A stretch of DNA of 64,000 nucleotides, taken from contig JASAMV010006906.1 of NCBI GenBank assembly GCA_030248065.1, forward strand, positions 1-64,000, read 5' to 3'. The notes beneath the pieces were generated by a model. The model was not told the origin of the DNA, ran no database searches, and was given only the letters and a program-made list of their open reading frames with translations. Below are positions 1-64,000 of this stretch, one piece after another; within the stretch, counting starts at the first letter, position 1, and every line of letters begins with the position of its first letter. Both the position numbers and the translations under genes were made by a program. The stretch comes from Rhynchonema sp. JSB1_4 (Eukaryota; Nematoda; Chromadorea; Monhysterida; Xyalidae).

Positions 1-62
1 AACAACATGATTGCATTACGGCACTGCCATCCCGGCAACATCAAAGATATACAATTTACATA

Positions 63-701
63 GATTTGATCAGGGTTGGATTAAAAAAAAGTAAAAAGTT
101 TTTTGTAAAAAAATTAAAAAAAAAGTTGGCCACTTTTTTATTTTAAAATTTTAAAAAGTAAGTCCACTTTTTTATTATTTTTTCACTTTTTTCGGTATTT
201 TCTGACTTTTTTAAGGTAAAAAGGCATGTTTTCATGTGTTTTATTGCCCATGTTTCTCAAAAAATTGCCTGCGGCGCTTATATTTCAGTTTAAAATGGTG
301 TTGTGATGGACTCACACAGTTCCCAGACATCCCAACAATACATGCATGTATAATATAGGACACCCCATACCGTATACTGCACAGTTGTTGAGCGTGTCGT
401 AAGCTATAGACATGCTCGCCTGTTTGCAGTTGTGTGGATTAGCTATTTGTTGCTTTTGCGACACAAAGTGATTATGGTGTGAGTCTTTATCTCTCTTCAA
501 ATTTATTCCCAAATTCACAAACAGAAGGTTGGTCTTCCCTTTGTCACATACAGTAATGATTTCAGAAATTTGATTCCTCAAGAAGCCAATTTTTTGGGGA
601 TCCGGAATAAAAAAAGTGATTCTTAAAAAAATTTTAAAAAGTTTTTTTTTAAATAAAAGTTCGATAATAAAAAATTTTTTTAATCCAACCCTGGATTTGA
701 T
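63..701. mobile_element. hAT-like MITE with 8-bp target-site duplication
   Basis: An inverted repeat pair starting CAGGGTTGGATTAAAAAAA (71-89) and ending in its complement (about 675-693) bounds a 623-bp AT-rich body. The body is flanked by identical 8-bp copies of GATTTGAT at 63-70 and 694-701. An 8-bp duplication and a CAGGG terminus are known hAT superfamily traits. No transposase is encoded inside, so this is a non-autonomous copy. Confidence 0.85.
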
Positions 702-924
702 TTATTAATCTTGTATTTCTGTCATGCGAACCAAATAACTGTTTATCCCTCCCTATACACTCTGGGAACAGAGACACACAAACAAAAATGACAAAGCACC
801 AAAATGCGCCTTTACAAAAAAATGTGTATGACCTCAAAACATTAGGAAATTTATGAACAAAATGTCTTTGTTCCTTCTTTTTGAAATGACATTTGTATTG
901 CTGCACACCAGGGTCTACTTTTTA

Positions 925-1893
925 GTAGCGAAGTTTTCAGCAGACCCTCCTCCAGACCTATGGCTCCGATACGTGGATGACACCTTCATCCTGTGGAGCG
1001 GTTCAGCCGATGAACTGGAAGGGTTCAAAGCCCACCCGAACAGCCAGAACAATGCCATACAGTTCACCATGGAGACGGAGGAAGGTGGACACCTACCCTT
1101 CCTGGATGTGATGGTCAAAAGAACACCACGATCCCTGACCACCACCGTATACCGCAAACCAACCCACACTGACAAGTACCTGCACTGGCAGTCGAACCAT
1201 CCCACAAAGACCAAACTGGGAGTGGTCAAGTGCCTGACCAACAGAGCAAACACCATCTGCTCCACAGGACAAGAACGAGACATGGAAAAGAAGCGACTCC
1301 ACCGCGCCTTCACCATGAACGGCTACCCAAGTGCACGTGCACAGGTACAGAGGGCAATTGCACCACAATCAAACCAAAGGCCGAACCCAGAGGCTCCAGT
1401 GGCCACAGCAGTGGTACCATACAGTGGCCAATGCACTGAGAAACTCAAGCGCATCTGCCACAAGTACAAGGTCAGACTGGTTGGAAAGAGTGACCAAACA
1501 CTGAGAAAGTCCCTCAGCAAAGTAGCTCCGATGAGACAACAGGAGCACAAAGCAGAAGTGGTATACAAAGTGCCCATGGAGCCATGTGGCAAAGTGTACA
1601 TCGGAGAGACCGGAAGGCCACTGAAGAACAGACTGTCCCAACACAAGACAGGTGTGAAGTATGTGCGCACCGAAACCAGTGCTATAGCAGAGCACTGTGT
1701 GCAGTGCCCCCAGAACTGCCAACCAAACTTCAAGGAAACAAAGGTGCTGGCAACAGTACCCAACAAGTTCAAGAGGAAGATCAGGGAAGCCTTGGAGATG
1801 AAGAAGGAGGGAAGCACAAACTTCGCCACGCCCAGCTACCACCTGAGCGCCCAATGGGGCAACAGATGGCTAAACACCAGGCCACCATGCTAG
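925..1893 (+). pseudogene. Penelope-like retroelement fragment (RT end plus GIY-YIG)
   Basis: The open frame (formal ATG at 853) begins in unrelated sequence and becomes Penelope-like near 940. The catalytic reverse-transcriptase box YVDD follows within about 40 codons, so nearly all upstream RT motifs are missing. The C-terminal half contains a GIY-YIG-type endonuclease signature, with VVYKVP, a Cys, then KVYIGETGR and a Leu/His-rich tract, as in canonical Penelope elements. The ORF ends at a TAG at 1891-1893. It is a 5'-truncated copy, the usual fate of these elements, with the remaining frame intact. The ATG at 853 is probably host or flanking sequence. The family call rests on the YVDD to GIY-YIG order and is firm. 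Confidence 0.85.
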
Positions 1894-2100
1894 ATCAGGG
1901 ACTCCCCTTGATAAATCAGGGTTAAGCACATGTACCCTTGAAATTTGCAAAAATCAGGCAACAACACGTGTTATAACTGAAAAAAGTTATTACACTTGAA
2001 TAATAACACATGTGTTATAACTGAGAAAAGTTATAACACATGAACTTGGTAGTCTTAGGTATACAGTATATAGCACTTTAAGAACATTATAATTGTCCCC

Positions 2101-2175
2101 TCGATAGCCGAATGGTTAAAGCGTTAGACTCACAGCAAAAGGCCTTAAGTTCGATACCGCACGGAGGACATATCA
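2101..2175 (+). repeat. tRNA-derived SINE head
   Basis: TAGCCGAATGG (2106-2116) fits a pol III A box and AGTTCGATACC (2149-2159) fits a B box with one deviation. The 3' GGAGGACA can partly pair with TGTCCCCT just upstream. The anticodon arm does not fold as a tRNA, and unrelated sequence follows directly, so it reads as the head of a SINE rather than a working tRNA. Confidence 0.55.
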
Positions 2176-2225
2176 GCCTGATGACGACAGCAGGATCCGT
2201 TGTCGAAACGTCGCAACCGCGCCTC
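2170..2225 (+). ncRNA. Hammerhead-ribozyme-like motif
   Basis: CTGATGA (2178-2184) is followed by a GACA/TGTC stem (2186-2189 with 2211-2214) and then GAAA (2215-2218), the conserved core order of a hammerhead ribozyme. Penelope and other retroelements, and some SINEs, are known to carry such motifs. Position 10.1 looks unpaired, and stems I and III are not obvious by eye, so activity is uncertain. Confidence 0.4.
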
Positions 2226-2539
2226 ACCAGGCGACTTACCCTAACCCAACAGCCCTCGTCAGGGCTACCCAGAGTGGCTGGCAATAAGACCACAACAAAT
2301 TTTTCGCAAAAAAAAACTACTACAGCGTGGTTTTTGCAAAAGTCTCGGCCTAAGCTTAGGCAAAAGCCGGAGCATAAACGAAGCAATCAATGCCTAACCC
2401 TGAAATTTCAGCACTTCAGGTGACCGACGTCATCCTAAACCGGCTGGTTGATCTGTGCTCAACCCGGACCTGAGCCCAAGCCATGGACTAGGTTGCACCA
2501 GTAGGCCCGAGTCTTAGGGCTAACTTAGGTTGAGCACGG

Positions 2540-2850
2540 AATCCGGAAATATTTACATGCAAAAACTTTGATCTATTTCCGGATCCGGAACAGGATCTGC
2601 GTTTTCCGGAAATATTTCCGGATTCCGGTTTCCGGATGAAATATGAAAAACGCAGAACTCGGAAATGTTTTGCATTCCTTTGACAACATTGTGAAGTAAA
2701 ATCTGGTTGAAGGTTAATTCCGTGTTCCGCAAAATTAATCCGGAAATCGGAATTCAGAATTATTTACGGAAACGCAAAAAATAAAAATTCGTCCGGAAAC
2801 CGGAAATATTTCCGGATTCCGGTTTCCGTGTTCAACCTCAGCCCGCTCTA
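2540..2850. repeat. Degenerate CCGGAAATATTTCCGG repeat tract
   Basis: About five partial copies of a unit resembling TCCGGAAATATTTCCGG followed by ATTCCGGTTTCCG occur, best seen at 2605-2640 and 2790-2830. The unit is itself palindromic. No coding potential is visible. Confidence 0.6.
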
Positions 2851-3629
2851 ACGCTTACATGCCACATACCCAACCGCAAGCCTAACCCTCAAGCCTTAGG
2901 TACCACCAGCCAAGTCGACCCGAATAAGTTTATGGAGGGATGGGTCTTGGATCGGATTGGTCGAAATAGACAGTGCATAATGCTTGGGTTGGGTCAAGAG
3001 AATGTCTGCTGGGCTTGGTAACCTGCGGGCTAAAAGATTTCTCGACGGTTTTAAGTGCACCAAACGATTCTACACTTAACCATATTAAAATCATGGTATA
3101 ATTGTTTTTAGTGCCGCGAGTTGGCCTTAACAAAACTATTTGCCCTCGTAACGACTAGGGTTCGGGAACGGTTTGTCCCGTTACGGCCTTTAGGGGTTTG
3201 AAGATTAAAACGTATGAATATACAGTAATGCGCTGAACAATTCTGCGTTTTTTGAGTACAAATACAATGCAGTTAGATCAAACATGGGAAAGAAAATCAG
3301 AATTATGTGTTCAGTGTCAGGCGGTGTACTGAAAAAATGGGAACTGCTGGGATACGGTAGCAACATAAGCTGATATCGCAAACTAAGTTTGTGATTCGTT
3401 ACTACACTTAAACAGCTTCACTTTTGTGGCAATATTTAGAAAATTGAACCGATTCCTTATTTTGGCGCGGTCTTCCTTGTTTTCCGCCTATGCATTACAG
3501 GCAATGTGTCATATGCGTTTGCACGTGCCCATACAGCACACCTGCATGTACGAACATGTGCTTGCTACTGTGCCACACCAGACAATTAGACTGGTATCCC
3601 AGGCCTCGGCCCCGGCCCTGGCCAACATG
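2851..3629. other. Stretch without a recognisable gene
   Basis: Moderate-complexity sequence with only short chance ORFs. No repeat boundary, RNA gene or conserved motif is seen. Confidence 0.4.
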
Positions 3630-4191
3630 GGCGCACCGACAGGGCCGGGGCCGGGGCATAAACGAAACATTTTTTCTTACCAGGCGACTTTACATGTACA
3701 GGGTTGTCAGTTATCCAAAATTGGTTTCGTGTAAGCAGCTGTGCGTGTGTGTTCGTGCTGGGTGTGCTGTTTCCTGATATATCAAGGGCATGACTATTTT
3801 GTGCTTCTTTTGTTTAGATCTCATAAATTTGTTCGATCCTATGAAATTTAGTTCGATTTTCGAGTAACCCAGCGAAAAGCGTACGACGTGTATGTGCGCG
3901 ATCAAAAGCGGTCAGTATATGTATAAGTGCTGGTAGATATTCAGTGTTTGTCAACCAACATTTCAAACTGCAGACTGAATTTGCAATTCACAAATTTGTA
4001 TAATATCTGAACAAAAAAGCACAAAATAGCCATTCCCTTGATATATCAGGCAACAGCACACCCAACACGAACACACACGCGCAGCTGCACATACGAAACC
4101 AATGTTGGATTATTGACAACCATGTAGCTGTAAAGTCGCCTGGCCAGAAAAATCTTCGTTTCTGCCACGGACCCGGCCCTGTCGATGCGCC
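3630..4191. mobile_element. Foldback (long inverted repeat) element
   Basis: Two arms of about 185 bp (3630-3815 and 4006-4191) are diverged inverted copies. TGATATATCAAGGGCATGAC on the left matches the complement of CATTCCCTTGATATATCAGG on the right, and CGACAGGGCCGGG pairs at the outer ends. A unique centre of about 190 bp separates them. No transposase is present and no target duplication could be identified. Confidence 0.65.
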
Positions 4192-5014
4192 AATTAAAAG
4201 ACAGGCGAACATGACAAAAGAAACAACTGATTTATTCAAAGAGCCTAAAAACCACCCATTATGGCAAATTTTCGTTCCCCTGAAACATTAAGTTTATGTT
4301 GAATTTTTTGTCCCAATTCATTCTCTGATCCCTTTTTTCTCTCACCGTAAAGCTACCACCGACAAAATGTGAACCAGCGGCTCGTACGCGGTTCCTATAC
4401 TGCCATTCACACACGAAATCCCGGCGAAATGGAATATATAATAACGATGATATCGATAAAGACTAATAAAGCAACGTAGAGAGCTGTCGGACAAGCCGAC
4501 TGCTGGATTTGCTCCTTTTCAATTCAACGAAGTAATTCCACGGCAACTTTACATTGTTAGTTTTACGCAAAATAAATGATGATTGAACGATTAGCAGTTG
4601 TACACAAAGCGCAACGGGCAGACACAAATGACCCTGAAAACCTAAAAAAGGCAAAGAAAGGGAGTAAGAATCTAGCGGAGGAACAAGATTTAAGCACGAA
4701 AGCACATGATACACACAGAAAACAGCAGAAAATGGGGCTTTTACCTAATCGCAGGATCACACCCCCCTACACTCAGATTACATTTGCCCCCAAATGTCAC
4801 TAGAAAAGACTGAACTATCAGGGAAAAACACTTAGAAAAAGCAATAACAAAACATAACAAAACATAAATCCGTTACGATAAGTACGGTAGAGAACACAAA
4901 ATTACGATAAAGACTTAATAATCCATTTCAATTGACCATCGTCGACCGTCGACACCGTTGCACCGTCGACAACGTTGCACAGACGACCGTCGATTCACCT
5001 ATTTGTACCAACGT
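4192..5014. other. Intergenic sequence, no gene seen
   Basis: Short ORFs on both strands at 4460-4800 mirror each other and show no domain. Around 4935-4995 the motif ACCGTCGAC recurs several times. Confidence 0.4.
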
Positions 5015-5385
5015 GCTGATTGGGACCTCTTCCGTGCGCTGCTGGTTCGTCACAATCTGACGAGACTGGTCATATAGTCACTGGATGTGCAAGCAGCGTG
5101 GGAAGCCATGACTGCCATTCTTGACTCTGCCAAGGCCGCCATTCCACATCTTTTCGGAAAACGCAAACGAAACCCAGACCAGCCATGGATGACCAACAAG
5201 ATCAAACGTTTTTGTCGATGGCAAAAATGAAAGTTCATAGGAAGTGGAAACAGACTGGAGACAAAAAGCTCTGCTAGAAATACTACAACCTGAGCCGGAC
5301 TGTCCGAAAGGATGTCAGAAAGGCACAGGCTGGGAATTTGCATTCAAACATCACAAATCTCAGTAATCCCAAACAACTCTGGCAT
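5015..5385 (+). pseudogene. Relic of a non-LTR retrotransposon (EN-RT linker)
   Basis: Read on the plus strand with frame jumps and stops, the sequence gives pieces such as AWEAMTAILDSAKAAIPHLF, QPWMTNKIKRFC and TVRKDVRKAQA. These are typical of the linker between the APE endonuclease and reverse transcriptase of CR1/Jockey-group LINEs. It is short and broken by several stops. It is unrelated in detail to the larger LINE that follows, so it comes from a separate family. Confidence 0.6.
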
Positions 5386-5713
5386 AGTCTTCATGAGTCA
5401 TGAGTCTCTCTCTGCTCTGCTGTGAATTTTTCACCTCTCTGCTGCTCAGAAATACGTCCACTTGTTCCGACCTGTACGTTGATCAATATTTCGCATGGTT
5501 TGATTGAAGTTACATCAATCTGAAGCTAAAATTCTGCTTGTTCTTTTCACAAATCGTCAACAAAATTTATTCAATCAACGCGTCAACATCTCAAAAATTC
5601 AATTTCGACTTTCGACGCTGGTTGGCGAGCACCATCTGTGTCAACCAACAGTCACTGATTCCGGTACCGAACAACACAGTGATCAACAGGAGAACCGATC
5701 ACAACTGTGAACA

Positions 5714-6433
5714 GTGTGGTGCGAGAGGGACATTTTACTTTACACTCTTGGTCTTGCCTTGCTTGCTTTGTCTTGTGCTGTGCAGTGTTTTCCTGCCTGC
5801 CTGCACGTGTACCTGCACCGACACGTATCATACCTACATAGTGGGGTTATAGGCACTGTCTCAACTCCCATATCCACAATGTACGCACAGATTGGGTTCA
5901 CCAACTACCCATTAGTATACACGCCGTTCGGGCTATACGCTCTGGTGCCCATGTATGGCAGATTACACGTATCAAACACTCAAATATCTCAGTATCGACC
6001 GATGCCGACGACAACAACCGGTGTGACAATGCCGCTCACGTACTGTGCCACTGATCAAAACAATCGTTCAATCCAACAAACATGGCCATGTGATGTTGAC
6101 ACCCAACCAATTAATCAAAATGACATGAATCAAAACGGAGACGGTCAGTGGCCTGTTCATTACAAAAATGGCAGCAATAGGCATAAGAATAGACATGGCA
6201 GAAATGTGACTCACAAAGCTTGTGTTGAACGCAGAATGACCAAAAAGCGTCGTAAACGCGACCAAACGTCGGTCAAGTCACAAAATTGCAAATATGCCAA
6301 GGGAACTGATGTTTCAGACGGTTTGCTTAGCACACCGGTGCGGCCCGGTGCTATGGAAACTGCTGACTGGCAGTACCGAATTGCGCATTCTCACGCCCAG
6401 TCCCGAAATCCACAGACAGCGAGACTCTGTTAA
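5714..6433 (+). CDS. Possible ORF1-like region upstream of the LINE
   Basis: A 239-aa open frame precedes and overlaps the LINE polyprotein frame by 140 nt. It has a hydrophobic start, a Thr/Asn/Gln-rich centre and a basic stretch (KKRRKRD). No domain is recognised. Its position just upstream of the endonuclease frame suggests LINE ORF1 or a leader region, but codon composition offers little support and it could be chance. Confidence 0.3.
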   Translation: MWCERDILLYTLGLALLALSCAVQCFPACLHVYLHRHVSYLHSGVIGTVSTPISTMYAQIGFTNYPLVYTPFGLYALVPMYGRLHVSNTQISQYRPMPTTTTGVTMPLTYCATDQNNRSIQQTWPCDVDTQPINQNDMNQNGDGQWPVHYKNGSNRHKNRHGRNVTHKACVERRMTKKRRKRDQTSVKSQNCKYAKGTDVSDGLLSTPVRPGAMETADWQYRIAHSHAQSRNPQTARLC

Positions 6434-9400
6434 CTGCGGTCCAATCACGTGCTTGTTCGCTGAGCGAATCATAACAAAGCAATCTTTAAACTTTCGGACC
6501 GAAACCGTACAACAATACAGAACCATGATCGAGAACTGGCTCAAGGAAGAGAATCTCATCACTGAAGCGGTTCAGAATGAAACAGATGACTTGGAGGAGA
6601 TTGCACAGAAATTTCGTGATTTGTACGGCTTTGATCCGTCCCACTACGAACATGGAGTCATTGCCAAGTGTGTTACGAACGATCATAAGAAAGATTGTGA
6701 AATGTCACAGAAAACCAGCAGCAACGTCACTGACAAAACTCATGGTCAAAACGCAGCTGCCGACCACCTCAATATTGTGATGACCACAGAAGTTGAATCC
6801 AACACTGGTCAAAAAGAGCATCATTCCATACCTCAGAAGCGTACTGCAACAAGGCAATGCGCCAGAAAGCGCAAGCAATCGTCACTGTCTGCTGTGTGCC
6901 AACACAAAATTGTGAAATCAAACGCCGCGCCACCGAAAAGTGCATCTGCTGACAGCACAACGATCACTTGTGACACAATTAACGTAAACTCATTGAGAGG
7001 AAAAATGGACACAGTAATGGCACATGTCGCCACTTACGGTCCTGACATATTGATGCTACAAGAAACGAAACTTGGTGAAAACACACTGGGAAATTTTGAA
7101 CTTAATGGTTATGTGCTATTTGAACGGAGACGGAACGAAAATGGCGGTGGTGTGGCCACTTATATCCGTAAACGGCTAAATCCGTATCAGCCCAAGAATC
7201 ACATTATCCCCGACTTTGAAACATGTGTCTGCGCGTTTGTTATTGGCAAAGCTAGAATACTTGTTATCAATGGCTACCGTACCCCAACTGTTGGCGGTCC
7301 CTACCAATGTTCTCCGAACATGTTCATTGATGGATTGGAGGCATTTTTGGCGCAATGCGAAGGCAGTTTTGATTACATGATTCTCGGAGGTGACTGGAAT
7401 ATCTGCTGCAAGACAGAACCTGAGTGTTCACGATTGCTGCTTTCAATGAGTGAATATGGACTGGAGCAAAGGGTTGACCAACTGACTCATGATAAACGAC
7501 TGCTTGATGTCCTTTTTGTGTCAGAACAACTACCAACTACGGTCATCCTGAAGGCGCCTATTGAGAAATGTCATGCTACCGTGTCAGGGAAAATTACAAT
7601 CCCGGATGAATTGTTGCAATTTACAAAAATTGTTCGTTTGCCGCAATACCAAGATGCCAATTGGCCACACATAAACGACGAACTGTCGTCTAAGAACTTG
7701 GCACAAATAGTCACTGAGGCACCATCTGTTGATGCTGCACTGGAGTATGTCAATGCTACTTTGCACCACGTTTTAAATACCTATGTGAAATACAAAACAT
7801 TTCGCGTGTCGAACAAGCCGAAAAAGGCAGAGTGGTGCTCAAAAGAGCTGATACGACTAAAAACGAAGATGGATAACGTCTATCGCAACTGGCTTACCAC
7901 AAACAGGGACAAGCAATCTCCAAAACTTGACACGTACAAGAAATTGAAAAAACAGTACAATAAGTTGGAGACGCAGTTCAAAAAAGCTTTCTATGCAAGA
8001 AAGTTTGAATACAAGCCTCAAGAACGTGCGTTCTGGGAACACGAGAGAATACTAAGAGGTAAAGTTAAAACTGACATGCCTCCATTGTGCAACTCAACTG
8101 GGAAACTGATATCTGACGAAATGGAAAAAGCGGAGCAATTTGCCGAGCATTTTATCAGCGTGTGGAACAAAACTGATATACAAGTGCCAACACCAGATCG
8201 TGAATCTGCCTTCCATTGCCCTGAATCCGATCTATGTGATATTCCTTTTGTTTATAATTTCCTAATCAAACTGAAAGACCGAAAATCCGCAGGCATAGAC
8301 GATCTTAATCCCATCGTGCTGAAAGCGTGTGCACCGGCACTTGCTCCGGCGTTAACATTGTTATATCGGAGATGTCAAAGGGAGGGCGTTTTTCCCAAAA
8401 CATACAAACAATCTGTCACAGTACCAATACCAAAAGTTCCGCGACCAACAAGTTTCTCACAATATCGGCCCATAAGCCTTCTGTGCATTACTGAAAAGTG
8501 CTTCGAGCGTCACATATACAATTTACTGGTGCCCTACATCGACCCCAAGCTTTCTAACTATCAATTTGGTTTTCGAAAAAAAGCGAGGATGTGCGGATGC
8601 TTTATGACGCTTTGATGCAATAGTAAATTCCATGCTTGACAGATACACAAATGTCTGGGCAACGTTTGTTGACCTCTCTAAAGCATTTGATTTAGTGCCC
8701 TTCAAGTCACTCATTCGCTGCCTGGCGACTGAATATGGGCTACCGGAGCATCTGACTGCACTGCTTAAGAACTATCTATCTGATCGCTGGCAGTGCGTAC
8801 GTGTAGGAACTAGTCTGTCAAATTTCACTGAAGTCATCAGCGGTGTGCCACAAGGCAGCGTATTAGGCCCACTACTATTTATTGCATACATAAATAGCAT
8901 ACCGATTTCCGAGCTAAGTGAAACTACCCGATTAATCAAATTTGCTGATGATTTGGTTATCATACACCCAGTGAAATCAAGTGAATCAGCTGGACAACTA
9001 CAACAAGACATAGACAAAATTGTCAACTTCTTTGCCAGTAAACTGCTGAAAGTAAATGAGACTAAGACGAAAATTATGACGTTCCGTCGAGCTAGGTCAA
9101 CATTGAAACAAAACCCTAAAGTTACAATCAACGGTTCTGTAATCGACTGTGTAACTTCATACAAGTACCTTGGAGTACTTTTAGACGAACAGCTAAATTA
9201 TAATCTGCAATGTAGCAAGGTTTGTGCAAAAGTCAAAAAGACGATCGGTTACCTGACAAGCCAATTCCGTGGCAGTGTGCCAGTGAAAAGTTTGAAATGC
9301 TTGTACGTTGCTTTGCTTCGCTCTGTTATGTTATACGGATGTGGCTCAAGCTATCCAATACGGAAATGTGATCAAACACTCCTGGAACGAACCCAAAAAT

Positions 9401-9828
9401 TTTCATGTAGGGCGATACTAAACAAATGGGAACATGAAACAACCTATGACAGTATGCTTCAGCAAATTGGATGGGTTCCATTCTACCAACAAGTGTTCAC
9501 AGTTAGGCTGTGTACATTGTACCAATATGTGTATGGGCTGCGATTCGTACTTCCCGACCTGTTCACCTTATTGAGCGACTGCGATGTGCGAACGAGTTCA
9601 AGAATTGCCCATTCAAAAACAATCAAGTTGGCAAAACCGAGCACAACCCGATATCAAGCCAGTGCGATGAATTCAACCGCGCTTGCCTTCAACAACTTGC
9701 CACAAACATTTATAGATTTGTGTTATTCCAAATTCAAACGAGCTGTGGCTTCAAAACAGATGTTCGACTTTGTAACCGATAAAGTAGGAATTTTTAAAGT
9801 TCCAATGATTCCATCAATCGACGTGTGA
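6294..9828 (+). pseudogene. Non-LTR retrotransposon ORF (protease remnant, APE endonuclease, RT), broken
   Basis: The first frame (6294-8615) has, near residues 40-60, QRDSVNCGPITCLFAERI, which resembles the Gln/Cys region of Ulp1-type (C48) cysteine proteases. An APE-type endonuclease follows (DTINVNSLRGK, MLQETKL, GGDWN) and then the N-terminal RT fingers (KSAGIDDLNP, QYRPISLL, YQFGFRKK). At the A-run near 8575-8583 the frame shifts. In the new frame a TGA (8605-8607) is met before the second ORF (8632-9828), which carries LSKAFD, GVPQGSVLGPLLF and the catalytic FADD. The copy is therefore dead or recently inactivated by one frameshift and one stop. The order EN then RT places it in the APE (CR1/Jockey-like) group. 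The 3' end and any tail repeat were not located. Confidence 0.85.
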
Positions 9829-10304
9829 TCCGATGAACTGTAACGTGTGTCTTTCTTGTCATAACACCATTCCCTTTTCAGGACATGATCGTTTTGTTTT
9901 ACCGTGACATGCACACGTTCAGGCCCATATCCCATGTCCCATCGGATCAGGTATGTATACCTCACGATGTTTCATTGACAAAACAAGTGCTTGTGGCGGA
10001 TTGCGCTAACTCTCTGTAAAACTTTGTGTTTTTTCTCTTCTTTTCGGACGACCGCCAGCGGTCCGACGGAGCACTGGGCGGAGCTCCATGATCTACATTC
10101 ATGCCTTACACCAATGTCAGAGGGCGATTTTATTTTCCTAGAACTGCTGTATATTTCTCAACCCACATTTTAACCCAGGAGAATGAAATTGAAAAAGAAC
10201 GAAATGATTCTGGAAATCTGATTTGGGAAAATCACACAATAAACCCTTTTGGAATAACAAGCTAAAAAGTAAATAGCAGTTATAACAAACTTTTCCGCGA
10301 CAAT
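9829..10304. other. Intergenic, probably includes LINE 3' UTR and 5' LTR of the next element
   Basis: No ORF with a recognisable domain. The 3' part lies directly before a primer-binding-site-like motif and therefore probably contains an LTR, whose other copy is absent because the element is 3'-truncated. Confidence 0.4.
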
Positions 10305-10312
10305 TGGCATCC
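10305..10312 (+). promoter_or_regulatory. Candidate primer-binding site of BEL/Pao copy 1
   Basis: TGGCATCC begins with TGG, complementary to a tRNA CCA tail, and lies about 260 nt before gag. The same octamer precedes gag in the two other BEL copies (14952-14959 and, inverted, 43205-43212). Confidence 0.5.
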
Positions 10313-10571
10313 CCTGCGGGAGATTGCCTAATTGTCAAGAAGAAAAGAAAACAGCCGAAGGAACAGCCGTGAAGTGAAGAGCAAGTTCGCGGACCAAGAG
10401 CTCAAGAATCGATTGGATTTCGGATCAAGAAGGAAGACCGATTTCAACAGAGACCGAGGATTCACGATCGCCTTTGATTGGAAGACTTGGGATTAAATAT
10501 CGATAAGGAGCCGATTTCAGCTCGTGCTGGAGCTGTCAACTTGGTGGACCTACTTGCAAACGAAAGGGACA

Positions 10572-11951
10572 ATGGCGAAAAACAGCGGTGCCATTCGTCA
10601 GGTTCTCGGACCGAGAGTTGCCGCTCTGACGAAGTTTGTGGATGACTGCCCGAGTTTCGACCAGCTGATCGATCCGGCATCGAACAAGTCGGAGCAAGAG
10701 CAATTGAGCAAGATTCTGAAGGAAGTCACGCAACTGCAGACCAGGCTGAAAAACGTCAACGGACTACATCCAACTTCAGGACGAAAAATGGATGGACCTG
10801 GCCTCGCAGCTCGAAGGTGACGCCCAGGCGACCGAGATGGACCTGTACAAAACGGCTACAGACGGATATCAACCGTTGATGGAAACTGCGGCAGACCTAC
10901 AAGGCTATTTGGAAAGCACGCTCGACGAAATTAGAGCAAAGATCAATGCAATTGAACTGAAGACACGGCAATCTCCAGATTCAACTGTGGGCACACAAGC
11001 GGCATCGACGTCAACGCAGAGGCAGAATTCTGGAAGCGATCCGAACAGCGCCTTCGTGACAGGACTTCGAATGCCCGAAGTTGGCATCCCTGATTTTCAC
11101 GGTAATCCAAAAGACTTTTTGGAGTTTTGGGACCTGTTTGAAGCCGGAATTGGCAGCAAGCCGATTAGTTCTGTCGAGAAGTTCGTTCAACTGAAAAATA
11201 TAATGAAAGGCAAAGCTAGTGGAGTGCTAGCGGGCATCACAGCAACAAGTGCCAACTATCAGACAACAGTCGATCTTGTGAAGAACAGATTTGGTCGACC
11301 GAAGGTCGTGAAGGATGCTTTGTATGAAACATTAGAACGATACAAGCCGGTAAAAATAACGTGCAGGAACTGCTTCGATTCAAGGACAGTGTCGAGAAAG
11401 TGCTTCGGCAGCTGATTCTGCTCGGCGAAGATGTTTCATCGGGATCCACCAATACAATGCTGGTACGTCTGATGGAGTCAAAGTTACCAGACACCGCATT
11501 GTGGGAGATGGGGCACGACCGAACGGACTTCGACAGCGCGTATTCGGTGCAAGAATTTCGTGACCGACTGGATAAGTATGTGAAGAGAATGGAGAGCGTC
11601 AGCAGCTACAAGGCAGACAAAGGAGAGAAAGAGAAAGTGGATAAAAGTCGAGACGACCGAAAGGCATCGAGGCCTCATTGGAAGCAGAGTGCGGCAATTG
11701 AGGACAGGAGTGCTACTGCTGATTCGTTCACTACTTTTTCATCCGGCCGAAATAATTCAAAGTCAAATGGGAACCGAAACAATGGCAAACTGGGACGAAG
11801 CGGCGCTATCAGTGCACCAGTTAATGCACCGGGCAACAGCAAGGGTCCAGCGTGCTGTTTGTGCCAAAAGAAAGACCATTACAGCAGCAGTTGCACGCAA
11901 TATGCAGCACTGGAGCAACACAAAGATCGTATGCGACAGTTGAACCTGTGA
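10572..11951 (+). pseudogene. BEL/Pao copy 1 gag, frameshifted
   Basis: Gag begins at ATG 10572 (MAKNSGAIRQV). Reading must change frame near 10770 and again near 11350 to stay coding. The middle holds the conserved BEL gag core (LPxFHGxxxDFxxFWD-like, here IPDFHGNPKDFLEFWDLFE), and the end carries a CCHC-type knuckle, CCLCQKKDHYSSSC. Gag packages retroelement RNA into intracellular particles. Two frameshifts make this copy non-functional. Family assignment is secure from the gag core and the downstream pol. Confidence 0.85.
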
Positions 11952-14195
11952 CTGCGATGTACGGGTGTTGGGCACTACGCAAGAGAGTGCAAAGCACCGA
12001 AGCGCCCGTGCTTCTACTGCAAAAAAACACTCACAATCAAGTACTTTGCCCGGAAAAGTTTGGTGAAAAACGAACCCCGAAACCGACAAAAGGACACGCG
12101 GCAGTGTCACACGATCACGGTTCAGACAGCGAGTCGGAGACGGAATCCACCAATGAACCCACGACGTCTCTGGCTTCTCACTCGGAGCCCAGGGCGAAAG
12201 GAGCAACACGTCGCAAGGGCAGAGGGGTGCTACTAACGGCAGAAGTGGTAGTTGTGAACCCGAACAACCCAAGCAAAACCATCCGTGCCAAGATTTTGTT
12301 TGATTCGGGTTGCGACCGCACGTTCGTGTTGGATCGATTGAGCCGAAAACTCAATCTGCAATTACAAGGCACGGAGATTTTGAGCTTGGCGACCTTCAGT
12401 GCCACCAAACGCACAAAACTAGCTACTGGATTGTCAGCGATTGCTATTAAGCTGAAGGATGACAGTTTGTACAATCTGGATGTGAGCACAACAAAACACA
12501 TCTCACAAACTCACACCAAACCAGCCTTCAGCAAGGAGGATCGTCAGGTGCAAGGACAACAACATCAATATCGTCGACTTAGCTGATGCAACAACCGTGT
12601 TCAAGCCCGACATTTTGATCGGAAACGATTATATGTGGGATATCATCAAGGATGGAACGCGCATTGAGCTGCCATCGGGCATAAAAATGATTCCATCTGA
12701 GGTCGGTTGGTGTACGGCAGGCAGAAAGATGTGTGATGACGACGGACTTCAAGTCACTGCCAGCACGTGTTTATTTTCGGTGTCTGGAGGAATCAGACCA
12801 TCGGAGTGTGAACCGTTGAAGATCAAAACTGACAAAGTTGAGGATTCGAATTTGAGCCAATTTTTCGCACTGGAACACATTGGCATCAAGGAAAATGCCG
12901 AAATAACCAGCGATGACCGAGCCATCGAGCACTTCAACAGGACGGCAATTATTCGTGAACATGGCAGACCGGAAGTCAAACTGCCGTTCAAAGACGAGAA
13001 TGCGGAATTGAAGGACAATTACCAGTGCGCGATGGCGCGATTCAAGTCGATGGCAAAGAAACTAGCGAAGGAGCCAGGTGATCAGGAGCAATGTGTCAAA
13101 ATAGTGGAGAAGCTGAAACAAAAGGACAAAGTCGAAATCGCATCGGCTGAAACGTTGAAAGATCGAAAAGTGTTCTACATTCCCCGGCTGCTGGTCAAGA
13201 CACAGGATAAAGCAACCACGCCTATTAGAATGGTACTGGATGCATCCGCCACTCATTCAAAGCACGACAGCTCATTGAACGACGTTCTGCTGAGAGGCCC
13301 GATCAAACTCCCTGATCTGGCAGGGCTGCTCATGCGATTCAGGCTCGGAAAGTACGCGGTCGTGGCCGACTTCGAAGCAGCATTTCATGGCGTGTCACTG
13401 GCGGAAGAAGACAGAGATGTGGTGCGTTTCCTATGGTTCAAGGATCCATCGAAGCCCTGGTTAATTGAAGGCAATGTGGTGATTTTGCGCTTCAAAGTGG
13501 TACCGTTCGGCATAGTATCGTCACCATGTCTGTTGCAGTCGGCGTTGGAGCTGCTACTGAAGTCAGAAAACACGGAACTGTGCGATCGAATACGAAATTC
13601 ACTGTATGTCGATAACGTGATTTTGAATGCGAGAACGGAGGAGGAAGCGATGCGCATATACGATTACACCAAACCACTGGCCAAAGAGTGGCAGATGAAT
13701 TTGCGCGAGTTCATGTCGAACTCAGAGTGGTTCCGAAGACATGTGCCGGTGGAGGATCAAGCCAAGAGCACATTGGTGAAAGTTATGGGAGTTGGATGGG
13801 ATGAAATCAAGGATACTTTGAGGATGCAATTATTCAAGAAGAACGCTAACGATATCGAATGGACGAAGCGAGAAGTGCTCAAGCGCATCGGTTCAATATA
13901 CGACCCGTTGGGATTACTGGCGCCCCTGAAATTGAAAGGGAAATTATTCATGAAACAACTGTTCACGAATAAATTCGCATGGGATGCGGTGCTGCCGGAG
14001 AAGGAGAAGCGAGAATGGCAAGAAATAGAAGACGAGTTGAGCGGAATCGAACGGATCGCCATACCTCGTTATATGGAGCACGACGCGAACTCCAAGTTCG
14101 AACTGCGCGCATTCGTTGATGCGAGTGCACTGGCACTTGCTGCTGCCATCTATCTGACAACAATTACGACAACAGCTCGAGCAGGCGTTTTTTAA
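11952..14195 (+). pseudogene. BEL/Pao copy 1 pol (protease, RT, partial RNase H), 3'-truncated
   Basis: After a frame change the aspartic protease is seen (ILFDSGCDRTFVL, about 12294-12330), then another shift near 12555. A long frame to 14195 follows with the peptidase-RT linker (DILIGNDYMWDI), RT blocks (RMVLDASA, LRGPIKLPDLAGLLMRFR, VVADFEAAFHGV), the catalytic box YVDNVI and the BEL linker YDPLGLLAPLKLKGK. RNase H starts (AFVDASALALAAAIY) and is cut off at 14195, where unrelated AT-rich DNA begins. Integrase and the 3' LTR are missing. Confidence 0.9.
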
Positions 14196-14820
14196 ATTAT
14201 TAAATCTGCAAAAAAACGTTAAAAAGCATGTATGTCACTCAATTTTACATCTTTTAGTCCAGGCAGGTGCATCGGGCACCCCGACGATGTGACACCAAAG
14301 GTCCAAAATTAATGTTCATCCATTTTAAAAAGAATATTTCATGATTGTCATGCAGTCGCACAGGGTGTGTTTCGTCCTCGAAATTCTACAGTAATAGCCA
14401 TGCGCATTAATCTTCAGCGCCAAAAACTCATAAAACAACGAATCGTACTCGCCCGACGCGCGAAAATCAGAAATGATAAGCGGTCCCAAAACCTGCATAA
14501 ACTTGGACACCGGACCGTGAACACAACCAATTTTACCGCGAGGAGACACTGAAAAAAACGATATTCACACAAAAAACAACAACACACACTTAACAAACAA
14601 AAAACCACTAACACATCACAGCCTTAGGGTTCGACACCCGACCAACTTCCCTCATTGCAGCTTCATGCCTTAAGAACAGCGTCTTGAAATTCCGTTGGGC
14701 ATATTGATACATTTTCCCTCCAAACGCCTGACAGTACCATTTGTAGTGACGAATCCCCATGTGGCCTTGGAATGCAAAGCAGTGTAACGTGACTTTACTA
14801 AATATCACATGATTCATTGT
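14196..14820. other. AT-rich intergenic DNA
   Basis: Only short unsupported ORFs are visible. No terminal repeat or RNA gene was recognised. Confidence 0.4.
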
Positions 14821-14959
14821 ATTTTGTCTACACACATTCTAACAGCTTATTTCCTGTGTGCTTGTGCTTGTGAGCTTCAGAGTTGGTTACGTGGTTTACT
14901 TGTGCCTTTGGAATAAAGAGTGTTATGAAGCAAAGACAGTTTCACATTATCTGGCATCC
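14821..14959 (+). promoter_or_regulatory. 3' part of BEL copy 2 LTR and primer-binding site
   Basis: The segment contains GGAATAAAGAG (polyadenylation-like), then TTCACATTATC and TGGCATCC (14952-14959). Its CTGTGTGCTTGTGCTTGTGAGCTTCA resembles, inverted, the sequence at 43,270-43,320 beside the third BEL copy, which supports an LTR R/U5 region. The 5' end of the LTR was not defined. Confidence 0.5.
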
Positions 14960-15121
14960 AAACGTCGTGAAACTGTGTGACGCCGCCCGTGAAAATTTGA
15001 GACCGGTGTCTATGTGCATTTTTACGCTGAACGTTACTTTACGGCCCCAACTACAAAAGTGAAATTGTGAAAAATTGTGAAATTTGACTGGAAATTATTG
15101 CGAATTTCGACGATTTCGACA

Positions 15122-16860
15122 ATGAGTGGCCCAATACGTTCGAAATGGTCATCGCCGACGACGAAGCTGAAAGAAGTTTTGAACGAAATACGCGCCGAAG
15201 ATTACCACAACCGTGAGTTGTTCGCTGAAGGTGATTCTTACAAGTTGATTCTTGGCAAAGTTCGCACCGAAAAACAACGTGTTACTCAGTTCTGCAATAG
15301 AACAGAGCGTTACATAGCCACCCTGTACAAATGTCGTGGCGAATGGCTCGCGCTGATCGAGTCGTTGAAGGCGAATCAAGCTGAACAGAAGCAAGAGCAA
15401 GAGTGAACGAGAACCACTGTGCGAACAGGCAGAGGAGTGGCTTTCATTTTTTGATGCAAAGAAAGAGGAAATTGATGACATTGTCAAGCAAGTAGGACGT
15501 AAAAGCCGCACAGGCAGTGCCGAGAATGTGACGGCCGGGTCTGGTTCTGGTGTTGAAGCACTGGTTCCGATTGTGCAACAGCTGGCCAATCTTCAAGTTG
15601 CTCAATCGAAGCCACAAAAGCACGTGAAATACGAGAATTTGAAGCCGCTGAAATTTGATGGCCAACTAAAAAATTGGCCGGAGTTCTGGTGCCAGTTTAA
15701 GGCTAACGTGCACGACGACAATACGTATTCGAAGCAGGACAAGATGGGCTTGTTGAAACGCAGTCTCGAACCGAACGTTGCTGCCGAAATTGAGGGACGC
15801 CCAATGACAGACGAAGGTTGTGATGAGGTTGTTGCGTTGCTCGAGAGAAGGTACGGTGACAAAAAGCGTTTGAAAACGTTGTACATCAATCAGTTGCAAA
15901 CCTTACCGATGTTTGATTCCAATGATCCTGGTTCTTTGCGGAAAATTGTTGAATCCGCAGACACAGCGTTACGTCAGTTCTCAGCGTTGGGATCTGAAAT
16001 TGACGGTCTCAGCCAAGAATTTCTTGAAAACACCCTCAGGCAGAAATTACCCCGTGATGTGAATCGTGATCTTGAACGTGCCACGTCAGACGATGGTTGG
16101 TGATTAATGCGCTGCGTGACAAATTGTGGGACTTGGTCGCGCAGGACGAACGTGTGGCTCAGTACTATCCCGGTGTTGATTCGATGATGAAGCAGGCTGG
16201 TGGTCTTGATGCTAACCAAGTGACTACGAACATGTTTCCTGTGAACGTGCAAGAGGGTCACCAGCAAAGTCAGGGTGCGTCACGAGGTGGTAGTAATCGT
16301 GGTCGCAATTATGGTGGTCGGGGCAAGACAGTTTAACATGGGGGCTGGAGCACAGATTCAACCCGACAGAATATGAATTCCGACCAAACGCAAAGCAACG
16401 TGAGTGGCAGTGGTTACGGTCGTGGGGGTAATCGTAGTGGCTTTCGAGGCGGCACGCGTGGGGGGTTGGCACGGTGGCAAGAGTTCTTTCGGAAAATCAC
16501 CCACATGCATTTGCTGCGGAGCAAATCATTGGAGTGAGAAATGCACGGTTTTCCCAACCCGGGAGCAGCGCTACGAGTTTTTCTTAGCAGCGTTTGTGTT
16601 TCGTTTGTGGCGGCAAGAATCACAGCGCGCGATATTGCAGCACGCAGCTGCCCTGTTATTTGTGCAAAAACATGGGGCACCACACGGCAATCTGCAGAGC
16701 AAAAGGTCAGTCAAATCAAGCAAATGCGCCGCAAAAGCAGTCCGTGAATGTCGTGCAAGTCGAGCAAAGTGACGGTCGTCAAGTTGACGAAAAAAGCGAC
16801 GTGAAAACGGTGAGTGGAAATTCTGTTATTGTTTCGCAAACGCATGGCTGTGGCTGACAG
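15122..16860 (+). pseudogene. BEL/Pao copy 2 gag, frameshifted
   Basis: Coding starts at ATG 15122 (MSGPIRSKW). Frames change near 15400, 16100 and 16330. The gag core is clear at 15630-15700 (LKPLKFDGQLKNWPEFWCQF), and two zinc knuckles follow: CICCGANHWSEKC and CFVCGGKNHSARYC with CYLCKNMGHHTAIC. A Gly/Arg/Asn-rich spacer lies between the core and the knuckles. Several indels make the gene defective. It is clearly the same lineage as the inverted gag at 41.7-43.1 kb, whose core reads LKPLQFDGQIKNWPEFWTQF. Confidence 0.85.
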
Positions 16861-19010
16861 TGTCACGCCACAATACACGAGAATGATGACGGCAAAAGCG
16901 CCGGCTGGGCTACCCGGAGCGCGGAATACAAGCGTGAATGTGAAATTGTTGTTGGACACTGCGTGTGGACGCACGTTTATTGTCGAAAAGTGTGCAAAAC
17001 GTGTTGGTTTTGAACCGTTGGAGCCAGCCAACATGAATTTGACGTTGTTCGGAGGTCAAACAAAAAAAGGGTCAGATTTCGGTCTGGCAACGTGATGGCG
17101 TTGAACGTGTGATGCACGCGGCTCTGGTGCCACGTATTCAACGTCCCGAAAAAGTGCCCAAATTATCGGACGAGGACCTAGAGTTTTTGAAGCAGTTCGG
17201 CGACGGCTGGTTGGCCGATGAGTTTCCTGACGGTACAACCACGAACGAGCCAGACATCATAATTGGGATCGACTATTTCTGGCAGTTCATTTTGCTCGAG
17301 AAACCGGTGAAGTTGCCCTCAGGTCTGCTGTTGGTTCACACGACTTTGGGTCCAATTCTAACCGGAGCTGAATATTCGTCCGAAACGGTTATACAGACGG
17401 CAGCACAGTCAGTGTTCGTGTACAACGTACTGGCCAGACCAATCGAAGAAGAAATGTTCGTGTTATCGGAACCGAACCCAACGAAACCACGTTTGAGCGA
17501 AGAGTCGTTGTGGGCACTCGATCTGATTGGTATTCGTGATGACCCACTGGAAGTGCAAGATGAGAAAGCACTTCAAAAATTTCGTGATACGATGAAAATT
17601 CTACCGAACGGTTCAATTGAAGTCGGATTCCCTTGGAAAGAGGATCCACCGAATGTGCCTGATCATTATGCGTTGTCGTTGGCACAGTTGAAAAGTCAAG
17701 GTAAGAAATTGGCAGGCAACGAAGAATTGAGGCAAGCCATTGACGGTGTCCGTGAAACGTATGAAAAGGAGGCGTTCATTGAAGAAGCACCAGAAGTACC
17801 GGACGGTCCAGTGTCGTACCACAGCTGGAGTTGCGTTCACACACCGGAAAAGGAAACGACAAAGGGCAGAATTGTAAGCAATGGCTCGTTGAAGGCGGGA
17901 AAAGATGACAAAAGTATGAATGACGCAATGTATCGTGGTCCTGTTGATTTGCCGAACATGTGTGGATTGTTGTTGAAATTTCGCACATTCAAATACTATA
18001 ATGTGGCAGATTTAGCCAAAGCGTTCTTGAAATTGAAACTCAGGAAACAAGATAGGGACATGACGCGATTCCTGTGTTGGAAAGACCCGAAGAATCCAAC
18101 GCAAATTGAAGGAAATTTACGGAAATTTGTGATGCGCTACGCTGTTGTTCTGTTCGGATTCGTTGCATCACCATGGCTGTTGATGGAATCGTTGCGCTTC
18201 ATGCTGAGTGAGAAAAGGACGAAGCTTGCGTCTGAGATTTGCAAGCACATGTACGTTGACAATCTCGTGTATGGACATGACACAGAAGAGGAGGTGCTGG
18301 AGACGTACAAGTATTCGACGAAAGTGTTCTCTGAGCACAACATGGTGATCAGACAATTCGCGAGCAATTCAGTTTGGTTCATGAAACAAATACCAGAGGC
18401 TGACAAAATGAAGACGGAGAATATGAAAACGTTGGGTGTGAGAACCGACTACGAGAAAGACGAGTTGAGTTTCGCGAAGCCGAAAAAAGTAAACTACGAT
18501 GTTGAAGTGACGAAAGCGTATGTGTTGAGCGTGTATGCATCGTTGTTTGATGTTCCTGGCTTACTCGCTCCAGTTCAGTTGAAAGCAAAGTTGTTCCTGC
18601 AAAAATTGCACGCCAAGAAATTTGGATGGAATGTGCCGTTGCCACAAGATTTGGTCGATGAGTGGCGACAAATCGAAAGTGACTTTATGTTGGTCGATAC
18701 CGTCAGTGTGCCGCGCTACATTGGCACCACTGCCAATTCGTCGGTTCAGTTGCACGTTTTTGTTGACTCAAGCAGTCGTGCGTGTGTGTACGTTCGAGTG
18801 ACCAACGGTGGTGTGCACTGAGTGTTCTTGTTGTTCTGTAAATGTCGCGTGAAACCGTTGAGTCAAAACAGCTCAGTACCGCATCTTGAGCTGATGTCGA
18901 TGAAAATTGGAGCAAGATCGCTCAAGTTCGTGAACAACCAGTTGAATAGCCATCCTCACGAATTGCGTTTCGCTGACGTTCGACACCGAAACAGTGTGAC
19001 GGACACACGG
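16861..19010 (+). pseudogene. BEL/Pao copy 2 pol (protease, RT, start of RNase H)
   Basis: The protease site reads LLLDTACGRTFIV (16946-16985), with Ala-Cys in place of the usual Ser/Thr-Gly. The main frame 17109-18821 includes the peptidase linker (DIIIGIDYFWQF), RT (RIVSNGSL, YRGPVDLPNMCGLLLKFR, YNVADLAKAF), the catalytic box YVDNLVYG, the conserved FGFVASPWLL and the RNase H start (VFVDSSSRACVYVRV). A TGA at 18819-18821 interrupts RNase H. Coding similarity resumes beyond it (LELMSMKIGARSLKFV) to about 19010, where an inverted gag fragment joins. Integrase is absent. Confidence 0.9.
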
Positions 19011-20028
19011 GTCCGCCTGCCGAGTTCATCACGCGATGTGGATTCTGTTGTTTGCTGAAAAGCATGTGCCACCACGATGGCATGTTTGGACTCGAAATTG
19101 GATTGGTGGGCCCTCGATTTGCACCAGGCCTGCCCTCCCCACCGACAAAATAACGTGGAGGGTCGGCAACCGACTTCACGTGCAATGCACCACACAGCGA
19201 CCGTGCATGCGCAACAGAACCACAGTGATAACACGGCTTCAACTTGGACTTGCACCGAACCGATAAATGCCCAAATCCAGAACACTTGAAACACAACCGC
19301 ATACTTTTATAAAACTGCTTCCGGGCCGCTAGAGTGCAGACAATGTGGCAGTCGTCGCTAAAATGTTGGGTACTAGAGCAAAACAGACACTTTTGGGTGG
19401 GTTTAGAACGATTCTGTTTAGTTGCCACTGGCTTCGCCCACAAAACAGCCTGATGTTTCATTGACTGATCAGTGACCGCAGCCTGAGCAGGACCGGAACA
19501 GGCCACCTGCTCAGCGCTCGATGTGACCGAATCGACCGTTTGGCAACTTGTGGTCACCAAATTCGATTTGCGAGCAGTGTACGCCGGGGTATGAACGAAA
19601 GTCAGCGGAGTCTCGTTCTGCGTAGCTTGTGACTTCTTCGGCACATCGGTTTCGCACAACCTGACAAACTGTTTGCCCTTGACATCACATTCACGTAAAT
19701 CATCCGAATTCCGACCCGAATCACGACACAAACGAACAATTTTGTCAAGTTTGCTACGACGATGATCAAGCGACTCAATAGCGCGTTTTGTTTTCAAAAT
19801 GATGGCAGCCAGGTCCTCCCAAAGCTGCTCTGCCCAAGGACGAACAGCAGCCGTGCGTTCGTCGTTAGCATCAAAAATTTCAAACATGAAGTATTGATCA
19901 CCGAAAACAGCAGCACCCGACTGCTCATCCAGAACTTCGAGTGCAGACAGAGAACTATTCAAGATTTGTGATTGAAATTTCAAACGAAGCTCAATTTCAC
20001 TCAACTTCGGCAACATCTCGACCTCCAA
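18922..20028 (-). pseudogene. Inverted BEL/Pao gag 3' fragment with three zinc knuckles
   Basis: The 368-aa minus-strand frame contains CLFCSSTQHFSDDC, CFKCSGFGHLSVRC and CYHCGSVAHARSLC, a row of CCHC-type knuckles typical of BEL gag C-termini, preceded by a helical gag-like region. Its 3' portion overlaps the plus-strand RNase H of BEL copy 2, so the real fragment probably runs from about 19020 to 20028 and the rest of the frame is antisense read-through. It is from a gag subfamily different from the upstream copy. No protease or RT follows it on this strand. Confidence 0.8.
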
Positions 20029-20104
20029 AGCCGGGGAGCGCCACGCCGATTACTCAACCGATGACGAAAGAAACCGGCTGCGGACGACGACGGAAGCGAC
20101 GACC

Positions 20105-20265
20105 ACGAAAAAACGAGAGGGATGAGACGCAGCCGCCAGAGCAGCCACACGAACCCCACCACCACACCAAAACCACACACCACCCAACCAAACCAAAAAA
20201 CACACCACACACCCCCACACCCCAACCAAACACCCAACACGACCCCTCCCCACACAAGAATTCAT
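20105..20265. repeat. C/A-rich low-complexity tract
   Basis: Strongly biased sequence of CCACCAC, CCAAACC and CACACC words on the plus strand. It separates the BEL debris from the truncated 3' end of the polymerase fragment. It could be true simple sequence or an assembly artefact. Confidence 0.5.
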
Positions 20266-20289
20266 GTATTGCATAAATGATAAAACGCA

Positions 20290-23241
20290 GCACACCTCCG
20301 CTCACAAATTCGTCAATGTATCCGCCACCCAATTCATCGGTCATCATGCCGAGATAGTCTCCAGTTGGTGGTTCGTAGGTGTCATTTGGCCCGGACGTGT
20401 AAATAATCTGCGAATGTAGGGAAACGGCTATTGTGAGCAATATGATTATTTTGGAACATTGAATGAGCATAACAAAAGAATTAACCGAGTCTGTATCCAT
20501 ATACAGCACGCGTTTACCGAGCGGTTTCAAATAACTGTACAATTTGAGTCTGGCCTGTGCCGTAACCCATGCGGCGATGGTTGGACTGCCATGCTGTGAA
20601 GAAAATTTAGAATTATGAATGCCCAAACACGCAACATGAAAGAGTCACACTTTGAGCTCGGGCACGTAATCCTCCACTTGTTTGTACGTGACCGCCACCA
20701 TGTCATCACGCACGATCTGAATCGCCTGAACCTCGACGTGTTTGCTGAACACCAGAGCGTAGTAGTCGGCGGGCTCTTTGAAATATTCAATCTTGCTCAT
20801 GTCCGGTCGTTGTCCGAACTTGCCTGCACGTTGGTTAGCTTTCAAACCGTGTGAGAAAGAGAACGAAACAAAGACACCTACCCCAAAACGAATTCAAGCA
20901 CAGCTTGGCAATCTGACGCCTGCCGGGATTTTTCTCGATCTTGTTCGCCTCCAACTGCACACCCTCTCGCTCGTAGTAGTCGATCACGTAGCGCTCCTTG
21001 TCCTCATCAGTGTTAGCCCAGGCCGGCCAGCCGCTTGCCTGTGTTGATACATGATATACAAACGTATTTGCTAGAAATCAGATCTAGAACTAAACCTCCT
21101 GTTTGTCTTTCAGGAAGGTGTCAATGTAATCAGTGAACAGGCCGCCGTGTCCAGTTTCGGGATCGAACGTCTCCCACTTCTCCCAGTCGTAGACCTGTAT
21201 TGTTTTTTTAGATTATAAATGAAGACACGTAAAAAATAATAAAAATAAGGATACCTCGGCGACGTCCGTGACCTCATAGCCTTCATCCAACGCTGTGTAC
21301 AGCTCACAGGTTGGCCAAGCGCCCCAGAACTGCCGCTCCTCATCGCTGTGCTCGCACTCATCGTTGTTGCGCTCCTCAGCACACGATTTGCACAGGGGGA
21401 ACAACAGCTTCGGACCCGACCGATATGGCAGAACCGGATGCAGCAGATGTTTGGGTGCACGCACCTTGCATTTGATGATGCCTGTGTGATGTTTCGAATT
21501 AATTAATACAATATTCATACAAATAAGATTGAAGATGTACCTTCGTATGGATGCACGTCTTTGGTGATCGGATCGAAATTCTCCGTGTAGACAATCGGGT
21601 GACCCACTGGAAACGAACCATATTTGCAGACCCACGGATAGAGACTGCAGACGTCGATGTACTTGGCCACAATGCCGTCGTGGGATTTGAAGTACATTTG
21701 ACGACAGTTGGTGCGCCCCTGAGAAGGAATACACGAATAGAATTGAAGGATTGGAATGTTACAATACACGTACGCCGTAGAACGCCTCGCGTGGGTCCAT
21801 TGGATCATGAATACCGAGCGTCGCCACATAACCGGCCATCTCGAAGTCGAGACGACATTGCTCCTTGTACTCATGCTCCCAGATCTTGCGAATGGTGTAG
21901 TCCTGTTCGCGCAGCTCGGCCTCACGTTTCACCGTGCGAGCGTACACCTCACCGACTGTGGTTTCGATCAATGGCAATTTGAGACTGCGGTCGGTATAGC
22001 ACGTGGGACAGCCGTGAAACAGCTGTAATAAAGAAGTGATGCTCAAGAACAAGAGAAAATGACAAAAAATGGTGACATACACAGCCATAGAATTCGAACA
22101 GCTGCTTCGGATCGGATCGCAACTGCCCATCCACACGATACTGCCCGATACGCACCTCTCCGCCGTTTCGCGCGTGTTGGATGTCGATGTTTTCGTTGTG
22201 TGACAACCATTTGAGCCACCGAATGGCAGTGATGCTGTAATGTTTAGCTTTAAGAGAAGAATAAGGAAATAAACACTGAATGAGAAAACCTGTGTTTGTG
22301 ATTGCGTCTGTAGCCACCGACAGGCACGATACCAATGGTCTCCGGCGGCAGGAATCGCAAGCAGTAGATGGCCATGCACGTGGACGCAATTGTGGTGGTG
22401 GTCTCGAATGGATCCAGTCCGTGATCATCAATGATCATGCGCCTGAACTTCATTGCCGCTTTGGCCAGAATCTCCACGTCACAGGCGCAGTATTTCAACA
22501 GTTCCTGCTGGAAGTTGAACACTTTGCCGGACGCAGACTCCTCGGCGTACCTGCGTTCATTATGATGATAATTGAATAATAATTGATGCAGAGATAGGAT
22601 TGATAATTAGAGAGAAAATAACATTTTTCAAATTCTTCGCGCTGTTGTGGCTTCATCTGATCCGGTTCGTAGTAGTGTTTGGCCGGCGTCGGTCCGTCGT
22701 AGTCCCAGTTGGCCATAGTGTTGAATCGGTGTGGAAATGTACCCTTGGCGCCGGGGAAACCCATTGCTTTGGGTAGTGCCGAAAGTGGCTGTAAGACTGT
22801 CATTTGAATATTGAACAAATACACCAAGCATAAAAACATTGTACCATTGGCAGAAAGTTGAGACTGTCGAGAACCGTGATGTCATGTTGTTTGATGTGAA
22901 TCTGAACAAAAACAATACGATTATTACAGTGTAAATTTTTCAATCGAAAGAAAAAAACGCGAACTTTGAACAGTTCCAGTCCATTTGGCACGATCTCAAC
23001 GGCGTAACCCTTCTTATGCACGAACTGCATGATGAATTGACCATCGAAGCCACGCATGTTGCGAGCCATCACCACACAACCGTGATTGGAACGAGAAAAG
23101 GCCCAGGAACAGAACTCGACGAGTGCGTTGATGCCTGTGATTTCATATTTTATGGAACACAGTTTATTTCAGTTCAGAATTTTACCTTTGAATTCTTTCC
23201 TGCCCACGTTCGATGTCTTGCAATGACGACAGTACATGTCA
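20290..23241 (-). pseudogene. Polinton-type DNA polymerase B, C-terminal half, intron-rich, interrupted
   Basis: Minus-strand exons separated by introns of about 50-70 nt encode a protein-primed family-B polymerase. Seen in order: YCRHCKTSN (exon 23186-23241); Exo II-type ARNMRGFDGQFI (exon 22966-23134); VLDSLNFLPM (22845-22901); FPHRFNTMANWDYDGPTPA; an Exo III-like YCACDVEILAKA; palm motif A IDVCSLYPWVCK; motif B KLCLNSFWGR; and motif C YMDTDSV. The last readable part is GGGYIDEFVSGG near 20290-20330, after which the C-terminus is missing. The 5' boundary is exactly the terminal repeat of the 32-kb element at 23,242. The N-terminal half of what is probably the same gene lies at 55,802-58,079. 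Splice borders are by eye. Confidence 0.8.
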
Positions 23242-23447
23242 GTAGTACTTGGATGTGTATTGTGACATTTTTTGAAGATTACACATCCAAGGTGCCAGAT
23301 TGAAGGCAAAAGTTGCCTGAATTATCAGGTCTGCAAGAGAGCAGCTTGCTGTGTGCAGTCAAGCGAGACAACAGGTGCGGTGTAGTACAGCAAGCAGACT
23401 GTGTGCTGCTGCTTGCTCTACAACACGGCAGGAGTTTTTTTTATTCA
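23242..23447 (+). repeat. Left terminal inverted repeat
   Basis: Starting at GTAGTACTTGGATGTGTATT, the sequence matches the reverse complement of 55464-55649 almost base for base for its outer 145 bp. It then differs by a short insertion of about 14 bp (near 23387-23400), and ends with the shared GGCAGGAG(T)8ATTC block. Confidence 0.95.
23427..23446 (-). promoter_or_regulatory. Intergenic motif copy in left TIR
   Basis: On the minus strand GAATAAAAAAAACTCCTGCC follows the last minus-strand gene (stop 23467-23469) by about 20 nt. It fits a polyadenylation signal for that gene plus the TCCTGCC box seen between other genes. Confidence 0.6.
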
Positions 23448-23466
23448 CACAGCACGCAAAAGGTGA

Positions 23467-23925
23467 TCATAAACAAAGAGAAAAATAAGATGAGTACCTA
23501 TCCTGTTCTTCTGAGCTGGCCAATGGTTCGGACCCGAACAATACAATGCTGAGCCAGCGCATTTCTTCACCGTTGCATTGCAAGTAACATTTTGTAAAGT
23601 GTTTTATGCACAAAGAGCTTAGCCCGCTGCCGGCACATATTGGTTTGGGGTGCAAGCGCGACACTTTACCGCACAAACTACAGATGTTGTTCTTGTTGCT
23701 GGTGATGCACATGTGCCATACAACACTGTAACATGTGGTGCATAGCAGCGACGGGCTTCCATCCAAATCGGTGCAAGAGTGACACGCGTGCATGGGTTTC
23801 AATCGTAAGCAAAATGCGCAAAGTTTGAGTTTGTAGTGGGCCAGAGCTCGTTCAATTTGACACGCCAAATGTTTGGGTTTTCGCACGTAAAAGCGCGAGT
23901 TTTTCGATGATGGAAAGCACTTCAT
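23467..23925 (-). CDS. CxxC-rich zinc-binding accessory protein, family A copy 1
   Basis: About 152 aa from ATG 23925, chosen because the intergenic motif lies just upstream and the earlier in-frame ATG (23955) falls inside that motif. Cysteine pairs occur as CAFC, CHSC, CTTC and CSLC with further single Cys/His, and SLLCTTCY aligns with the same element in the next six genes (SLLCxxC). It is the most divergent member and lacks the W-x-G-D end motif, having EEMRWLSIVLFG instead. Presumably a small cytosolic or nuclear zinc protein of unknown role. It is last in the minus-strand gene train, ending against the left TIR. Confidence 0.65.
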   Translation of the reverse strand: MKCFPSSKNSRFYVRKPKHLACQIERALAHYKLKLCAFCLRLKPMHACHSCTDLDGSPSLLCTTCYSVVWHMCITSNKNNICSLCGKVSRLHPKPICAGSGLSSLCIKHFTKCYLQCNGEEMRWLSIVLFGSEPLASSEEQDRYSSYFSLCL

Positions 23926-23935
23926 TTTGTGTGCC

Positions 23936-23953
23936 GGCAGGATACTTTTATTC
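23936..23953 (-). promoter_or_regulatory. Intergenic motif copy 2
   Basis: Minus strand GAATAAAAGTATCCTGCC lies between the stop at 23970 and the ATG at 23925, with the ATG 11 nt after the CCTGCC box. Confidence 0.6.
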
Positions 23954-23969
23954 ACACAAACATGTAAAG

Positions 23970-24389
23970 TTAAAGATCATGATTTATAAACTCCAAGACC
24001 TTGATACAATCCGAAGCCAAAATGTACCAATCTGTATTAATGATCAGACTCAGCCATGTGTCAACATCTCCGCGCACCCAAACCGCAACCAGTTCAAAAC
24101 AATTACTGCAAATACACGGAAATGGGCTATCTTCGCTGTATTTATCCCGACAAATTTTGCACAAAAAACATTTGTGTGCGAGCTCCAAATCTACGACTTC
24201 AGCAAAACATTTTGAGCACAACAAACTGTGGTCGTAATATGTACCTGTTATGTGTTTGGGACGATACTGATTGGATTTCGCGAGCGAAGTTTGCAATGAG
24301 TAGCATCGCGCACATGGTGTCTTGCCGTAAAATTCGACTGCCTCATTGAACGCACGTTTCACCACGTCGAGCGAGTAAATGCGTGACAT
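23970..24389 (-). CDS. CxxC-rich zinc-binding accessory protein, family A copy 2
   Basis: A 139-aa protein from ATG 24389 (an in-frame GTG at 24401 is not a likely start). Order of elements: AVEFYGKTPCARC near residue 20, YDHSLLCSKCF near 60, CFLCKIC near 80, CICSNCFELVAVWVRGD near 95-110, then TWLSL and a short helix ending FINHDL. This is the shared family A layout of an N-terminal Y-x-G-K-x-PC-x-x-C, three further Cys pairs and a W-x-x-G-D..WLS tail. It is closest to copy 3, with which it shares the last residues. Function unknown; the Cys spacing implies two or more zinc sites. Confidence 0.75.
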   Translation of the reverse strand: MSRIYSLDVVKRAFNEAVEFYGKTPCARCYSLQTSLAKSNQYRPKHITGTYYDHSLLCSKCFAEVVDLELAHKCFLCKICRDKYSEDSPFPCICSNCFELVAVWVRGDVDTWLSLIINTDWYILASDCIKVLEFINHDL

Positions 24390-24421
24390 TTTAATGCTCA
24401 CCGGAAACCGCTTTGTGTGGT

Positions 24422-24440
24422 GGCAGGAGATTTTTTATTC
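24422..24440 (-). promoter_or_regulatory. Intergenic motif copy 3
   Basis: Minus strand TTGAATAAAAAATCTCCTGCC. The TGA of the upstream gene (24439-24441) is embedded in TGAATAAA, so stop codon and polyadenylation-like signal overlap. Confidence 0.65.
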
Positions 24441-24858
24441 AAAGTTCATGATCAATGAATTTGCATAATAAATGGCAATCGAGGAGCAATTCATCAGAAT
24501 TTGAATTTAGACACAAACTTAGCCATTCATCTTCATCTCCGCGAAGCCAACACGAGACGAGCTGAAAGCAATGATTACAAATCGATGGCCATGGGGAAGA
24601 TTCGGGATCACAATTATCACTGCACATCATACATGAAGGACTAAACGGCTCAGAACTTAGTTGCAAAACTTGTTGAAAACAATCACCACAAAGAAGCGAC
24701 CGATCATAAAATTTGTCTGTTATGTACACTGGACGAAACGAAGATGCTGCTAATGATGACGTTAATGTGTAACACAGCGCGCAAGGTTTCTTGCCATAGT
24801 AGATGCTAGCCTGCGTGAAATGATGTTTCAAGTCAGCAGCAACGATATCCGTAGACAT
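24439..24858 (-). CDS. CxxC-rich zinc-binding accessory protein, family A copy 3
   Basis: A 139-aa protein from ATG 24858 (MSTDIVAADL). Shared elements: ASIYYGKKPCALC, YDRSLLCGDCF, CMMCSDNC, ICNHCFQLVSCWLRGDEDEWLSL and the C-terminal FIDHEL, almost the same as copy 2's FINHDL. Copies 2 and 3 are the closest pair and probably a recent duplication. Its start overlaps the end of copy 4 by 26 nt in another frame, so no intergenic motif separates these two genes. Role unknown. Confidence 0.75.
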   Translation of the reverse strand: MSTDIVAADLKHHFTQASIYYGKKPCALCYTLTSSLAASSFRPVYITDKFYDRSLLCGDCFQQVLQLSSEPFSPSCMMCSDNCDPESSPWPSICNHCFQLVSCWLRGDEDEWLSLCLNSNSDELLLDCHLLCKFIDHEL

Positions 24859-25243
24859 CTGAGAGTACCCGAATGAATGCGTTTTTGATGAAACCTCGAA
24901 GGGCAGCGATATCGGATGCGCGAGGTTTGATTATTTGTGATGTTCCCATGCACGCACTGAGCCACAATCGCAGATCGCCAGCCAGCCAAACGTGACACAA
25001 TTGTCTACAATCGCTGCACAAGCCCTTTGGAATTGACACCAATTTGCGACACAAATAACACCGGCTTTTGGTGTGTTTTCCAGCCAGCAGACGCGACACT
25101 TTTGGAAAACATTTGCCACACAACAGCGTATCTTCCTTAATGCTCCCCACCGTGTGGCATTTCGCACAAACCTGGTCACCTTTCCAATGCGAGCGAGCGA
25201 TATTGAAATCGTTTAGCAAGCAATGAGTGCATTTGCACGCCAT
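24833..25243 (-). CDS. CxxC-rich zinc-binding accessory protein, family A copy 4
   Basis: A 136-aa protein. ATG 25243 was chosen because it shares an A with the upstream stop (TGATG) and because the longer reading has no homology upstream. Cys pairs: CKCTHC, CAKC, LLCGKCF, CYLC and LCSDCRQLC, followed by HVWLAGDLRLWLSA, the family W-x-x-GD..WLS tail. It lacks the usual YGxKPC start and so looks N-terminally shortened. Stop-start sharing with copy 5 suggests a common transcript with reinitiation. Confidence 0.7.
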   Translation of the reverse strand: MACKCTHCLLNDFNIARSHWKGDQVCAKCHTVGSIKEDTLLCGKCFPKVSRLLAGKHTKSRCYLCRKLVSIPKGLCSDCRQLCHVWLAGDLRLWLSACMGTSQIIKPRASDIAALRGFIKNAFIRVLSDVYGYRCC

Positions 25244-25788
25244 CAGAGCGTTTCTTGGAAATGTGATGTTAACTGTAGTACGTTGACGTCGGGGATGGGC
25301 AACAACTTTGCTAAAAAATTTTGCACTGTAGAGACGTTGAGTTCTTGCGGCGGAAATTTGGAGCGCGACGGAATCCACTGTCTGTGCACAGAAAGCCACA
25401 GCAAATCAGACCCCATGAGCCAAGAGGACATGACAACGAAGCATTTTTTGCAAATAGAGAAAGTTTTGTTCTCAAGACCGCCTCGACATATATAACATTG
25501 AAATCCAGCATGTGACTGTAAAATGTGAAATCCTGAATCGACAAGGTGGAAACACTTTTTACACAATAATGAATGTTCGAAAATGCGTGGAAAACAGCTG
25601 GGACATGTTTTGTGAAAATCGGTAGCTGCCACGAGCCGCTTGCACCACACACACGGTTTGTGGTTACCGTAATGCACTATAGCCTCGTTGTAAGTTTCAA
25701 GTTCGGGGCTGTCCAAGTCCAGATTTGCGAAGAACCAATAACGAACGAGCCCTTGAAGAAACTTTGTGGCTTTTTCTTCTGACTTCAT
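25243..25788 (-). CDS. CxxC-rich zinc-binding accessory protein, family A copy 5
   Basis: A 181-aa protein from ATG 25788, three nt after the CCTGCC box. Elements: YNEAIVHYGNHKPCVWCKRL near residues 33-52, FHKTCPSCFP, HSLLCKKCFHLVDSGF, CYICRGG, ICKKCFVVMSSWLMGSDLLWLS and a longer C-terminal helix. Copies 5-7 share the longer form (180-200 aa) and the KPC-x-WCKxL or PCAHCKQL start. Cys spacing predicts several zinc-binding knuckles. Function unknown. Confidence 0.75.
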   Translation of the reverse strand: MKSEEKATKFLQGLVRYWFFANLDLDSPELETYNEAIVHYGNHKPCVWCKRLVAATDFHKTCPSCFPRIFEHSLLCKKCFHLVDSGFHILQSHAGFQCYICRGGLENKTFSICKKCFVVMSSWLMGSDLLWLSVHRQWIPSRSKFPPQELNVSTVQNFLAKLLPIPDVNVLQLTSHFQETL

Positions 25789-25791
25789 TGT

Positions 25792-25811
25792 GGCAGGATA
25801 TTTTTTTATTC
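25792..25811 (-). promoter_or_regulatory. Intergenic motif copy 4
   Basis: Minus strand GAATAAAAAAATATCCTGCC, immediately followed by ACAATG, the start of copy 5. The upstream stop is at 25829. Confidence 0.65.
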
Positions 25812-25828
25812 ACATTGAGACACATAAA

Positions 25829-26434
25829 TTAGAAATGCATATAAGCATAATACTTGGATTTACCGACTTTCCTGGCTTTTTGAGTCCATTTCGCACCCGC
25901 GGAAGCGCAAACATTGTGAAATTGGCATGGAAGTTCACAAACTTCGTGCGTTTCATCCGAATCATACTTCGGGAGTAAACGGTTCTCAAACGAACACACG
26001 GCGTCAATGTGCTGTTCATGTGTCCACCAAACACCGGTCGGGGTCCACGAATATAGAGCCCACAACCACGCATGGTCGCATCCAATAAACCAAGTTTTCA
26101 GAACGACCGTGCACAATTGACATATTGAAAGTCGGGCATTGACGGATGATTTACAAATTTGACAAACTGGATTGAACGAAATGCGTAATTGATAAATCCA
26201 CGCGTCAATCATGTGGTAACACGATGTACAAAGCAATGAAAATTTGTGGTTATCTAGACAACAACGAGTGCATGATTCATGGAAATAAATTTCTGGCAGC
26301 AACTTTTTACACCACACACACGGTTTGCACCCATCGTAGTAATCAATTGCATCGTTGTATTTCAAACCGGCGCGCAAGTAACGTATCGATGGTTGTTGAA
26401 AATATCCGGCAACAACGGCCATGTGACGTTTCAT
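25829..26434 (-). CDS. CxxC-rich zinc-binding accessory protein, family A copy 6
   Basis: A 201-aa protein from ATG 26434. Elements: YNDAIDYYDGCKPCVWCKKL, FHESCTRCCLD, FSLLCTSCYHMIDAWI, CQICKSSVNARLSICQLCTVVLKTWFIGCDHAWLWALY. The GD of the tail is GC-D here. The C-terminal part ends in a Lys-rich segment. It is the closest relative of copy 7: identical length, same Cys order, both with a 'W.P.G.W..' region after the tail motif. Unknown role in the accessory module. Confidence 0.75.
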   Translation of the reverse strand: MKRHMAVVAGYFQQPSIRYLRAGLKYNDAIDYYDGCKPCVWCKKLLPEIYFHESCTRCCLDNHKFSLLCTSCYHMIDAWIYQLRISFNPVCQICKSSVNARLSICQLCTVVLKTWFIGCDHAWLWALYSWTPTGVWWTHEQHIDAVCSFENRLLPKYDSDETHEVCELPCQFHNVCASAGAKWTQKARKVGKSKYYAYMHF

Positions 26435-26456
26435 CTTGCGTAAATTTTCTTGGGCC

Positions 26457-26497
26457 GGCAGGAGCCCTTTTTTAGTTTTTTTACTTTTTATGGCTCC
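26457..26497 (-). promoter_or_regulatory. Intergenic motif copy 5 with flanking hairpin
   Basis: GGAGCC and its partner GGCTCC (plus strand 26461-26466 and 26492-26497) enclose an A-rich (minus strand) loop of about 25 nt. The CTCCTGCC box follows on the minus strand. The arrangement resembles a terminator or 3'-end hairpin joined to a start box. Confidence 0.55.
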
Positions 26498-26509
26498 TTT
26501 GCGTTTTTA

Positions 26510-27115
26510 TTATTTTGTACACAATTGATGACACAAGCACCCGGACTTGGTGAGATCACGGGCTTTCAGAAATTGTTGAAATGCGGGTTTTGAGATGATG
26601 CCCCTATATACATCACGAAACACATGTAAATATTCGTATTTCGGCAATGTCCATTCAAGATAATTATTCATCACTTCTACGTGATGTTCATTGGATCCCC
26701 ATTCGCCGACCGGGAACCACTGGCTATGCAACACCATCCAAGTGACGTAATGACCGCCGAACCAACTGTACATAACCCAAAAGCATTGTTTGCACACGGA
26801 AACCTGCTTTTCAGACTTTTTGTTGCATATCTGGCACTGTTTGCTTTTGGATGTCAATAATTGATGAAAGAGTGTGTCGAGATTGTGGTAGCACGCTGTA
26901 CAAAGTAACGAGAGACCGTCGTCGTTATAATAACATTTGATGCACGATTTGTGGAATACGGCAAGCGGAAGCAGCTGCTTGCAATGTGCACACGGGTGGC
27001 ACCCATTGTAGTGTTTTAGTGCGCTTCGATAATCGTATGAGAAGCGAAAGTTGTCGAAAAATATGCGATGAGCTCCAATATCTGGCTCGGGAATTTTCGT
27101 GGCAAATTTTTCCAT
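26510..27115 (-). CDS. CxxC-rich zinc-binding accessory protein, family A copy 7
   Basis: A 201-aa protein from ATG 27115. Elements: YRSALKHYNGCHPCAHCKQL, FHKSCIKCYYN, LSLLCTACYHNLDTLF, CQICNKKSEKQVSVCKQCFWVMYSWFGGHYVTWMVLH. The C-terminus carries extra Cys (CLCHQLC). It is the first member of the family A run reading leftwards. Hairpin-bearing motifs lie both upstream and downstream, so it may be transcribed separately. Confidence 0.75.
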   Translation of the reverse strand: MEKFATKIPEPDIGAHRIFFDNFRFSYDYRSALKHYNGCHPCAHCKQLLPLAVFHKSCIKCYYNDDGLSLLCTACYHNLDTLFHQLLTSKSKQCQICNKKSEKQVSVCKQCFWVMYSWFGGHYVTWMVLHSQWFPVGEWGSNEHHVEVMNNYLEWTLPKYEYLHVFRDVYRGIISKPAFQQFLKARDLTKSGCLCHQLCTK

Positions 27116-27145
27116 CGTGGCCGCGTGCGGATGTGATTATTGGGC

Positions 27146-27249
27146 GGCAGGAGCCCTTTTTTTATTTATTTTAATTTTATTATTTTTTTTGTTATTTTTC
27201 ACGTAAGTTTTTTATTTTTTTGTGGGCTCCTTAAGTTGACTTTATTCCA
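27146..27249 (-). promoter_or_regulatory. Intergenic motif copy 6 with long A-rich hairpin loop
   Basis: GGAGCCC (27150-27156) and GGGCTCC (27224-27230) form an inverted pair around a T-rich (plus strand) loop of 67 nt. On the minus strand GGAATAAAG contains the TAA stop of the upstream gene and CTCCTGCC precedes the next ATG. Confidence 0.55.
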
Positions 27250-27748
27250 ACATGGCGATGCGTACGTTTCTAGTGTAGCACATTTCACATTGGCTGAAAT
27301 ATATGGTGGTGAATTGACCGTCTGCATTGACACGCGCACAACGACGTGAAGTGGCACGTGCGCAAAACGGGCATGAGTAAAACGACATGATGTGCGACCT
27401 GCCGTCTGTCACCTGTTTTTCGGCAACATCAAAACCACCCAAATCTTTCGTCCACGGGGTGTACGGTTCTTTGTGCACCGCGATTTCGCCAATGAGTCTG
27501 TTCAATTCCTGAGTAAGCTCAACGCACTTGCCACACAATGTGACCGCGGTACTGTATGTCTCACTGGCACGGAACTTCACGGTGTGCACTTCCGAATTGG
27601 ACGCCTTGCACTCCGCACACACGTATACCGAATACGTGTTGACGCTTGGCGGTTTCACAAACGTTTCTGTCTTATGAGTCACTGCACGTTTGGCGGGCGG
27701 CTCTTCTGTTTGGGTGCTCTCATCATGTGAGCGTTTCTGGCTTTCCAT
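27242..27748 (-). CDS. CxxC zinc-binding accessory protein, family B copy 1
   Basis: A 168-aa protein from ATG 27748 (MESQKRSHDES), after a lysine-, threonine- and glutamate-rich head. Cys pairs: YVCAECKASNSEVH near residue 45, VTLCGKCVELTQ, FYSCPFCARATSR and FSQCEMCYTRN at the end. The order and the intervening SxxxSSAITLCxRCVxxTxxxN-type segment match the protein at 43910-44482, making a second paralogous family distinct from family A. No enzyme motif is visible. The stop TAA is embedded in GAATAAA. Confidence 0.7.
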   Translation of the reverse strand: MESQKRSHDESTQTEEPPAKRAVTHKTETFVKPPSVNTYSVYVCAECKASNSEVHTVKFRASETYSTAVTLCGKCVELTQELNRLIGEIAVHKEPYTPWTKDLGGFDVAEKQVTDGRSHIMSFYSCPFCARATSRRCARVNADGQFTTIYFSQCEMCYTRNVRIAMLE

Positions 27749-27812
27749 TGTGATGGCTTGTTTATTGAGCACGCGATTAAGATTTTGAATGTCTTATCGC
27801 GTGTGCCTATGG

Positions 27813-27829
27813 GGCAGGATTTTTTATTC
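27813..27829 (-). promoter_or_regulatory. Intergenic motif copy 7
   Basis: Minus strand GAATAAAAAATCCTGCC, with the TAA stop of the upstream gene (27824-27826) inside GAATAAA. Confidence 0.65.
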
Positions 27830-28249
27830 AAAACAGCACAATTGCATCGATTTATTTTTGTGATAGCACACAGAGCACAAATAAAGACAAACACATGTAG
27901 ATTCGTACTTTGGACAATATAGCGTATTGTTACCTACCAGACTCGAGCTACACGTGGAACAAAGAACCAAAACAATCTGGGTACACGTTGGAACACGCGA
28001 AAGAATATGCGGCAAGTTGTGACGTGTACTGGGCACTACTATTTGGGGAGGGATGACCACAGCATTGTTCAGATTGACCGTTTTTGTCTTGCACAGCTTG
28101 CAGAAATGAAGACTCACCATGAAAATGTCCATGCCTGAAAAATATTGAGTACCCAGTCCCAAGCTTCTGACCGTGCAAATGTTACACAACGATAAAATGT
28201 AGAAAGCACCTGAATTTGGATGTATGAACGATTTGCGCGCGTTTTCCAT
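27824..28249 (-). CDS. Cysteine-rich accessory protein, singleton
   Basis: A 141-aa protein from ATG 28249, one nt after the TAA of the upstream Bcl-2-like gene (TAAAATG). Cys pairs CNIC, CKLC, CSTC and CVC..CSVC resemble zinc ribbons, but the order and spacing do not match families A or B. The tail is CCFE. Tight coupling with two Bcl-2-like genes suggests co-expression. Function unknown. Confidence 0.65.
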   Translation of the reverse strand: MENARKSFIHPNSGAFYILSLCNICTVRSLGLGTQYFSGMDIFMVSLHFCKLCKTKTVNLNNAVVIPPQIVVPSTRHNLPHILSRVPTCTQIVLVLCSTCSSSLVGNNTLYCPKYESTCVCLYLCSVCYHKNKSMQLCCFE

Positions 28250-28250
28250 T

Positions 28251-28757
28251 TTAGAATTTTGGGCGTTCAAGTGGCGGAAAGCGCTTATTGCGTTCACGGA
28301 AAAAATTGGGATATTTGCATTCCAAAATAAACGCGTTCATTGATGTTTCAATGAAGTTATCCCAATTAACATGCGACCACTGTGAAGTCATGTGCTGTGC
28401 CGCCCAGTGAACTACAAGCAGCAATTCAGAGAGCTGTTTCTTTCGACAAAGTTGTTCGCAAATGATTGACACAAACATAAGAAAAGAAGTGAAGCAGCCC
28501 CAGTCAACGTTTGACTTATTTACATGAGTGTGCGCAAACAAGAGAAACGTTTTCTTGTCCCATGTCGCGACTTTTGAGACAATGAACTGCAAATGGCTAC
28601 CGATTAGTGGCTTCAGAAGATATACGAAATTGCGGAGAGCAAACTGAAACTTGTGATGTTTCAATTGAGGAGCGTTGGGCCAGATCACATCAGTTGACGC
28701 CAAATGGTCGATTATTGCTTGGAATATACAAATATACAACGGGTAAACAGAATTCAT
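28251..28757 (-). CDS. Bcl-2-like apoptosis regulator, copy 2
   Basis: A 168-aa all-helical protein. NVDWGCFTSFLMFVSIICEQ near residues 82-102 matches the BH1 pattern (N/DWG-x-x-x-x-x-x-x-F-x-x-x-x-C), and SHVNWDNFIE near 128-138 matches BH2 (W..NGGWDxF-like). An N-terminal helix FALRNFVYLLKPLI could be the BH3/alpha-2 equivalent. Cellular Bcl-2 proteins control mitochondrial outer-membrane permeability, and many large DNA viruses carry anti-apoptotic versions. No C-terminal membrane anchor is seen. The start overlaps the upstream stop as ATGA. By-eye motif match only; a structure prediction would decide. Confidence 0.6.
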   Translation of the reverse strand: MNSVYPLYICIFQAIIDHLASTDVIWPNAPQLKHHKFQFALRNFVYLLKPLIGSHLQFIVSKVATWDKKTFLLFAHTHVNKSNVDWGCFTSFLMFVSIICEQLCRKKQLSELLLVVHWAAQHMTSQWSHVNWDNFIETSMNAFILECKYPNFFRERNKRFPPLERPKF

Positions 28758-29194
28758 TGCGGAAATTCTTTTAGAAACTGGTGCCAGCCTCCAAGCGACT
28801 CAATGGATTTCCATTTGCGGACCAACAGCTGGTAAGTAAACTCGCATATACCAACAGCGTCGTGGGGGTTTCGAAGCGCCACTTTTGATGCAAGAGCGTA
28901 TAACGCGATGAGGTGATCGAATTCGAAACCGGGCACTATCAAATCGTGAGCTAGATTCTGGAAATCGGCGAATGAAAATTTAGAAGCGATGTCTGTGATT
29001 TCCTGCCCATAAATTTCGAGAAACGACGAAATGGCTTTTCTGAATGCGAGAGTTACTTCGGTCGGGTTTGGAAGTATGGGTGCCTCGGCCCACACGACAT
29101 TTTGAGCTTGCAACTCTCTGCCGACAACATCATAACAGACGAGTAATAATTGGTAGACATCCATAAAAATGGATGAATAATACGAGGCAACCAT
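28754..29194 (-). CDS. Bcl-2-like apoptosis regulator, copy 1
   Basis: A 146-aa protein from ATG 29194. A helix LAFRKAISSFLEIYGQEI lies where BH3/alpha-2 would be. FEFDHLIALYALASKVA near residues 92-108 fits BH1 without the usual Trp-Gly. SIESLGGWHQFLKEF near 129-143 fits BH2 well (W/I..x-GGW-x-x-F). The length is typical of viral Bcl-2 proteins lacking a C-terminal anchor. The gene is followed by copy 2 with an ATGA overlap, implying a duplicated, co-translated pair. Divergence between the two is high, so either an old duplication or two acquisitions. Anti-apoptotic action is inferred from known viral homologues, not shown. Confidence 0.65.
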   Translation of the reverse strand: MVASYYSSIFMDVYQLLLVCYDVVGRELQAQNVVWAEAPILPNPTEVTLAFRKAISSFLEIYGQEITDIASKFSFADFQNLAHDLIVPGFEFDHLIALYALASKVALRNPHDAVGICEFTYQLLVRKWKSIESLGGWHQFLKEFPQ

Positions 29195-29401
29195 TTTCGC
29201 GAATGATTTCCAGGTTCATTCGGGGTCACAAAAACAGCTGACTTGGCAAGAGGCCCGCCCAGAAACAGAAGCGCTTCTGTTGCGCATAATCCGATTACCG
29301 GCCGCCATAAAGCTTGGCGCGTGGCCAAACTGTCTGAACTTTCAAAGGGCAGCACAACATTAGGTGCACGCTGGCTGAAAAGGGGTGGAGTTTTTTCAAC
29401 A

Positions 29402-30065
29402 ATGGAACGTAAAATCGCTGAGCAGGAGAAAATAATAGCTGAACAAAGAGCTCAAATTCGAAAATTGACGTATAAAAACAACGATTTAACGACGGAAATC
29501 GATGTGCTGAAAAGAGAGGGAGGTAAATTAAAAACTGAAATTGAAAAAGAAAGATTGGGAAAACTTTATTTTCAGCGTCAGCCCGTTTGAGAGGAACTGT
29601 GTCCGAATTTTGGACAATTCGTGATGAACGGCTGGCAGCGGATGGCACCAAAGAATACTATGTGGAATGGAAAGCCAGTTGGGTGGGTGATCTTGGAATG
29701 GAAGTTTTACAAAAAGAAAGAAACTGAAATTTCAGTTGCGGGCTGATAACATCTTGATGCGAGCTGAAGACATTGAGTCGTGGAACTTGAAACGACCACA
29801 CGGTTAATTTATTATTTATCACAACACTTTATCTTTGTCAGATGTTTTCGTTTCAGTTTGTCAGCAATGCACATACCGGTTCCAATGGCCCTACGAGCTG
29901 CAACAGCACGTCGACGCCAAACATCTTGGTCAAACACACGAATGCAAGGTGCAAATTTTTTACATTTGAAATAAAATAATGATTTATTATTATTTTCAGT
30001 GTGGCAAAATGTTCCAACATAAAAAACATTTGACCGCACATATGAAGCAAAAAGGATGTTTGTGA
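29402..30065 (+). CDS. Spliced chromodomain-like/C2H2 zinc-finger protein
   Basis: Five exons keep one frame: 29402-29522, 29576-29682, 29736-29802, 29842-29948 and 30000-30065, giving 155 aa. All introns are 39-53 nt and obey GT..AG. The N-terminus is a charged coiled coil (about residues 1-40). A chromodomain-like strand pattern follows (WTIRDERL, then KEYYVEWKASW and a short helix). Next are two C2H2 fingers: CQQC...F....L..H....H, and HECKCGKMF with HLTAHMKQKGC, where the last ligand is Cys. An intron falls exactly between the two Cys of the second finger. Translation may start earlier in the same frame (29243). A chromatin-binding regulator is a reasonable inference. Donor 2 (GTGGGT) is the weakest call. 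Confidence 0.65.
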
Positions 30066-30200
30066 TAAAATTGTGTGCTCGATGAATAAAAATGAAAAGT
30101 TGTCTGTGGGTGGCCTCGAACCCTTACCTTATGGACTGTAGTCCATCGACTTACCGATGGAGACATACACGCGACGAGCGTCTGCTGCTAAAACGTTTAC
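30066..30200. other. Downstream region with AATAAA
   Basis: GATGAATAAAAATG at 30080-30093 is a likely polyadenylation signal for the preceding spliced gene. A tRNA-like T-arm on the minus strand follows but does not complete a cloverleaf. Confidence 0.4.
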
Positions 30201-30204
30201 AAAA

Positions 30205-30262
30205 ACTAAGCACACGCACACATACACACATACACACACACACACACACGCGCGCGCGCGCC

Positions 30263-30296
<34 letters not shown>
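30205..30296. repeat. CA/CG dinucleotide microsatellite
   Basis: ACAC repeats interrupted by a short CGCGCGCGCG stretch and a few ATAC variants. Simple sequence without coding meaning. Confidence 0.95.
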
Positions 30297-30299
30297 GAC

Positions 30300-32700
30300 C
30301 ATTACCTGGTGCCTGAATTATCAAGGCATTTCCTGCTCGGTTTACTGACTAAGATCTGGAAATGTGAAACATCGTAAAATCGGCCGCAACTCTGCCGCAA
30401 ATCGACCGATTTTGGTTGACTTTTGCTGCAACCCAACCAAAATTCAACATTAGGCAAATATCTGCATTCGACTTTTTGCAGATTGAATAAAATCGCCGTT
30501 TTCAACAACAGAAATGGCGATGATTTTGCTATTGTGTTAGTTCCGGAGGGGGTTTTTCTCAATATTTGATATTTTAAAAGTCATTTTTTTGTGAATCCTT
30601 ACAAGTTTTCGAGCAAAAAATAATCCGATTATGTTTGAAAAAGCATCTGACATGTTGAACTGAGTGACAAAAATCGAAAATTTTCAATTTCATTCAGGTT
30701 TTTTCGCGACGGCCGTCAGCGGTCAGCTGTGCGATGTGTGCGACTGCCCAACGAACATCGACGTTGTGTGCCGTCATGCCCCGATCCAGCTAGACAAGGA
30801 CTGGCCCCCAGTCGGAGGTTGGTCAGAGTCAGTGTAGCGGCAGGCAGATGGTTGCAAGATACCCCCTACCCAGCCTCCGGAAGGTTGCAAGGTACCCCTA
30901 GGGTCCGAAAAAGGGTGTTTTTGCATATCTTATACTGCAAAAATGGCCATAAAAATTTCTACTTTTTTGGATTTTGGCCGAAAATTTGCTTAAAATAGCT
31001 ATTATATGCAGGCTTGCGCGCGATTTTTGGGGTTTTGAGGTCGAAAAATACCCATTTTGCCTATGAAAGCCATCAATTGATCGTTGCAAGGTACCCTCCG
31101 GGATGCTTGCAAGGTACCTACCCCTTATGGGGGGGGAATCCCCCCCCGTCCCGCCCGGCCACTACACCGGTCAGAGTATCGCGACTAGTGTGAAAAAACC
31201 GCTTTATTTGCGGAAACGTTTTTTTTTTCACATAAATTTCTGCTACTTAAGGAACACCGAATACAAAAACATCTATTTTAGATGGTTTTTGACTGCATAG
31301 TAGTGGTAGGGGGGGGGCTTACCCGTCGCCCATACTTACCTATCACAAAACCGGGGGGGGGGGGGGGTTGAGTCTTACCTCTCACAGGCAATTTTATGCA
31401 TTTTTTTGGCAACATCGGTGTTTTTACCTTGTTTTCCCAGAAATCGCGCGCTGCGCGCGCAAGCCTACCCGTATTTTTAGTTGATTTTCGGCGAACATTT
31501 GGAAAAGCACTATTTTTTACTGATTTTGATACTTTTAAAAAAGGTTTTATGACATGGCGTGGAATTTTTCGCTATTTTAGACCGAAAAGTTGCCTGAAAT
31601 TTATTTTTTCCAATAAAATAGGACATAAACGAACCGCTTTTTTTCGGGTCCGTTTTATTTTGACCGAAAATAAATTTCTGAGAGCAAAAATCGTAAGGAT
31701 TTTTGCTCCGAAAAGAAATTTCCAGAAAAGTGAGCCAGTTTTCTAAAAATGACTCCTAGAGTTCTACTTTTTGGACTGGATCGAGCTGAAAGTGCCATCT
31801 GAAGTTTAAAACCAGCAGAATATGACCATTTATTCTCGGTTTGCAACATGCCTCACACCAGATTTGAGGGTAAAAATAGACTGCAGCCTGTACTGGAAAT
31901 TTATTCTCAGGAAATTTTTTCGAATTTTTCTAAAAATAAGGAGCCGATTCCATACTGGACTATTTTATGCCTGCGGAAAACCGGACTTTTAAATGTTTCG
32001 GAAAAATTTCCGAAACAAGGGAAGAAAAATAAAGGGAAATTCAGAAAATCGTGTAATTTCAGCGCATTTAGCAGTAAATACATTTGATTCGTTGGGCCCA
32101 GGAATTTTTCATCCACAGAAAAAGTAATTTTTGGACTTTTCCGTCAGCAAATATAGGCCATTAGGTTTTCACCAACTTATTGCACATTATTAGTTGTAAT
32201 TTTCCGCCAAAATATTTTTTCCTGATATTCTTTTGACTAAAACGTCATGGCCCAAAAGACATAAAAGAGATATTTTTGTTAGATTTGGTAAAACTGATTT
32301 TGCAAAATTTGAAAAATCTTCTTTCCAAGATTCCAGTGCTTGGAAATTTTTTCATTTAGAAGTAAAATTGGGGCTACAGGGTGTCGGGTATAAAGCATTG
32401 GGTTCTGAGAGTAAGTATCGATTCGGATATTGGGTACTGAATGCTTGAATGCTGGAAATAGAACTTTAGCACCGAGTGGGTATTGGGTACTAAGTGTGTG
32501 TGTGTGTTGGGTGTTGTGTTGACCACTTGGAATGAAGAATTGATGTCTGGTCGGAACCGGGCAGATTATTTTCAATCATATTCGGTCATGCCAGCGGGAG
32601 TTCGAATATTAATGAGTGAGCTTATGACCGATATTGATGGAAACGCTTCATGTAAATTACATATTTGCCTGTTTAGAAGAATTTAGCGTTCTCAGAGCAT
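30300..32700. other. 2.4 kb AT-rich non-coding stretch
   Basis: No ORF with a recognisable domain. GTTGCAAGGTACCC-like phrases recur four times (30850, 30883, 31083, 31105), and G-runs of 8-14 occur near 31120-31370. The rest is T/A-rich with short palindromes. It may be decayed transposon sequence; no boundaries were found. Confidence 0.4.
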
Positions 32701-32750
32701 AACAGGCACTTGTGGGGTCTTTTTGCCAGCGCGCTTCTTTCATGTTTCAG

Positions 32751-34118
32751 GATTGAGGCACGTTGCGCTGCCCGACTGCGCCACTCCGGACTTTGAGACG
32801 TGGAAATTGGTTGCGCCTGATGTTGTCAAGTTCACCTTTCCGTTGGAATGCAGCGTTGGTCTTTCCTTTCGCTCTTCGCATGACGATGCCAGACAAAATT
32901 GTGTTCTTGTTCAGCTAGAAGAATCTACATCGACGGTGCTGGCAACGACACATAGCCTAGAAGAATCTACATCGAGTGAGCCGGCGACCACATCAAGCCT
33001 AGAAGAATCTACATCGGGCGCGCAACCGGCTGGTCTAGAAGAATCTACATCCAAGAGCAGTGCAACGCCGAAACTGGACGTTGAACTGCTTCGAAAAGTG
33101 AATTAAACAATTTTATTAAAAACTTTTCTTTTTGTGAACCCTCTTCTTGTTTCTCAGATCATTCGATGGTGCGAGGCCGGCATTGGACACACACACCGCT
33201 TTGTCGTCGGCGGAGGGCGCTCGCTGCTGGTATTCTCTATTTTTAGATCAACTCTTTTTTAGATCAACTAAAACAAAATCCCTTGAACGTTCAGGTGAAC
33301 CGCACATTCTGTACCGGTGCCGATCGTGACCAATGCATTTTCACGCGCACGGGCGTGTGGAAGGTGCCCGTAAAGAAAGACGCGACATTGAACGATTTGC
33401 AACAACAAATTCGTGCACTGAAAGGTGTCCCGATTGTTGAGCAACGACTGTATGCAAACGATGGTATACAGAGTTTGTTTTTTGTCAACCATTCACCCGA
33501 CTAAAGCTGAAAATTTGCAGGCAAGCCATTGATGAGTCTGCCCGACGACAACACTTGCGTACAGTATCGACGAATTCCGCTCAAACAGGTCGTGGTCTCG
33601 ACCGGAACTGCCGATGTCATCATGACCGTGCCATCTGATCAAACAATCGCGGACTTTGTGTTCGGAAACCGAATGCAGTTTGGGGACGATATTGAGATCT
33701 ACTACATGGGTTTGCGTGCTTTTTCTGATTTCAATCATATCCGCTGATGCTAAATAAGGGTTTTTCTCAGGAAAGCAACTCTCGCCGAGTGCTCAGTTCT
33801 GGAAAATTCAACCGAATTCTAAGTTGGAAGTCAAGCCGAAGACGGGTCACAAGTCAGAGCAAGCAAAAAACAAGAAAGAAAAAGGAGCCGGTGAGATCAG
33901 CATTTTTTATTTATTGTTCTCACATTATACAATTGACTGCAGGCGTAGGTGACACGATCGCTTACCATGTTGGATGGGCGACAGGAGCCGTCGTCGGATT
34001 GGTCTTGTTGAGCGCTGCTGGATGGCTTGTGCACAAGTATGTAAGTAAAAAGAATGCGACGGTCAGCGAATTCGGCTCCCAATCGACGCTCGGATTGCCC
34101 GCTTTGTTCGGTGATTAA
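32751..34118 (+). CDS. Spliced tandem ubiquitin-like protein with membrane anchor
   Basis: Six exons join in a continuous frame: 32751-33097, 33158-33229, 33295-33463, 33521-33709, 33771-33890 and 33943-34118, each with GT..AG borders. The 5' exon with the initiator was not found. Exon 1 ends in a spacer with four LEESTS repeats. Domain 1 reads like ubiquitin beta-grasp: WKVPVKKDATLNDLQQQIRA, then LKGVPIVEQRLYANDGKPLM. Domain 2 follows at once (VIMTVPSDQTIADF, then IEIYYMGKQLSPSAQFWKI). A Lys-rich linker and a single hydrophobic segment (TGAVVGLVLLSAAGWLV) with a short tail complete it. There is no C-terminal GG, so conjugation is unlikely. A membrane-tethered ubiquitin mimic is inferred. It could be a captured host gene because the introns are retained. 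Confidence 0.7.
33090..33160 (+). other. Representative intron 1 of the ubiquitin-like gene
   Basis: GTGAAT at 33098 and TTTCTCAG ending 33157 bracket a 60-nt intron. The frame is closed by a TAA if unspliced and continues in frame if spliced. Confidence 0.65.
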
Positions 34119-34968
34119 ATCACAATCTGGGAATATTTCTTGTAATCGAAATCAATTTGTTGTTGCCATAATTTCTGCATGCTTTTCTATCAGTCTTACT
34201 GCATTTTGGTGATTATAATCATTCTGCGCAATCAATTATTTCCCGTTATGTAAGACAAGCAGGCATTATTTCACTTTCATGATTTTTGAGAATCTTTGTG
34301 CATTTTTGGTGCTTATATTCATTCCGTGTACTTTGAAATGAGCTTTTTCATATTATGATTTTGTGATCTTTTCTTGTTTGCATAATTTTGTTATCGTAAG
34401 CTTTCTCTAAACAACCCAACAAACGGGTCTGAGTATGAATTTTTATGGTAAAACATTGATTATTTGGATATGTACAATGTCATATTTCGGCATAAAAAAG
34501 CCACTGTTATATACAAAGAGCATTTGGTATCAGATAAGACCGCATTATTACACATCTGGAAACCAACACTCAAAACAGTGTGGCACGCATAACTGGCACG
34601 ATATCGTTAAAACCAAAGCTGAGATCAATAATAAAGCACGCCTCAGTGAAGGACACTTTTCAAAAAAAACTGGCACAAAACAGATGAACATGTGGAAACT
34701 GGCACAAACTACATGCGCACAAATGTGTAAAAGTACTCAAATTCGATTGGCCCTACACAGCTCGACTGATCTTACACATTACATTGCACTGATAAATTAC
34801 TTCCAAATAAAGCTGAAATTGTTCGTGGCCGGCTTTACTTTTTGTTGATAAGACAGCTTGGCCGTCGGCACACGCCAGTGGAAACTGGCACAAACTGGGG
34901 ACGCACAATTGACCACTTAAACTCTCACACTACATAATATGAAGTTGACTGACTGATAAAATAGTTAA
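34119..34968. other. Non-coding stretch with duplicated exon end
   Basis: AT-rich DNA in which AACTGGCACAAA recurs four times (34600-34890). The segment 34795-34885 is a diverged direct copy of 34966-35045, the 3' coding end of the following minus-strand gene. The 137-aa plus-strand ORF here (34435-34848) runs antisense to that copy and is not considered real. Confidence 0.5.
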
Positions 34969-36345
34969 TTACTTCCAAATGAAGTTGAAATTGTTTGTGG
35001 CCTCCTTCACAATCTGTTCATATGGCAACTTGGCTTTCGGCACCTGCGACGGCATGCACGTGCGACACACAACTGCGGGCAAGAGTTTGTTATTGGTCTC
35101 GCAGACCACGCACAGCATATCTTTGCGCAGCAAGTTGTTGTGAGCGCGTCGCAGCTGTTCGAATCCGGTGAACGGTTCGGTATCGTAGCCGACAAAATCG
35201 TATGGCGTGATCTTTTCCTCCCTGAAATAAAAAGGAGTTGTTTGGCTGGATACTGACTGTCGGTTCATTGAGCAAACGCAGCATAATTTTGTGTTTAAAA
35301 GAGGAGAAACATAAAATACAACAAGAAACTACCACCCACTTCATCAAATACTGCGGCTCAAACAGCGACAGCATGCGCTTGGTACTAGACTCGTAGTACG
35401 GACGTCCACCAATCACCGACCACGACCACGTCGGTTTGTTCGCCTGGGGCAGCGGCAGCTGGATGGCACCACGGTCGACCGTCTCAGCCATTATGGTAGG
35501 ACTGAGCACATCGGGACCGCCGTGACTGCCCGATTCCACGACCAGACGGATCTCGTACGCGACCGTGAACTGCTGCGAGATCCCAACCGGGAACTGGAAC
35601 TTCTTCTGCACGATGTATTGGTGCCATCCAGCCCGATCGGGATTCACCGGCCACACGTTGCCCTCGATCACGGTCTGTAAGATTTTGGTAAATAGTTTCG
35701 TGCCAGAATTATGGTGACCTAAACCTGACTGTGTTTATTTTATGAAGCCATGTCTACAGCAAGATACCTAGATGCGTACCTGTCTGATCAGATCCGCGGG
35801 ATGCGGGTGCGTGATGGTGCTTTTGCCGCTGAACAATCGACGAATGGAGCGATGTTTGCCCAGACCCCACGTCTGTCGCCAAAACTTGCAATCCACAAGG
35901 CGACCGCTCTCCCTGCACAACAAAAATCACTTATTTGAGCGTTGTGCTTAAGCTTAATTAGATCGTACTTTCGTGCTTCTGCTGGTTAAAACTGAACAAA
36001 AGCCCAAACTTAACACTCACGCATTGATCAGCATCCATCCGGCGTGTGTGGGCACCATCGCATCAGCTTCCATATATCCCTCGTGGATCATCGTCATAAA
36101 TGCCTTTTTGGCGTTTCGGTCCGGGTGGTCTTTCGCCATCACACGACTGAAAGTAAATCATTTGAGTCAGTGGTTACTAGACGAGGCTCGACTAAAGCTT
36201 GCCCGTGGACCCAGCGTGTAAAAAGTGGAGAGATACATTGTACCCATCACCCATCGACGTTAATGAAAAAGAGAGAGGCCCAAAAAATTACTCACGGCTG
36301 ATCTTTCGGCTTTTGGCCTTTTTTCGAGTTCCAAACGACGAGTGT
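34969..36345 (-). pseudogene. Spliced gene of unknown function, 5' end cut by retrotransposon debris
   Basis: Minus-strand exons at about 36294-36345, 36021-36146, 35780-35912, 35340-35674 and 34969-35221 join in frame across GT..AG introns. They encode roughly 285 aa of well-composed protein, including AFMTMIHEGYMEADAM, WRQTWGLGKHRSIRRLFSG and FPVGISQQFTVAYEIRLVV. A C-terminal CVVCETNNKLLPAVVCRTC could bind one zinc. No family is recognised. GC-rich exons and short introns resemble the interrupted polymerase more than the unspliced viral genes. Upstream, BEL sequence begins near 36360. A candidate further exon after an acceptor near 43500 (Lys-rich, KSKNKPTKGEEKEKY) suggests the BEL copy split the gene. 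Confidence 0.5.
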
Positions 36346-36359
36346 GCGTGGCGGGGACG

Positions 36360-38330
36360 TGGCATTCATGAAATTGCGTTTGAGGAAAACGGATAGGGAC
36401 ATGACGCGATTCTTTCTCCCCTCGACCCGAATCGCCATTCGTTCGTCGCGTGGCTTTCGTTTTGTTCTCACCGGGCTGTTGATGGTCGCTGAGATTCATG
36501 TTGAATGAAAAGAACCAAGCTTCCGTCAGTAGCCATGTATTCGATAATCTCTCCATGACAATGAGGGATCTGATGGAGCATAACTACGCGAATTTCTCGG
36601 AGCACAACATGATCATCAGGGAGTTTCTCAGCAATCGAGGGGTTCATGTCCAACATACCAGAAAAGGACAAAATGAAAATTGAAAATGTGAAAGCGCTCG
36701 TGTCAAAATGACTACGACAAGGATCGCGCTACACAAAACCCAGGAAAATCGACAAGAATGCAATTGTAACCAAAGGGTACGCGTTAGTTCGCCTCACTTC
36801 ATCCAGGCTTTGGCCCTTCGGTCGCGCAAAGTGGTTCGTGCAAAAATTCACGCGCAAATTTGGTTGGATCACCATTGCCAGCCTCTCGGAGTGGGACCGC
36901 GATCCGATCTGCCCTCTCTGTTTCTCACTTCATTGCCCGCACACACTCAGTATCATTCTTTGTCGATCAAGTATTCCATTCGCAGCGATATTTATTGCCG
37001 GGTCAGTCCGTCACAAGAGTTACTTGTTGTTCGGTCGAATTCGATTGTCACCGTTGGGCAAAGACATAAAATGCCCCGCGTGAATTGTTGCGTCGACTGA
37101 CCAAAGGGCTCAAATTCGTGAATGAGCTCTCAATCTCCAGGTTCCAAACGTCATGCATTCATTCGCAGATCGTGCTATCATGGGTCCGTTCACAAAACCG
37201 GTGCACAATTTGTTACCGTTTGATTGGTGAAATTCGTGAAGTTACTGCGAGTTTCGGTCATCAACACGAAATTGATCCGGCTGATGTTCTACACGTGCTT
37301 ACGTTGGCTGAATTGAAGAACAATCAGCTGTGGTGGCATGGCCCGTTTCCTCACCAAAGACGACGGCTGCCTGTACATGACAATTGGCAGCCGATCATGG
37401 TCGAAGACTGAAACAAATTCGGACGGTCGAAACAAACGACAAGCGCCAGCGTGTTCAAGTCCCGCATGTCGCATCCGATTCGTTGACGGTGCTTGGGTGT
37501 GATCACGTTCGAGAGATTCGCACCTATGACAAATTGGTTATGTCCGTGGTGTACGTTCTTCTTTCTTACGCGGTTTTGTCAGTGTCTACGATCGTCTGGA
37601 AAAGCAAGTTCTTCCCCGAGTGACGAAAACAATGAAATCAGGTTTCACTCCAGCGAAGTGAAGTTGGCAAAATTGTCATTGATCGGGAGGTTCAAAAACG
37701 TCATTTCGCAACGCGTTTGAGGCGCTACGTGTGGGAAAAGGATCAATTGGTCGACAGCATGGTCTGTACATGGATGCTGATGGCCTTTCGTTCAGCCAGT
37801 TCGCCAGTCCACTGTCGTGAGCTCGCTATCCGATACCTGCCGAAACGCACATTATTCGAACTGGTTCAAACCACGAAAAATCATGCCCGGCTGCACAGAC
37901 GTTGGCAGACTGCGTCAAAATTATTGGTTGATTTCTCGATCGCAAGTTCGAAAATACATCAAACCGTGTGTTGTATGTCGAAAATTGAAGGCGCTCTCAC
38001 TCCACTGTCCGCCGTATCCCGTAGAGCGTTCTTCCCTACGTTTCAAGTCGTCTGGATTACGCTGGGCCGATATCGTGAAAGAAAACGCTGTTCCCTGAAC
38101 CAATGAAATCCTCTTCTGTTTTCTCAGCAGATCGTCACTTGCACCGCACGAGATTTGTCAACGGACAAATGTTTGAATGCGCTCCGTTTCATTGGGCCAA
38201 GCCCAAGCAAATTTTCAGTGCCATGCATCACATTTCACGTTATTGAAGAAGATTCTGGGTGAATGTTGGCCAAAGGACGGTGACCGGATGAGTACATGGA
38301 TTATTTGGCCAAGGAAGAAATTGATGGCGC
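36360..38330 (+). pseudogene. Decayed BEL/Pao pol (RT to integrase)
   Basis: Fragments in shifting frames match BEL copy 2: LRKTDRDMTRF at 36370-36405, and SEHNMIIREFLSN near 36597-36640. An integrase zinc-binding region follows at about 37850-38060 (GRLRQNYWLISRSQVRKYIKPCVVCRKL), then a stub of the integrase end (MYERMMSIMKKMIKAAAGKR) read near 38363-38420. Large parts of RT and the integrase catalytic core are missing or full of stops. It leads directly into the env-encoding frame. Confidence 0.75.
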
Positions 38331-41300
38331 ATGACACTCCTTTGCGCCGTGGAAAGCAGGTATGTACGAGCGCATGATGTCAATTATGAAGAAGATGATC
38401 AAAGCAGCGGCTGGCAAAAGGCTTTTACGTTGGATGATTTCAACGCTCTAATCGAAGTCGAGGCAATGATGATTCTCGCCGTCGTCGTTATGCTGATCCA
38501 GCATTCAAAGTCTCCCCGTCGACTTCCTGCACCAGGTCGCGAATGTGGCCGTCCGATTCGAAATATGACCCGGACTCGAGGAAGGCCTCATTCGACAGAA
38601 AAAATTGTCAAGGAAAATGGGCAAGCAGCTCAAGAATTTGACATGGCACACCTGTCCGACAGAGTACTGACATCTCTGCGTGAGCGTTCAAATGCAATCA
38701 TTTCGCAGAAAAAAGGCGCCGTTGAAATGCAACCGAAGGTTGGTGCCGTGGTGCTACTCGATGACGCTAATGTACCACGGGGCTGTTGGAAATTGGCCAG
38801 GATCGTTCAGTTGTTCCGTGGCGAGGACGGACAGTGCCGTTCCGCGGAAATCGCGTTGGCAAACGGCCATTTGCTGACCCGATCGATTGGCCATTTGATT
38901 CCGCTCGAATTGTCCGACGAAGATGAAGAAAGATTGGAATCAAAAGAAGAAAAGAAATTGGAATCGGCGCAAACACAAGCTGAAGAAAAGAAAATGGAGC
39001 CGGACGCTCCAACGTTGCGTCGTTCCGAACGATTGAAAGCCAAAGGAACGGGCGCAAATACGGCACTTGTGGCGGCCATGGCTGTGTTGTTCTGTCTGTC
39101 GCCTGTGATGGGCGAACATTTCTTGCCAGGCCAATGCTCGAACCTGACCGGTTACGAGCAGTTGAATCAACTACGTGCTGACTATTGTGTCGATTCGAGT
39201 TACGTTCTGTTCCGCAACAAAGAGGCATTGTTGTGTCGGCTGCCTCTAACGTGCACGAATGGCACCAAAGTTCTGAACGGTGCATGTTCAGACAAATGTC
39301 AGTGTCCATCGTGGGCACAAGGCTGTGTTCCGCGATCAGACGACGACCACTTGAGGAAGAGTCATCCCGTTGATGACAAAGTTTTGAATTCGATCAAACC
39401 CGATGTTTGTTCGTTTGTTGAAAACAGCGATTGTGACCCTGAACCGAAAAGCAAGTTCGTTCCTCAAGTCGAATTGGCCGATGGTTCGTTGACGTTTGTT
39501 GATCGATTAAACATTAAAGTGTTCGAAACTACAAAGGATGACGTCGTGTGTGTCGGAAACCACGGTATGGGAAACATAACCGGCACACCAGACTACTGTC
39601 AGACGCACAATTGCACGGAAACGGCAACGAGACTCTGTTACTACCGTTTCCAGGAGCGAGCCGTTTTGTTAAACGATGTCGGGCAATCTGTGTCTGTGTT
39701 TGCTTGGGGCATGAAAAATGTGACGTACTACGGTCACCTGACAAAGCGGGCTCCAAAGATGGCTTCGTGTGACGTATGTAATGTGCAGTGCGTGCAAGGC
39801 GGAATCGAAGTTGTCGTGTCGCCCCATCTCTCGCTACTTGAACTGTGCTCTGGGGCATTATGTTTTCGTGAATCGAATCCGCCACCGAGGTCAACGTTTC
39901 TATTCTCGCCTGAAGTGTCGATGCATGACTACGATGTTCATGTGCAGGCGTGGCAAAAGGGCGAAGTCGTGTGGTTTCGCAATATCAGTTGCAACAAAAA
40001 TCCGTTCTGTGAGACCATCAAGTGTACGTTCTGTTCGGAGATGGTCGAAAATTCGCACTGTTTCCCAACCTACGTGATCGTTCTGTGCGGGTTGATGGCA
40101 TACGGTGTGTTGACGCTCATTCTGTTGTTCCTCATGTGTGTACCGAAAGTTCGTGAAAGGACAATGTCCATGACAATATCGTGTTGGGAACATTCGCGAA
40201 AATGTTGTTCGCGCGTCAACTGTTGCATGTCGAAACCGATTGAATCTACCAGAGCAACAGACAAATGTGATGAAGAGTGTGTCGAAATGAATCCGGTGGC
40301 CCCGGATACCGCTGATCGAGTTCGAGTGCCTCGTTCAGTTAGTGCTGCCACGTCATTATTCTTGTTGATTATCGTTGTGGCAAGCATGGCGCAAAGTGCT
40401 TCTGCGTGTTATGATGTTGTCACCGTGACATCTGAACAAGAAGAATGCCTGCAAGGACATGGCAGTCCTGAAAAGTGTGAAATTCAGGACACTGTGAGAT
40501 TGGCGGTGCCTCCAACTGGTCAAGTGTCATGTTTATTGTTGCAATCCAAGAACGGAGAACCGCTCGGAACGCTCTACATCGAAACAAATTCGGTAGACTT
40601 GGTGTGCAAGAAAGATACCGAGTTCTATTCGAGGTCATACAAAATGCAGACGGACAGTGTGAAACGTTGTGATGGTGCTGGAAGTTGCACGGGAACGACT
40701 TGTGTCGACACGTTGCCCACAAGTCAGATTGAAGAATTGAAATCGAGCTCACAGCATCCAGGCTTCACATTTTGCACTTCGTCACCTGGTTGTTGGCTTG
40801 AAGGATGTCGGCTTTGCACTCCCGGATGTTTGTTTGTCAGAACGTACGTTGTTGCGACATCCGACGTGATCTACGAACGGTTCACATGCCCACAATATGA
40901 GTACCGTGTCTCTGTATCGGTGACATTGCACAAGGCTGGTGAACGATACAATCATGACATGCAATTGTCACCAGGGGTTCCTGTCACGTGGAACAAAATT
41001 CGATTTACTGTCACGTCGATCTCGGCTCCACAAATGCCGATGTTAAACAGCGTGTTCGTGACGGACGGCACAAAAGTGGTGCTGCTTGACCAAAACAACG
41101 CGCAATGGCTGATGTGCGCAAGCAAGCATCATGCCGAAAAACTTGACTGTTTCGTACCCATCGACGTATGTCAGTGTCACCCGAGCAAAAATCAAGTGAC
41201 ATGCGTGTGTGACCAACTGACAATCGAAGAACTGTTCCTACGAGACAATCGAATACTGTCACTTCAGAGCAGTGGCGTAACGTTGATGTTGTCCGAGAAC

Positions 41301-41888
41301 GGCGACGTTGTTGCGCATTTCACGCAATATCTGTCGATGGAACTGCAAGTTTCGATGATGAAGGTGAAATTGAAACCAAAACGGGAACTCAACAGTTGTG
41401 AAATTCAGGCCGAAACTGTTGAGGGTTGCTACAACTGTTTGGTCGGTGCCAAACTTCGTTTGTCGTGCATATCCGATTTCTCGGACACACTGGCGCATGT
41501 TCGTTGTCCCAGCTTTCGGTTTGGTGTTCGGTGCACTCCCGGGGGGGAGGTGAACGACATACGAATTCACTTCAACTCGCCGAAAGTGAGCGAGAAATGT
41601 ACCGTGTCCTGTGGAATGGTTGAAACAACGTTCAGTTTGGCCGGAAAACTGGCGTTCGTTAGCAAGAAACAGTACGGTTTGCGGGACTCAGGAACATTCG
41701 AGCTTTGCGAGCCACCGCGCGCGCCGTTTTGCGAGCGTCCGCCGCGCGCAAATCCGCCACGATTCGTGCCGCCACGACCGTGCGATTGGGACACCGGACC
41801 ATTACTACTCTGGCTCCGTTCATTATTCGGGCCATTTGTTTTCGAACCCTTTCGACCTTTTCCCCGACCACCTGACTTTTGGACATGA
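38331..41888 (+). CDS. BEL/Pao integrase C-terminus fused to envelope-like glycoprotein
   Basis: Only the first 190 codons or so are integrase-like. After about 90 frameshifted codons, LSDRVLTSLRER..QPKVGAVVLLDDANVPRGCWKLARIV matches the BEL integrase C-terminal domain (DUF5641 type). The env follows: a hydrophobic signal segment (LVAAMAVLFCLSPVMG), a Cys-rich ectodomain, a membrane span (VIVLCGLMAYGVLTLILLFL), a second signal-like segment (LFLLIIVVASMAQSASAC) and a Cys-rich domain. That domain's pattern matches the phlebovirus Gc (class II fusion) proteins found in nematode BEL elements. The open env of roughly 900 codons is much better preserved than the pol before it. The last 60-65 codons run antisense to the inverted gag and are not native, so the normal C-terminal anchor is absent. 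Confidence 0.8.
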   Translation: MTLLCAVESRYVRAHDVNYEEDDQSSGWQKAFTLDDFNALIEVEAMMILAVVVMLIQHSKSPRRLPAPGRECGRPIRNMTRTRGRPHSTEKIVKENGQAAQEFDMAHLSDRVLTSLRERSNAIISQKKGAVEMQPKVGAVVLLDDANVPRGCWKLARIVQLFRGEDGQCRSAEIALANGHLLTRSIGHLIPLELSDEDEERLESKEEKKLESAQTQAEEKKMEPDAPTLRRSERLKAKGTGANTALVAAMAVLFCLSPVMGEHFLPGQCSNLTGYEQLNQLRADYCVDSSYVLFRNKEALLCRLPLTCTNGTKVLNGACSDKCQCPSWAQGCVPRSDDDHLRKSHPVDDKVLNSIKPDVCSFVENSDCDPEPKSKFVPQVELADGSLTFVDRLNIKVFETTKDDVVCVGNHGMGNITGTPDYCQTHNCTETATRLCYYRFQERAVLLNDVGQSVSVFAWGMKNVTYYGHLTKRAPKMASCDVCNVQCVQGGIEVVVSPHLSLLELCSGALCFRESNPPPRSTFLFSPEVSMHDYDVHVQAWQKGEVVWFRNISCNKNPFCETIKCTFCSEMVENSHCFPTYVIVLCGLMAYGVLTLILLFLMCVPKVRERTMSMTISCWEHSRKCCSRVNCCMSKPIESTRATDKCDEECVEMNPVAPDTADRVRVPRSVSAATSLFLLIIVVASMAQSASACYDVVTVTSEQEECLQGHGSPEKCEIQDTVRLAVPPTGQVSCLLLQSKNGEPLGTLYIETNSVDLVCKKDTEFYSRSYKMQTDSVKRCDGAGSCTGTTCVDTLPTSQIEELKSSSQHPGFTFCTSSPGCWLEGCRLCTPGCLFVRTYVVATSDVIYERFTCPQYEYRVSVSVTLHKAGERYNHDMQLSPGVPVTWNKIRFTVTSISAPQMPMLNSVFVTDGTKVVLLDQNNAQWLMCASKHHAEKLDCFVPIDVCQCHPSKNQVTCVCDQLTIEELFLRDNRILSLQSSGVTLMLSENGDVVAHFTQYLSMELQVSMMKVKLKPKRELNSCEIQAETVEGCYNCLVGAKLRLSCISDFSDTLAHVRCPSFRFGVRCTPGGEVNDIRIHFNSPKVSEKCTVSCGMVETTFSLAGKLAFVSKKQYGLRDSGTFELCEPPRAPFCERPPRANPPRFVPPRPCDWDTGPLLLWLRSLFGPFVFEPFRPFPRPPDFWT

Positions 41889-43096
41889 AAACTGCTGGTG
41901 GTCACTGTGTCAGTAGTGCCCGTATTTGAAGACAAACTCGCCTCTTTTTTGCCCTTGCCTTCATTTGCAGTGTAGCTCCGAACCCGTTCCTCTTGCTGTA
42001 CGATGTCCCACAACTTCTCGCGCAGTGCGGTGATTGTCCAGCCACCGTCTGGTGCACATTTCTCGAGTTCACGATTGGCAAATGTCGGTAAACGGGATCT
42101 GATTATGGATTCGATCATGGATTCACTCAACACATCAAATTCGAGACCCATAGCGGCCAAATTACGAACGGCTGTGTCTGCCGCTTCAACAACAATCTCG
42201 ACCGCTTTGCCATCAGTTGAATGTGGCTTAGGCAGATTTTGCAGCTGATTGATAAACGCCAATTTCAAAGCCTTCTCATCACCATACCTTTTCACCAACA
42301 AACTCACGACTTGATCATAATTCTCATCAGTTGTTGCGAAGCCTTCAATCGTAACTGCCGCCTTGGCCACACACGAGCGTTTGAGCAGACCGAGTTTCTC
42401 GGCCTTCGAGTACGATGGGTCGTCGTGCACATTCGATCGGAACTGTGTCCAAAATTCTGGCCAGTTTTTGATCTGCCCGTCAAACTGCAATGGCTTGAGA
42501 GCCTCATATTTGACCGACCTCGGTGGTCGGGACTGAACCGTGGTTAGTGCACTGGTAAGCTGCTGCACCAACGCAGCCCCATCGGCACCAGAACCTGTCT
42601 GCCGTTCAGCACTGGACGATCGACTTTTGCGACCGGCCATCTCAATGTTCTCGTCCAGCTCATGCAGTTTCGAAACCAAATAGCTTTTCAGGTCATTCGC
42701 ATCATCCAGCGCGGGCTGGTATTTCGAACCAAAAAAGTCATTATACAATTGCAACTCATCTGCGAAAGCCTTCGAGCTTTCGTCCAGGTCACCCAACATT
42801 TGCAGCCATTCCTCATTTCTGTCTGACACAGCAGCGATGCGATTTTTGAGATTGTCAACAAACGCAATAATCTCAATTTTTGCTGCGCGACATTTTGCAA
42901 TAATCGTACCTGGCGGATCCTGGCGATCGAAAAACTCACACGACGGGTAGTCTTTGTCCTGCACACGTTTCATGAGAGCTGTCAGCGAGCTGTAACATTG
43001 AGGCAATCCCATTCGAAGACGACCGCTGGGAGATTTGGTTGCCATGGTTGCACAATATTCGTCGAGTAATTCCGATTCCAAATTTGCGTTTTCCAC
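41700..43096 (-). pseudogene. Inverted BEL/Pao gag, 3'-truncated at the env junction
   Basis: From ATG 43096 the open frame encodes an N-terminal helical region, the BEL gag core (YEALKPLQFDGQIKNWPEFW and SKAEKLGLLKRSC), a conserved WTITALREKLWDI segment and a Gly/Arg/Ser-rich basic spacer. Where the zinc knuckles should come the frame enters sequence antisense to env (below about 41,700). The gag is intact over roughly 460 codons. It is the same subfamily as BEL copy 2. Its head-to-head placement against env shows an inversion or recombination between two BEL copies. Confidence 0.85.
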
Positions 43097-43204
43097 AGGG
43101 ATTCAGGATTGGGTTCACAGTGATTCAAATTTTGCTCACAGGGACGCAAACATTTTCCGCTTTGGGCCACAAAAACACAATTTTGGGGCGATTCACATTA
43201 TTCT

Positions 43205-43430
43205 GGATGCCACATTTAGTGACGAAGTCCAGACGGTGCAACGTTTACATTTTATTCCTCCGTTCCAATCCAATACATCCAAACAGTGAAGTTCACAAGC
43301 ACAGAAACACAGAAAGTAAGCCAGCCGGTTATGTGCAGTCAAAACATCAATCAATATAATAGCGTGGGTAAAGTCAAGCACTGCTGCTAGCTGCACACGC
43401 TGTAAACACGTGATACGCATTATTGGGGAT
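43205..43430 (-). promoter_or_regulatory. BEL LTR end and primer-binding site (inverted copy)
   Basis: On the minus strand, GGAATAAAATG is followed by TGGCATCC (43205-43212) about 110 nt before gag, as in the other two copies. The outer LTR edge is likely near 43430, where TGTGGTGACTAATC is seen, but no second LTR was found to confirm it. Confidence 0.5.
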
Positions 43431-43574
43431 TAGTCACCACAATAGCATACTTTTCTTTCTCTTCGCCCTTTGTGGGCTTATTCTTGCTCTTTGCGGGCGG
43501 CCTATAATGAAATGGCGAAATGAGGTGCGCATGGGAATGACAAGTAGAGTAAGAGGCACATAAACAGAAGTACA

Positions 43575-43811
43575 TTAAGCGGGTCTAACTTCTGTGTCGA
43601 CATTTTTATGTACGCGTTTCACTTTCGCCTGTATGATGGGCTCTGGGCAATGATAAAATGACTCTATTATGGCGTTTTTGGACCAAAATCGAAGTGTTGC
43701 CGATACGTATACCCAAAGCTCGTGTGCAAGCACGTTTTGTTCTATTTCTATGCGTCTTTTATGATTTCGAAGCAACACAGATCGGTACAAAGCTTGAGAC
43801 TTGCGTCGCAT
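43575..43811 (-). CDS. Small basic accessory protein, unknown
   Basis: A 78-aa frame from ATG 43811. It is rich in Arg/Lys with a hydrophobic centre (LWVYVSATLRFW). The start was placed here because the intergenic motif (43842-43876) lies 31 nt upstream, the same spacing as for other accessory genes. No domain is recognised. The stop is TAG at 43575-43577. Confidence 0.4.
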   Translation of the reverse strand: MRRKSQALYRSVLLRNHKRRIEIEQNVLAHELWVYVSATLRFWSKNAIIESFYHCPEPIIQAKVKRVHKNVDTEVRPA

Positions 43812-43841
43812 AGCTTCTGGCTTGGATGTCAAGCGTGACGT

Positions 43842-43876
43842 GGCAGGCGGGCCCCAATGGAGGGCCTCTTTTTTGT
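43842..43876 (-). promoter_or_regulatory. Intergenic motif copy 8 with GC hairpin
   Basis: Minus strand AAAAAAGAGGCCC..GGGCCCGCCTGCC: an A-run, a GGCCC/GGGCC inverted pair and the CCTGCC box between two minus-strand genes. It lacks a perfect AATAAA. Confidence 0.45.
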
Positions 43877-43909
43877 ATTTTCTGTGTTTTTCGGAACTGT
43901 ATTGGATAT

Positions 43910-44482
43910 TTACAACTGATTCAGAGCCGTGGACGTGGCCAATTCGAGCTCGAAACACGACAAACACTGCGTGATGAAGAGTGTGAGAGTCCTTTTCTCG
44001 GGACACCACTGTTGGCTGCGTTTGCTCGTTTTCGTGTAGCAGACGTCACAGAAACTGGACGTGTGCACAGCAGCGCGAGCCTCCGTGAACTGTGAATCGA
44101 GAAGCTTGTAACCGCGCTGTGTGACCGGTTTTTGCACGGACATGGGCGTTGAAAATGCGACACTGATGGCGTTGATCAATTTTGTGATATGTACACAACG
44201 TTCACACAATGTTATGGCCGAGCTGACTTCGTCCGAATTGGAATAGTGCATCGGTTTCCTGTCAGCATTTTGTCTGCGGCAATAACGACACACGGCAAAG
44301 CTGTACGTGTGGCGTTTCACCGGTTTCACCATGGTTTTCTGACGCACACTGGTCAGTCTGCGTGGGTGGAATTTTCTGACTGATTTCGGTGTGCTGTGAA
44401 TCGGGGTGCGATACATTTTGCGGCGTTTTGGGCTCGGAGAATGCTTCTCCGGCGTAATATCAGCATTCAATGTGATATCCAT
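43910..44482 (-). CDS. CxxC zinc-binding accessory protein, family B copy 2
   Basis: A 190-aa protein from ATG 44482. A basic Pro/Ser/Arg-rich head of about 60 residues (PSPKRRKMYRTP) could be a nuclear localisation region. FAVCRYCRRQNA, SSAITLCERCVHITKL, SFCDVCYTKTSKR and ITQCLSCFELE follow. The four Cys pairs align one for one with the protein at 27242-27748, though the genes lie 16 kb apart on the same strand. This indicates one duplication with later insertion of other material between them. Role unknown; zinc-binding is inferred from spacing. Confidence 0.7.
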   Translation of the reverse strand: MDITLNADITPEKHSPSPKRRKMYRTPIHSTPKSVRKFHPRRLTSVRQKTMVKPVKRHTYSFAVCRYCRRQNADRKPMHYSNSDEVSSAITLCERCVHITKLINAISVAFSTPMSVQKPVTQRGYKLLDSQFTEARAAVHTSSFCDVCYTKTSKRSQQWCPEKRTLTLFITQCLSCFELELATSTALNQL

Positions 44483-44623
44483 CTTTTTGCGACACGCTTG
44501 TTCACAAATGAATGTCAGCTGTTGTTGGTACGCACGTCAGTACACGTGAGCCCTATGCTGATTGGCTAGCCCCGCCTCCCGCTACCGTCTCACAGCTGCT
44601 GGTCTGACGCTGTTTCATTCACG

Positions 44624-44815
44624 ATGAAACGCTTGTACTACACTTGGATTGTTCTGGAGCCGTGCCAAGGGGGTGTACCGAAAGTAGTTGGCACCGCGCC
44701 AAAATTGTTCGAAACGAAGCAAGCGGCGTTACAACACGCATATGTGCATGCAAGACCGAATGAAACACAAAGAGTTGATGTAATCAGCATGGAACTCGAG
44801 TTTAGCTTGTGGTAA
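44624..44815 (+). CDS. Small ORF of unknown function
   Basis: A 63-aa frame (MKRLYYTWIVLEPC) without a recognised domain. It converges on the polymerase gene and overlaps its stop by 14 nt. Gene-dense surroundings make it plausible but unproven. Confidence 0.4.
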   Translation: MKRLYYTWIVLEPCQGGVPKVVGTAPKLFETKQAALQHAYVHARPNETQRVDVISMELEFSLW

Positions 44816-47800
44816 AGCCATACGGAAGTGAATTGTGTGTATTTGGAATGTGCCGTCTTTTCGTGAAGTGATTTCTCATTTTCTTCACGATATATTTCGT
44901 GAAAACTTGTTGTTGTCTGTTTCGTGTGAAAACAAGCTGGCGTGATTCCGTTATTGTTTGTGACATGACCATTTGGTGCATTTGAATAAAACTGATTCCT
45001 GCATTCTCAGAAACCCTGAAACCTTTAGCTCTCACTTCATGCCGTTCTTCGTTGCTGGTTTTGCTGCGCAATCTGTACGAGTATGTTTTTGGGCTGCTAA
45101 TTACAATCTCGGTCATTTCGTATCCATCCTGAATTTCATTCGTCATACTGCCCAGCATACCTATGGGTCGCGATACTGCAACAATTGGGTTCGGTTCACC
45201 CCTTCTGTGGGTGAATATGACAGCATCTGTGTCAACATAAAGTAGCCGCGTACCCAATAACGACATGTGTTGATGCAAAAACATACGCGCCAAGGCACAC
45301 AGAGTGACCGCGTGCACCTTTGAGGCACTTACAAGTGGGGTTGCGAGGTGTTTATCTTTGCGGTAACTGACACACATTATATCTGACGAGACTGGGACAA
45401 CATTGGTGACTCTATTGGCGGGGCTGTGGATGGTCGTTAAATATTTGCCTGGATCACTGAAAAATAATGTCGCAATTCTGTCCCATGTTTCGGCAAGCTT
45501 ACCATATTGAGCTACACAGCTGAGCTTGGCCGTGGCACGTTTGGCGGGATTATTTTCAATTTCGTCTGGCTGTAATTTTATTCCTTCGTGTTCCCACAAA
45601 AGATCACAATAACGTTGTTTCTCCTCGCGTGTTTGCACATTTGCGGGATAAGGAGAACTTTTGACTTTCTCGGCAAAAAAGTGAGTTATGTAACTGGCAA
45701 ATAAGCCACCCGTTTTTGTCTTTGTGTCGTACTGTAGTGTTTTGGGAAACGTCCATACTTCATAAACATCACGAATTTCATAACCCAATAGGACCGCATA
45801 TTGAAGCTCCTGTGTGGCAAATCCATATGGGCCAATAAGTTTTTCTTTTTCAGAATGCGTGCATTTGTCAGCCTGGTTTTTGGTCAATCCACAAGCTTTG
45901 CAGCACACGTATATGTTCCTGCCCTCATTGTCCCTCAGCGGCAGCAATGGGAGCAAGATATCGCTGGGAGCTTTCACTGTACAAAAAACAACCCCATTAT
46001 ACTGGCTAATGTCTCCAAAATTTTCTGTCACCACTTTTGGACGTCCTATTGGGAACGGGTAGTACTTCTGAATGTATCCGTACAAGCTGACGGCGTCGTA
46101 ATAACAAAGTTCCCAATCGTCATCAGCCTTGGCATACCTGCGGAAAACTTCAACTCTGCCTGCAAATAAACTTTTATCAATGTCCAGAGTCGGTGCAACA
46201 TTAACTGTTGGCTCCCACAATTTATAGGCATCTGTTTCGCGGATTGTCTGAAACTCGCACTCCCAAATTCTGACGTGGTGCGGAACCAACGAGCGAATTT
46301 TGAGGTCGCGTTCCAACGTTTTCTGATAGAGTTCCGCAAATGTGTGCTTTCTGCCTTTCATTCTCTCATGAGAAGGCATACACAAATTGTGTCCGTGTAT
46401 TGCACACCCGTGGAACGAGAAAGCAACTGAAACTTTGGTTCCGTTTAGTATCGCACCATCTAGTTTGAAAGATCCGACGGAAATTTCGCGATCATTTGAC
46501 GCCATGTGAATTTTCTGGCCGCGTTTATGTTGCTCCCACATTAACCAAAGTTGGGATACCTTACTGTACATATCACCATGTCGCCACCCAGAAATGGGCA
46601 TCAAAGCAATGCTGTTTTTTGGCATATATTTCATGCGGAAAGTTTTATCACAAATATTTGGCAAACTGACGGCCTCGGAAAACGGGCAAAGTCCTGTCAA
46701 TGATAAAAAGTTTGTCCTGAACGCCGTGCATCCAAGTTGCAACAACTTGGCATCGGCCAGACAATAGGTGTGAAGCGTTGTTTGCATGCAAAACGGCTGC
46801 TTTTCAGCCTCGCTGTACCACTCCAAAAAAGCAGCTTTTCTCTTTGCTGTCATGTTTTCGGGCGAAAAATACTTCATTTCGGGGATTTTTCCTTTGTAAT
46901 GTAACGTTTCACTTTTCAAGAAGTCGTATGGGAAAAATTGTTTGACCTCGCTCAGCCCCAACATTGAGGTAAATCGGTCAAGTGAAAAATTCAAATAACT
47001 GAATGAATCTATAAACTTCAATGTTTTGTATGTCATGGCCAGCACCTTTGTGCCTCTCATGATGCATTTGGGTACGGTGCCCGTTTTCAGCATTTCACGT
47101 AAGACGAACAGCATATCGAATGACTGAGCGTTATGGGCAATAAAAACTGCATTGCGTTGTGCCAAGACCCACTGCGTGAACTGCACAATCGATGTTTGAC
47201 CTTGGAAAACCTTGATTTCGTTTCCGGCACAACCACAACTTTGTTTCAGACACTCGAAAATAGCCACAATGTACAAAACCGAATGTTCGTAAATATTGGG
47301 AACCGTTTGTGTAGCCGTTGTTTCGAAATCATAATAGATTATGTGCTCTTTTTTCTGGGCCAGACTTTTGTACTGTGGCATATAGCATGTGTGAGATTGT
47401 TCTTGGTACGCGCGGCACAAAAAGCACCACTGTGTGTAACATTTGTGATCGTGTGAAGGTCTGATTTGGTAAATTTTGCCGCACTTCTTGCATCTTTGCA
47501 GCGTTTCGCATATAGATTGTCGTTTGCGGTTGTTTTTTGTGACTTTGATGGAATGGTTTATGAAGCAATCGTTAGGCATAGTTCTGTTACATTTTTGGCA
47601 CGTTTTCATTGATCCTTGCTTTTTGCAGCGGGCTTCAAAACAATATTCACACTTTTCCTTCTCGCACAAGTGACGCCGTCGGTTTTGGAAACTTTTCTGG
47701 CATGAAAAGCAATACCCGTGACCGCCAAAAAAACTTTGAGCTGTGATCAGTTGATAGTGAGCGTTGCGAAATACTAAATTAATGCGCTTGTCTCTCCCTT

Positions 47801-48719
47801 TCAGACCAATAAAAATTGGCGCGTTTGCATTGTCACCATCAAATAAGTTTATTTGAAAATCACTGAAATATTCTTGTATTTGCATAATTTGTGTGCGGGT
47901 AACCATTGTTCCTTTTTCAAATCGCATAATGTCGCGAATTTTTTCGGCTTCTGCTTTTTGCTTCTTTTGGTTTCGCAACAAGTTTCTGAACTGTTTTCTG
48001 CCCTCCAAAAGAGCCATGCCAAGTGCCAAACTTTGAAATGCACACAAATTGTCTGTACAATTTGGGCTAACCGAAGTTCTTCCACCTGCCAGATTTTGCA
48101 CTCTGACCAATCTGACACGCAAAATATCCGAAATAGAAACACTTTGTCTGCTTTCCAATACCCTACCAAGCATGGCGAGCAGCTTGTCGGCTTTTGCTTC
48201 TTTGTAATTCTCAAATTGTGCGATTATAGGCCTGTTGAAGTCTGGATGGTCAATTGTGAGACCTATTTTGTCGGTGGGCGTTGCATCAGAACAAACTTGT
48301 TTTATACTGGACCTTATTGCGTCGGTCAGCAATGTTTCCGGATTTTCTCCGCGGTTGGTTATTTTGAGCTCATATTGGGACGCAAAAGTGTGAAATTTTT
48401 TGACATAGACGTGGTCCAGCATTCGCAAAGTCCATCGTTTTGGTTGTGAGCCGCCGGGCATCATTTCGGGACTTTCTGGAGTTTGCGGGCGTCGTGCGAC
48501 CATCTCTGGACTAGGGGGAGGAGTGGGAGTTTTTGCGCCTCCGGTTTGTTCATTACCAATTTCCATCATCTGTGAATCGGTAACGTACTGTTGTGTGTCA
48601 TAATCTGGAGGTTGCGGTATCCATCCCGTTTCATTAACGATTGGTATCATTTCCGAGTCTTTGACGTAACCTTGGGAATCATATTCAGGTGCCTGAGGCA
48701 CCCACCCGTCCGCTTCCAT
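44802..48719 (-). CDS. PolB: Protein-primed family-B DNA polymerase of the element
   Basis: About 1305 aa, unspliced, from ATG 48719 (the longer reading starts with GTG). The N-terminus holds two diverged copies of a roughly 28-residue unit, GWVPQAPEYDSQGYV and GWIPQPPDYDTQQYV. A Polinton polymerase N-domain follows (KIGLTIDHPDFNRPII). Then a Cys/His zinc region (about 345-455), Exo I YYDFETT (about 472), Exo II FIAHNAQSFD, Exo III YCLADAKLLQ, palm motif A YYDAVSLYGY, motif B KLSCVAQYG and motif C LLYVDTDAV. All catalytic acidic residues are in place. Such enzymes replicate linear genomes using a terminal protein and copy the inverted repeats. The start lies 34 nt from the divergent TBP-like gene, which suggests a shared promoter. 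Confidence 0.95.
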   Translation of the reverse strand: MEADGWVPQAPEYDSQGYVKDSEMIPIVNETGWIPQPPDYDTQQYVTDSQMMEIGNEQTGGAKTPTPPPSPEMVARRPQTPESPEMMPGGSQPKRWTLRMLDHVYVKKFHTFASQYELKITNRGENPETLLTDAIRSSIKQVCSDATPTDKIGLTIDHPDFNRPIIAQFENYKEAKADKLLAMLGRVLESRQSVSISDILRVRLVRVQNLAGGRTSVSPNCTDNLCAFQSLALGMALLEGRKQFRNLLRNQKKQKAEAEKIRDIMRFEKGTMVTRTQIMQIQEYFSDFQINLFDGDNANAPIFIGLKGRDKRINLVFRNAHYQLITAQSFFGGHGYCFSCQKSFQNRRRHLCEKEKCEYCFEARCKKQGSMKTCQKCNRTMPNDCFINHSIKVTKNNRKRQSICETLQRCKKCGKIYQIRPSHDHKCYTQWCFLCRAYQEQSHTCYMPQYKSLAQKKEHIIYYDFETTATQTVPNIYEHSVLYIVAIFECLKQSCGCAGNEIKVFQGQTSIVQFTQWVLAQRNAVFIAHNAQSFDMLFVLREMLKTGTVPKCIMRGTKVLAMTYKTLKFIDSFSYLNFSLDRFTSMLGLSEVKQFFPYDFLKSETLHYKGKIPEMKYFSPENMTAKRKAAFLEWYSEAEKQPFCMQTTLHTYCLADAKLLQLGCTAFRTNFLSLTGLCPFSEAVSLPNICDKTFRMKYMPKNSIALMPISGWRHGDMYSKVSQLWLMWEQHKRGQKIHMASNDREISVGSFKLDGAILNGTKVSVAFSFHGCAIHGHNLCMPSHERMKGRKHTFAELYQKTLERDLKIRSLVPHHVRIWECEFQTIRETDAYKLWEPTVNVAPTLDIDKSLFAGRVEVFRRYAKADDDWELCYYDAVSLYGYIQKYYPFPIGRPKVVTENFGDISQYNGVVFCTVKAPSDILLPLLPLRDNEGRNIYVCCKACGLTKNQADKCTHSEKEKLIGPYGFATQELQYAVLLGYEIRDVYEVWTFPKTLQYDTKTKTGGLFASYITHFFAEKVKSSPYPANVQTREEKQRYCDLLWEHEGIKLQPDEIENNPAKRATAKLSCVAQYGKLAETWDRIATLFFSDPGKYLTTIHSPANRVTNVVPVSSDIMCVSYRKDKHLATPLVSASKVHAVTLCALARMFLHQHMSLLGTRLLYVDTDAVIFTHRRGEPNPIVAVSRPIGMLGSMTNEIQDGYEMTEIVISSPKTYSYRLRSKTSNEERHEVRAKGFRVSENAGISFIQMHQMVMSQTITESRQLVFTRNRQQQVFTKYIVKKMRNHFTKRRHIPNTHNSLPYGFTTS

Positions 48720-48780
48720 TTTTACAAATGAAAATCGCGCACAGCGCACTTTAATGCTTTTTGTGACCTACTTTGCCGCA
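48720..48780. promoter_or_regulatory. Divergent promoter region between PolB and TBP-like gene
   Basis: Only 34-61 bp separate the two outward start codons (48719 and 48754 or 48781). The stretch includes GCGCACAGCGCAC and a TTTAATG. No canonical TATA box is seen. Confidence 0.4.
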
Positions 48781-49314
48781 ATGGTTGCACTGACCAATGT
48801 GGTGGCCAAGGCTAAGCTGTCACGGTCTCTTGATCTGGCTGCTTGCGCCAAAAAGTTAGGAGGCAAGTACGAACCTCAAAAAATTCAAATGATGCGTTGG
48901 AGGGTTGCGCTACCTAAATGTACTTTCATGTTTTTTGCAAACGGTTCATTTATAGTTAACGGAGTGAGGTCAATCAGTGCGGCTCACACTGCGATAGAAC
49001 ACATGTTACAACAGCTGACCTCAAAATGTGGATTGAATGCACATTTGCAGCCCAATACATTCGCCGTTTGCAATATGATTTATTGCGGCTCATTGGGGTA
49101 TTGCGTTGACCTTGTACATTTGAATAACAGTAGAGTGTTACAGTTTGAAGCAGAGTTACACAACGGGGGTTTGATGCGCATTGGGAACGTTACAGTAATT
49201 TTATTTGCGAACGGTAAATTTCTTTTGAAAAACGTCAAGTGCGAGTCAGAAATGCTCAGTTGCGTGTCATACTTACAACGGGCATTAAAGTGCAACATTT
49301 CAGCCGCAAAATAA
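48754..49314 (+). CDS. TATA-binding-protein-like factor (two TBP repeats)
   Basis: A 186-aa protein (177 aa if ATG 48781 is used, where homology begins). Two tandem TBP saddle repeats are visible. Repeat 1: LTNVVAKAKLSRSLDLAACA, YEPQKIQMMRWRVALPKCTF, then MFFANGSFIVNGVRS. Repeat 2: FAVCNMIYCGSLGYCVDL, then GNVTVILFANGKFLLKNVKC. Both keep the TBP signature of a hydrophobic strand, F-x-N/S-G-K/S and an NG/KN turn, with the same order and spacing as the eukaryotic TBP core (about 180 aa), and lack the variable N-terminal extension. TBP nucleates RNA polymerase II/III initiation. Here it may direct host polymerase to viral promoters. A host-derived pseudogene is unlikely, since it is unspliced, open and fits tightly between PolB and the next gene. 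Confidence 0.85.
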   Translation: MLFVTYFAAMVALTNVVAKAKLSRSLDLAACAKKLGGKYEPQKIQMMRWRVALPKCTFMFFANGSFIVNGVRSISAAHTAIEHMLQQLTSKCGLNAHLQPNTFAVCNMIYCGSLGYCVDLVHLNNSRVLQFEAELHNGGLMRIGNVTVILFANGKFLLKNVKCESEMLSCVSYLQRALKCNISAAK

Positions 49315-49315
49315 A

Positions 49316-49615
49316 ATGTCTCAACACTTGCTTCTCGTTTGGTGTTTTATGCTTGGGATTACGGTTGGTACATTATTATTTGCCCTCTCTCTTTACATCC
49401 AACCGTGCTCCATTCCGCAAGATTACACAGACATTTTTTGCTCAAACGCACATGCAGTAGAACACACATTGAAGGACAATACTTTGCGCTTTCATTCTAC
49501 AAACAAAGCAACCACTATCGGGTGCGCGGCCTATGTGCGAAACGTTGCGTTACAGCACAAGTGTAGTTTTGTGGGTATACACAATGACACATTGTATGTT
49601 CAAACCTCTGGCTGA
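49316..49615 (+). CDS. Small membrane protein, unknown
   Basis: A 99-aa protein whose ATG follows the TBP-like stop by one base (TAAAATG). One N-terminal hydrophobic span (about residues 6-29, LLVWCFMLGITVGTLLFALSLY) is followed by a domain with five Cys after it, suggesting a type II or signal-anchored protein with disulphides. No homologue is recognised. Its place at the head of the virion gene block suggests a structural or entry-related role, which is inference only. Confidence 0.65.
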   Translation: MSQHLLLVWCFMLGITVGTLLFALSLYIQPCSIPQDYTDIFCSNAHAVEHTLKDNTLRFHSTNKATTIGCAAYVRNVALQHKCSFVGIHNDTLYVQTSG

Positions 49616-50231
49616 ACCGCTGGACCCTAGAATAAGAACACCAGCACGTATTATTGTCAGTGCGGCCAGTCAAGGCGGAAAAACACAAATTTGTAAAGAA
49701 CTCATACGACGATGCGACACCATCTTCGACCGACCGCCAGGGTGTATTATGGTGTGTTATAAAGTTAACCCGCAACAGTACTATGATCTTCAAGATGACC
49801 CTCGTGTTGTGTTGAAAGAAGGCTGGCCCGATCCTCAAGTTTTGGCCAATGTTCAAAATCCACCATCTCTGCTGCTCATCGATGATATGATAGACAATTT
49901 AAAAAATGCTGTTGATTGGTTCGTCAGATTGTCGCATCACCTTGACACGTCAGTATTACTAACAACGCAAGAATTGTACCACAAAGATATGAGAATCTTG
50001 AGGCTGAATTGCACAGGGTTTCTGTTTTTGAAAAACCCCAGTGACGGGTCATCCATTAACACGATTTCCAGGCAGTTAAATTCACGACAGAGAAATAAAA
50101 TGCTCAGCGCGTATGCTGATGCCACACGAGAGAACTATTCGCATTTGTTTGTGGATTGTAGTTTGAAGACCGACGACCGTTTTCGGTTACGAAGTTGCAT
50201 AACCAGCGTGCCTCAAATTTATTATCTCTAA
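49596..50231 (+). CDS. ATP: FtsK/HerA-type genome packaging ATPase
   Basis: About 211 aa from ATG 49596 (MFKPLAEP); alternative in-frame ATGs are at 49584 and 49533. Walker A reads IIVSAASQGGKTQICKEL near residues 17-34, and Walker B PPSLLLIDDMID near 86-97. A sensor-like TSVLLTTQELYHKD and an arginine-rich tail follow. Size and layout match the A32-like packaging ATPases of Polintons and adintoviruses, which pump DNA into preformed capsids. It overlaps the preceding small membrane-protein gene by 20 nt and abuts the next (TAAATG). Confidence 0.85.
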   Translation: MFKPLAEPLDPRIRTPARIIVSAASQGGKTQICKELIRRCDTIFDRPPGCIMVCYKVNPQQYYDLQDDPRVVLKEGWPDPQVLANVQNPPSLLLIDDMIDNLKNAVDWFVRLSHHLDTSVLLTTQELYHKDMRILRLNCTGFLFLKNPSDGSSINTISRQLNSRQRNKMLSAYADATRENYSHLFVDCSLKTDDRFRLRSCITSVPQIYYL

Positions 50232-50543
50232 ATGAAACGTCTCAGAAAACACCGCCTTTTTCTTGAGTTTCTCTTGAAATCAGGCCGAAAACGCCGCCCC
50301 GCAATTAAAAGCGCCAGTGACGATCAGATAAAACTTATTTCTGATATTTCCATTAATATTCTCAGCAACATTCTTGACATTGACAAGTCAACGTTGAGAA
50401 AGCTCAAAAAATTCAAAAAAGTTGTCCGACTTTTGGCCGATACGTCCGTTTCCATAAAGCGCAAGCGCAATGCTCTCATTAAATCTGCACCCAGTCTCCT
50501 TTCCCTAATTATTCCGCCAGCTTTAAGATTATTGCAAAAATGA
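50232..50543 (+). CDS. Conserved basic Polinton protein (about 100 aa)
   Basis: A 103-aa protein with a basic start (MKRLRKHRLFLEFLLKSG), a central helical stretch (DDQIKLISDISINILSNILD), a Lys-rich segment (STLRKLKKFKKVVRLLAD) and a hydrophobic end. The pattern RKH..FL..L, then an AILNVLxG-like helix, then RLLADxxVSxKxKR is one I recognise from small proteins next to the integrase in many animal Polintons. Their role is not established; a DNA-binding core or scaffold is possible. The next gene starts inside its stop (ATGA). Confidence 0.7.
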   Translation: MKRLRKHRLFLEFLLKSGRKRRPAIKSASDDQIKLISDISINILSNILDIDKSTLRKLKKFKKVVRLLADTSVSIKRKRNALIKSAPSLLSLIIPPALRLLQK

Positions 50544-51145
50544 GCGACGTGCAGAAATGGTGGTTATACCCGCATGCTCTCGGACAATCACCGGCTCAAC
50601 CAGTTTTAAATCAACTCGACTATGACATGCAAAACATTTTGAAAAAGAATATCCCAGCCGACCAGAAAATAAAACTTTTTCATCAAGTGTTGGGAAAACA
50701 TGTCACGGTCAATGAAGGTAATAAAATGTACAAGACCCCGCTGTTGGAACACTCTGAAAAGTTGAAATCTGATGAAAAGCCGTCTTATGGACTAATTCCC
50801 ACAAAAAAGGGCAAAAAGGCCGCAGAAATAATAGAAACTTACATACCCGATCTGTTTGATTCAGATGACAAACTTTTAGTCAAAGGCGAGCCAGTACCAG
50901 GAACAAACCGTTGGGACATATTAAATCATTTAGTTTCTGGGAGACAGAAACAAAAACCGCCCCCGACCGGAACAGGATATGTGCTAAACGAGCTTCAAGA
51001 ACGTAACGTACCGGAAACAGTGCTTTTGAACCCGAATTTACGCACTCCAGTTCCAAAAACTCCAGTCCCGCTCACATCTCCCCGCGCGCCAAAAACCAGA
51101 CGTCGGATGCCACGAACAAAGCGAAAATTTGATGAACAAGAATGA
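50540..51145 (+). CDS. Polinton-conserved protein upstream of integrase
   Basis: A 201-aa protein. The N-terminus (MQNILKKNIPADQKIKLFHQ) fits a short helical motif common to proteins at this position in Polintons. The middle holds GLIPTKKGKKAAEIIETY and VKGEPVPGTNRWDILNHLV, typical of the family's '...G.V..GSN..DLI..' region. The C-terminus is Pro/Arg/Lys-rich. A virion or core function is likely but unproven. Coupled by ATGA overlaps on both sides to the basic protein and the integrase. Confidence 0.65.
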   Translation: MSDVQKWWLYPHALGQSPAQPVLNQLDYDMQNILKKNIPADQKIKLFHQVLGKHVTVNEGNKMYKTPLLEHSEKLKSDEKPSYGLIPTKKGKKAAEIIETYIPDLFDSDDKLLVKGEPVPGTNRWDILNHLVSGRQKQKPPPTGTGYVLNELQERNVPETVLLNPNLRTPVPKTPVPLTSPRAPKTRRRMPRTKRKFDEQE

Positions 51146-52068
51146 ATAAAATTTTAACCAAACTTTATTATTCAGGCCCCACAAAGTATGCAGGTCAGTC
51201 GGCCATTTTACGTGCTGCCAAGCAGAAAAATAAGAAAGTAACACTTAAGAATGTACGAGACTTTTTGGAACGTCAATCCACATACACTCTTCACAAACCT
51301 CTGCGCCACAAATTCAAAAGAAACAAGGTTTTTGCGTTTGGCATAGACCACACTTTGCATATGGACACAGCACACATGATACGCTTAGCCGAGTTCAATG
51401 ACAACGTGCGTTATTTGTTGTGCGTGGTTTGCTGTTTCAGCCGGTACTTATGGGTGGAACCTCTTGAGAACAAACGTCCGGAAACAATAGCCCCAAAATT
51501 GCGGCACATACTCGATTCCACTCGCCAAACGGTCATGTTTTTGTATAGCGATAATTCAACAGAATGGGCTGGCGCTGTAAAGCAGCTTCTGAATGAAAGG
51601 GGCATTGAACATATTGTTTTGAGGACAAGTGCTTTCCATGCTTCAATAGTGGAGCGCAGGATATTAGATTTGAAACGAAAAATATACGCTCACATGACTC
51701 ACAGAAACACGCTGAGGTACATTGATAATTTACAGGCTATATGTCAGGCTCTGAATAACTCTTATCACCGGATCCTCAAACGAACACCGGCATCCATTAA
51801 CGCTTCGAACGAGAGTGAAGTTTTGAAAGAACGCACGAAACAAGACCAACCAAGCGGTCCGCCCAAATTTCATGTGGGTGACAAAGTCAGAATTCAGGTC
51901 GAGAAAACGGCATTTCAGAGAGGATACACAAAAAACTTCTCAGACGAAATTTTCACAATTCACAGAGTTCTGAAACACGAGCCATGTCTTTATGAGTTGA
52001 AAGATGTTTTCGGCGAAGTTTTGCAAGGCAAGTGGTACGCGTGGGAATTATCTCGGATACGCCAGTAA
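51142..52068 (+). CDS. INT: Retrovirus-like integrase (Polinton type)
   Basis: A 308-aa protein with an rve catalytic domain. First Asp in TLHMDTAHMIRL (about residue 73), second in LYSDNSTEWAGAVKQLL (about 134), third acidic residue in HASIVERRILDLK (about 172). This completes the D,D-35-E triad, although the second motif is SDN rather than the usual TDKG. The family signature RYIDNLQAICQALNNSYHRI follows, and then an SH3/chromodomain-like C-terminus (FHVGDKVRIQ, then GKWYAWELSRI). It integrates the linear genome through its terminal repeats. The stop TAA precedes the next gene's ATG by 67 nt. Confidence 0.9.
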   Translation: MNKILTKLYYSGPTKYAGQSAILRAAKQKNKKVTLKNVRDFLERQSTYTLHKPLRHKFKRNKVFAFGIDHTLHMDTAHMIRLAEFNDNVRYLLCVVCCFSRYLWVEPLENKRPETIAPKLRHILDSTRQTVMFLYSDNSTEWAGAVKQLLNERGIEHIVLRTSAFHASIVERRILDLKRKIYAHMTHRNTLRYIDNLQAICQALNNSYHRILKRTPASINASNESEVLKERTKQDQPSGPPKFHVGDKVRIQVEKTAFQRGYTKNFSDEIFTIHRVLKHEPCLYELKDVFGEVLQGKWYAWELSRIRQ

Positions 52069-52135
52069 ACTTACGCTGAAGTGTGCTCCAATTCTTGGAT
52101 TATTCGTATTATCGTTACTTCGCTTCATTACAAAA

Positions 52136-53464
52136 ATGGACCATTTTACAGTAACTCTAGTCAGCAATTCGTTTACAAACAAAACTGAAAGTCACTCAGA
52201 TTTTCGCATTTTGTTGCCTCGTCCGCTTGATTTGTCTAGCGGTTTGTGGGATGTTGGATTGAGGGAGATAAGTTTTACAAAAAGCTGGAACAATGTTGGT
52301 GGACACATCTTTGTTCACACAAAAGATGGAGTTTTCTCTAAATTCATTCCGTTTGCGTACTATGACACCATTGAGCAAGTTTTGAATGCAATAAATAAAA
52401 GCAACATGACCAAAACGGACGAAATCCCGCTTAGTTTTCGCGCACGTTTGCCTCGCGCGACCAAGTCCCAGCCCTTAAAAAGTCCAACCTCTGACCCAAC
52501 CAAAAGTCCGACCTCTGGCCCGGTTGTCGTCCGTTCAAAAAGTCCACCCAAAAGTCCAACCTCTGACCCAACCAAAAGTCCGATCTCTGGCCCGGTTGCC
52601 GTCCGTTCAAAAAGTCCACCCAAAACTCCAACCTCTGACCCAACCAAAAGTCCGACCTCGGGGCCGGTTGCCGTCCGTTCAAAAAGTCCACCCAAAACTC
52701 CAACCTCTGACCCAACCAAAAGTCCGACCTCGGGGCCGGTTGCCGTCAGTTCAAAGGGTACAACCAAAAGTCCGGTGCCCGTCCGTTCAAAAAGTCCGAC
52801 CTCTGGCCCGGTTGGCGTCAGTCAAAAGGGTCCGATCTCTGGCCCGGTCACCGTACGTTCAAAAAGTCCGACCTCGGTACCGGTTGCCGTCAGCTCAAAG
52901 GGTACAACCAAAAGTCCGGTCTCCGTGCGTACAAAAAGTCCGACCCCCGCTCGAGCAAAGTCTAATGCTCCAAGAGTGGTTGTCACTCCTCCGGTACCGA
53001 AACGTCCTCGACAATCCCAAGATCCAGTCATAAAGTTTGAAATGAAAAACGGCAAAGTTCGCTTGGTCAGCGGATTCAAAGTTTTAGGTGTGTATCTTTC
53101 TCCCTCGATAAAGTACGCACTTGGATTTTCGGACCCTCTCATTCTCGGTACCGATATTGCGAAACATCAGCCAGATTTGAGCGGAGGAATCACGTCTCTT
53201 ATGATTTACTCCGACCTAGTCACGCACAGCATCGTGTCGGACACTTACGCACCCCTTTTACGTGTGGTGGCCATTAAAGACGGCATCAAGTTTGGTCAAC
53301 GTGTTACAGTCGGCTATGAAAACCCTTTGTTCGTCGGAGTGCTGAAACATTACTTTGATTCCATAGGATTGAAAATTCTTACAAGTGCTGGCGAACCAGT
53401 GCACTTATCCATTCCAGAAACAGTGGTGGTTCTTGAGTTCAGGAAAAGGTCCATGTTTGGCTAA
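52136..53464 (+). CDS. Conserved Polinton structural candidate with repeat insert
   Basis: Start at ATG 52136 (MDHFTVTLVSNSFTN). The longer reading from 52004 overlaps integrase and is rejected. The N-terminal block FTVTLVSNSFTN, RILLPRPLDLSSGLWDVGLR, EISFTKSW is the conserved opening of a protein found beside the capsid genes of many animal Polintons, and a matching C-terminal domain (about 300-440) is well composed. Between them lies a Ser/Pro/Thr/Lys-rich segment of roughly 150 residues built of KSPTSDPTKSPTSGPV repeats. The role may be a minor capsid or vertex protein (penton or fibre position), which is inference. The repeat insert could form a flexible stalk. Confidence 0.65.
   Translation: MDHFTVTLVSNSFTNKTESHSDFRILLPRPLDLSSGLWDVGLREISFTKSWNNVGGHIFVHTKDGVFSKFIPFAYYDTIEQVLNAINKSNMTKTDEIPLSFRARLPRATKSQPLKSPTSDPTKSPTSGPVVVRSKSPPKSPTSDPTKSPISGPVAVRSKSPPKTPTSDPTKSPTSGPVAVRSKSPPKTPTSDPTKSPTSGPVAVSSKGTTKSPVPVRSKSPTSGPVGVSQKGPISGPVTVRSKSPTSVPVAVSSKGTTKSPVSVRTKSPTPARAKSNAPRVVVTPPVPKRPRQSQDPVIKFEMKNGKVRLVSGFKVLGVYLSPSIKYALGFSDPLILGTDIAKHQPDLSGGITSLMIYSDLVTHSIVSDTYAPLLRVVAIKDGIKFGQRVTVGYENPLFVGVLKHYFDSIGLKILTSAGEPVHLSIPETVVVLEFRKRSMFG
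52470..52960 (+). repeat. 72-bp in-frame tandem repeat
   Basis: Units of 72 bp (24 codons), phased at 52482, 52554, 52626 and 52698, repeat about four times. Shorter partial units based on AAAAGTCCGACCTC extend to about 52945. All keep the frame open. Confidence 0.9.
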
Positions 53465-53650
53465 ATGCGTCACCCAGTATTCGTTGGTAGAAAGTTCCAG
53501 CGTGGTCGAGGATTTGGAAGCTCTTTTTTGCAAGGCTTCGTGGATGGTTTCTTTCCGCTAGCAGGCAGAGCAGCAAAACTTATAAAACCGCACTTCGTCA
53601 AAGCGAGCATTAAAGGGAATCGCAAACGACGTCGTGACGCGCTTTCATAA
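53465..53650 (+). CDS. Small adenovirus pVI/pX-like or membrane-active virion protein
   Basis: A 61-aa protein with a Gly/Phe/Arg-rich start (GRKFQRGRGFGSSFLQGF), a short hydrophobic helix (FFPLAGRAAKLIK) and a basic tail (KGNRKRRRDA). Polintons and adintoviruses carry such small proteins next to the capsid gene, compared to adenovirus minor or core proteins. It abuts the upstream gene (TAAATG), and its stop shares a base with the next start (TAATG). Confidence 0.55.
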   Translation: MRHPVFVGRKFQRGRGFGSSFLQGFVDGFFPLAGRAAKLIKPHFVKASIKGNRKRRRDALS

Positions 53651-53790
53651 TGCCAAAACGTATTCGCCGACGTAAACCAAGACGAAAACGCAGACAAGTT
53701 GGAGCAGGAAAACGTCGGGCCTTTGGTTTCACTCCATTTGTGAGACGCTTTCGCAAATATGGTCCAAAACGAGGCCGCAAGCGGCGCTAG
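53650..53790 (+). CDS. 46-aa arginine-rich core-like protein
   Basis: ATG 53650 sits in the TAATG of the previous stop, and the frame ends at TAG 53788-53790. Roughly half of the 46 residues are Arg or Lys (MPKRIRRRKPRRKRRQ at the start, KRGRKRR at the end), with a small aromatic centre. This is protamine-like and resembles adenovirus core peptides that condense DNA in the capsid. The last 32 nt overlap the capsid gene in another frame. The short length makes it easy to miss, but its coupled position and composition argue that it is real. Confidence 0.65.
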   Translation: MPKRIRRRKPRRKRRQVGAGKRRAFGFTPFVRRFRKYGPKRGRKRR

Positions 53791-55063
53791 TTTTGTGCCT
53801 CCTTGTCTTGACGTTTTCCAAACCTTACCACAGCAAGTTGCAATTCAACGCACTATTTGTCAACAAATACGGCCCACCAATGCTTTGACAAAAAACTCTT
53901 CCGTAGAGTTCCATGTTGCGGGCTCAAATTGGTGGATTAACACAGACCAGATTTATTTGCGCACCTTAGTTCGCTTGATAAAACATCCAAACAAGAATAT
54001 TGCTGAAACAGATGAATGCAGCGTTATTAACTATCCAGCCCTTTGTCTCTGGGGACAAATGCGCGTGTCGCTCAACAACACACTTGTTGAGAATCTCCAA
54101 GAATTTGCGTTTCACTCATATATATCGACTTTGTTGAACCACGACGTCAGTTTCAAAGATGGTATTTTGAAGGCTGGTTCCTTCATTTTGGACGACGACA
54201 AGCATTTTGACACAAAAAACAGCAAATCGTACAAAGCACAAAAACAGTTCTTCAAAGCAAGCAAAACCAGGGAACTAGTGGCACGATTATCAACAGGGGG
54301 TGTATTCAACTTGGGACGTCGGATCCCTCCGTTTGTGAGTCTAAAAATTGAACTCTGGCCAAACCCAGACTCAGTGAACACAATTACTTATGACCCAAAC
54401 ACCATCAACAGTTTCGGTTTGGAAATAGTTGATTGCAGTCTTTTTGTGGAAAAGAATTTGGTTCTAGACTCAGTCAATGTAGCGATGGAGACCAAATTGC
54501 GCTCTCGACCCATGGTGTTTCCAATGAATAAAACCGTGCTGCGGTCAATTTTAATACCCGAAGGTGTGAGCGAGTCACCAAATAACACTATTTTCCGTGG
54601 TCCGCAACCCAATCGCATTTTAGTAGCAGTAATGGAAGATGATGTTTTCCGTGGCTTGAACAGCAAAAATCGATTTGTTTTTGGAAACCACGATTGTTCA
54701 TTTGTCTCGGTGAGAGTAGGTTCAGAGGTATATCCTTTCGAATGTGAATCTACACCAGCCGATTACGATAACGACCGATACGCTCTAAACTTTTTACGCT
54801 TGTGGAGAAGTTTGTGCTTGGACAATGAAGCTTGGGGTGAACTAGATTTTCACAGTTTCAAGAACAATTTTTGCTTCCACATAATCGATCTATCACAATC
54901 ACAGTTGCCGGTCTGGGAATTGTCACGTTACTCAGATTGCTCCGTAACAATAAAGTTCTCCAAAAATACTTCCAAGTCATTGCGGGCCTTAATTTTGGCA
55001 GAAACCCAATGCGAAATGCTCATTAACGCCGAGAGAAACGTGATGTTTCAACCAGAGATATGA
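53759..55063 (+). CDS. MCP: Double-jelly-roll major capsid protein
   Basis: A 434-aa protein. The order of elements fits the Polinton major capsid family (the F54H12.2-like proteins of nematodes). LDVFQTLPQQVAIQ lies near the start, then SSVEFHVAGSNWWINTDQIYLRT and LWGQMRVSLNNTLVENLQEFAFHSYISTLL. ELVARLSTGGVFNLGRRIPP, LEIVDCSLFVEKNLV, NNTIFRGPQPNRILVAVMEDDVFRG and a closing LILAETQCEMLINAERNV come after. Trimers of this protein form the icosahedral shell. The frame is intact end to end and is overlapped by the core-like peptide upstream and the protease downstream (ATGA), so its expression is probably coupled. Confidence 0.9.
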   Translation: MVQNEAASGASFVPPCLDVFQTLPQQVAIQRTICQQIRPTNALTKNSSVEFHVAGSNWWINTDQIYLRTLVRLIKHPNKNIAETDECSVINYPALCLWGQMRVSLNNTLVENLQEFAFHSYISTLLNHDVSFKDGILKAGSFILDDDKHFDTKNSKSYKAQKQFFKASKTRELVARLSTGGVFNLGRRIPPFVSLKIELWPNPDSVNTITYDPNTINSFGLEIVDCSLFVEKNLVLDSVNVAMETKLRSRPMVFPMNKTVLRSILIPEGVSESPNNTIFRGPQPNRILVAVMEDDVFRGLNSKNRFVFGNHDCSFVSVRVGSEVYPFECESTPADYDNDRYALNFLRLWRSLCLDNEAWGELDFHSFKNNFCFHIIDLSQSQLPVWELSRYSDCSVTIKFSKNTSKSLRALILAETQCEMLINAERNVMFQPEI

Positions 55064-55566
55064 ACACACGGGATCTAAAAACGTTCATTAACCTTCACAC
55101 ACGGCTTCGGGCTCGTGTGTCCGTTTCGGCCAGAAATTGCATGCCAAAATTGCGACCCGGTTTCGCAGTTATAGCAAACACGGACATCAGTGGAAATCCA
55201 GGCAAACATTGGGTGGTATTGACGTCAACAAAACGTGGCAGGTACTTTTTTGATTCGTTTGGTAGACCGCCGTTTCATAAAGAATTCAAAGCCCGATTTC
55301 ATAACACGAAATGTGTTCAGTCGCGCTCCAGAAACACATGCGGTCAACATTGTTTGTTCTTTTTGTACAATTTTTATGTGTTAGGACTTTTACCGTCATC
55401 GATCATGAAATTGTATTCTAATGATTTGTTAATTAATGATTATAATGTCGTGACATTTGTGAAGAATAAAAAAAACTCCTGTCGTGGTGCAAGCAGCACA
55501 CAGTCTTACACCGCACCTGTTGTCTCGCTTGACTGCACACAGCAAGCTGCTCTCTTGCAGACCTGA
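55060..55566 (+). CDS. PRO: Adenovirus-type (C5) maturation protease
   Basis: A 168-aa protein. Catalytic His in GKHWVVL (about residue 48), Asp in YFFDSFGRPP (about 64), and Gln/Cys in NTCGQHCLFFLYN (about 93-105), the order of adenovirus proteases that cleave capsid and core proteins during maturation. The last 30-odd codons lie inside the right TIR (CRGASSTQSYT...), so the C-terminus is probably repeat-derived, or the true stop was lost. AATAAA in the TIR at 55466-55471 lies within the frame and would supply the 3' end. Confidence 0.85.
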   Translation: MNTRDLKTFINLHTRLRARVSVSARNCMPKLRPGFAVIANTDISGNPGKHWVVLTSTKRGRYFFDSFGRPPFHKEFKARFHNTKCVQSRSRNTCGQHCLFFLYNFYVLGLLPSSIMKLYSNDLLINDYNVVTFVKNKKNSCRGASSTQSYTAPVVSLDCTQQAALLQT

Positions 55567-55649
55567 TAATTCAGGCAACTTTTGCCTTCAATCTGGCACC
55601 TTGGATGTGTAATCTTCAAAAAATGTCACAATACACATCCAAGTACTAC
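55464..55649 (-). repeat. Right terminal inverted repeat
   Basis: Reverse complement of 23242-23447, lacking about 14 bp near the inner third and differing at a few positions near the inner end. It contains the end of the protease frame and GAATAAAAAAAACTCCTG (55464-55481), the mirror of the left-TIR motif. Confidence 0.95.
55466..55485 (+). promoter_or_regulatory. Intergenic motif copy in right TIR
   Basis: AATAAAAAAAACTCCTGTCG on the plus strand. It has the same layout as the motifs between accessory genes, facing out of the element, at the end of the last plus-strand gene. Confidence 0.55.
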
Positions 55650-55689
55650 CGCCGTTCCAGCCCACCACAACCTACGCGACAGCAGGCCC

Positions 55690-55795
55690 CGGAAAGCCGC
55701 GAAAAAAAAAAAAAAAACGGCAAAAGGGCCGGAGCCCCCCCCCGCCCACCCCCCCCAACCCCCCCCGCCACCCCCCCGAAACAATAAAAAGTAAC
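55690..55795. repeat. Poly-A and poly-C low-complexity tract
   Basis: A 16-nt A-run is followed by C-runs broken by single bases. It lies just outside the right TIR, exactly where polymerase exons are missing. It may be genuine or an assembly flaw. Confidence 0.7.
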
Positions 55796-56258
55796 ACATA
55801 CTAGTATTTCGAGTTCAGGAATCGTGGAATCGATGTGACGACATTGAAATGACGATTGGTCAGCGAGATGTTCAGCAACGGAATGGTCGAATCGGTCTTG
55901 TCGCCGCATCGTTTGATAATGTTGCCGTTGTCTGGCACCGAGAATAAGCGAACGCGATACCGACCGAGCGCAGTGCACAACGCGTCCATGTGCTCAACGC
56001 CCAATGGACCGTCATGATCGGCGAGATTGGCCCTCTGCAAAAGTTGAGATCATTCTTTGAGACCTCTTCTTTTTTTGTACAGACACGCTGCTATACAGAC
56101 AGATTCGACCCTGATGTTATTGGATCGGTAGGCAGACGCCGTAGCCACTTGACCACGGACGCCCGATGACAAAACAAGTTGAAATGTTATATAAAGATAA
56201 GAAAAATTGAGATCAGACTATCGTGAGATCTCATATTTTAAAGGTTCCAAATATTCAG

Positions 56259-56335
56259 GTCTGAGACAGGGCTCGATCCCTGTGGCATAAGATCGATAGC
56301 CAGCGGAGAAACCACTGCGCTACTAAGGCCCCCGA
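56259..56335 (-). repeat. tRNA-derived sequence
   Basis: The minus strand has an A box TAGCGCAGTGG and a perfect B box GGATCGAGCC with a paired T arm (CAGGG/CCCTG). The acceptor ends do not pair and the anticodon arm is imperfect, so it reads as a pseudogene or SINE head within an intron. Confidence 0.6.
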
Positions 56336-57155
56336 ACACAAACGTACAAAAGTTGCAAATATACCTGCATCAGTTCTTGTGCCAGTTCTTTTTGTCGTGT
56401 GTATCTGTGTTGGTCACCTCTGCGCACTTTCTCCCATTCAGCCATCGTTTCGTCGGACTCGTTTCTATGGAATCGTGCTCTTGCTGTGACAAGTGCCCTT
56501 GGCAGACACAGTTTGTCGGCATTCACAATATGATGTTGACCGTCACCTGAATTTTATTTCCATGTACGAACGATAATACAGAATGATAATAACAGTGAAA
56601 TCACTAACGATTCAGTTCCTTATCAATGTTGCCCCTTGGTTGCTTGCCCGAGCCCACTGGTGGCTGCAGAATGGTCACTTGCCACGTCATTCGGCTATCA
56701 AGACCGAACCCGGCGTTGGACTGGATGACCTGTAGTGTTTATACCGTTTTTTTTCGTAGGTTCAAAAATAAAAAATAATAATGAAAGAAATGATGTACCT
56801 GTTCAATGAATCGCATCACAGTATCGGCATTCATGTCTGGACGAGTACGGAACGGGATCAGAATTGGCTTGTCCAGATTGGGATGTTTGATGGTCAGTCC
56901 GACTTTGCTGATGTTGTCTGTGCCTGCGAACGCCTTGTCGATCGCTTCACCCATAGCCTTGTGTGCGGATTCCTCGGCATCATCAGCGGTATCAAGACCA
57001 CGGAATTCCACACTGAATGCACGACCGGTTGTGTTGAGACGACGCACGTGCTGTTCGTACTCACGCGAGTCATGTGTACTGCTGCAAAAGCATTAACTTT
57101 AGAATAGTTTATGCGTGTCTTAACTATTCTAAAGTTAGTGCCTACTAAAAAGTGA

Positions 57156-57242
57156 AGCCCCGAGTGGGATTCGAACCCACACACCCACAGTCTCTTTAGT
57201 GCCGTGATACGGTGCGCCCTAGACCACTAGTCTATCGAGGCT
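57156..57242 (-). tRNA. tRNA-like gene with long variable region, isotype unclear
   Basis: 87 nt. The acceptor AGCCTCG pairs with CGGGGCT (one G-T pair) and the T arm GTGGGTTCGAATCCCAC is perfect. The A box TAGACTAGTGG and the GGTCTAGGGCGC segment resemble type II (Leu/Ser) tRNAs. The anticodon arm could not be folded convincingly, so the anticodon is not assigned. It lies in an intron of the interrupted polymerase gene. Confidence 0.55.
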
Positions 57243-57404
57243 TACGAAAATAACACAATAAAACGATATACATACATGGTTGTTGTGCGCCAGTGCCTTG
57301 TTGCTGTGTGCCTTGCTGGGTGCCATTGCCGCGTCTACCAAGAACGTCGGGTGTCGTGTCAGGCACGACGTCATCATCATCTGACTGCGAAGCGCGTTGC
57401 GGTG

Positions 57405-57545
57405 TGTTGGGTGCATCATGTGGTGTGGTGAGTGTGTCGTGCTGTGATGTGCTGTGTGTGTTGTGTGTGTCATGCTGTGTGGTGCGTGTGTTGTGTGTGT
57501 CGTGTTGTGTGATGTGTGTGTCATGCGGTGTAGTGTGGCCCTGAA
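57405..57545 (-). repeat. DTHNT-coding minisatellite
   Basis: Short units such as ACACACAACACACGC and CACGACACACAC encode Thr/His/Asp repeats within an exon of the interrupted polymerase. Confidence 0.65.
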
Positions 57546-58279
57546 GAGGACCGTTGGGTTTGGGTAAGTGGTCGGAGCCGGACTCACGACCGATGGTGCC
57601 ACCGGCAGCGTCTTCTGGTGCGGAGCAACCTGCTGGACCGGTCGGGAATAGATCTACAGTAAATGCAAACATTATAGCAAGTGTGAGAATTTAGAAGCGA
57701 TTAAACGCAACAACCTTTGGATGTGGATGGATGTGCATCGTCGCAGCCAGGATCGAGATCGACTGAGCTGGACGGCGGAGGGTCGGCATTGGATGGAACG
57801 GCGCCTGACTCGTCTCCGTCTTCGGGCACTGTAATTATGGTTTATATCTGTTGTATAAAAAACGTTAATTAAACACCCAAAAATACTAGAGACAGCTGGA
57901 TTGTTGATGTTGTACCATCCGAACTGAAACAGCCAGCGATCACGATGCCAATTGACAGGATCAACCAGCTCATTCAGGCGGAGGAACAGCGCCCATCGGT
58001 ATTCGGGACCATTCAACCAGGCAGCAGCGTCCCGAATGAGCGCATGCAGCTGGGAGTACGTGAGATGCGCGAGACTCATTAGCAAATTGCAGCGATGAGA
58101 TGATAATGGCTGAATTGCTAGAATGACGAAAAAAGATTTGAATGTTTCTTATATGTAGTCTTATTTGCTGCTTACATCAATTTGTAATGGTTTACGGTAC
58201 CTGGCGGGAAATTTAAAACAATCGGAAAAATACATAAGCAGCAGATTTATAGTTATCCTGTCATTCTTTGCTTTGCACG

Positions 58280-58806
58280 ATGGATATCCGTCCGGACGAA
58301 ATAGCTGAAGTGCAGCATTTCCTTAGAATGCAGTCGGTTGAAGGCGAGAAACAGCTTGAGGAAATGTTGTTCGCGCTCGTGTCTGGCCCAATCAACACCG
58401 AAGTCTGGCAGAATCTTGACCTGTACTGCCCAGGCTGTCTCCGTGATCGTACCCACCCCTATTCGCCTGAAGTCCCGTCCCATTTCTGTGGCAAAGACAT
58501 TGGGACAATCCTCCCCCAATGCATGAGTCAAGTGGTGAAAAAATTAGACGACACACTATTGAACGATTGTTGGAAGGAGTTTTGTCGGAAAGTTAGTGGC
58601 AGCTTTAAAATGTACTCTAAAGGATTCATATTCTATTTATTCTGCAGGCCGACAAGTCCGACATCAGTCGTCGCGTGTAGATGGAATGGTTTGCTGAATT
58701 CAAGGGTATGAAGAATATTCTGATGATGAAAAAACACGATCTAGCTGTGATGATGTCCTTCAAGTTCCCTGGTCCTATTGGTTTCCCTGTTGATTTGTTT
58801 GATTGA
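58280..58806 (+). CDS. Small two-exon gene, unknown function
   Basis: Exon 1 (58280-58591) starts MDIRPDEIAEVQHFLRM and contains NLDLYCPGCLRDR and SHFCGKD, a possible zinc site, then a helix ending CWKEFCRK. The intron (GTTAGT...TTCTGCAG, 58592-58647) leads to GCC GAC..GTG TAG (114 aa total). A later acceptor (GTGTAG, ending 58680) would instead add the frame 58681-58806 (MEWFAEFKGMKN to a TGA inside TGAATAAA), giving about 145 aa. The second model uses the polyadenylation signal neatly. No family recognised. Confidence 0.5.
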
Positions 58807-59399
58807 ATAAAAATTGTTATTGTGTACATTATCTTTGCCATACAAGGCTTATTTCTTATGAAAATAATTTTCACACACCCTGTAGTGTCCACCCTGTAGT
58901 GTTACGGTAGGTTACGCTAACTATCCTACATCCATTCCACACATTATCTTTGCCATATAAGGCTTATTTCTTTTGAAAGGGCTGCAACAAAATAAAAGTT
59001 GGTTTTTTTGTGTGTGTGAGAGAAAGAGAGAAGAATAAGACGGTTATATAAAATCTTGACACAGGTATTGCGCAAACAACGATGACAAGCATTATCTACA
59101 GCGGTATTTGATAGGTAGGACACTTTATTTGTGAGTGAGAAATATAGTACTCACAAATAATTTGTACTACAGGTATCGCCACACTTTCGACCAATCTTGA
59201 GCAATAATCTCAATCCGATAGTAAATGGACCCGGTTTTTAAGCGCGATTAAGAGGTTGTTTAAACTCGCTCCCTTTACAGATTCGACTCACAACAACAGC
59301 TTAATGGAAAAAACCTGATGATCATTTTTATAAATTATGACAGTGGCTAATTGTAACATTAATGATATGTAATTGTTTTAAAATAAAGTTTCAGACAAA
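58807..59399. other. Intergenic with a short direct repeat
   Basis: A CATTATCTTTGCCATA-AAGGCTTATTTCTT unit occurs at about 58827-58860 and again at about 58940-58975, between the two plus-strand genes. No further gene was seen. Confidence 0.5.
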
Positions 59400-62300
59400 A
59401 TGGATTATGAATCAGATACTCAGCTGATAAATTCTGATGACGAAAGAAGCATATTATGTAGTAATTATGATGACAGCGAAGAGTCAGAAACAGAATCAAC
59501 ATCAAAAGCAACGACAGCTCAACTGACCACCACAAGTCGCAAACCGTACAAGAACTTAGTAACTCAACTGGCAACTCGGTTATATACCAGGATTTTCGAG
59601 AAAAAAGGAGATATGTGTTAAACTATCAACCAGTTTTAGGATTGGGCTTGGACACCTTTCCACACGATTGTCATTGTGCAGGCAGCTCTGGACACCATAG
59701 GATTCACACAGTACAACGCGTACCAAGTTGTGGAATCACAGGTAACAGGACTGAGAAAGATCAACTCACGACTGAAACATCTCAGGAAAACTTCATGCAG
59801 GAGTTCAACGACCAGATTTCACTCATACAACAACAGCAAATGGATGTGCTACGAGACATTGCTGAAACAACCGTTGATGGGAATACAGAGAGCATTAGCG
59901 ACGTACTGGAACGAAGACAAGTGTCAAAGAAAGAAAAAAGGACGCAAGAAGCCTGCTGTGGTGGGACATGGTCAGCCATTTGAGGATTATAAAAGCGAGG
60001 TCAAGCTACAACATTTTATGGAAGATTATCCTCACATCAGGGAGAGATCAACTTGGACGAGCAAGTATAAGCGACTCATAGTCTACAACCTGCCTACGTT
60101 ATTCCAAAGAGTCACAGGAAAATTGAACATTGACACGATATGGTATTTGTATGAGCTGCATCCCGAAATAGATAGAATATCACCAAGGGCTGGCTTGATG
60201 TGGGCTAATGAACTCACAAATACATACGAATACTACTATCCGAGCTCATCTACAGTCTTATCAACTGGGGAAGATATAAAGTACTTCTATACGTTGAGCA
60301 GGAGCAGACCAAGACAAAGTCATGAAGAATTAATAGCCAGCTTCAAGGATTTCGACGAGAGTGATTTTCTTGCAAGATTGATTAATAGAATTGTTAGGCA
60401 CGGATCAACACCAGGACTTAGTGTGATTAGCAACATCGAGTTCTATTGCTGTTGTTTGATATAACTTTAGGAAAACGGTTTGATAAAAACATTCACCCGT
60501 GAAATCAGTCGAAGGAGAGTACCAGACAAGCGCAGGGCTGTGTTCACATTCTGCTCATGTCTAGCACATCAGCTCCAAATCGACGTGAAACGTGTTTTGA
60601 AAGAAGCTGATCAGAATGAGAACCCAACACCGGAACAATGCAGAGAACTGTGTAACAAATTCAATCTTGAGCTGCAAATGAAAGACACAAAAGTTGTCGA
60701 TTTGGTTGCGCCTAAACCTGGAACCACTCGCGAATATATACACATTCGATTGAACAACAAGAACTGCGATCTGGTTCAACGACCGGAGTTACGGACCAAC
60801 GAATGCAAGTCGTGTTGCAAGCAGTACCACAGCAAGGCCAATTTAACAAGGTACATAAGCCTCATTTAAAGCTAAAGAAAAAGAGCTTGAAAAAAAAACA
60901 CTGAATTGCAGACATCAGAAAGTCTGTCTCAAAATGCAACGAGGCCCCGTAATCAAGGAGCGTGCTGGACTGTGGAAGGAACGAAAAGACATTTGGAGTC
61001 AGTTACAAAGCGTTGGCATTCGAATTGAGGACGGCGACATTGGAAAATATGGTAGAGACAGGTTAGATGAAATGTACATAACCTATGGGATGACAAAAAA
61101 GCACCAAGATATTGTAGGATCATTGTGTTCGATTCGGAAAGTTTCTTGGAATCACTGGGATCTGAATGTGATCTCAATACCGAACGATCGTACTTCCTGG
61201 AACATCACGAGATGTGCCTGATAGATGCAGCCGACAGGATACATCAGGACAGTGTTCAATCGAGATTTTTTATCCAAAATCCCAGTCCGACAAGACCTAC
61301 ATAACAGACTTTGTGACATATCTGCTAGAATCAGCGAAAATGGCCAGGAAATACTACTGCGAACGAGCTAAGAACATTCTCAACCAACTGGACGACAAGA
61401 TAAAACACAGTAAGAAGAAAGCATGGAGACAGCGAGTGCAACATGTGCGAGATCAACTGCTCATCTATTTTTCAACACAATTGGTCTACTGTTACAATTT
61501 CTCAAGTTAAGTTGATCTTGTGATAGAAATGAGAGATCCTTAATGGAAAATACAGAACGCTTTTAGATACGACGGCAACCTGTCAAGAAACAGTAGGCTG
61601 TTTTCGGCACTGAACCAACTTGACGGACCACTAAACGTCCTCAAACGGAGTTCAAATGCGTATATATTGGTGGGCAGTCGACACATAGGTATGATGGACA
61701 CCATGTAATGTTCTCATAAATGCATAACAACAGTATTGAAATGGGACACTAATTGCAGGTTAATCTTGGGAGTTCGAATGACGTACAGTAAGGTGCTCGA
61801 AAAGTACGGGCAGTGTGCTGAGGACTTGAAACTGCAGTTTCCATACAGGTAAGATATAACGGTATTTTGGTGAGATAGCAAGACAATGTAAAAACTACTC
61901 AGGTTGCTGCGAAACATCCACAGTTTTACAACCAATATCCCAACATTTGATCAATACAATCAAATCGATAATTTGGTTGGAACCAGCCCTCTGGGACTCG
62001 AGCACGCAAGGTACCAAAGAGTGTTCAGTGAAGTCAGAGATTCAGACATGGCATTGCAAATCTGTGGATATGGAAAAGTACCATCAACGGCAGAAGACAA
62101 CTACAACAAGATAATAGAATCGTGGCGCAAACACGGATGTGAAAGTCTGCTGGATGCCCTGATACTGTATGCAAAGGTAAACAGATAATGATGGTCAACA
62201 CATATTACGTACGCTTAACTACCTAAACTACAGCACGACGTTGAACCACAGCTACGGCTTATGGAAAGCATGATTCGGAATTTTGCGTCACTGAATTCAG

Positions 62301-64000
62301 ACATCACCACCAGCGTGACGGTTAGTGGCATGTATTGTCGTTGGAAGGCTTAGGAGACAACATATTTTTGCAGATCAGCAGTGCGATGTTTCAATTGTGC
62401 TGCAGGCAAGCAACAAAACAAAACAAAAGGTTCTACCTGCTAACAGGTCAAGCCAGGGAGGACTTTGAAAGCAGCAAAGTCGGTACGTACATGAGAGAAA
62501 AAACAAAAAAAGGAGAAAGGAGAAAGAGAACCTCAACCTACAGGAGGAGCCTCAGTCGTTCTGAAACGTTTGTGTGTCAAGGACGTGACCAAAATCAGAG
62601 AACCAGAATTTGGAGAACATTCTAATGTAGTCAAAACCATACACACTTAAAAACATCAGCGCGTGAGTTGTTTTTTTGTAAACCTATCCATAAAAGAAAC
62701 AGTCTGGAGCGTCGACAACATTTTGCAGCTTGTATGGATATTGTGCGACGTTAAGTCAGGCTACGGGCTCGTACTACGTCCGAGAAAAGAAAACCCAGTA
62801 TGAACCTGTGTTGTTTGGAAATCAAAGATTAACATTGGCAGTCATATGGTTAGAATACCTAATGAGCGATCAAAACAGCGAGTTTGAGCCTGACATCCGA
62901 CACGCGAGAAATGGGGGTGAGGTGGTGCTTAACGTTGGAGGTCAGTACTTCAGACCTGATGGATATGGAAAAAGAAAGCGCGATGGTAAACCAGTCTTAT
63001 TTGAATGGAACTATTGCGACGCCGGAGCATCTCATTCACCAATGGCCAATCACGGTGCGTGCGACAAACACATTCGAACAAAGGAACAACAAATGACCAG
63101 GAATAGATCTGATGAGAGAGTTGGACTGCTACGAAGGGAAGGGTATGAGGTGAGAAACTCGTTAGGAAAATGCCAACAACACATGAAAGAAAATATACAG
63201 GTGATCGAAATGTGGAGCTGTGACTGGAACAACATTCGGAAGAATAACGCTAAATTAGCTGCGTTAGAACTAAACCTGTCGTGTGCTCCACCTATCAAAG
63301 GAAAGCAACTGACGTTGAGCCAAGTGGTGGAGCAGATACTAGCAGGAGACATAGAAGGTTTGTCAGTACTGGGCGGTAACGACAGAGGGAAATTTACACG
63401 CTTACAGGGTTCTGCATCACGTCAGCACACCTACCGTACGAAAAGAGAAAGCGAACAGAATGGGGAGCAATATATAAACGGACCAAAATCCCGGAGGCAG
63501 TCGTTCCCAAACACATGCGACAATACTGCAGGAAGCATGAGATAACAATACCTAAGTCTGAGCAGTTGGTCAACAGCTTTTTCTGCGACAAGCAAATGTT
63601 ATCCACGAGGTGAGGGTAATACGTGTCTAATCTTGAAACCTTCAGAATGAGTCTTTTAATGTGCAGATACATTCAATTCCTGGACGAGCTGGGCTACAAA
63701 ATTGACGACATCACAAGAATATATCAATTCAAAATGGAAGAGGCCTTTAGACCATTTATAACAAACATGGCCGAACGTCGGGAACAAGCGGAAACACAAG
63801 GACAAGCACTTCTAGGAGCTATGTATAAATTAGCTGTAAATAGTTCGGTGTTTGGGTCTTCAATAATCGTTCAGGAAAGGTTTAAGACAACAAGAATAGT
63901 TGGAGCAGATGACTACAACTCAAAATACCTGCTTGAGCCACATCTAATAGATAGTCTTGAAGTCGAGCCAGTTGACGGATCCTCAAAGTGTCTCATGGAG
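59400..64000 (+). CDS. Intron-rich family-B DNA polymerase of a second lineage (partial)
   Basis: Coding pieces appear in order. An acidic start (MDYESDTQLINSDDE) is followed by an intermediate region of unclear splicing. An exon 60477-60850 ending KSCCKQYHSKANLTR splices to HQKVC, making a C2H2-like finger typical of this family. Next come VFDSESFLESLG (Exo I-like), the RYDGNLSRNSRLF region, a long RHARNGGE..VGGQYFRPDGY block, EYLMSDQ and ELGYKIDDITRIYQF. Palm motif B (MYKLAVNSSVFGSS) lies at the window edge. This is the DNA_pol_B_2 type common in animal genomes and unlike the two Polinton-type genes here. Frame jumps near 61120 and 61255 without clear introns suggest decay. Exact splicing was not resolved, and the catalytic C-terminus is outside the window. 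Confidence 0.6.

Follow-up and report, generated by a model that had tools for sequence, protein, structure and literature searches.

A TATA-binding protein in a Polinton/adintovirus-like element of a nematode genome, and a candidate variant TATA box before the element's key genes

No promoter reader is more basic to archaea and eukaryotes than TATA-binding protein (TBP), and a Polinton-type mobile element that carries one could run a private gene programme without encoding an RNA polymerase. Given a possible TBP gene in a 64,000-nucleotide stretch (hereafter, the window) of the genome of the nematode Rhynchonema sp. JSB1_4, which an earlier note had assigned to a capsid-bearing mobile element, we asked whether the gene is a true TBP, whether it belongs to the element, and whose promoters it might serve.

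The frame is open and unspliced, as the note had read it, and codes for 186 amino acids (48754-49314, forward strand). The Pfam TBP family PF00352 matches it in two stretches, i.e., both saddle repeats (E 2.8e-23, 82 bits, cut-off 22.9), and matches the shorter coding part 48781-49311 at E 2.3e-23. A phmmer search of the PDB returned 35 distinct sequences at E <= 1e-3 (best 7.1e-14), all named TBP, TFIID or TBP fusions with the exception of an ECU04_1440 protein; identity to solved TBPs is 22-25%. The predicted structure (AF2, pLDDT 90.4), which the note had proposed as a check, contains the two-fold saddle, and a Foldseek search with this model gave TBP-containing entries throughout ranks 1-44, with no unrelated best match; VIA also supports TBP. 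The claim of a TBP homologue with both saddle repeats is thereby confirmed, with one correction concerning the start: in a 20-sequence alignment the relatives begin at a methionine followed by an asparagine at about position 5-6, which makes M10 at 48781 the likely start (177 aa) and leaves 61 nt between the start codons of TBP and of the neighboring polymerase gene (polB). TBP and polB lie on opposite strands and diverge, again as described in the note, among the following features:

23242-23384, forward strand: left arm of a terminal inverted repeat, 143 nt, 100% complementary
23467-28249, reverse strand: array of nine Cys-rich open reading frames (ORFs, by eye) inside the inverted repeats
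43910-44482, reverse strand: Cys-rich, zinc-ribbon-like (by eye) ORF adjoining polB; 27 genome matches, several on polB contigs
44802-48719, reverse strand: family B DNA polymerase (polB), PF03175 4.9e-28
48781-49314, forward strand: TBP gene, likely coding part (PF00352, AF2, Foldseek, VIA); start from the 20-sequence alignment, ORF open from 48754
49316-49615, forward strand: small ORF (TM gene), N-terminus hydrophobic as judged by eye; after TBP in 7 of 8 group-1 loci (see below)
49596-50231, forward strand: P-loop ATPase-like ORF; the family alignment places its start here, and Walker A/B motifs were read by eye
50232-50543, forward strand: conserved basic ORF
50540-51145, forward strand: further ORF between the basic ORF and the integrase
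51142-52068, forward strand: retroviral-type integrase, rve 4e-5, NCBIfam IS481 4.1e-11
52136-53464, forward strand: ORF in the penton/minor capsid place, labelled by position only
53465-53650, forward strand: small pX-like ORF, carrying the capsid-block box
53650-53790, forward strand: very basic 46-aa ORF
53759-55063, forward strand: presumed major capsid gene (MCP-like), 80 matches in the host genome
55060-55566, forward strand: adenain-like cysteine protease, Peptidase_C5
55507-55649, reverse strand: right arm of the terminal inverted repeat, 143 nt, 100% complementary

The polymerase family PF03175 is, we take it, that of the protein-primed type. The integrase matches to rve and IS481 are significant, yet both fall under the curated cut-offs. 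In the ATPase-like family, AAA_22 matched three of seven members (best 7.4e-5) and Pox_A32 one of seven (0.0017), while Peptidase_C5 was found at E <= 0.1 in eight of ten protease members (best 7.9e-5; window copy 0.0046, below the cut-off), the best PDB profile match of the protease (E 0.012) being a chain named Protease. For the capsid genes the names pX, penton and MCP are putative labels. The penton-place ORF had no Pfam match (52004-53461) and no PHROGs match (52136-53461), and the window copy of the presumed MCP had no Pfam match; in the MCP family two unrelated Pfam families each match one of ten members (E 0.13 and 0.2), the best PDB profile match has an E of 0.39, and a single-sequence model reached a pLDDT of 31.5. 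A search of 5.8 billion proteins with the presumed MCP found none, and IMG/VR scans with the MCP, polB, the integrase and an MCP alignment returned no relative. Thus, of the phrase "capsid-bearing mobile element", the link to an element holds (see below), whereas the identity of the presumed MCP as a double jelly-roll capsid protein is unconfirmed by Pfam, PHROGs, PDB or fold. The penton-like ORF also contains tandem 36/72-nt repeats of the KSPTSGPV type (52406-52909).

The 143-nt inverted repeats probably mark the ends of the element; by eye, the bases flanking the arms differ and no 6-bp target-site duplication was seen, the outer edge of the arms being uncertain. About 29.4-43.4 kb is occupied by other material, including a DUF1759 gag-like ORF and a phlebovirus-type glycoprotein ORF. 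Between the inverted repeats, a 1185-aa ORF (38331-41888, forward strand) combines a piece of DUF5641, which we take to be a retroelement pol end, with a phlebovirus-type fusion glycoprotein (PF07245, 1.5e-79), and may be a BEL-type retroelement with an envelope, or cargo. One member of the Cys-rich array (27269-27694) matches the ORF at 43910. We also observed eight copies of TCCTGCC before and between the Cys-rich ORFs (22347-27819, reverse strand), often after AATAAA-like runs; the motif occurs 12 times in the window, compared to 5.0 expected (a count reached in 0 of 100 shuffles), and could represent either a 3'-end signal or a second class of promoter.

Across the host genome (203.9 Mb, 5,747 contigs), PF00352 gave 63 matches, which merge to 34 places on 31 contigs. 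Twenty-one of these places have an MCP-like match at most 16 kb away, and one more (on contig C3294) adjoins an integrase and a polymerase; for this comparison the MCP list was complete (80 matches), and 31 of 123 integrase and 13 of 38 polB matches were picked. The 31 TBP contigs and the 65 MCP-like contigs overlap in 21, where 0.35 would be expected among 5,747, the places not all being independent owing to near-identical contigs (C1690/C3007; C441/C4829/C4666). Twelve places had no element neighbor: the host gene, one on C409, and ten on C1228, C3532, C4064, C4666, C4829, C5308 and C880. The host's own TBP gene, on C798, is spliced (three exons match by search, four by eye) and scores 313 bits to human TBP. 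Conversely, 44 of the 65 MCP contigs carry no TBP match, so that TBP is not found in all these elements, some such contigs ending too early to tell. Broken, half-length or cut TBP copies occur on C3294, C5308, C3532 (three) and C1228 (one). The three on C3532 are near-identical half-copies (115 aa) with no element gene beside them in the lists of MCP, integrase and polB matches; one that was looked at has TATAAAAG 39 nt upstream. Of note, the exact nematode SL1 22-mer is absent from the genome, and its COX1, which reads under the invertebrate code, looks nematode-like.

A tree, also proposed in the note, placed the element TBPs in a single clade. Among 36 proteins (IQ-TREE, PMSF), 21 intronless TBPs form one group (support 97/90), 18 of which have an MCP-like match near, and three (C880, C4064, C1228) no listed element gene near. 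Host and human TBP sit together elsewhere in the tree, and archaeal TBPs and eight viral TBPs fall outside the element group. In searches for relatives elsewhere, the single TBP found none among 5.8 billion proteins, and a 20-sequence TBP profile found three among 1,409 candidates, of which P0001 is nearest to archaeal TBPs in the PDB, and P0002 and P0003 look archaeal. With P0001 as query, IMG/VR yielded 11 viral TBP loci. Eight of these entered the tree; L071 and L079 were dropped as sharing match coordinates, identity and E-value with L070 and L076, and L075 for a stop in frame. Within the element clade, group 1 comprises eight proteins including the window TBP (support 100/99) and group 2 comprises 13 (97/92), the placement of C4647 being unsure because of its long branch. 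In all eight group-1 loci TBP adjoins polB and diverges from it; in group 2, for instance on C69, C4194 and C3234, it sits on the far side of the MCP gene, on the opposite strand.

The element TBP is kept under purifying selection. Twenty open copies align full length, and in seven of ten pairs, those with a computable dS, dN is lower than dS (six pairs with dN 0.16-0.37 and dS 1.4-2.3, and the C441/C4064 pair with 0.018 and 0.129). Moreover, TBP and MCP identities go together: across seven group-1 elements r is 0.90 (16 of 5,040 permutations as high), and with C69 added 0.80 (3 of 5,000). As a separate observation, a splice-donor-like GTGAGT or GTAAGT stands 6-18 nt before the TBP ATG in 9 of 18 group-2 loci, some of them near-identical copies (L013, L019, L020, L022, L031, L034, L061, L063, L065), and in none of the eight group-1 loci, while in 7 of the 18 group-2 loci TTTCAG precedes that codon by 61-71 nt; these signals suggest spliced transcripts that skip TBP.

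The residues of the saddle were compared in yeast numbering, with the letters checked against human TBP. N69, N159, F207 and E188 are kept in 21 of 21 element TBPs. The window TBP has N69, N159, F116 and F207, with I at F99 and H at F190, i.e., it retains two of four phenylalanines. At T124 and T215, presumably the residues nearest the center of the box, the groups diverge: T124 is N in 7/8 and T215 is K, Q or M in 8/8 group-1 proteins, versus L in 12/13 and T in 13/13 in group 2. Likewise, F116 is F or Y in group 1 (F in 7/8) and W in all 13 of group 2. On the TFIIB surface E186 is kept in 14 of 21, and K138/Y139, on the TFIIA side, in 0 of 21.

Is there a corresponding site in the DNA? The window element holds a candidate variant TATA box at three of its promoters, and one canonical TATA:

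48749-48757, reverse strand: GCATTAAAG, 38 nt upstream of the polB ATG and in the sense of that gene
49282-49290, forward strand: GCATTAAAG, 34 nt before the ATG of the ORF at 49316
53607-53615, forward strand: GCATTAAAG, 43 nt upstream of the start codon of the basic ORF at 53650, ahead of the MCP-like gene
53581-53587, forward strand: TATAAAA inside the pX-like ORF, a canonical TATA that remains and speaks against a clean switch

These three copies, at the polB, TM and basic promoters and in the right orientation, are all that the window contains; shuffled windows held a mean of 0.63, and three were reached in 3 of 100 shuffles. In 77 windows upstream of start codons at group-1-type loci, the most enriched 7-mer at -65 to -12 was GCATTAA (in 16 of 77 windows, where 2.45 were expected; p 2.4e-9, uncorrected for the roughly 16,000 7-mers). 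When the gene classes were divided, which was done after the motif had been seen, [GC]CATTAA occurred in sense in 21 of 25 90-nt windows at polB, TM and basic genes (19 with G) and in none of the 52 others, from six gene classes; these counts come from related elements and are not independent, though dS is high. Broken down by gene, 6/8 polB windows contain it (-16 to -65), as do 7/7 windows of the gene that follows TBP (six at -33 to -35, one at -8) and 8/10 of the basic/capsid block (-18 to -80, with two copies in five). In antisense it occurred in 0 of 25 and 5 of 52 windows. These five lie at TBP and face polB, which disposes of boxes facing TBP itself (5/8 loci); no sense copy lies within 90 nt of any of the eight group-1 TBP genes. 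A [GC]CATTAA box in sense before polB, the gene following TBP and the capsid block is a new finding for the elements nearest the window. The capsid-block copies fall within coding sequence, seven of them in the frame GCA-TTA-A and seven in NGC-ATT-AA (N = A, G or C); two reading frames argue for conservation of DNA rather than protein, and, with the intergenic places, they disfavor mere coding conservation. At one locus (L044, on C2364) TTAATGC recurs downstream of the MCP-like gene in seven copies at about 116-nt spacing, and it also recurs at L043 and L045; the promoter motif there seems to be part of a tandem repeat.

The form of the box follows the TBP subclade. In the block from pX to MCP, GCATTAA is present in 9/10 and TATAAA in 1/10 (the window element) of group-1-type loci, and in 0/9 and 9/9, respectively, of group-2-type loci; in five loci without a detected TBP, chosen from the remaining MCP contigs (group 3), the counts are 1/5 (C3287) and 5/5. 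The ten group-1-type blocks, counted from loci L039-L057, comprise the eight TBP contigs, C78 (18,334 bases), which ends before the TBP place, and C1195, without a TBP match; left out were five near copies, all with GCATTAA (C5236, C3355, C2364, C1973 and C801), and two broken ones (C2211, C3748). Eight of the nine group-2-type loci are on TBP contigs and the ninth, C1525, has no TBP match on its 10.4 kb; left out were C3265, whose block looked degenerate, and C3007, C3154, C2555 and C4647. Up to 120 nt upstream of the TBP gene itself, TATAAA or TATATA occurs in 0/8 group-1 and 12/18 group-2 loci, several of the latter being near-identical and one having only 67 nt. There are exceptions to the pattern: C2279, a group-1 member whose TBP is altered, lacks both boxes in the capsid block and has no [GC]CATTAA at polB, where C991 lacks it too. 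At polB and the basic ORF, moreover, box positions vary from -16 to -80.

Taken together, these results lead us to propose, with a probability of about 0.56, that a true TBP was acquired by a Polinton/adintovirus-like lineage and brings host RNA polymerase II to a variant TATA box. Under this proposal, the lineage would have acquired TBP probably once and long ago, and would keep it as a working gene. The protein would probably take the place of host TBP on element promoters, bending the minor groove at GCATTAAAG in the window element and at TATAAA in the sister subclade, with the window boxes placed 34-43 nt before the ATGs of polB, of the gene block that follows TBP and of the basic ORF at the head of the capsid block. 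Host TFIIB and RNA polymerase II would take over from there, and the element's promoters would thereby be separated from the host's. Hand-over to host TFIIB is proposed because no element contig has a TFIIB match: PF00382 matches in the genome lie only on C5713 and C2790, neither a TBP nor an MCP contig, which disfavors a TBP travelling with its own TFIIB, a diverged TFIIB being possible. Judging from sequence, the TBP would bind the box, and the changes in the two would be linked. The altered box suggests that the element and its close relatives may have a promoter code of their own, and on this evidence the earlier note's overall interpretation is supported: a TBP encoded by a mobile element, to which it could give such a code.

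The alternative that survives best, though we think it unlikely, is that GCATTAAAG is a genuine control site to which host TBP or another element factor binds, or a mark of the transcript start, with the element TBP at work elsewhere. The case for it rests chiefly on C1973 (L045, L100, L101), whose group-1-type MCP is 65% identical to the window's. This contig has GCATTAA boxes in the capsid block. In front of the small ORF that follows TBP in other elements it has GCATTAAAG, 35 nt from the second ATG, and GCATTAAC lies 89 nt upstream of the probable start of polB. PolB and the MCP gene of C1973 point the same way, and no TBP was found on its 63.7 kb by family and protein search, or by profile in two possible stretches. 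C2211 (52.8 kb), similar to C1973 by its hits, has no TBP match either. The box can thus exist without a TBP in cis, which lowers our confidence in the proposal above and raises it in a different reader, for which the many Cys-rich ORFs of the elements offer candidates. Furthermore, at the TM gene only some 34 nt separate the box from the ATG, and leaders would be very short if transcription starts 25-30 nt downstream, as from a -30 TATA box. Against this, the sister subclade has a canonical TATAAA in the corresponding block, GCATTAAAG and GTATAAAAG are alike, with two positions different, and C1973 may have lost its TBP later or use one supplied in trans by another element.

Less probable again is that the TBP acts against the host, titrating or displacing the partners of host TBP (TFIIB, Pol II), and ignores the element's promoters. 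The presence of E188, on the TFIIB side, in every element TBP together with the loss of K138/Y139 would fit such partial partner binding, but the minor-groove asparagines and F207 are invariant, and the element's genes have a box in a TATA-like place whose form differs between TBP subclades. That a host TBP paralogue or relic was captured by chance and has no function in the element we regard as very improbable, the broken and cut copies notwithstanding, given 20 open full-length copies with dN far below dS, a single intronless clade apart from the intron-bearing host gene, and co-inheritance with MCP.

Returning to a TBP that serves its own element, a further-reaching version, which we advance tentatively, is that the two lineages would constitute two orthogonal TBP/box pairs, one with TATAAA and the other with the re-coded GCATTAAAG and a TBP changed at the residues of the box center, C1973-like elements being TBP losers fed in trans. 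If the subclades do match the box types, one genome would offer natural TBP/box pairs for testing a change of the core promoter code, and such orthogonal core-promoter systems, running on host TFIIB and Pol II, would show how the basal promoter code can change.

How does this compare with known systems? With cellular and archaeal TBPs the element protein shares the two-repeat saddle, the asparagine pair, F207, E188 and, in 7/8 group-1 proteins, F116. It differs from them in the replacement of F99 and, in some, of F190, in the altered central threonine pair of group 1, in having no long N-terminal extension, and in being encoded by a mobile element. The element itself resembles Polintons, Mavericks and adintoviruses in its family B polymerase, integrase, terminal inverted repeats and putative adenain-like protease; in the literature found, which covers the field in part, no TBP is described for any of the three.

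Virus-encoded TBP homologues are described in papers on giant viruses and mirusviruses (PMC10132985, PMC11464507, PMC7221094), and the Cymbomonas paper assigns its TBPs to elements that putatively derive from mirusviruses. PMC7221094 reports a TFIIB-like protein in nearly all viruses that bear TBP, and Megavirus encodes RNA polymerase subunits and a TFIIB in addition to its TBP, unlike the element contigs with their lack of a TFIIB match.

The nearest working parallel would be the late system of KSHV, the element TBP being a putative binder of its box. According to PMC12529657, ORF24, a beta-gamma-herpesvirus vTBP, follows the same logic, that of a TBP mimic which uses host Pol II at a non-canonical box, TATTWAA. 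ORF24 differs in being one of six viral activators and in lacking the TFIIB-contact glutamates, whereas the element protein is a plain TBP with E188 kept. The K8.1 promoter of KSHV, given in the same paper, holds ATATTAAAGGG, to be set beside GCATTAAAGGG, the capsid-block box of the window element.
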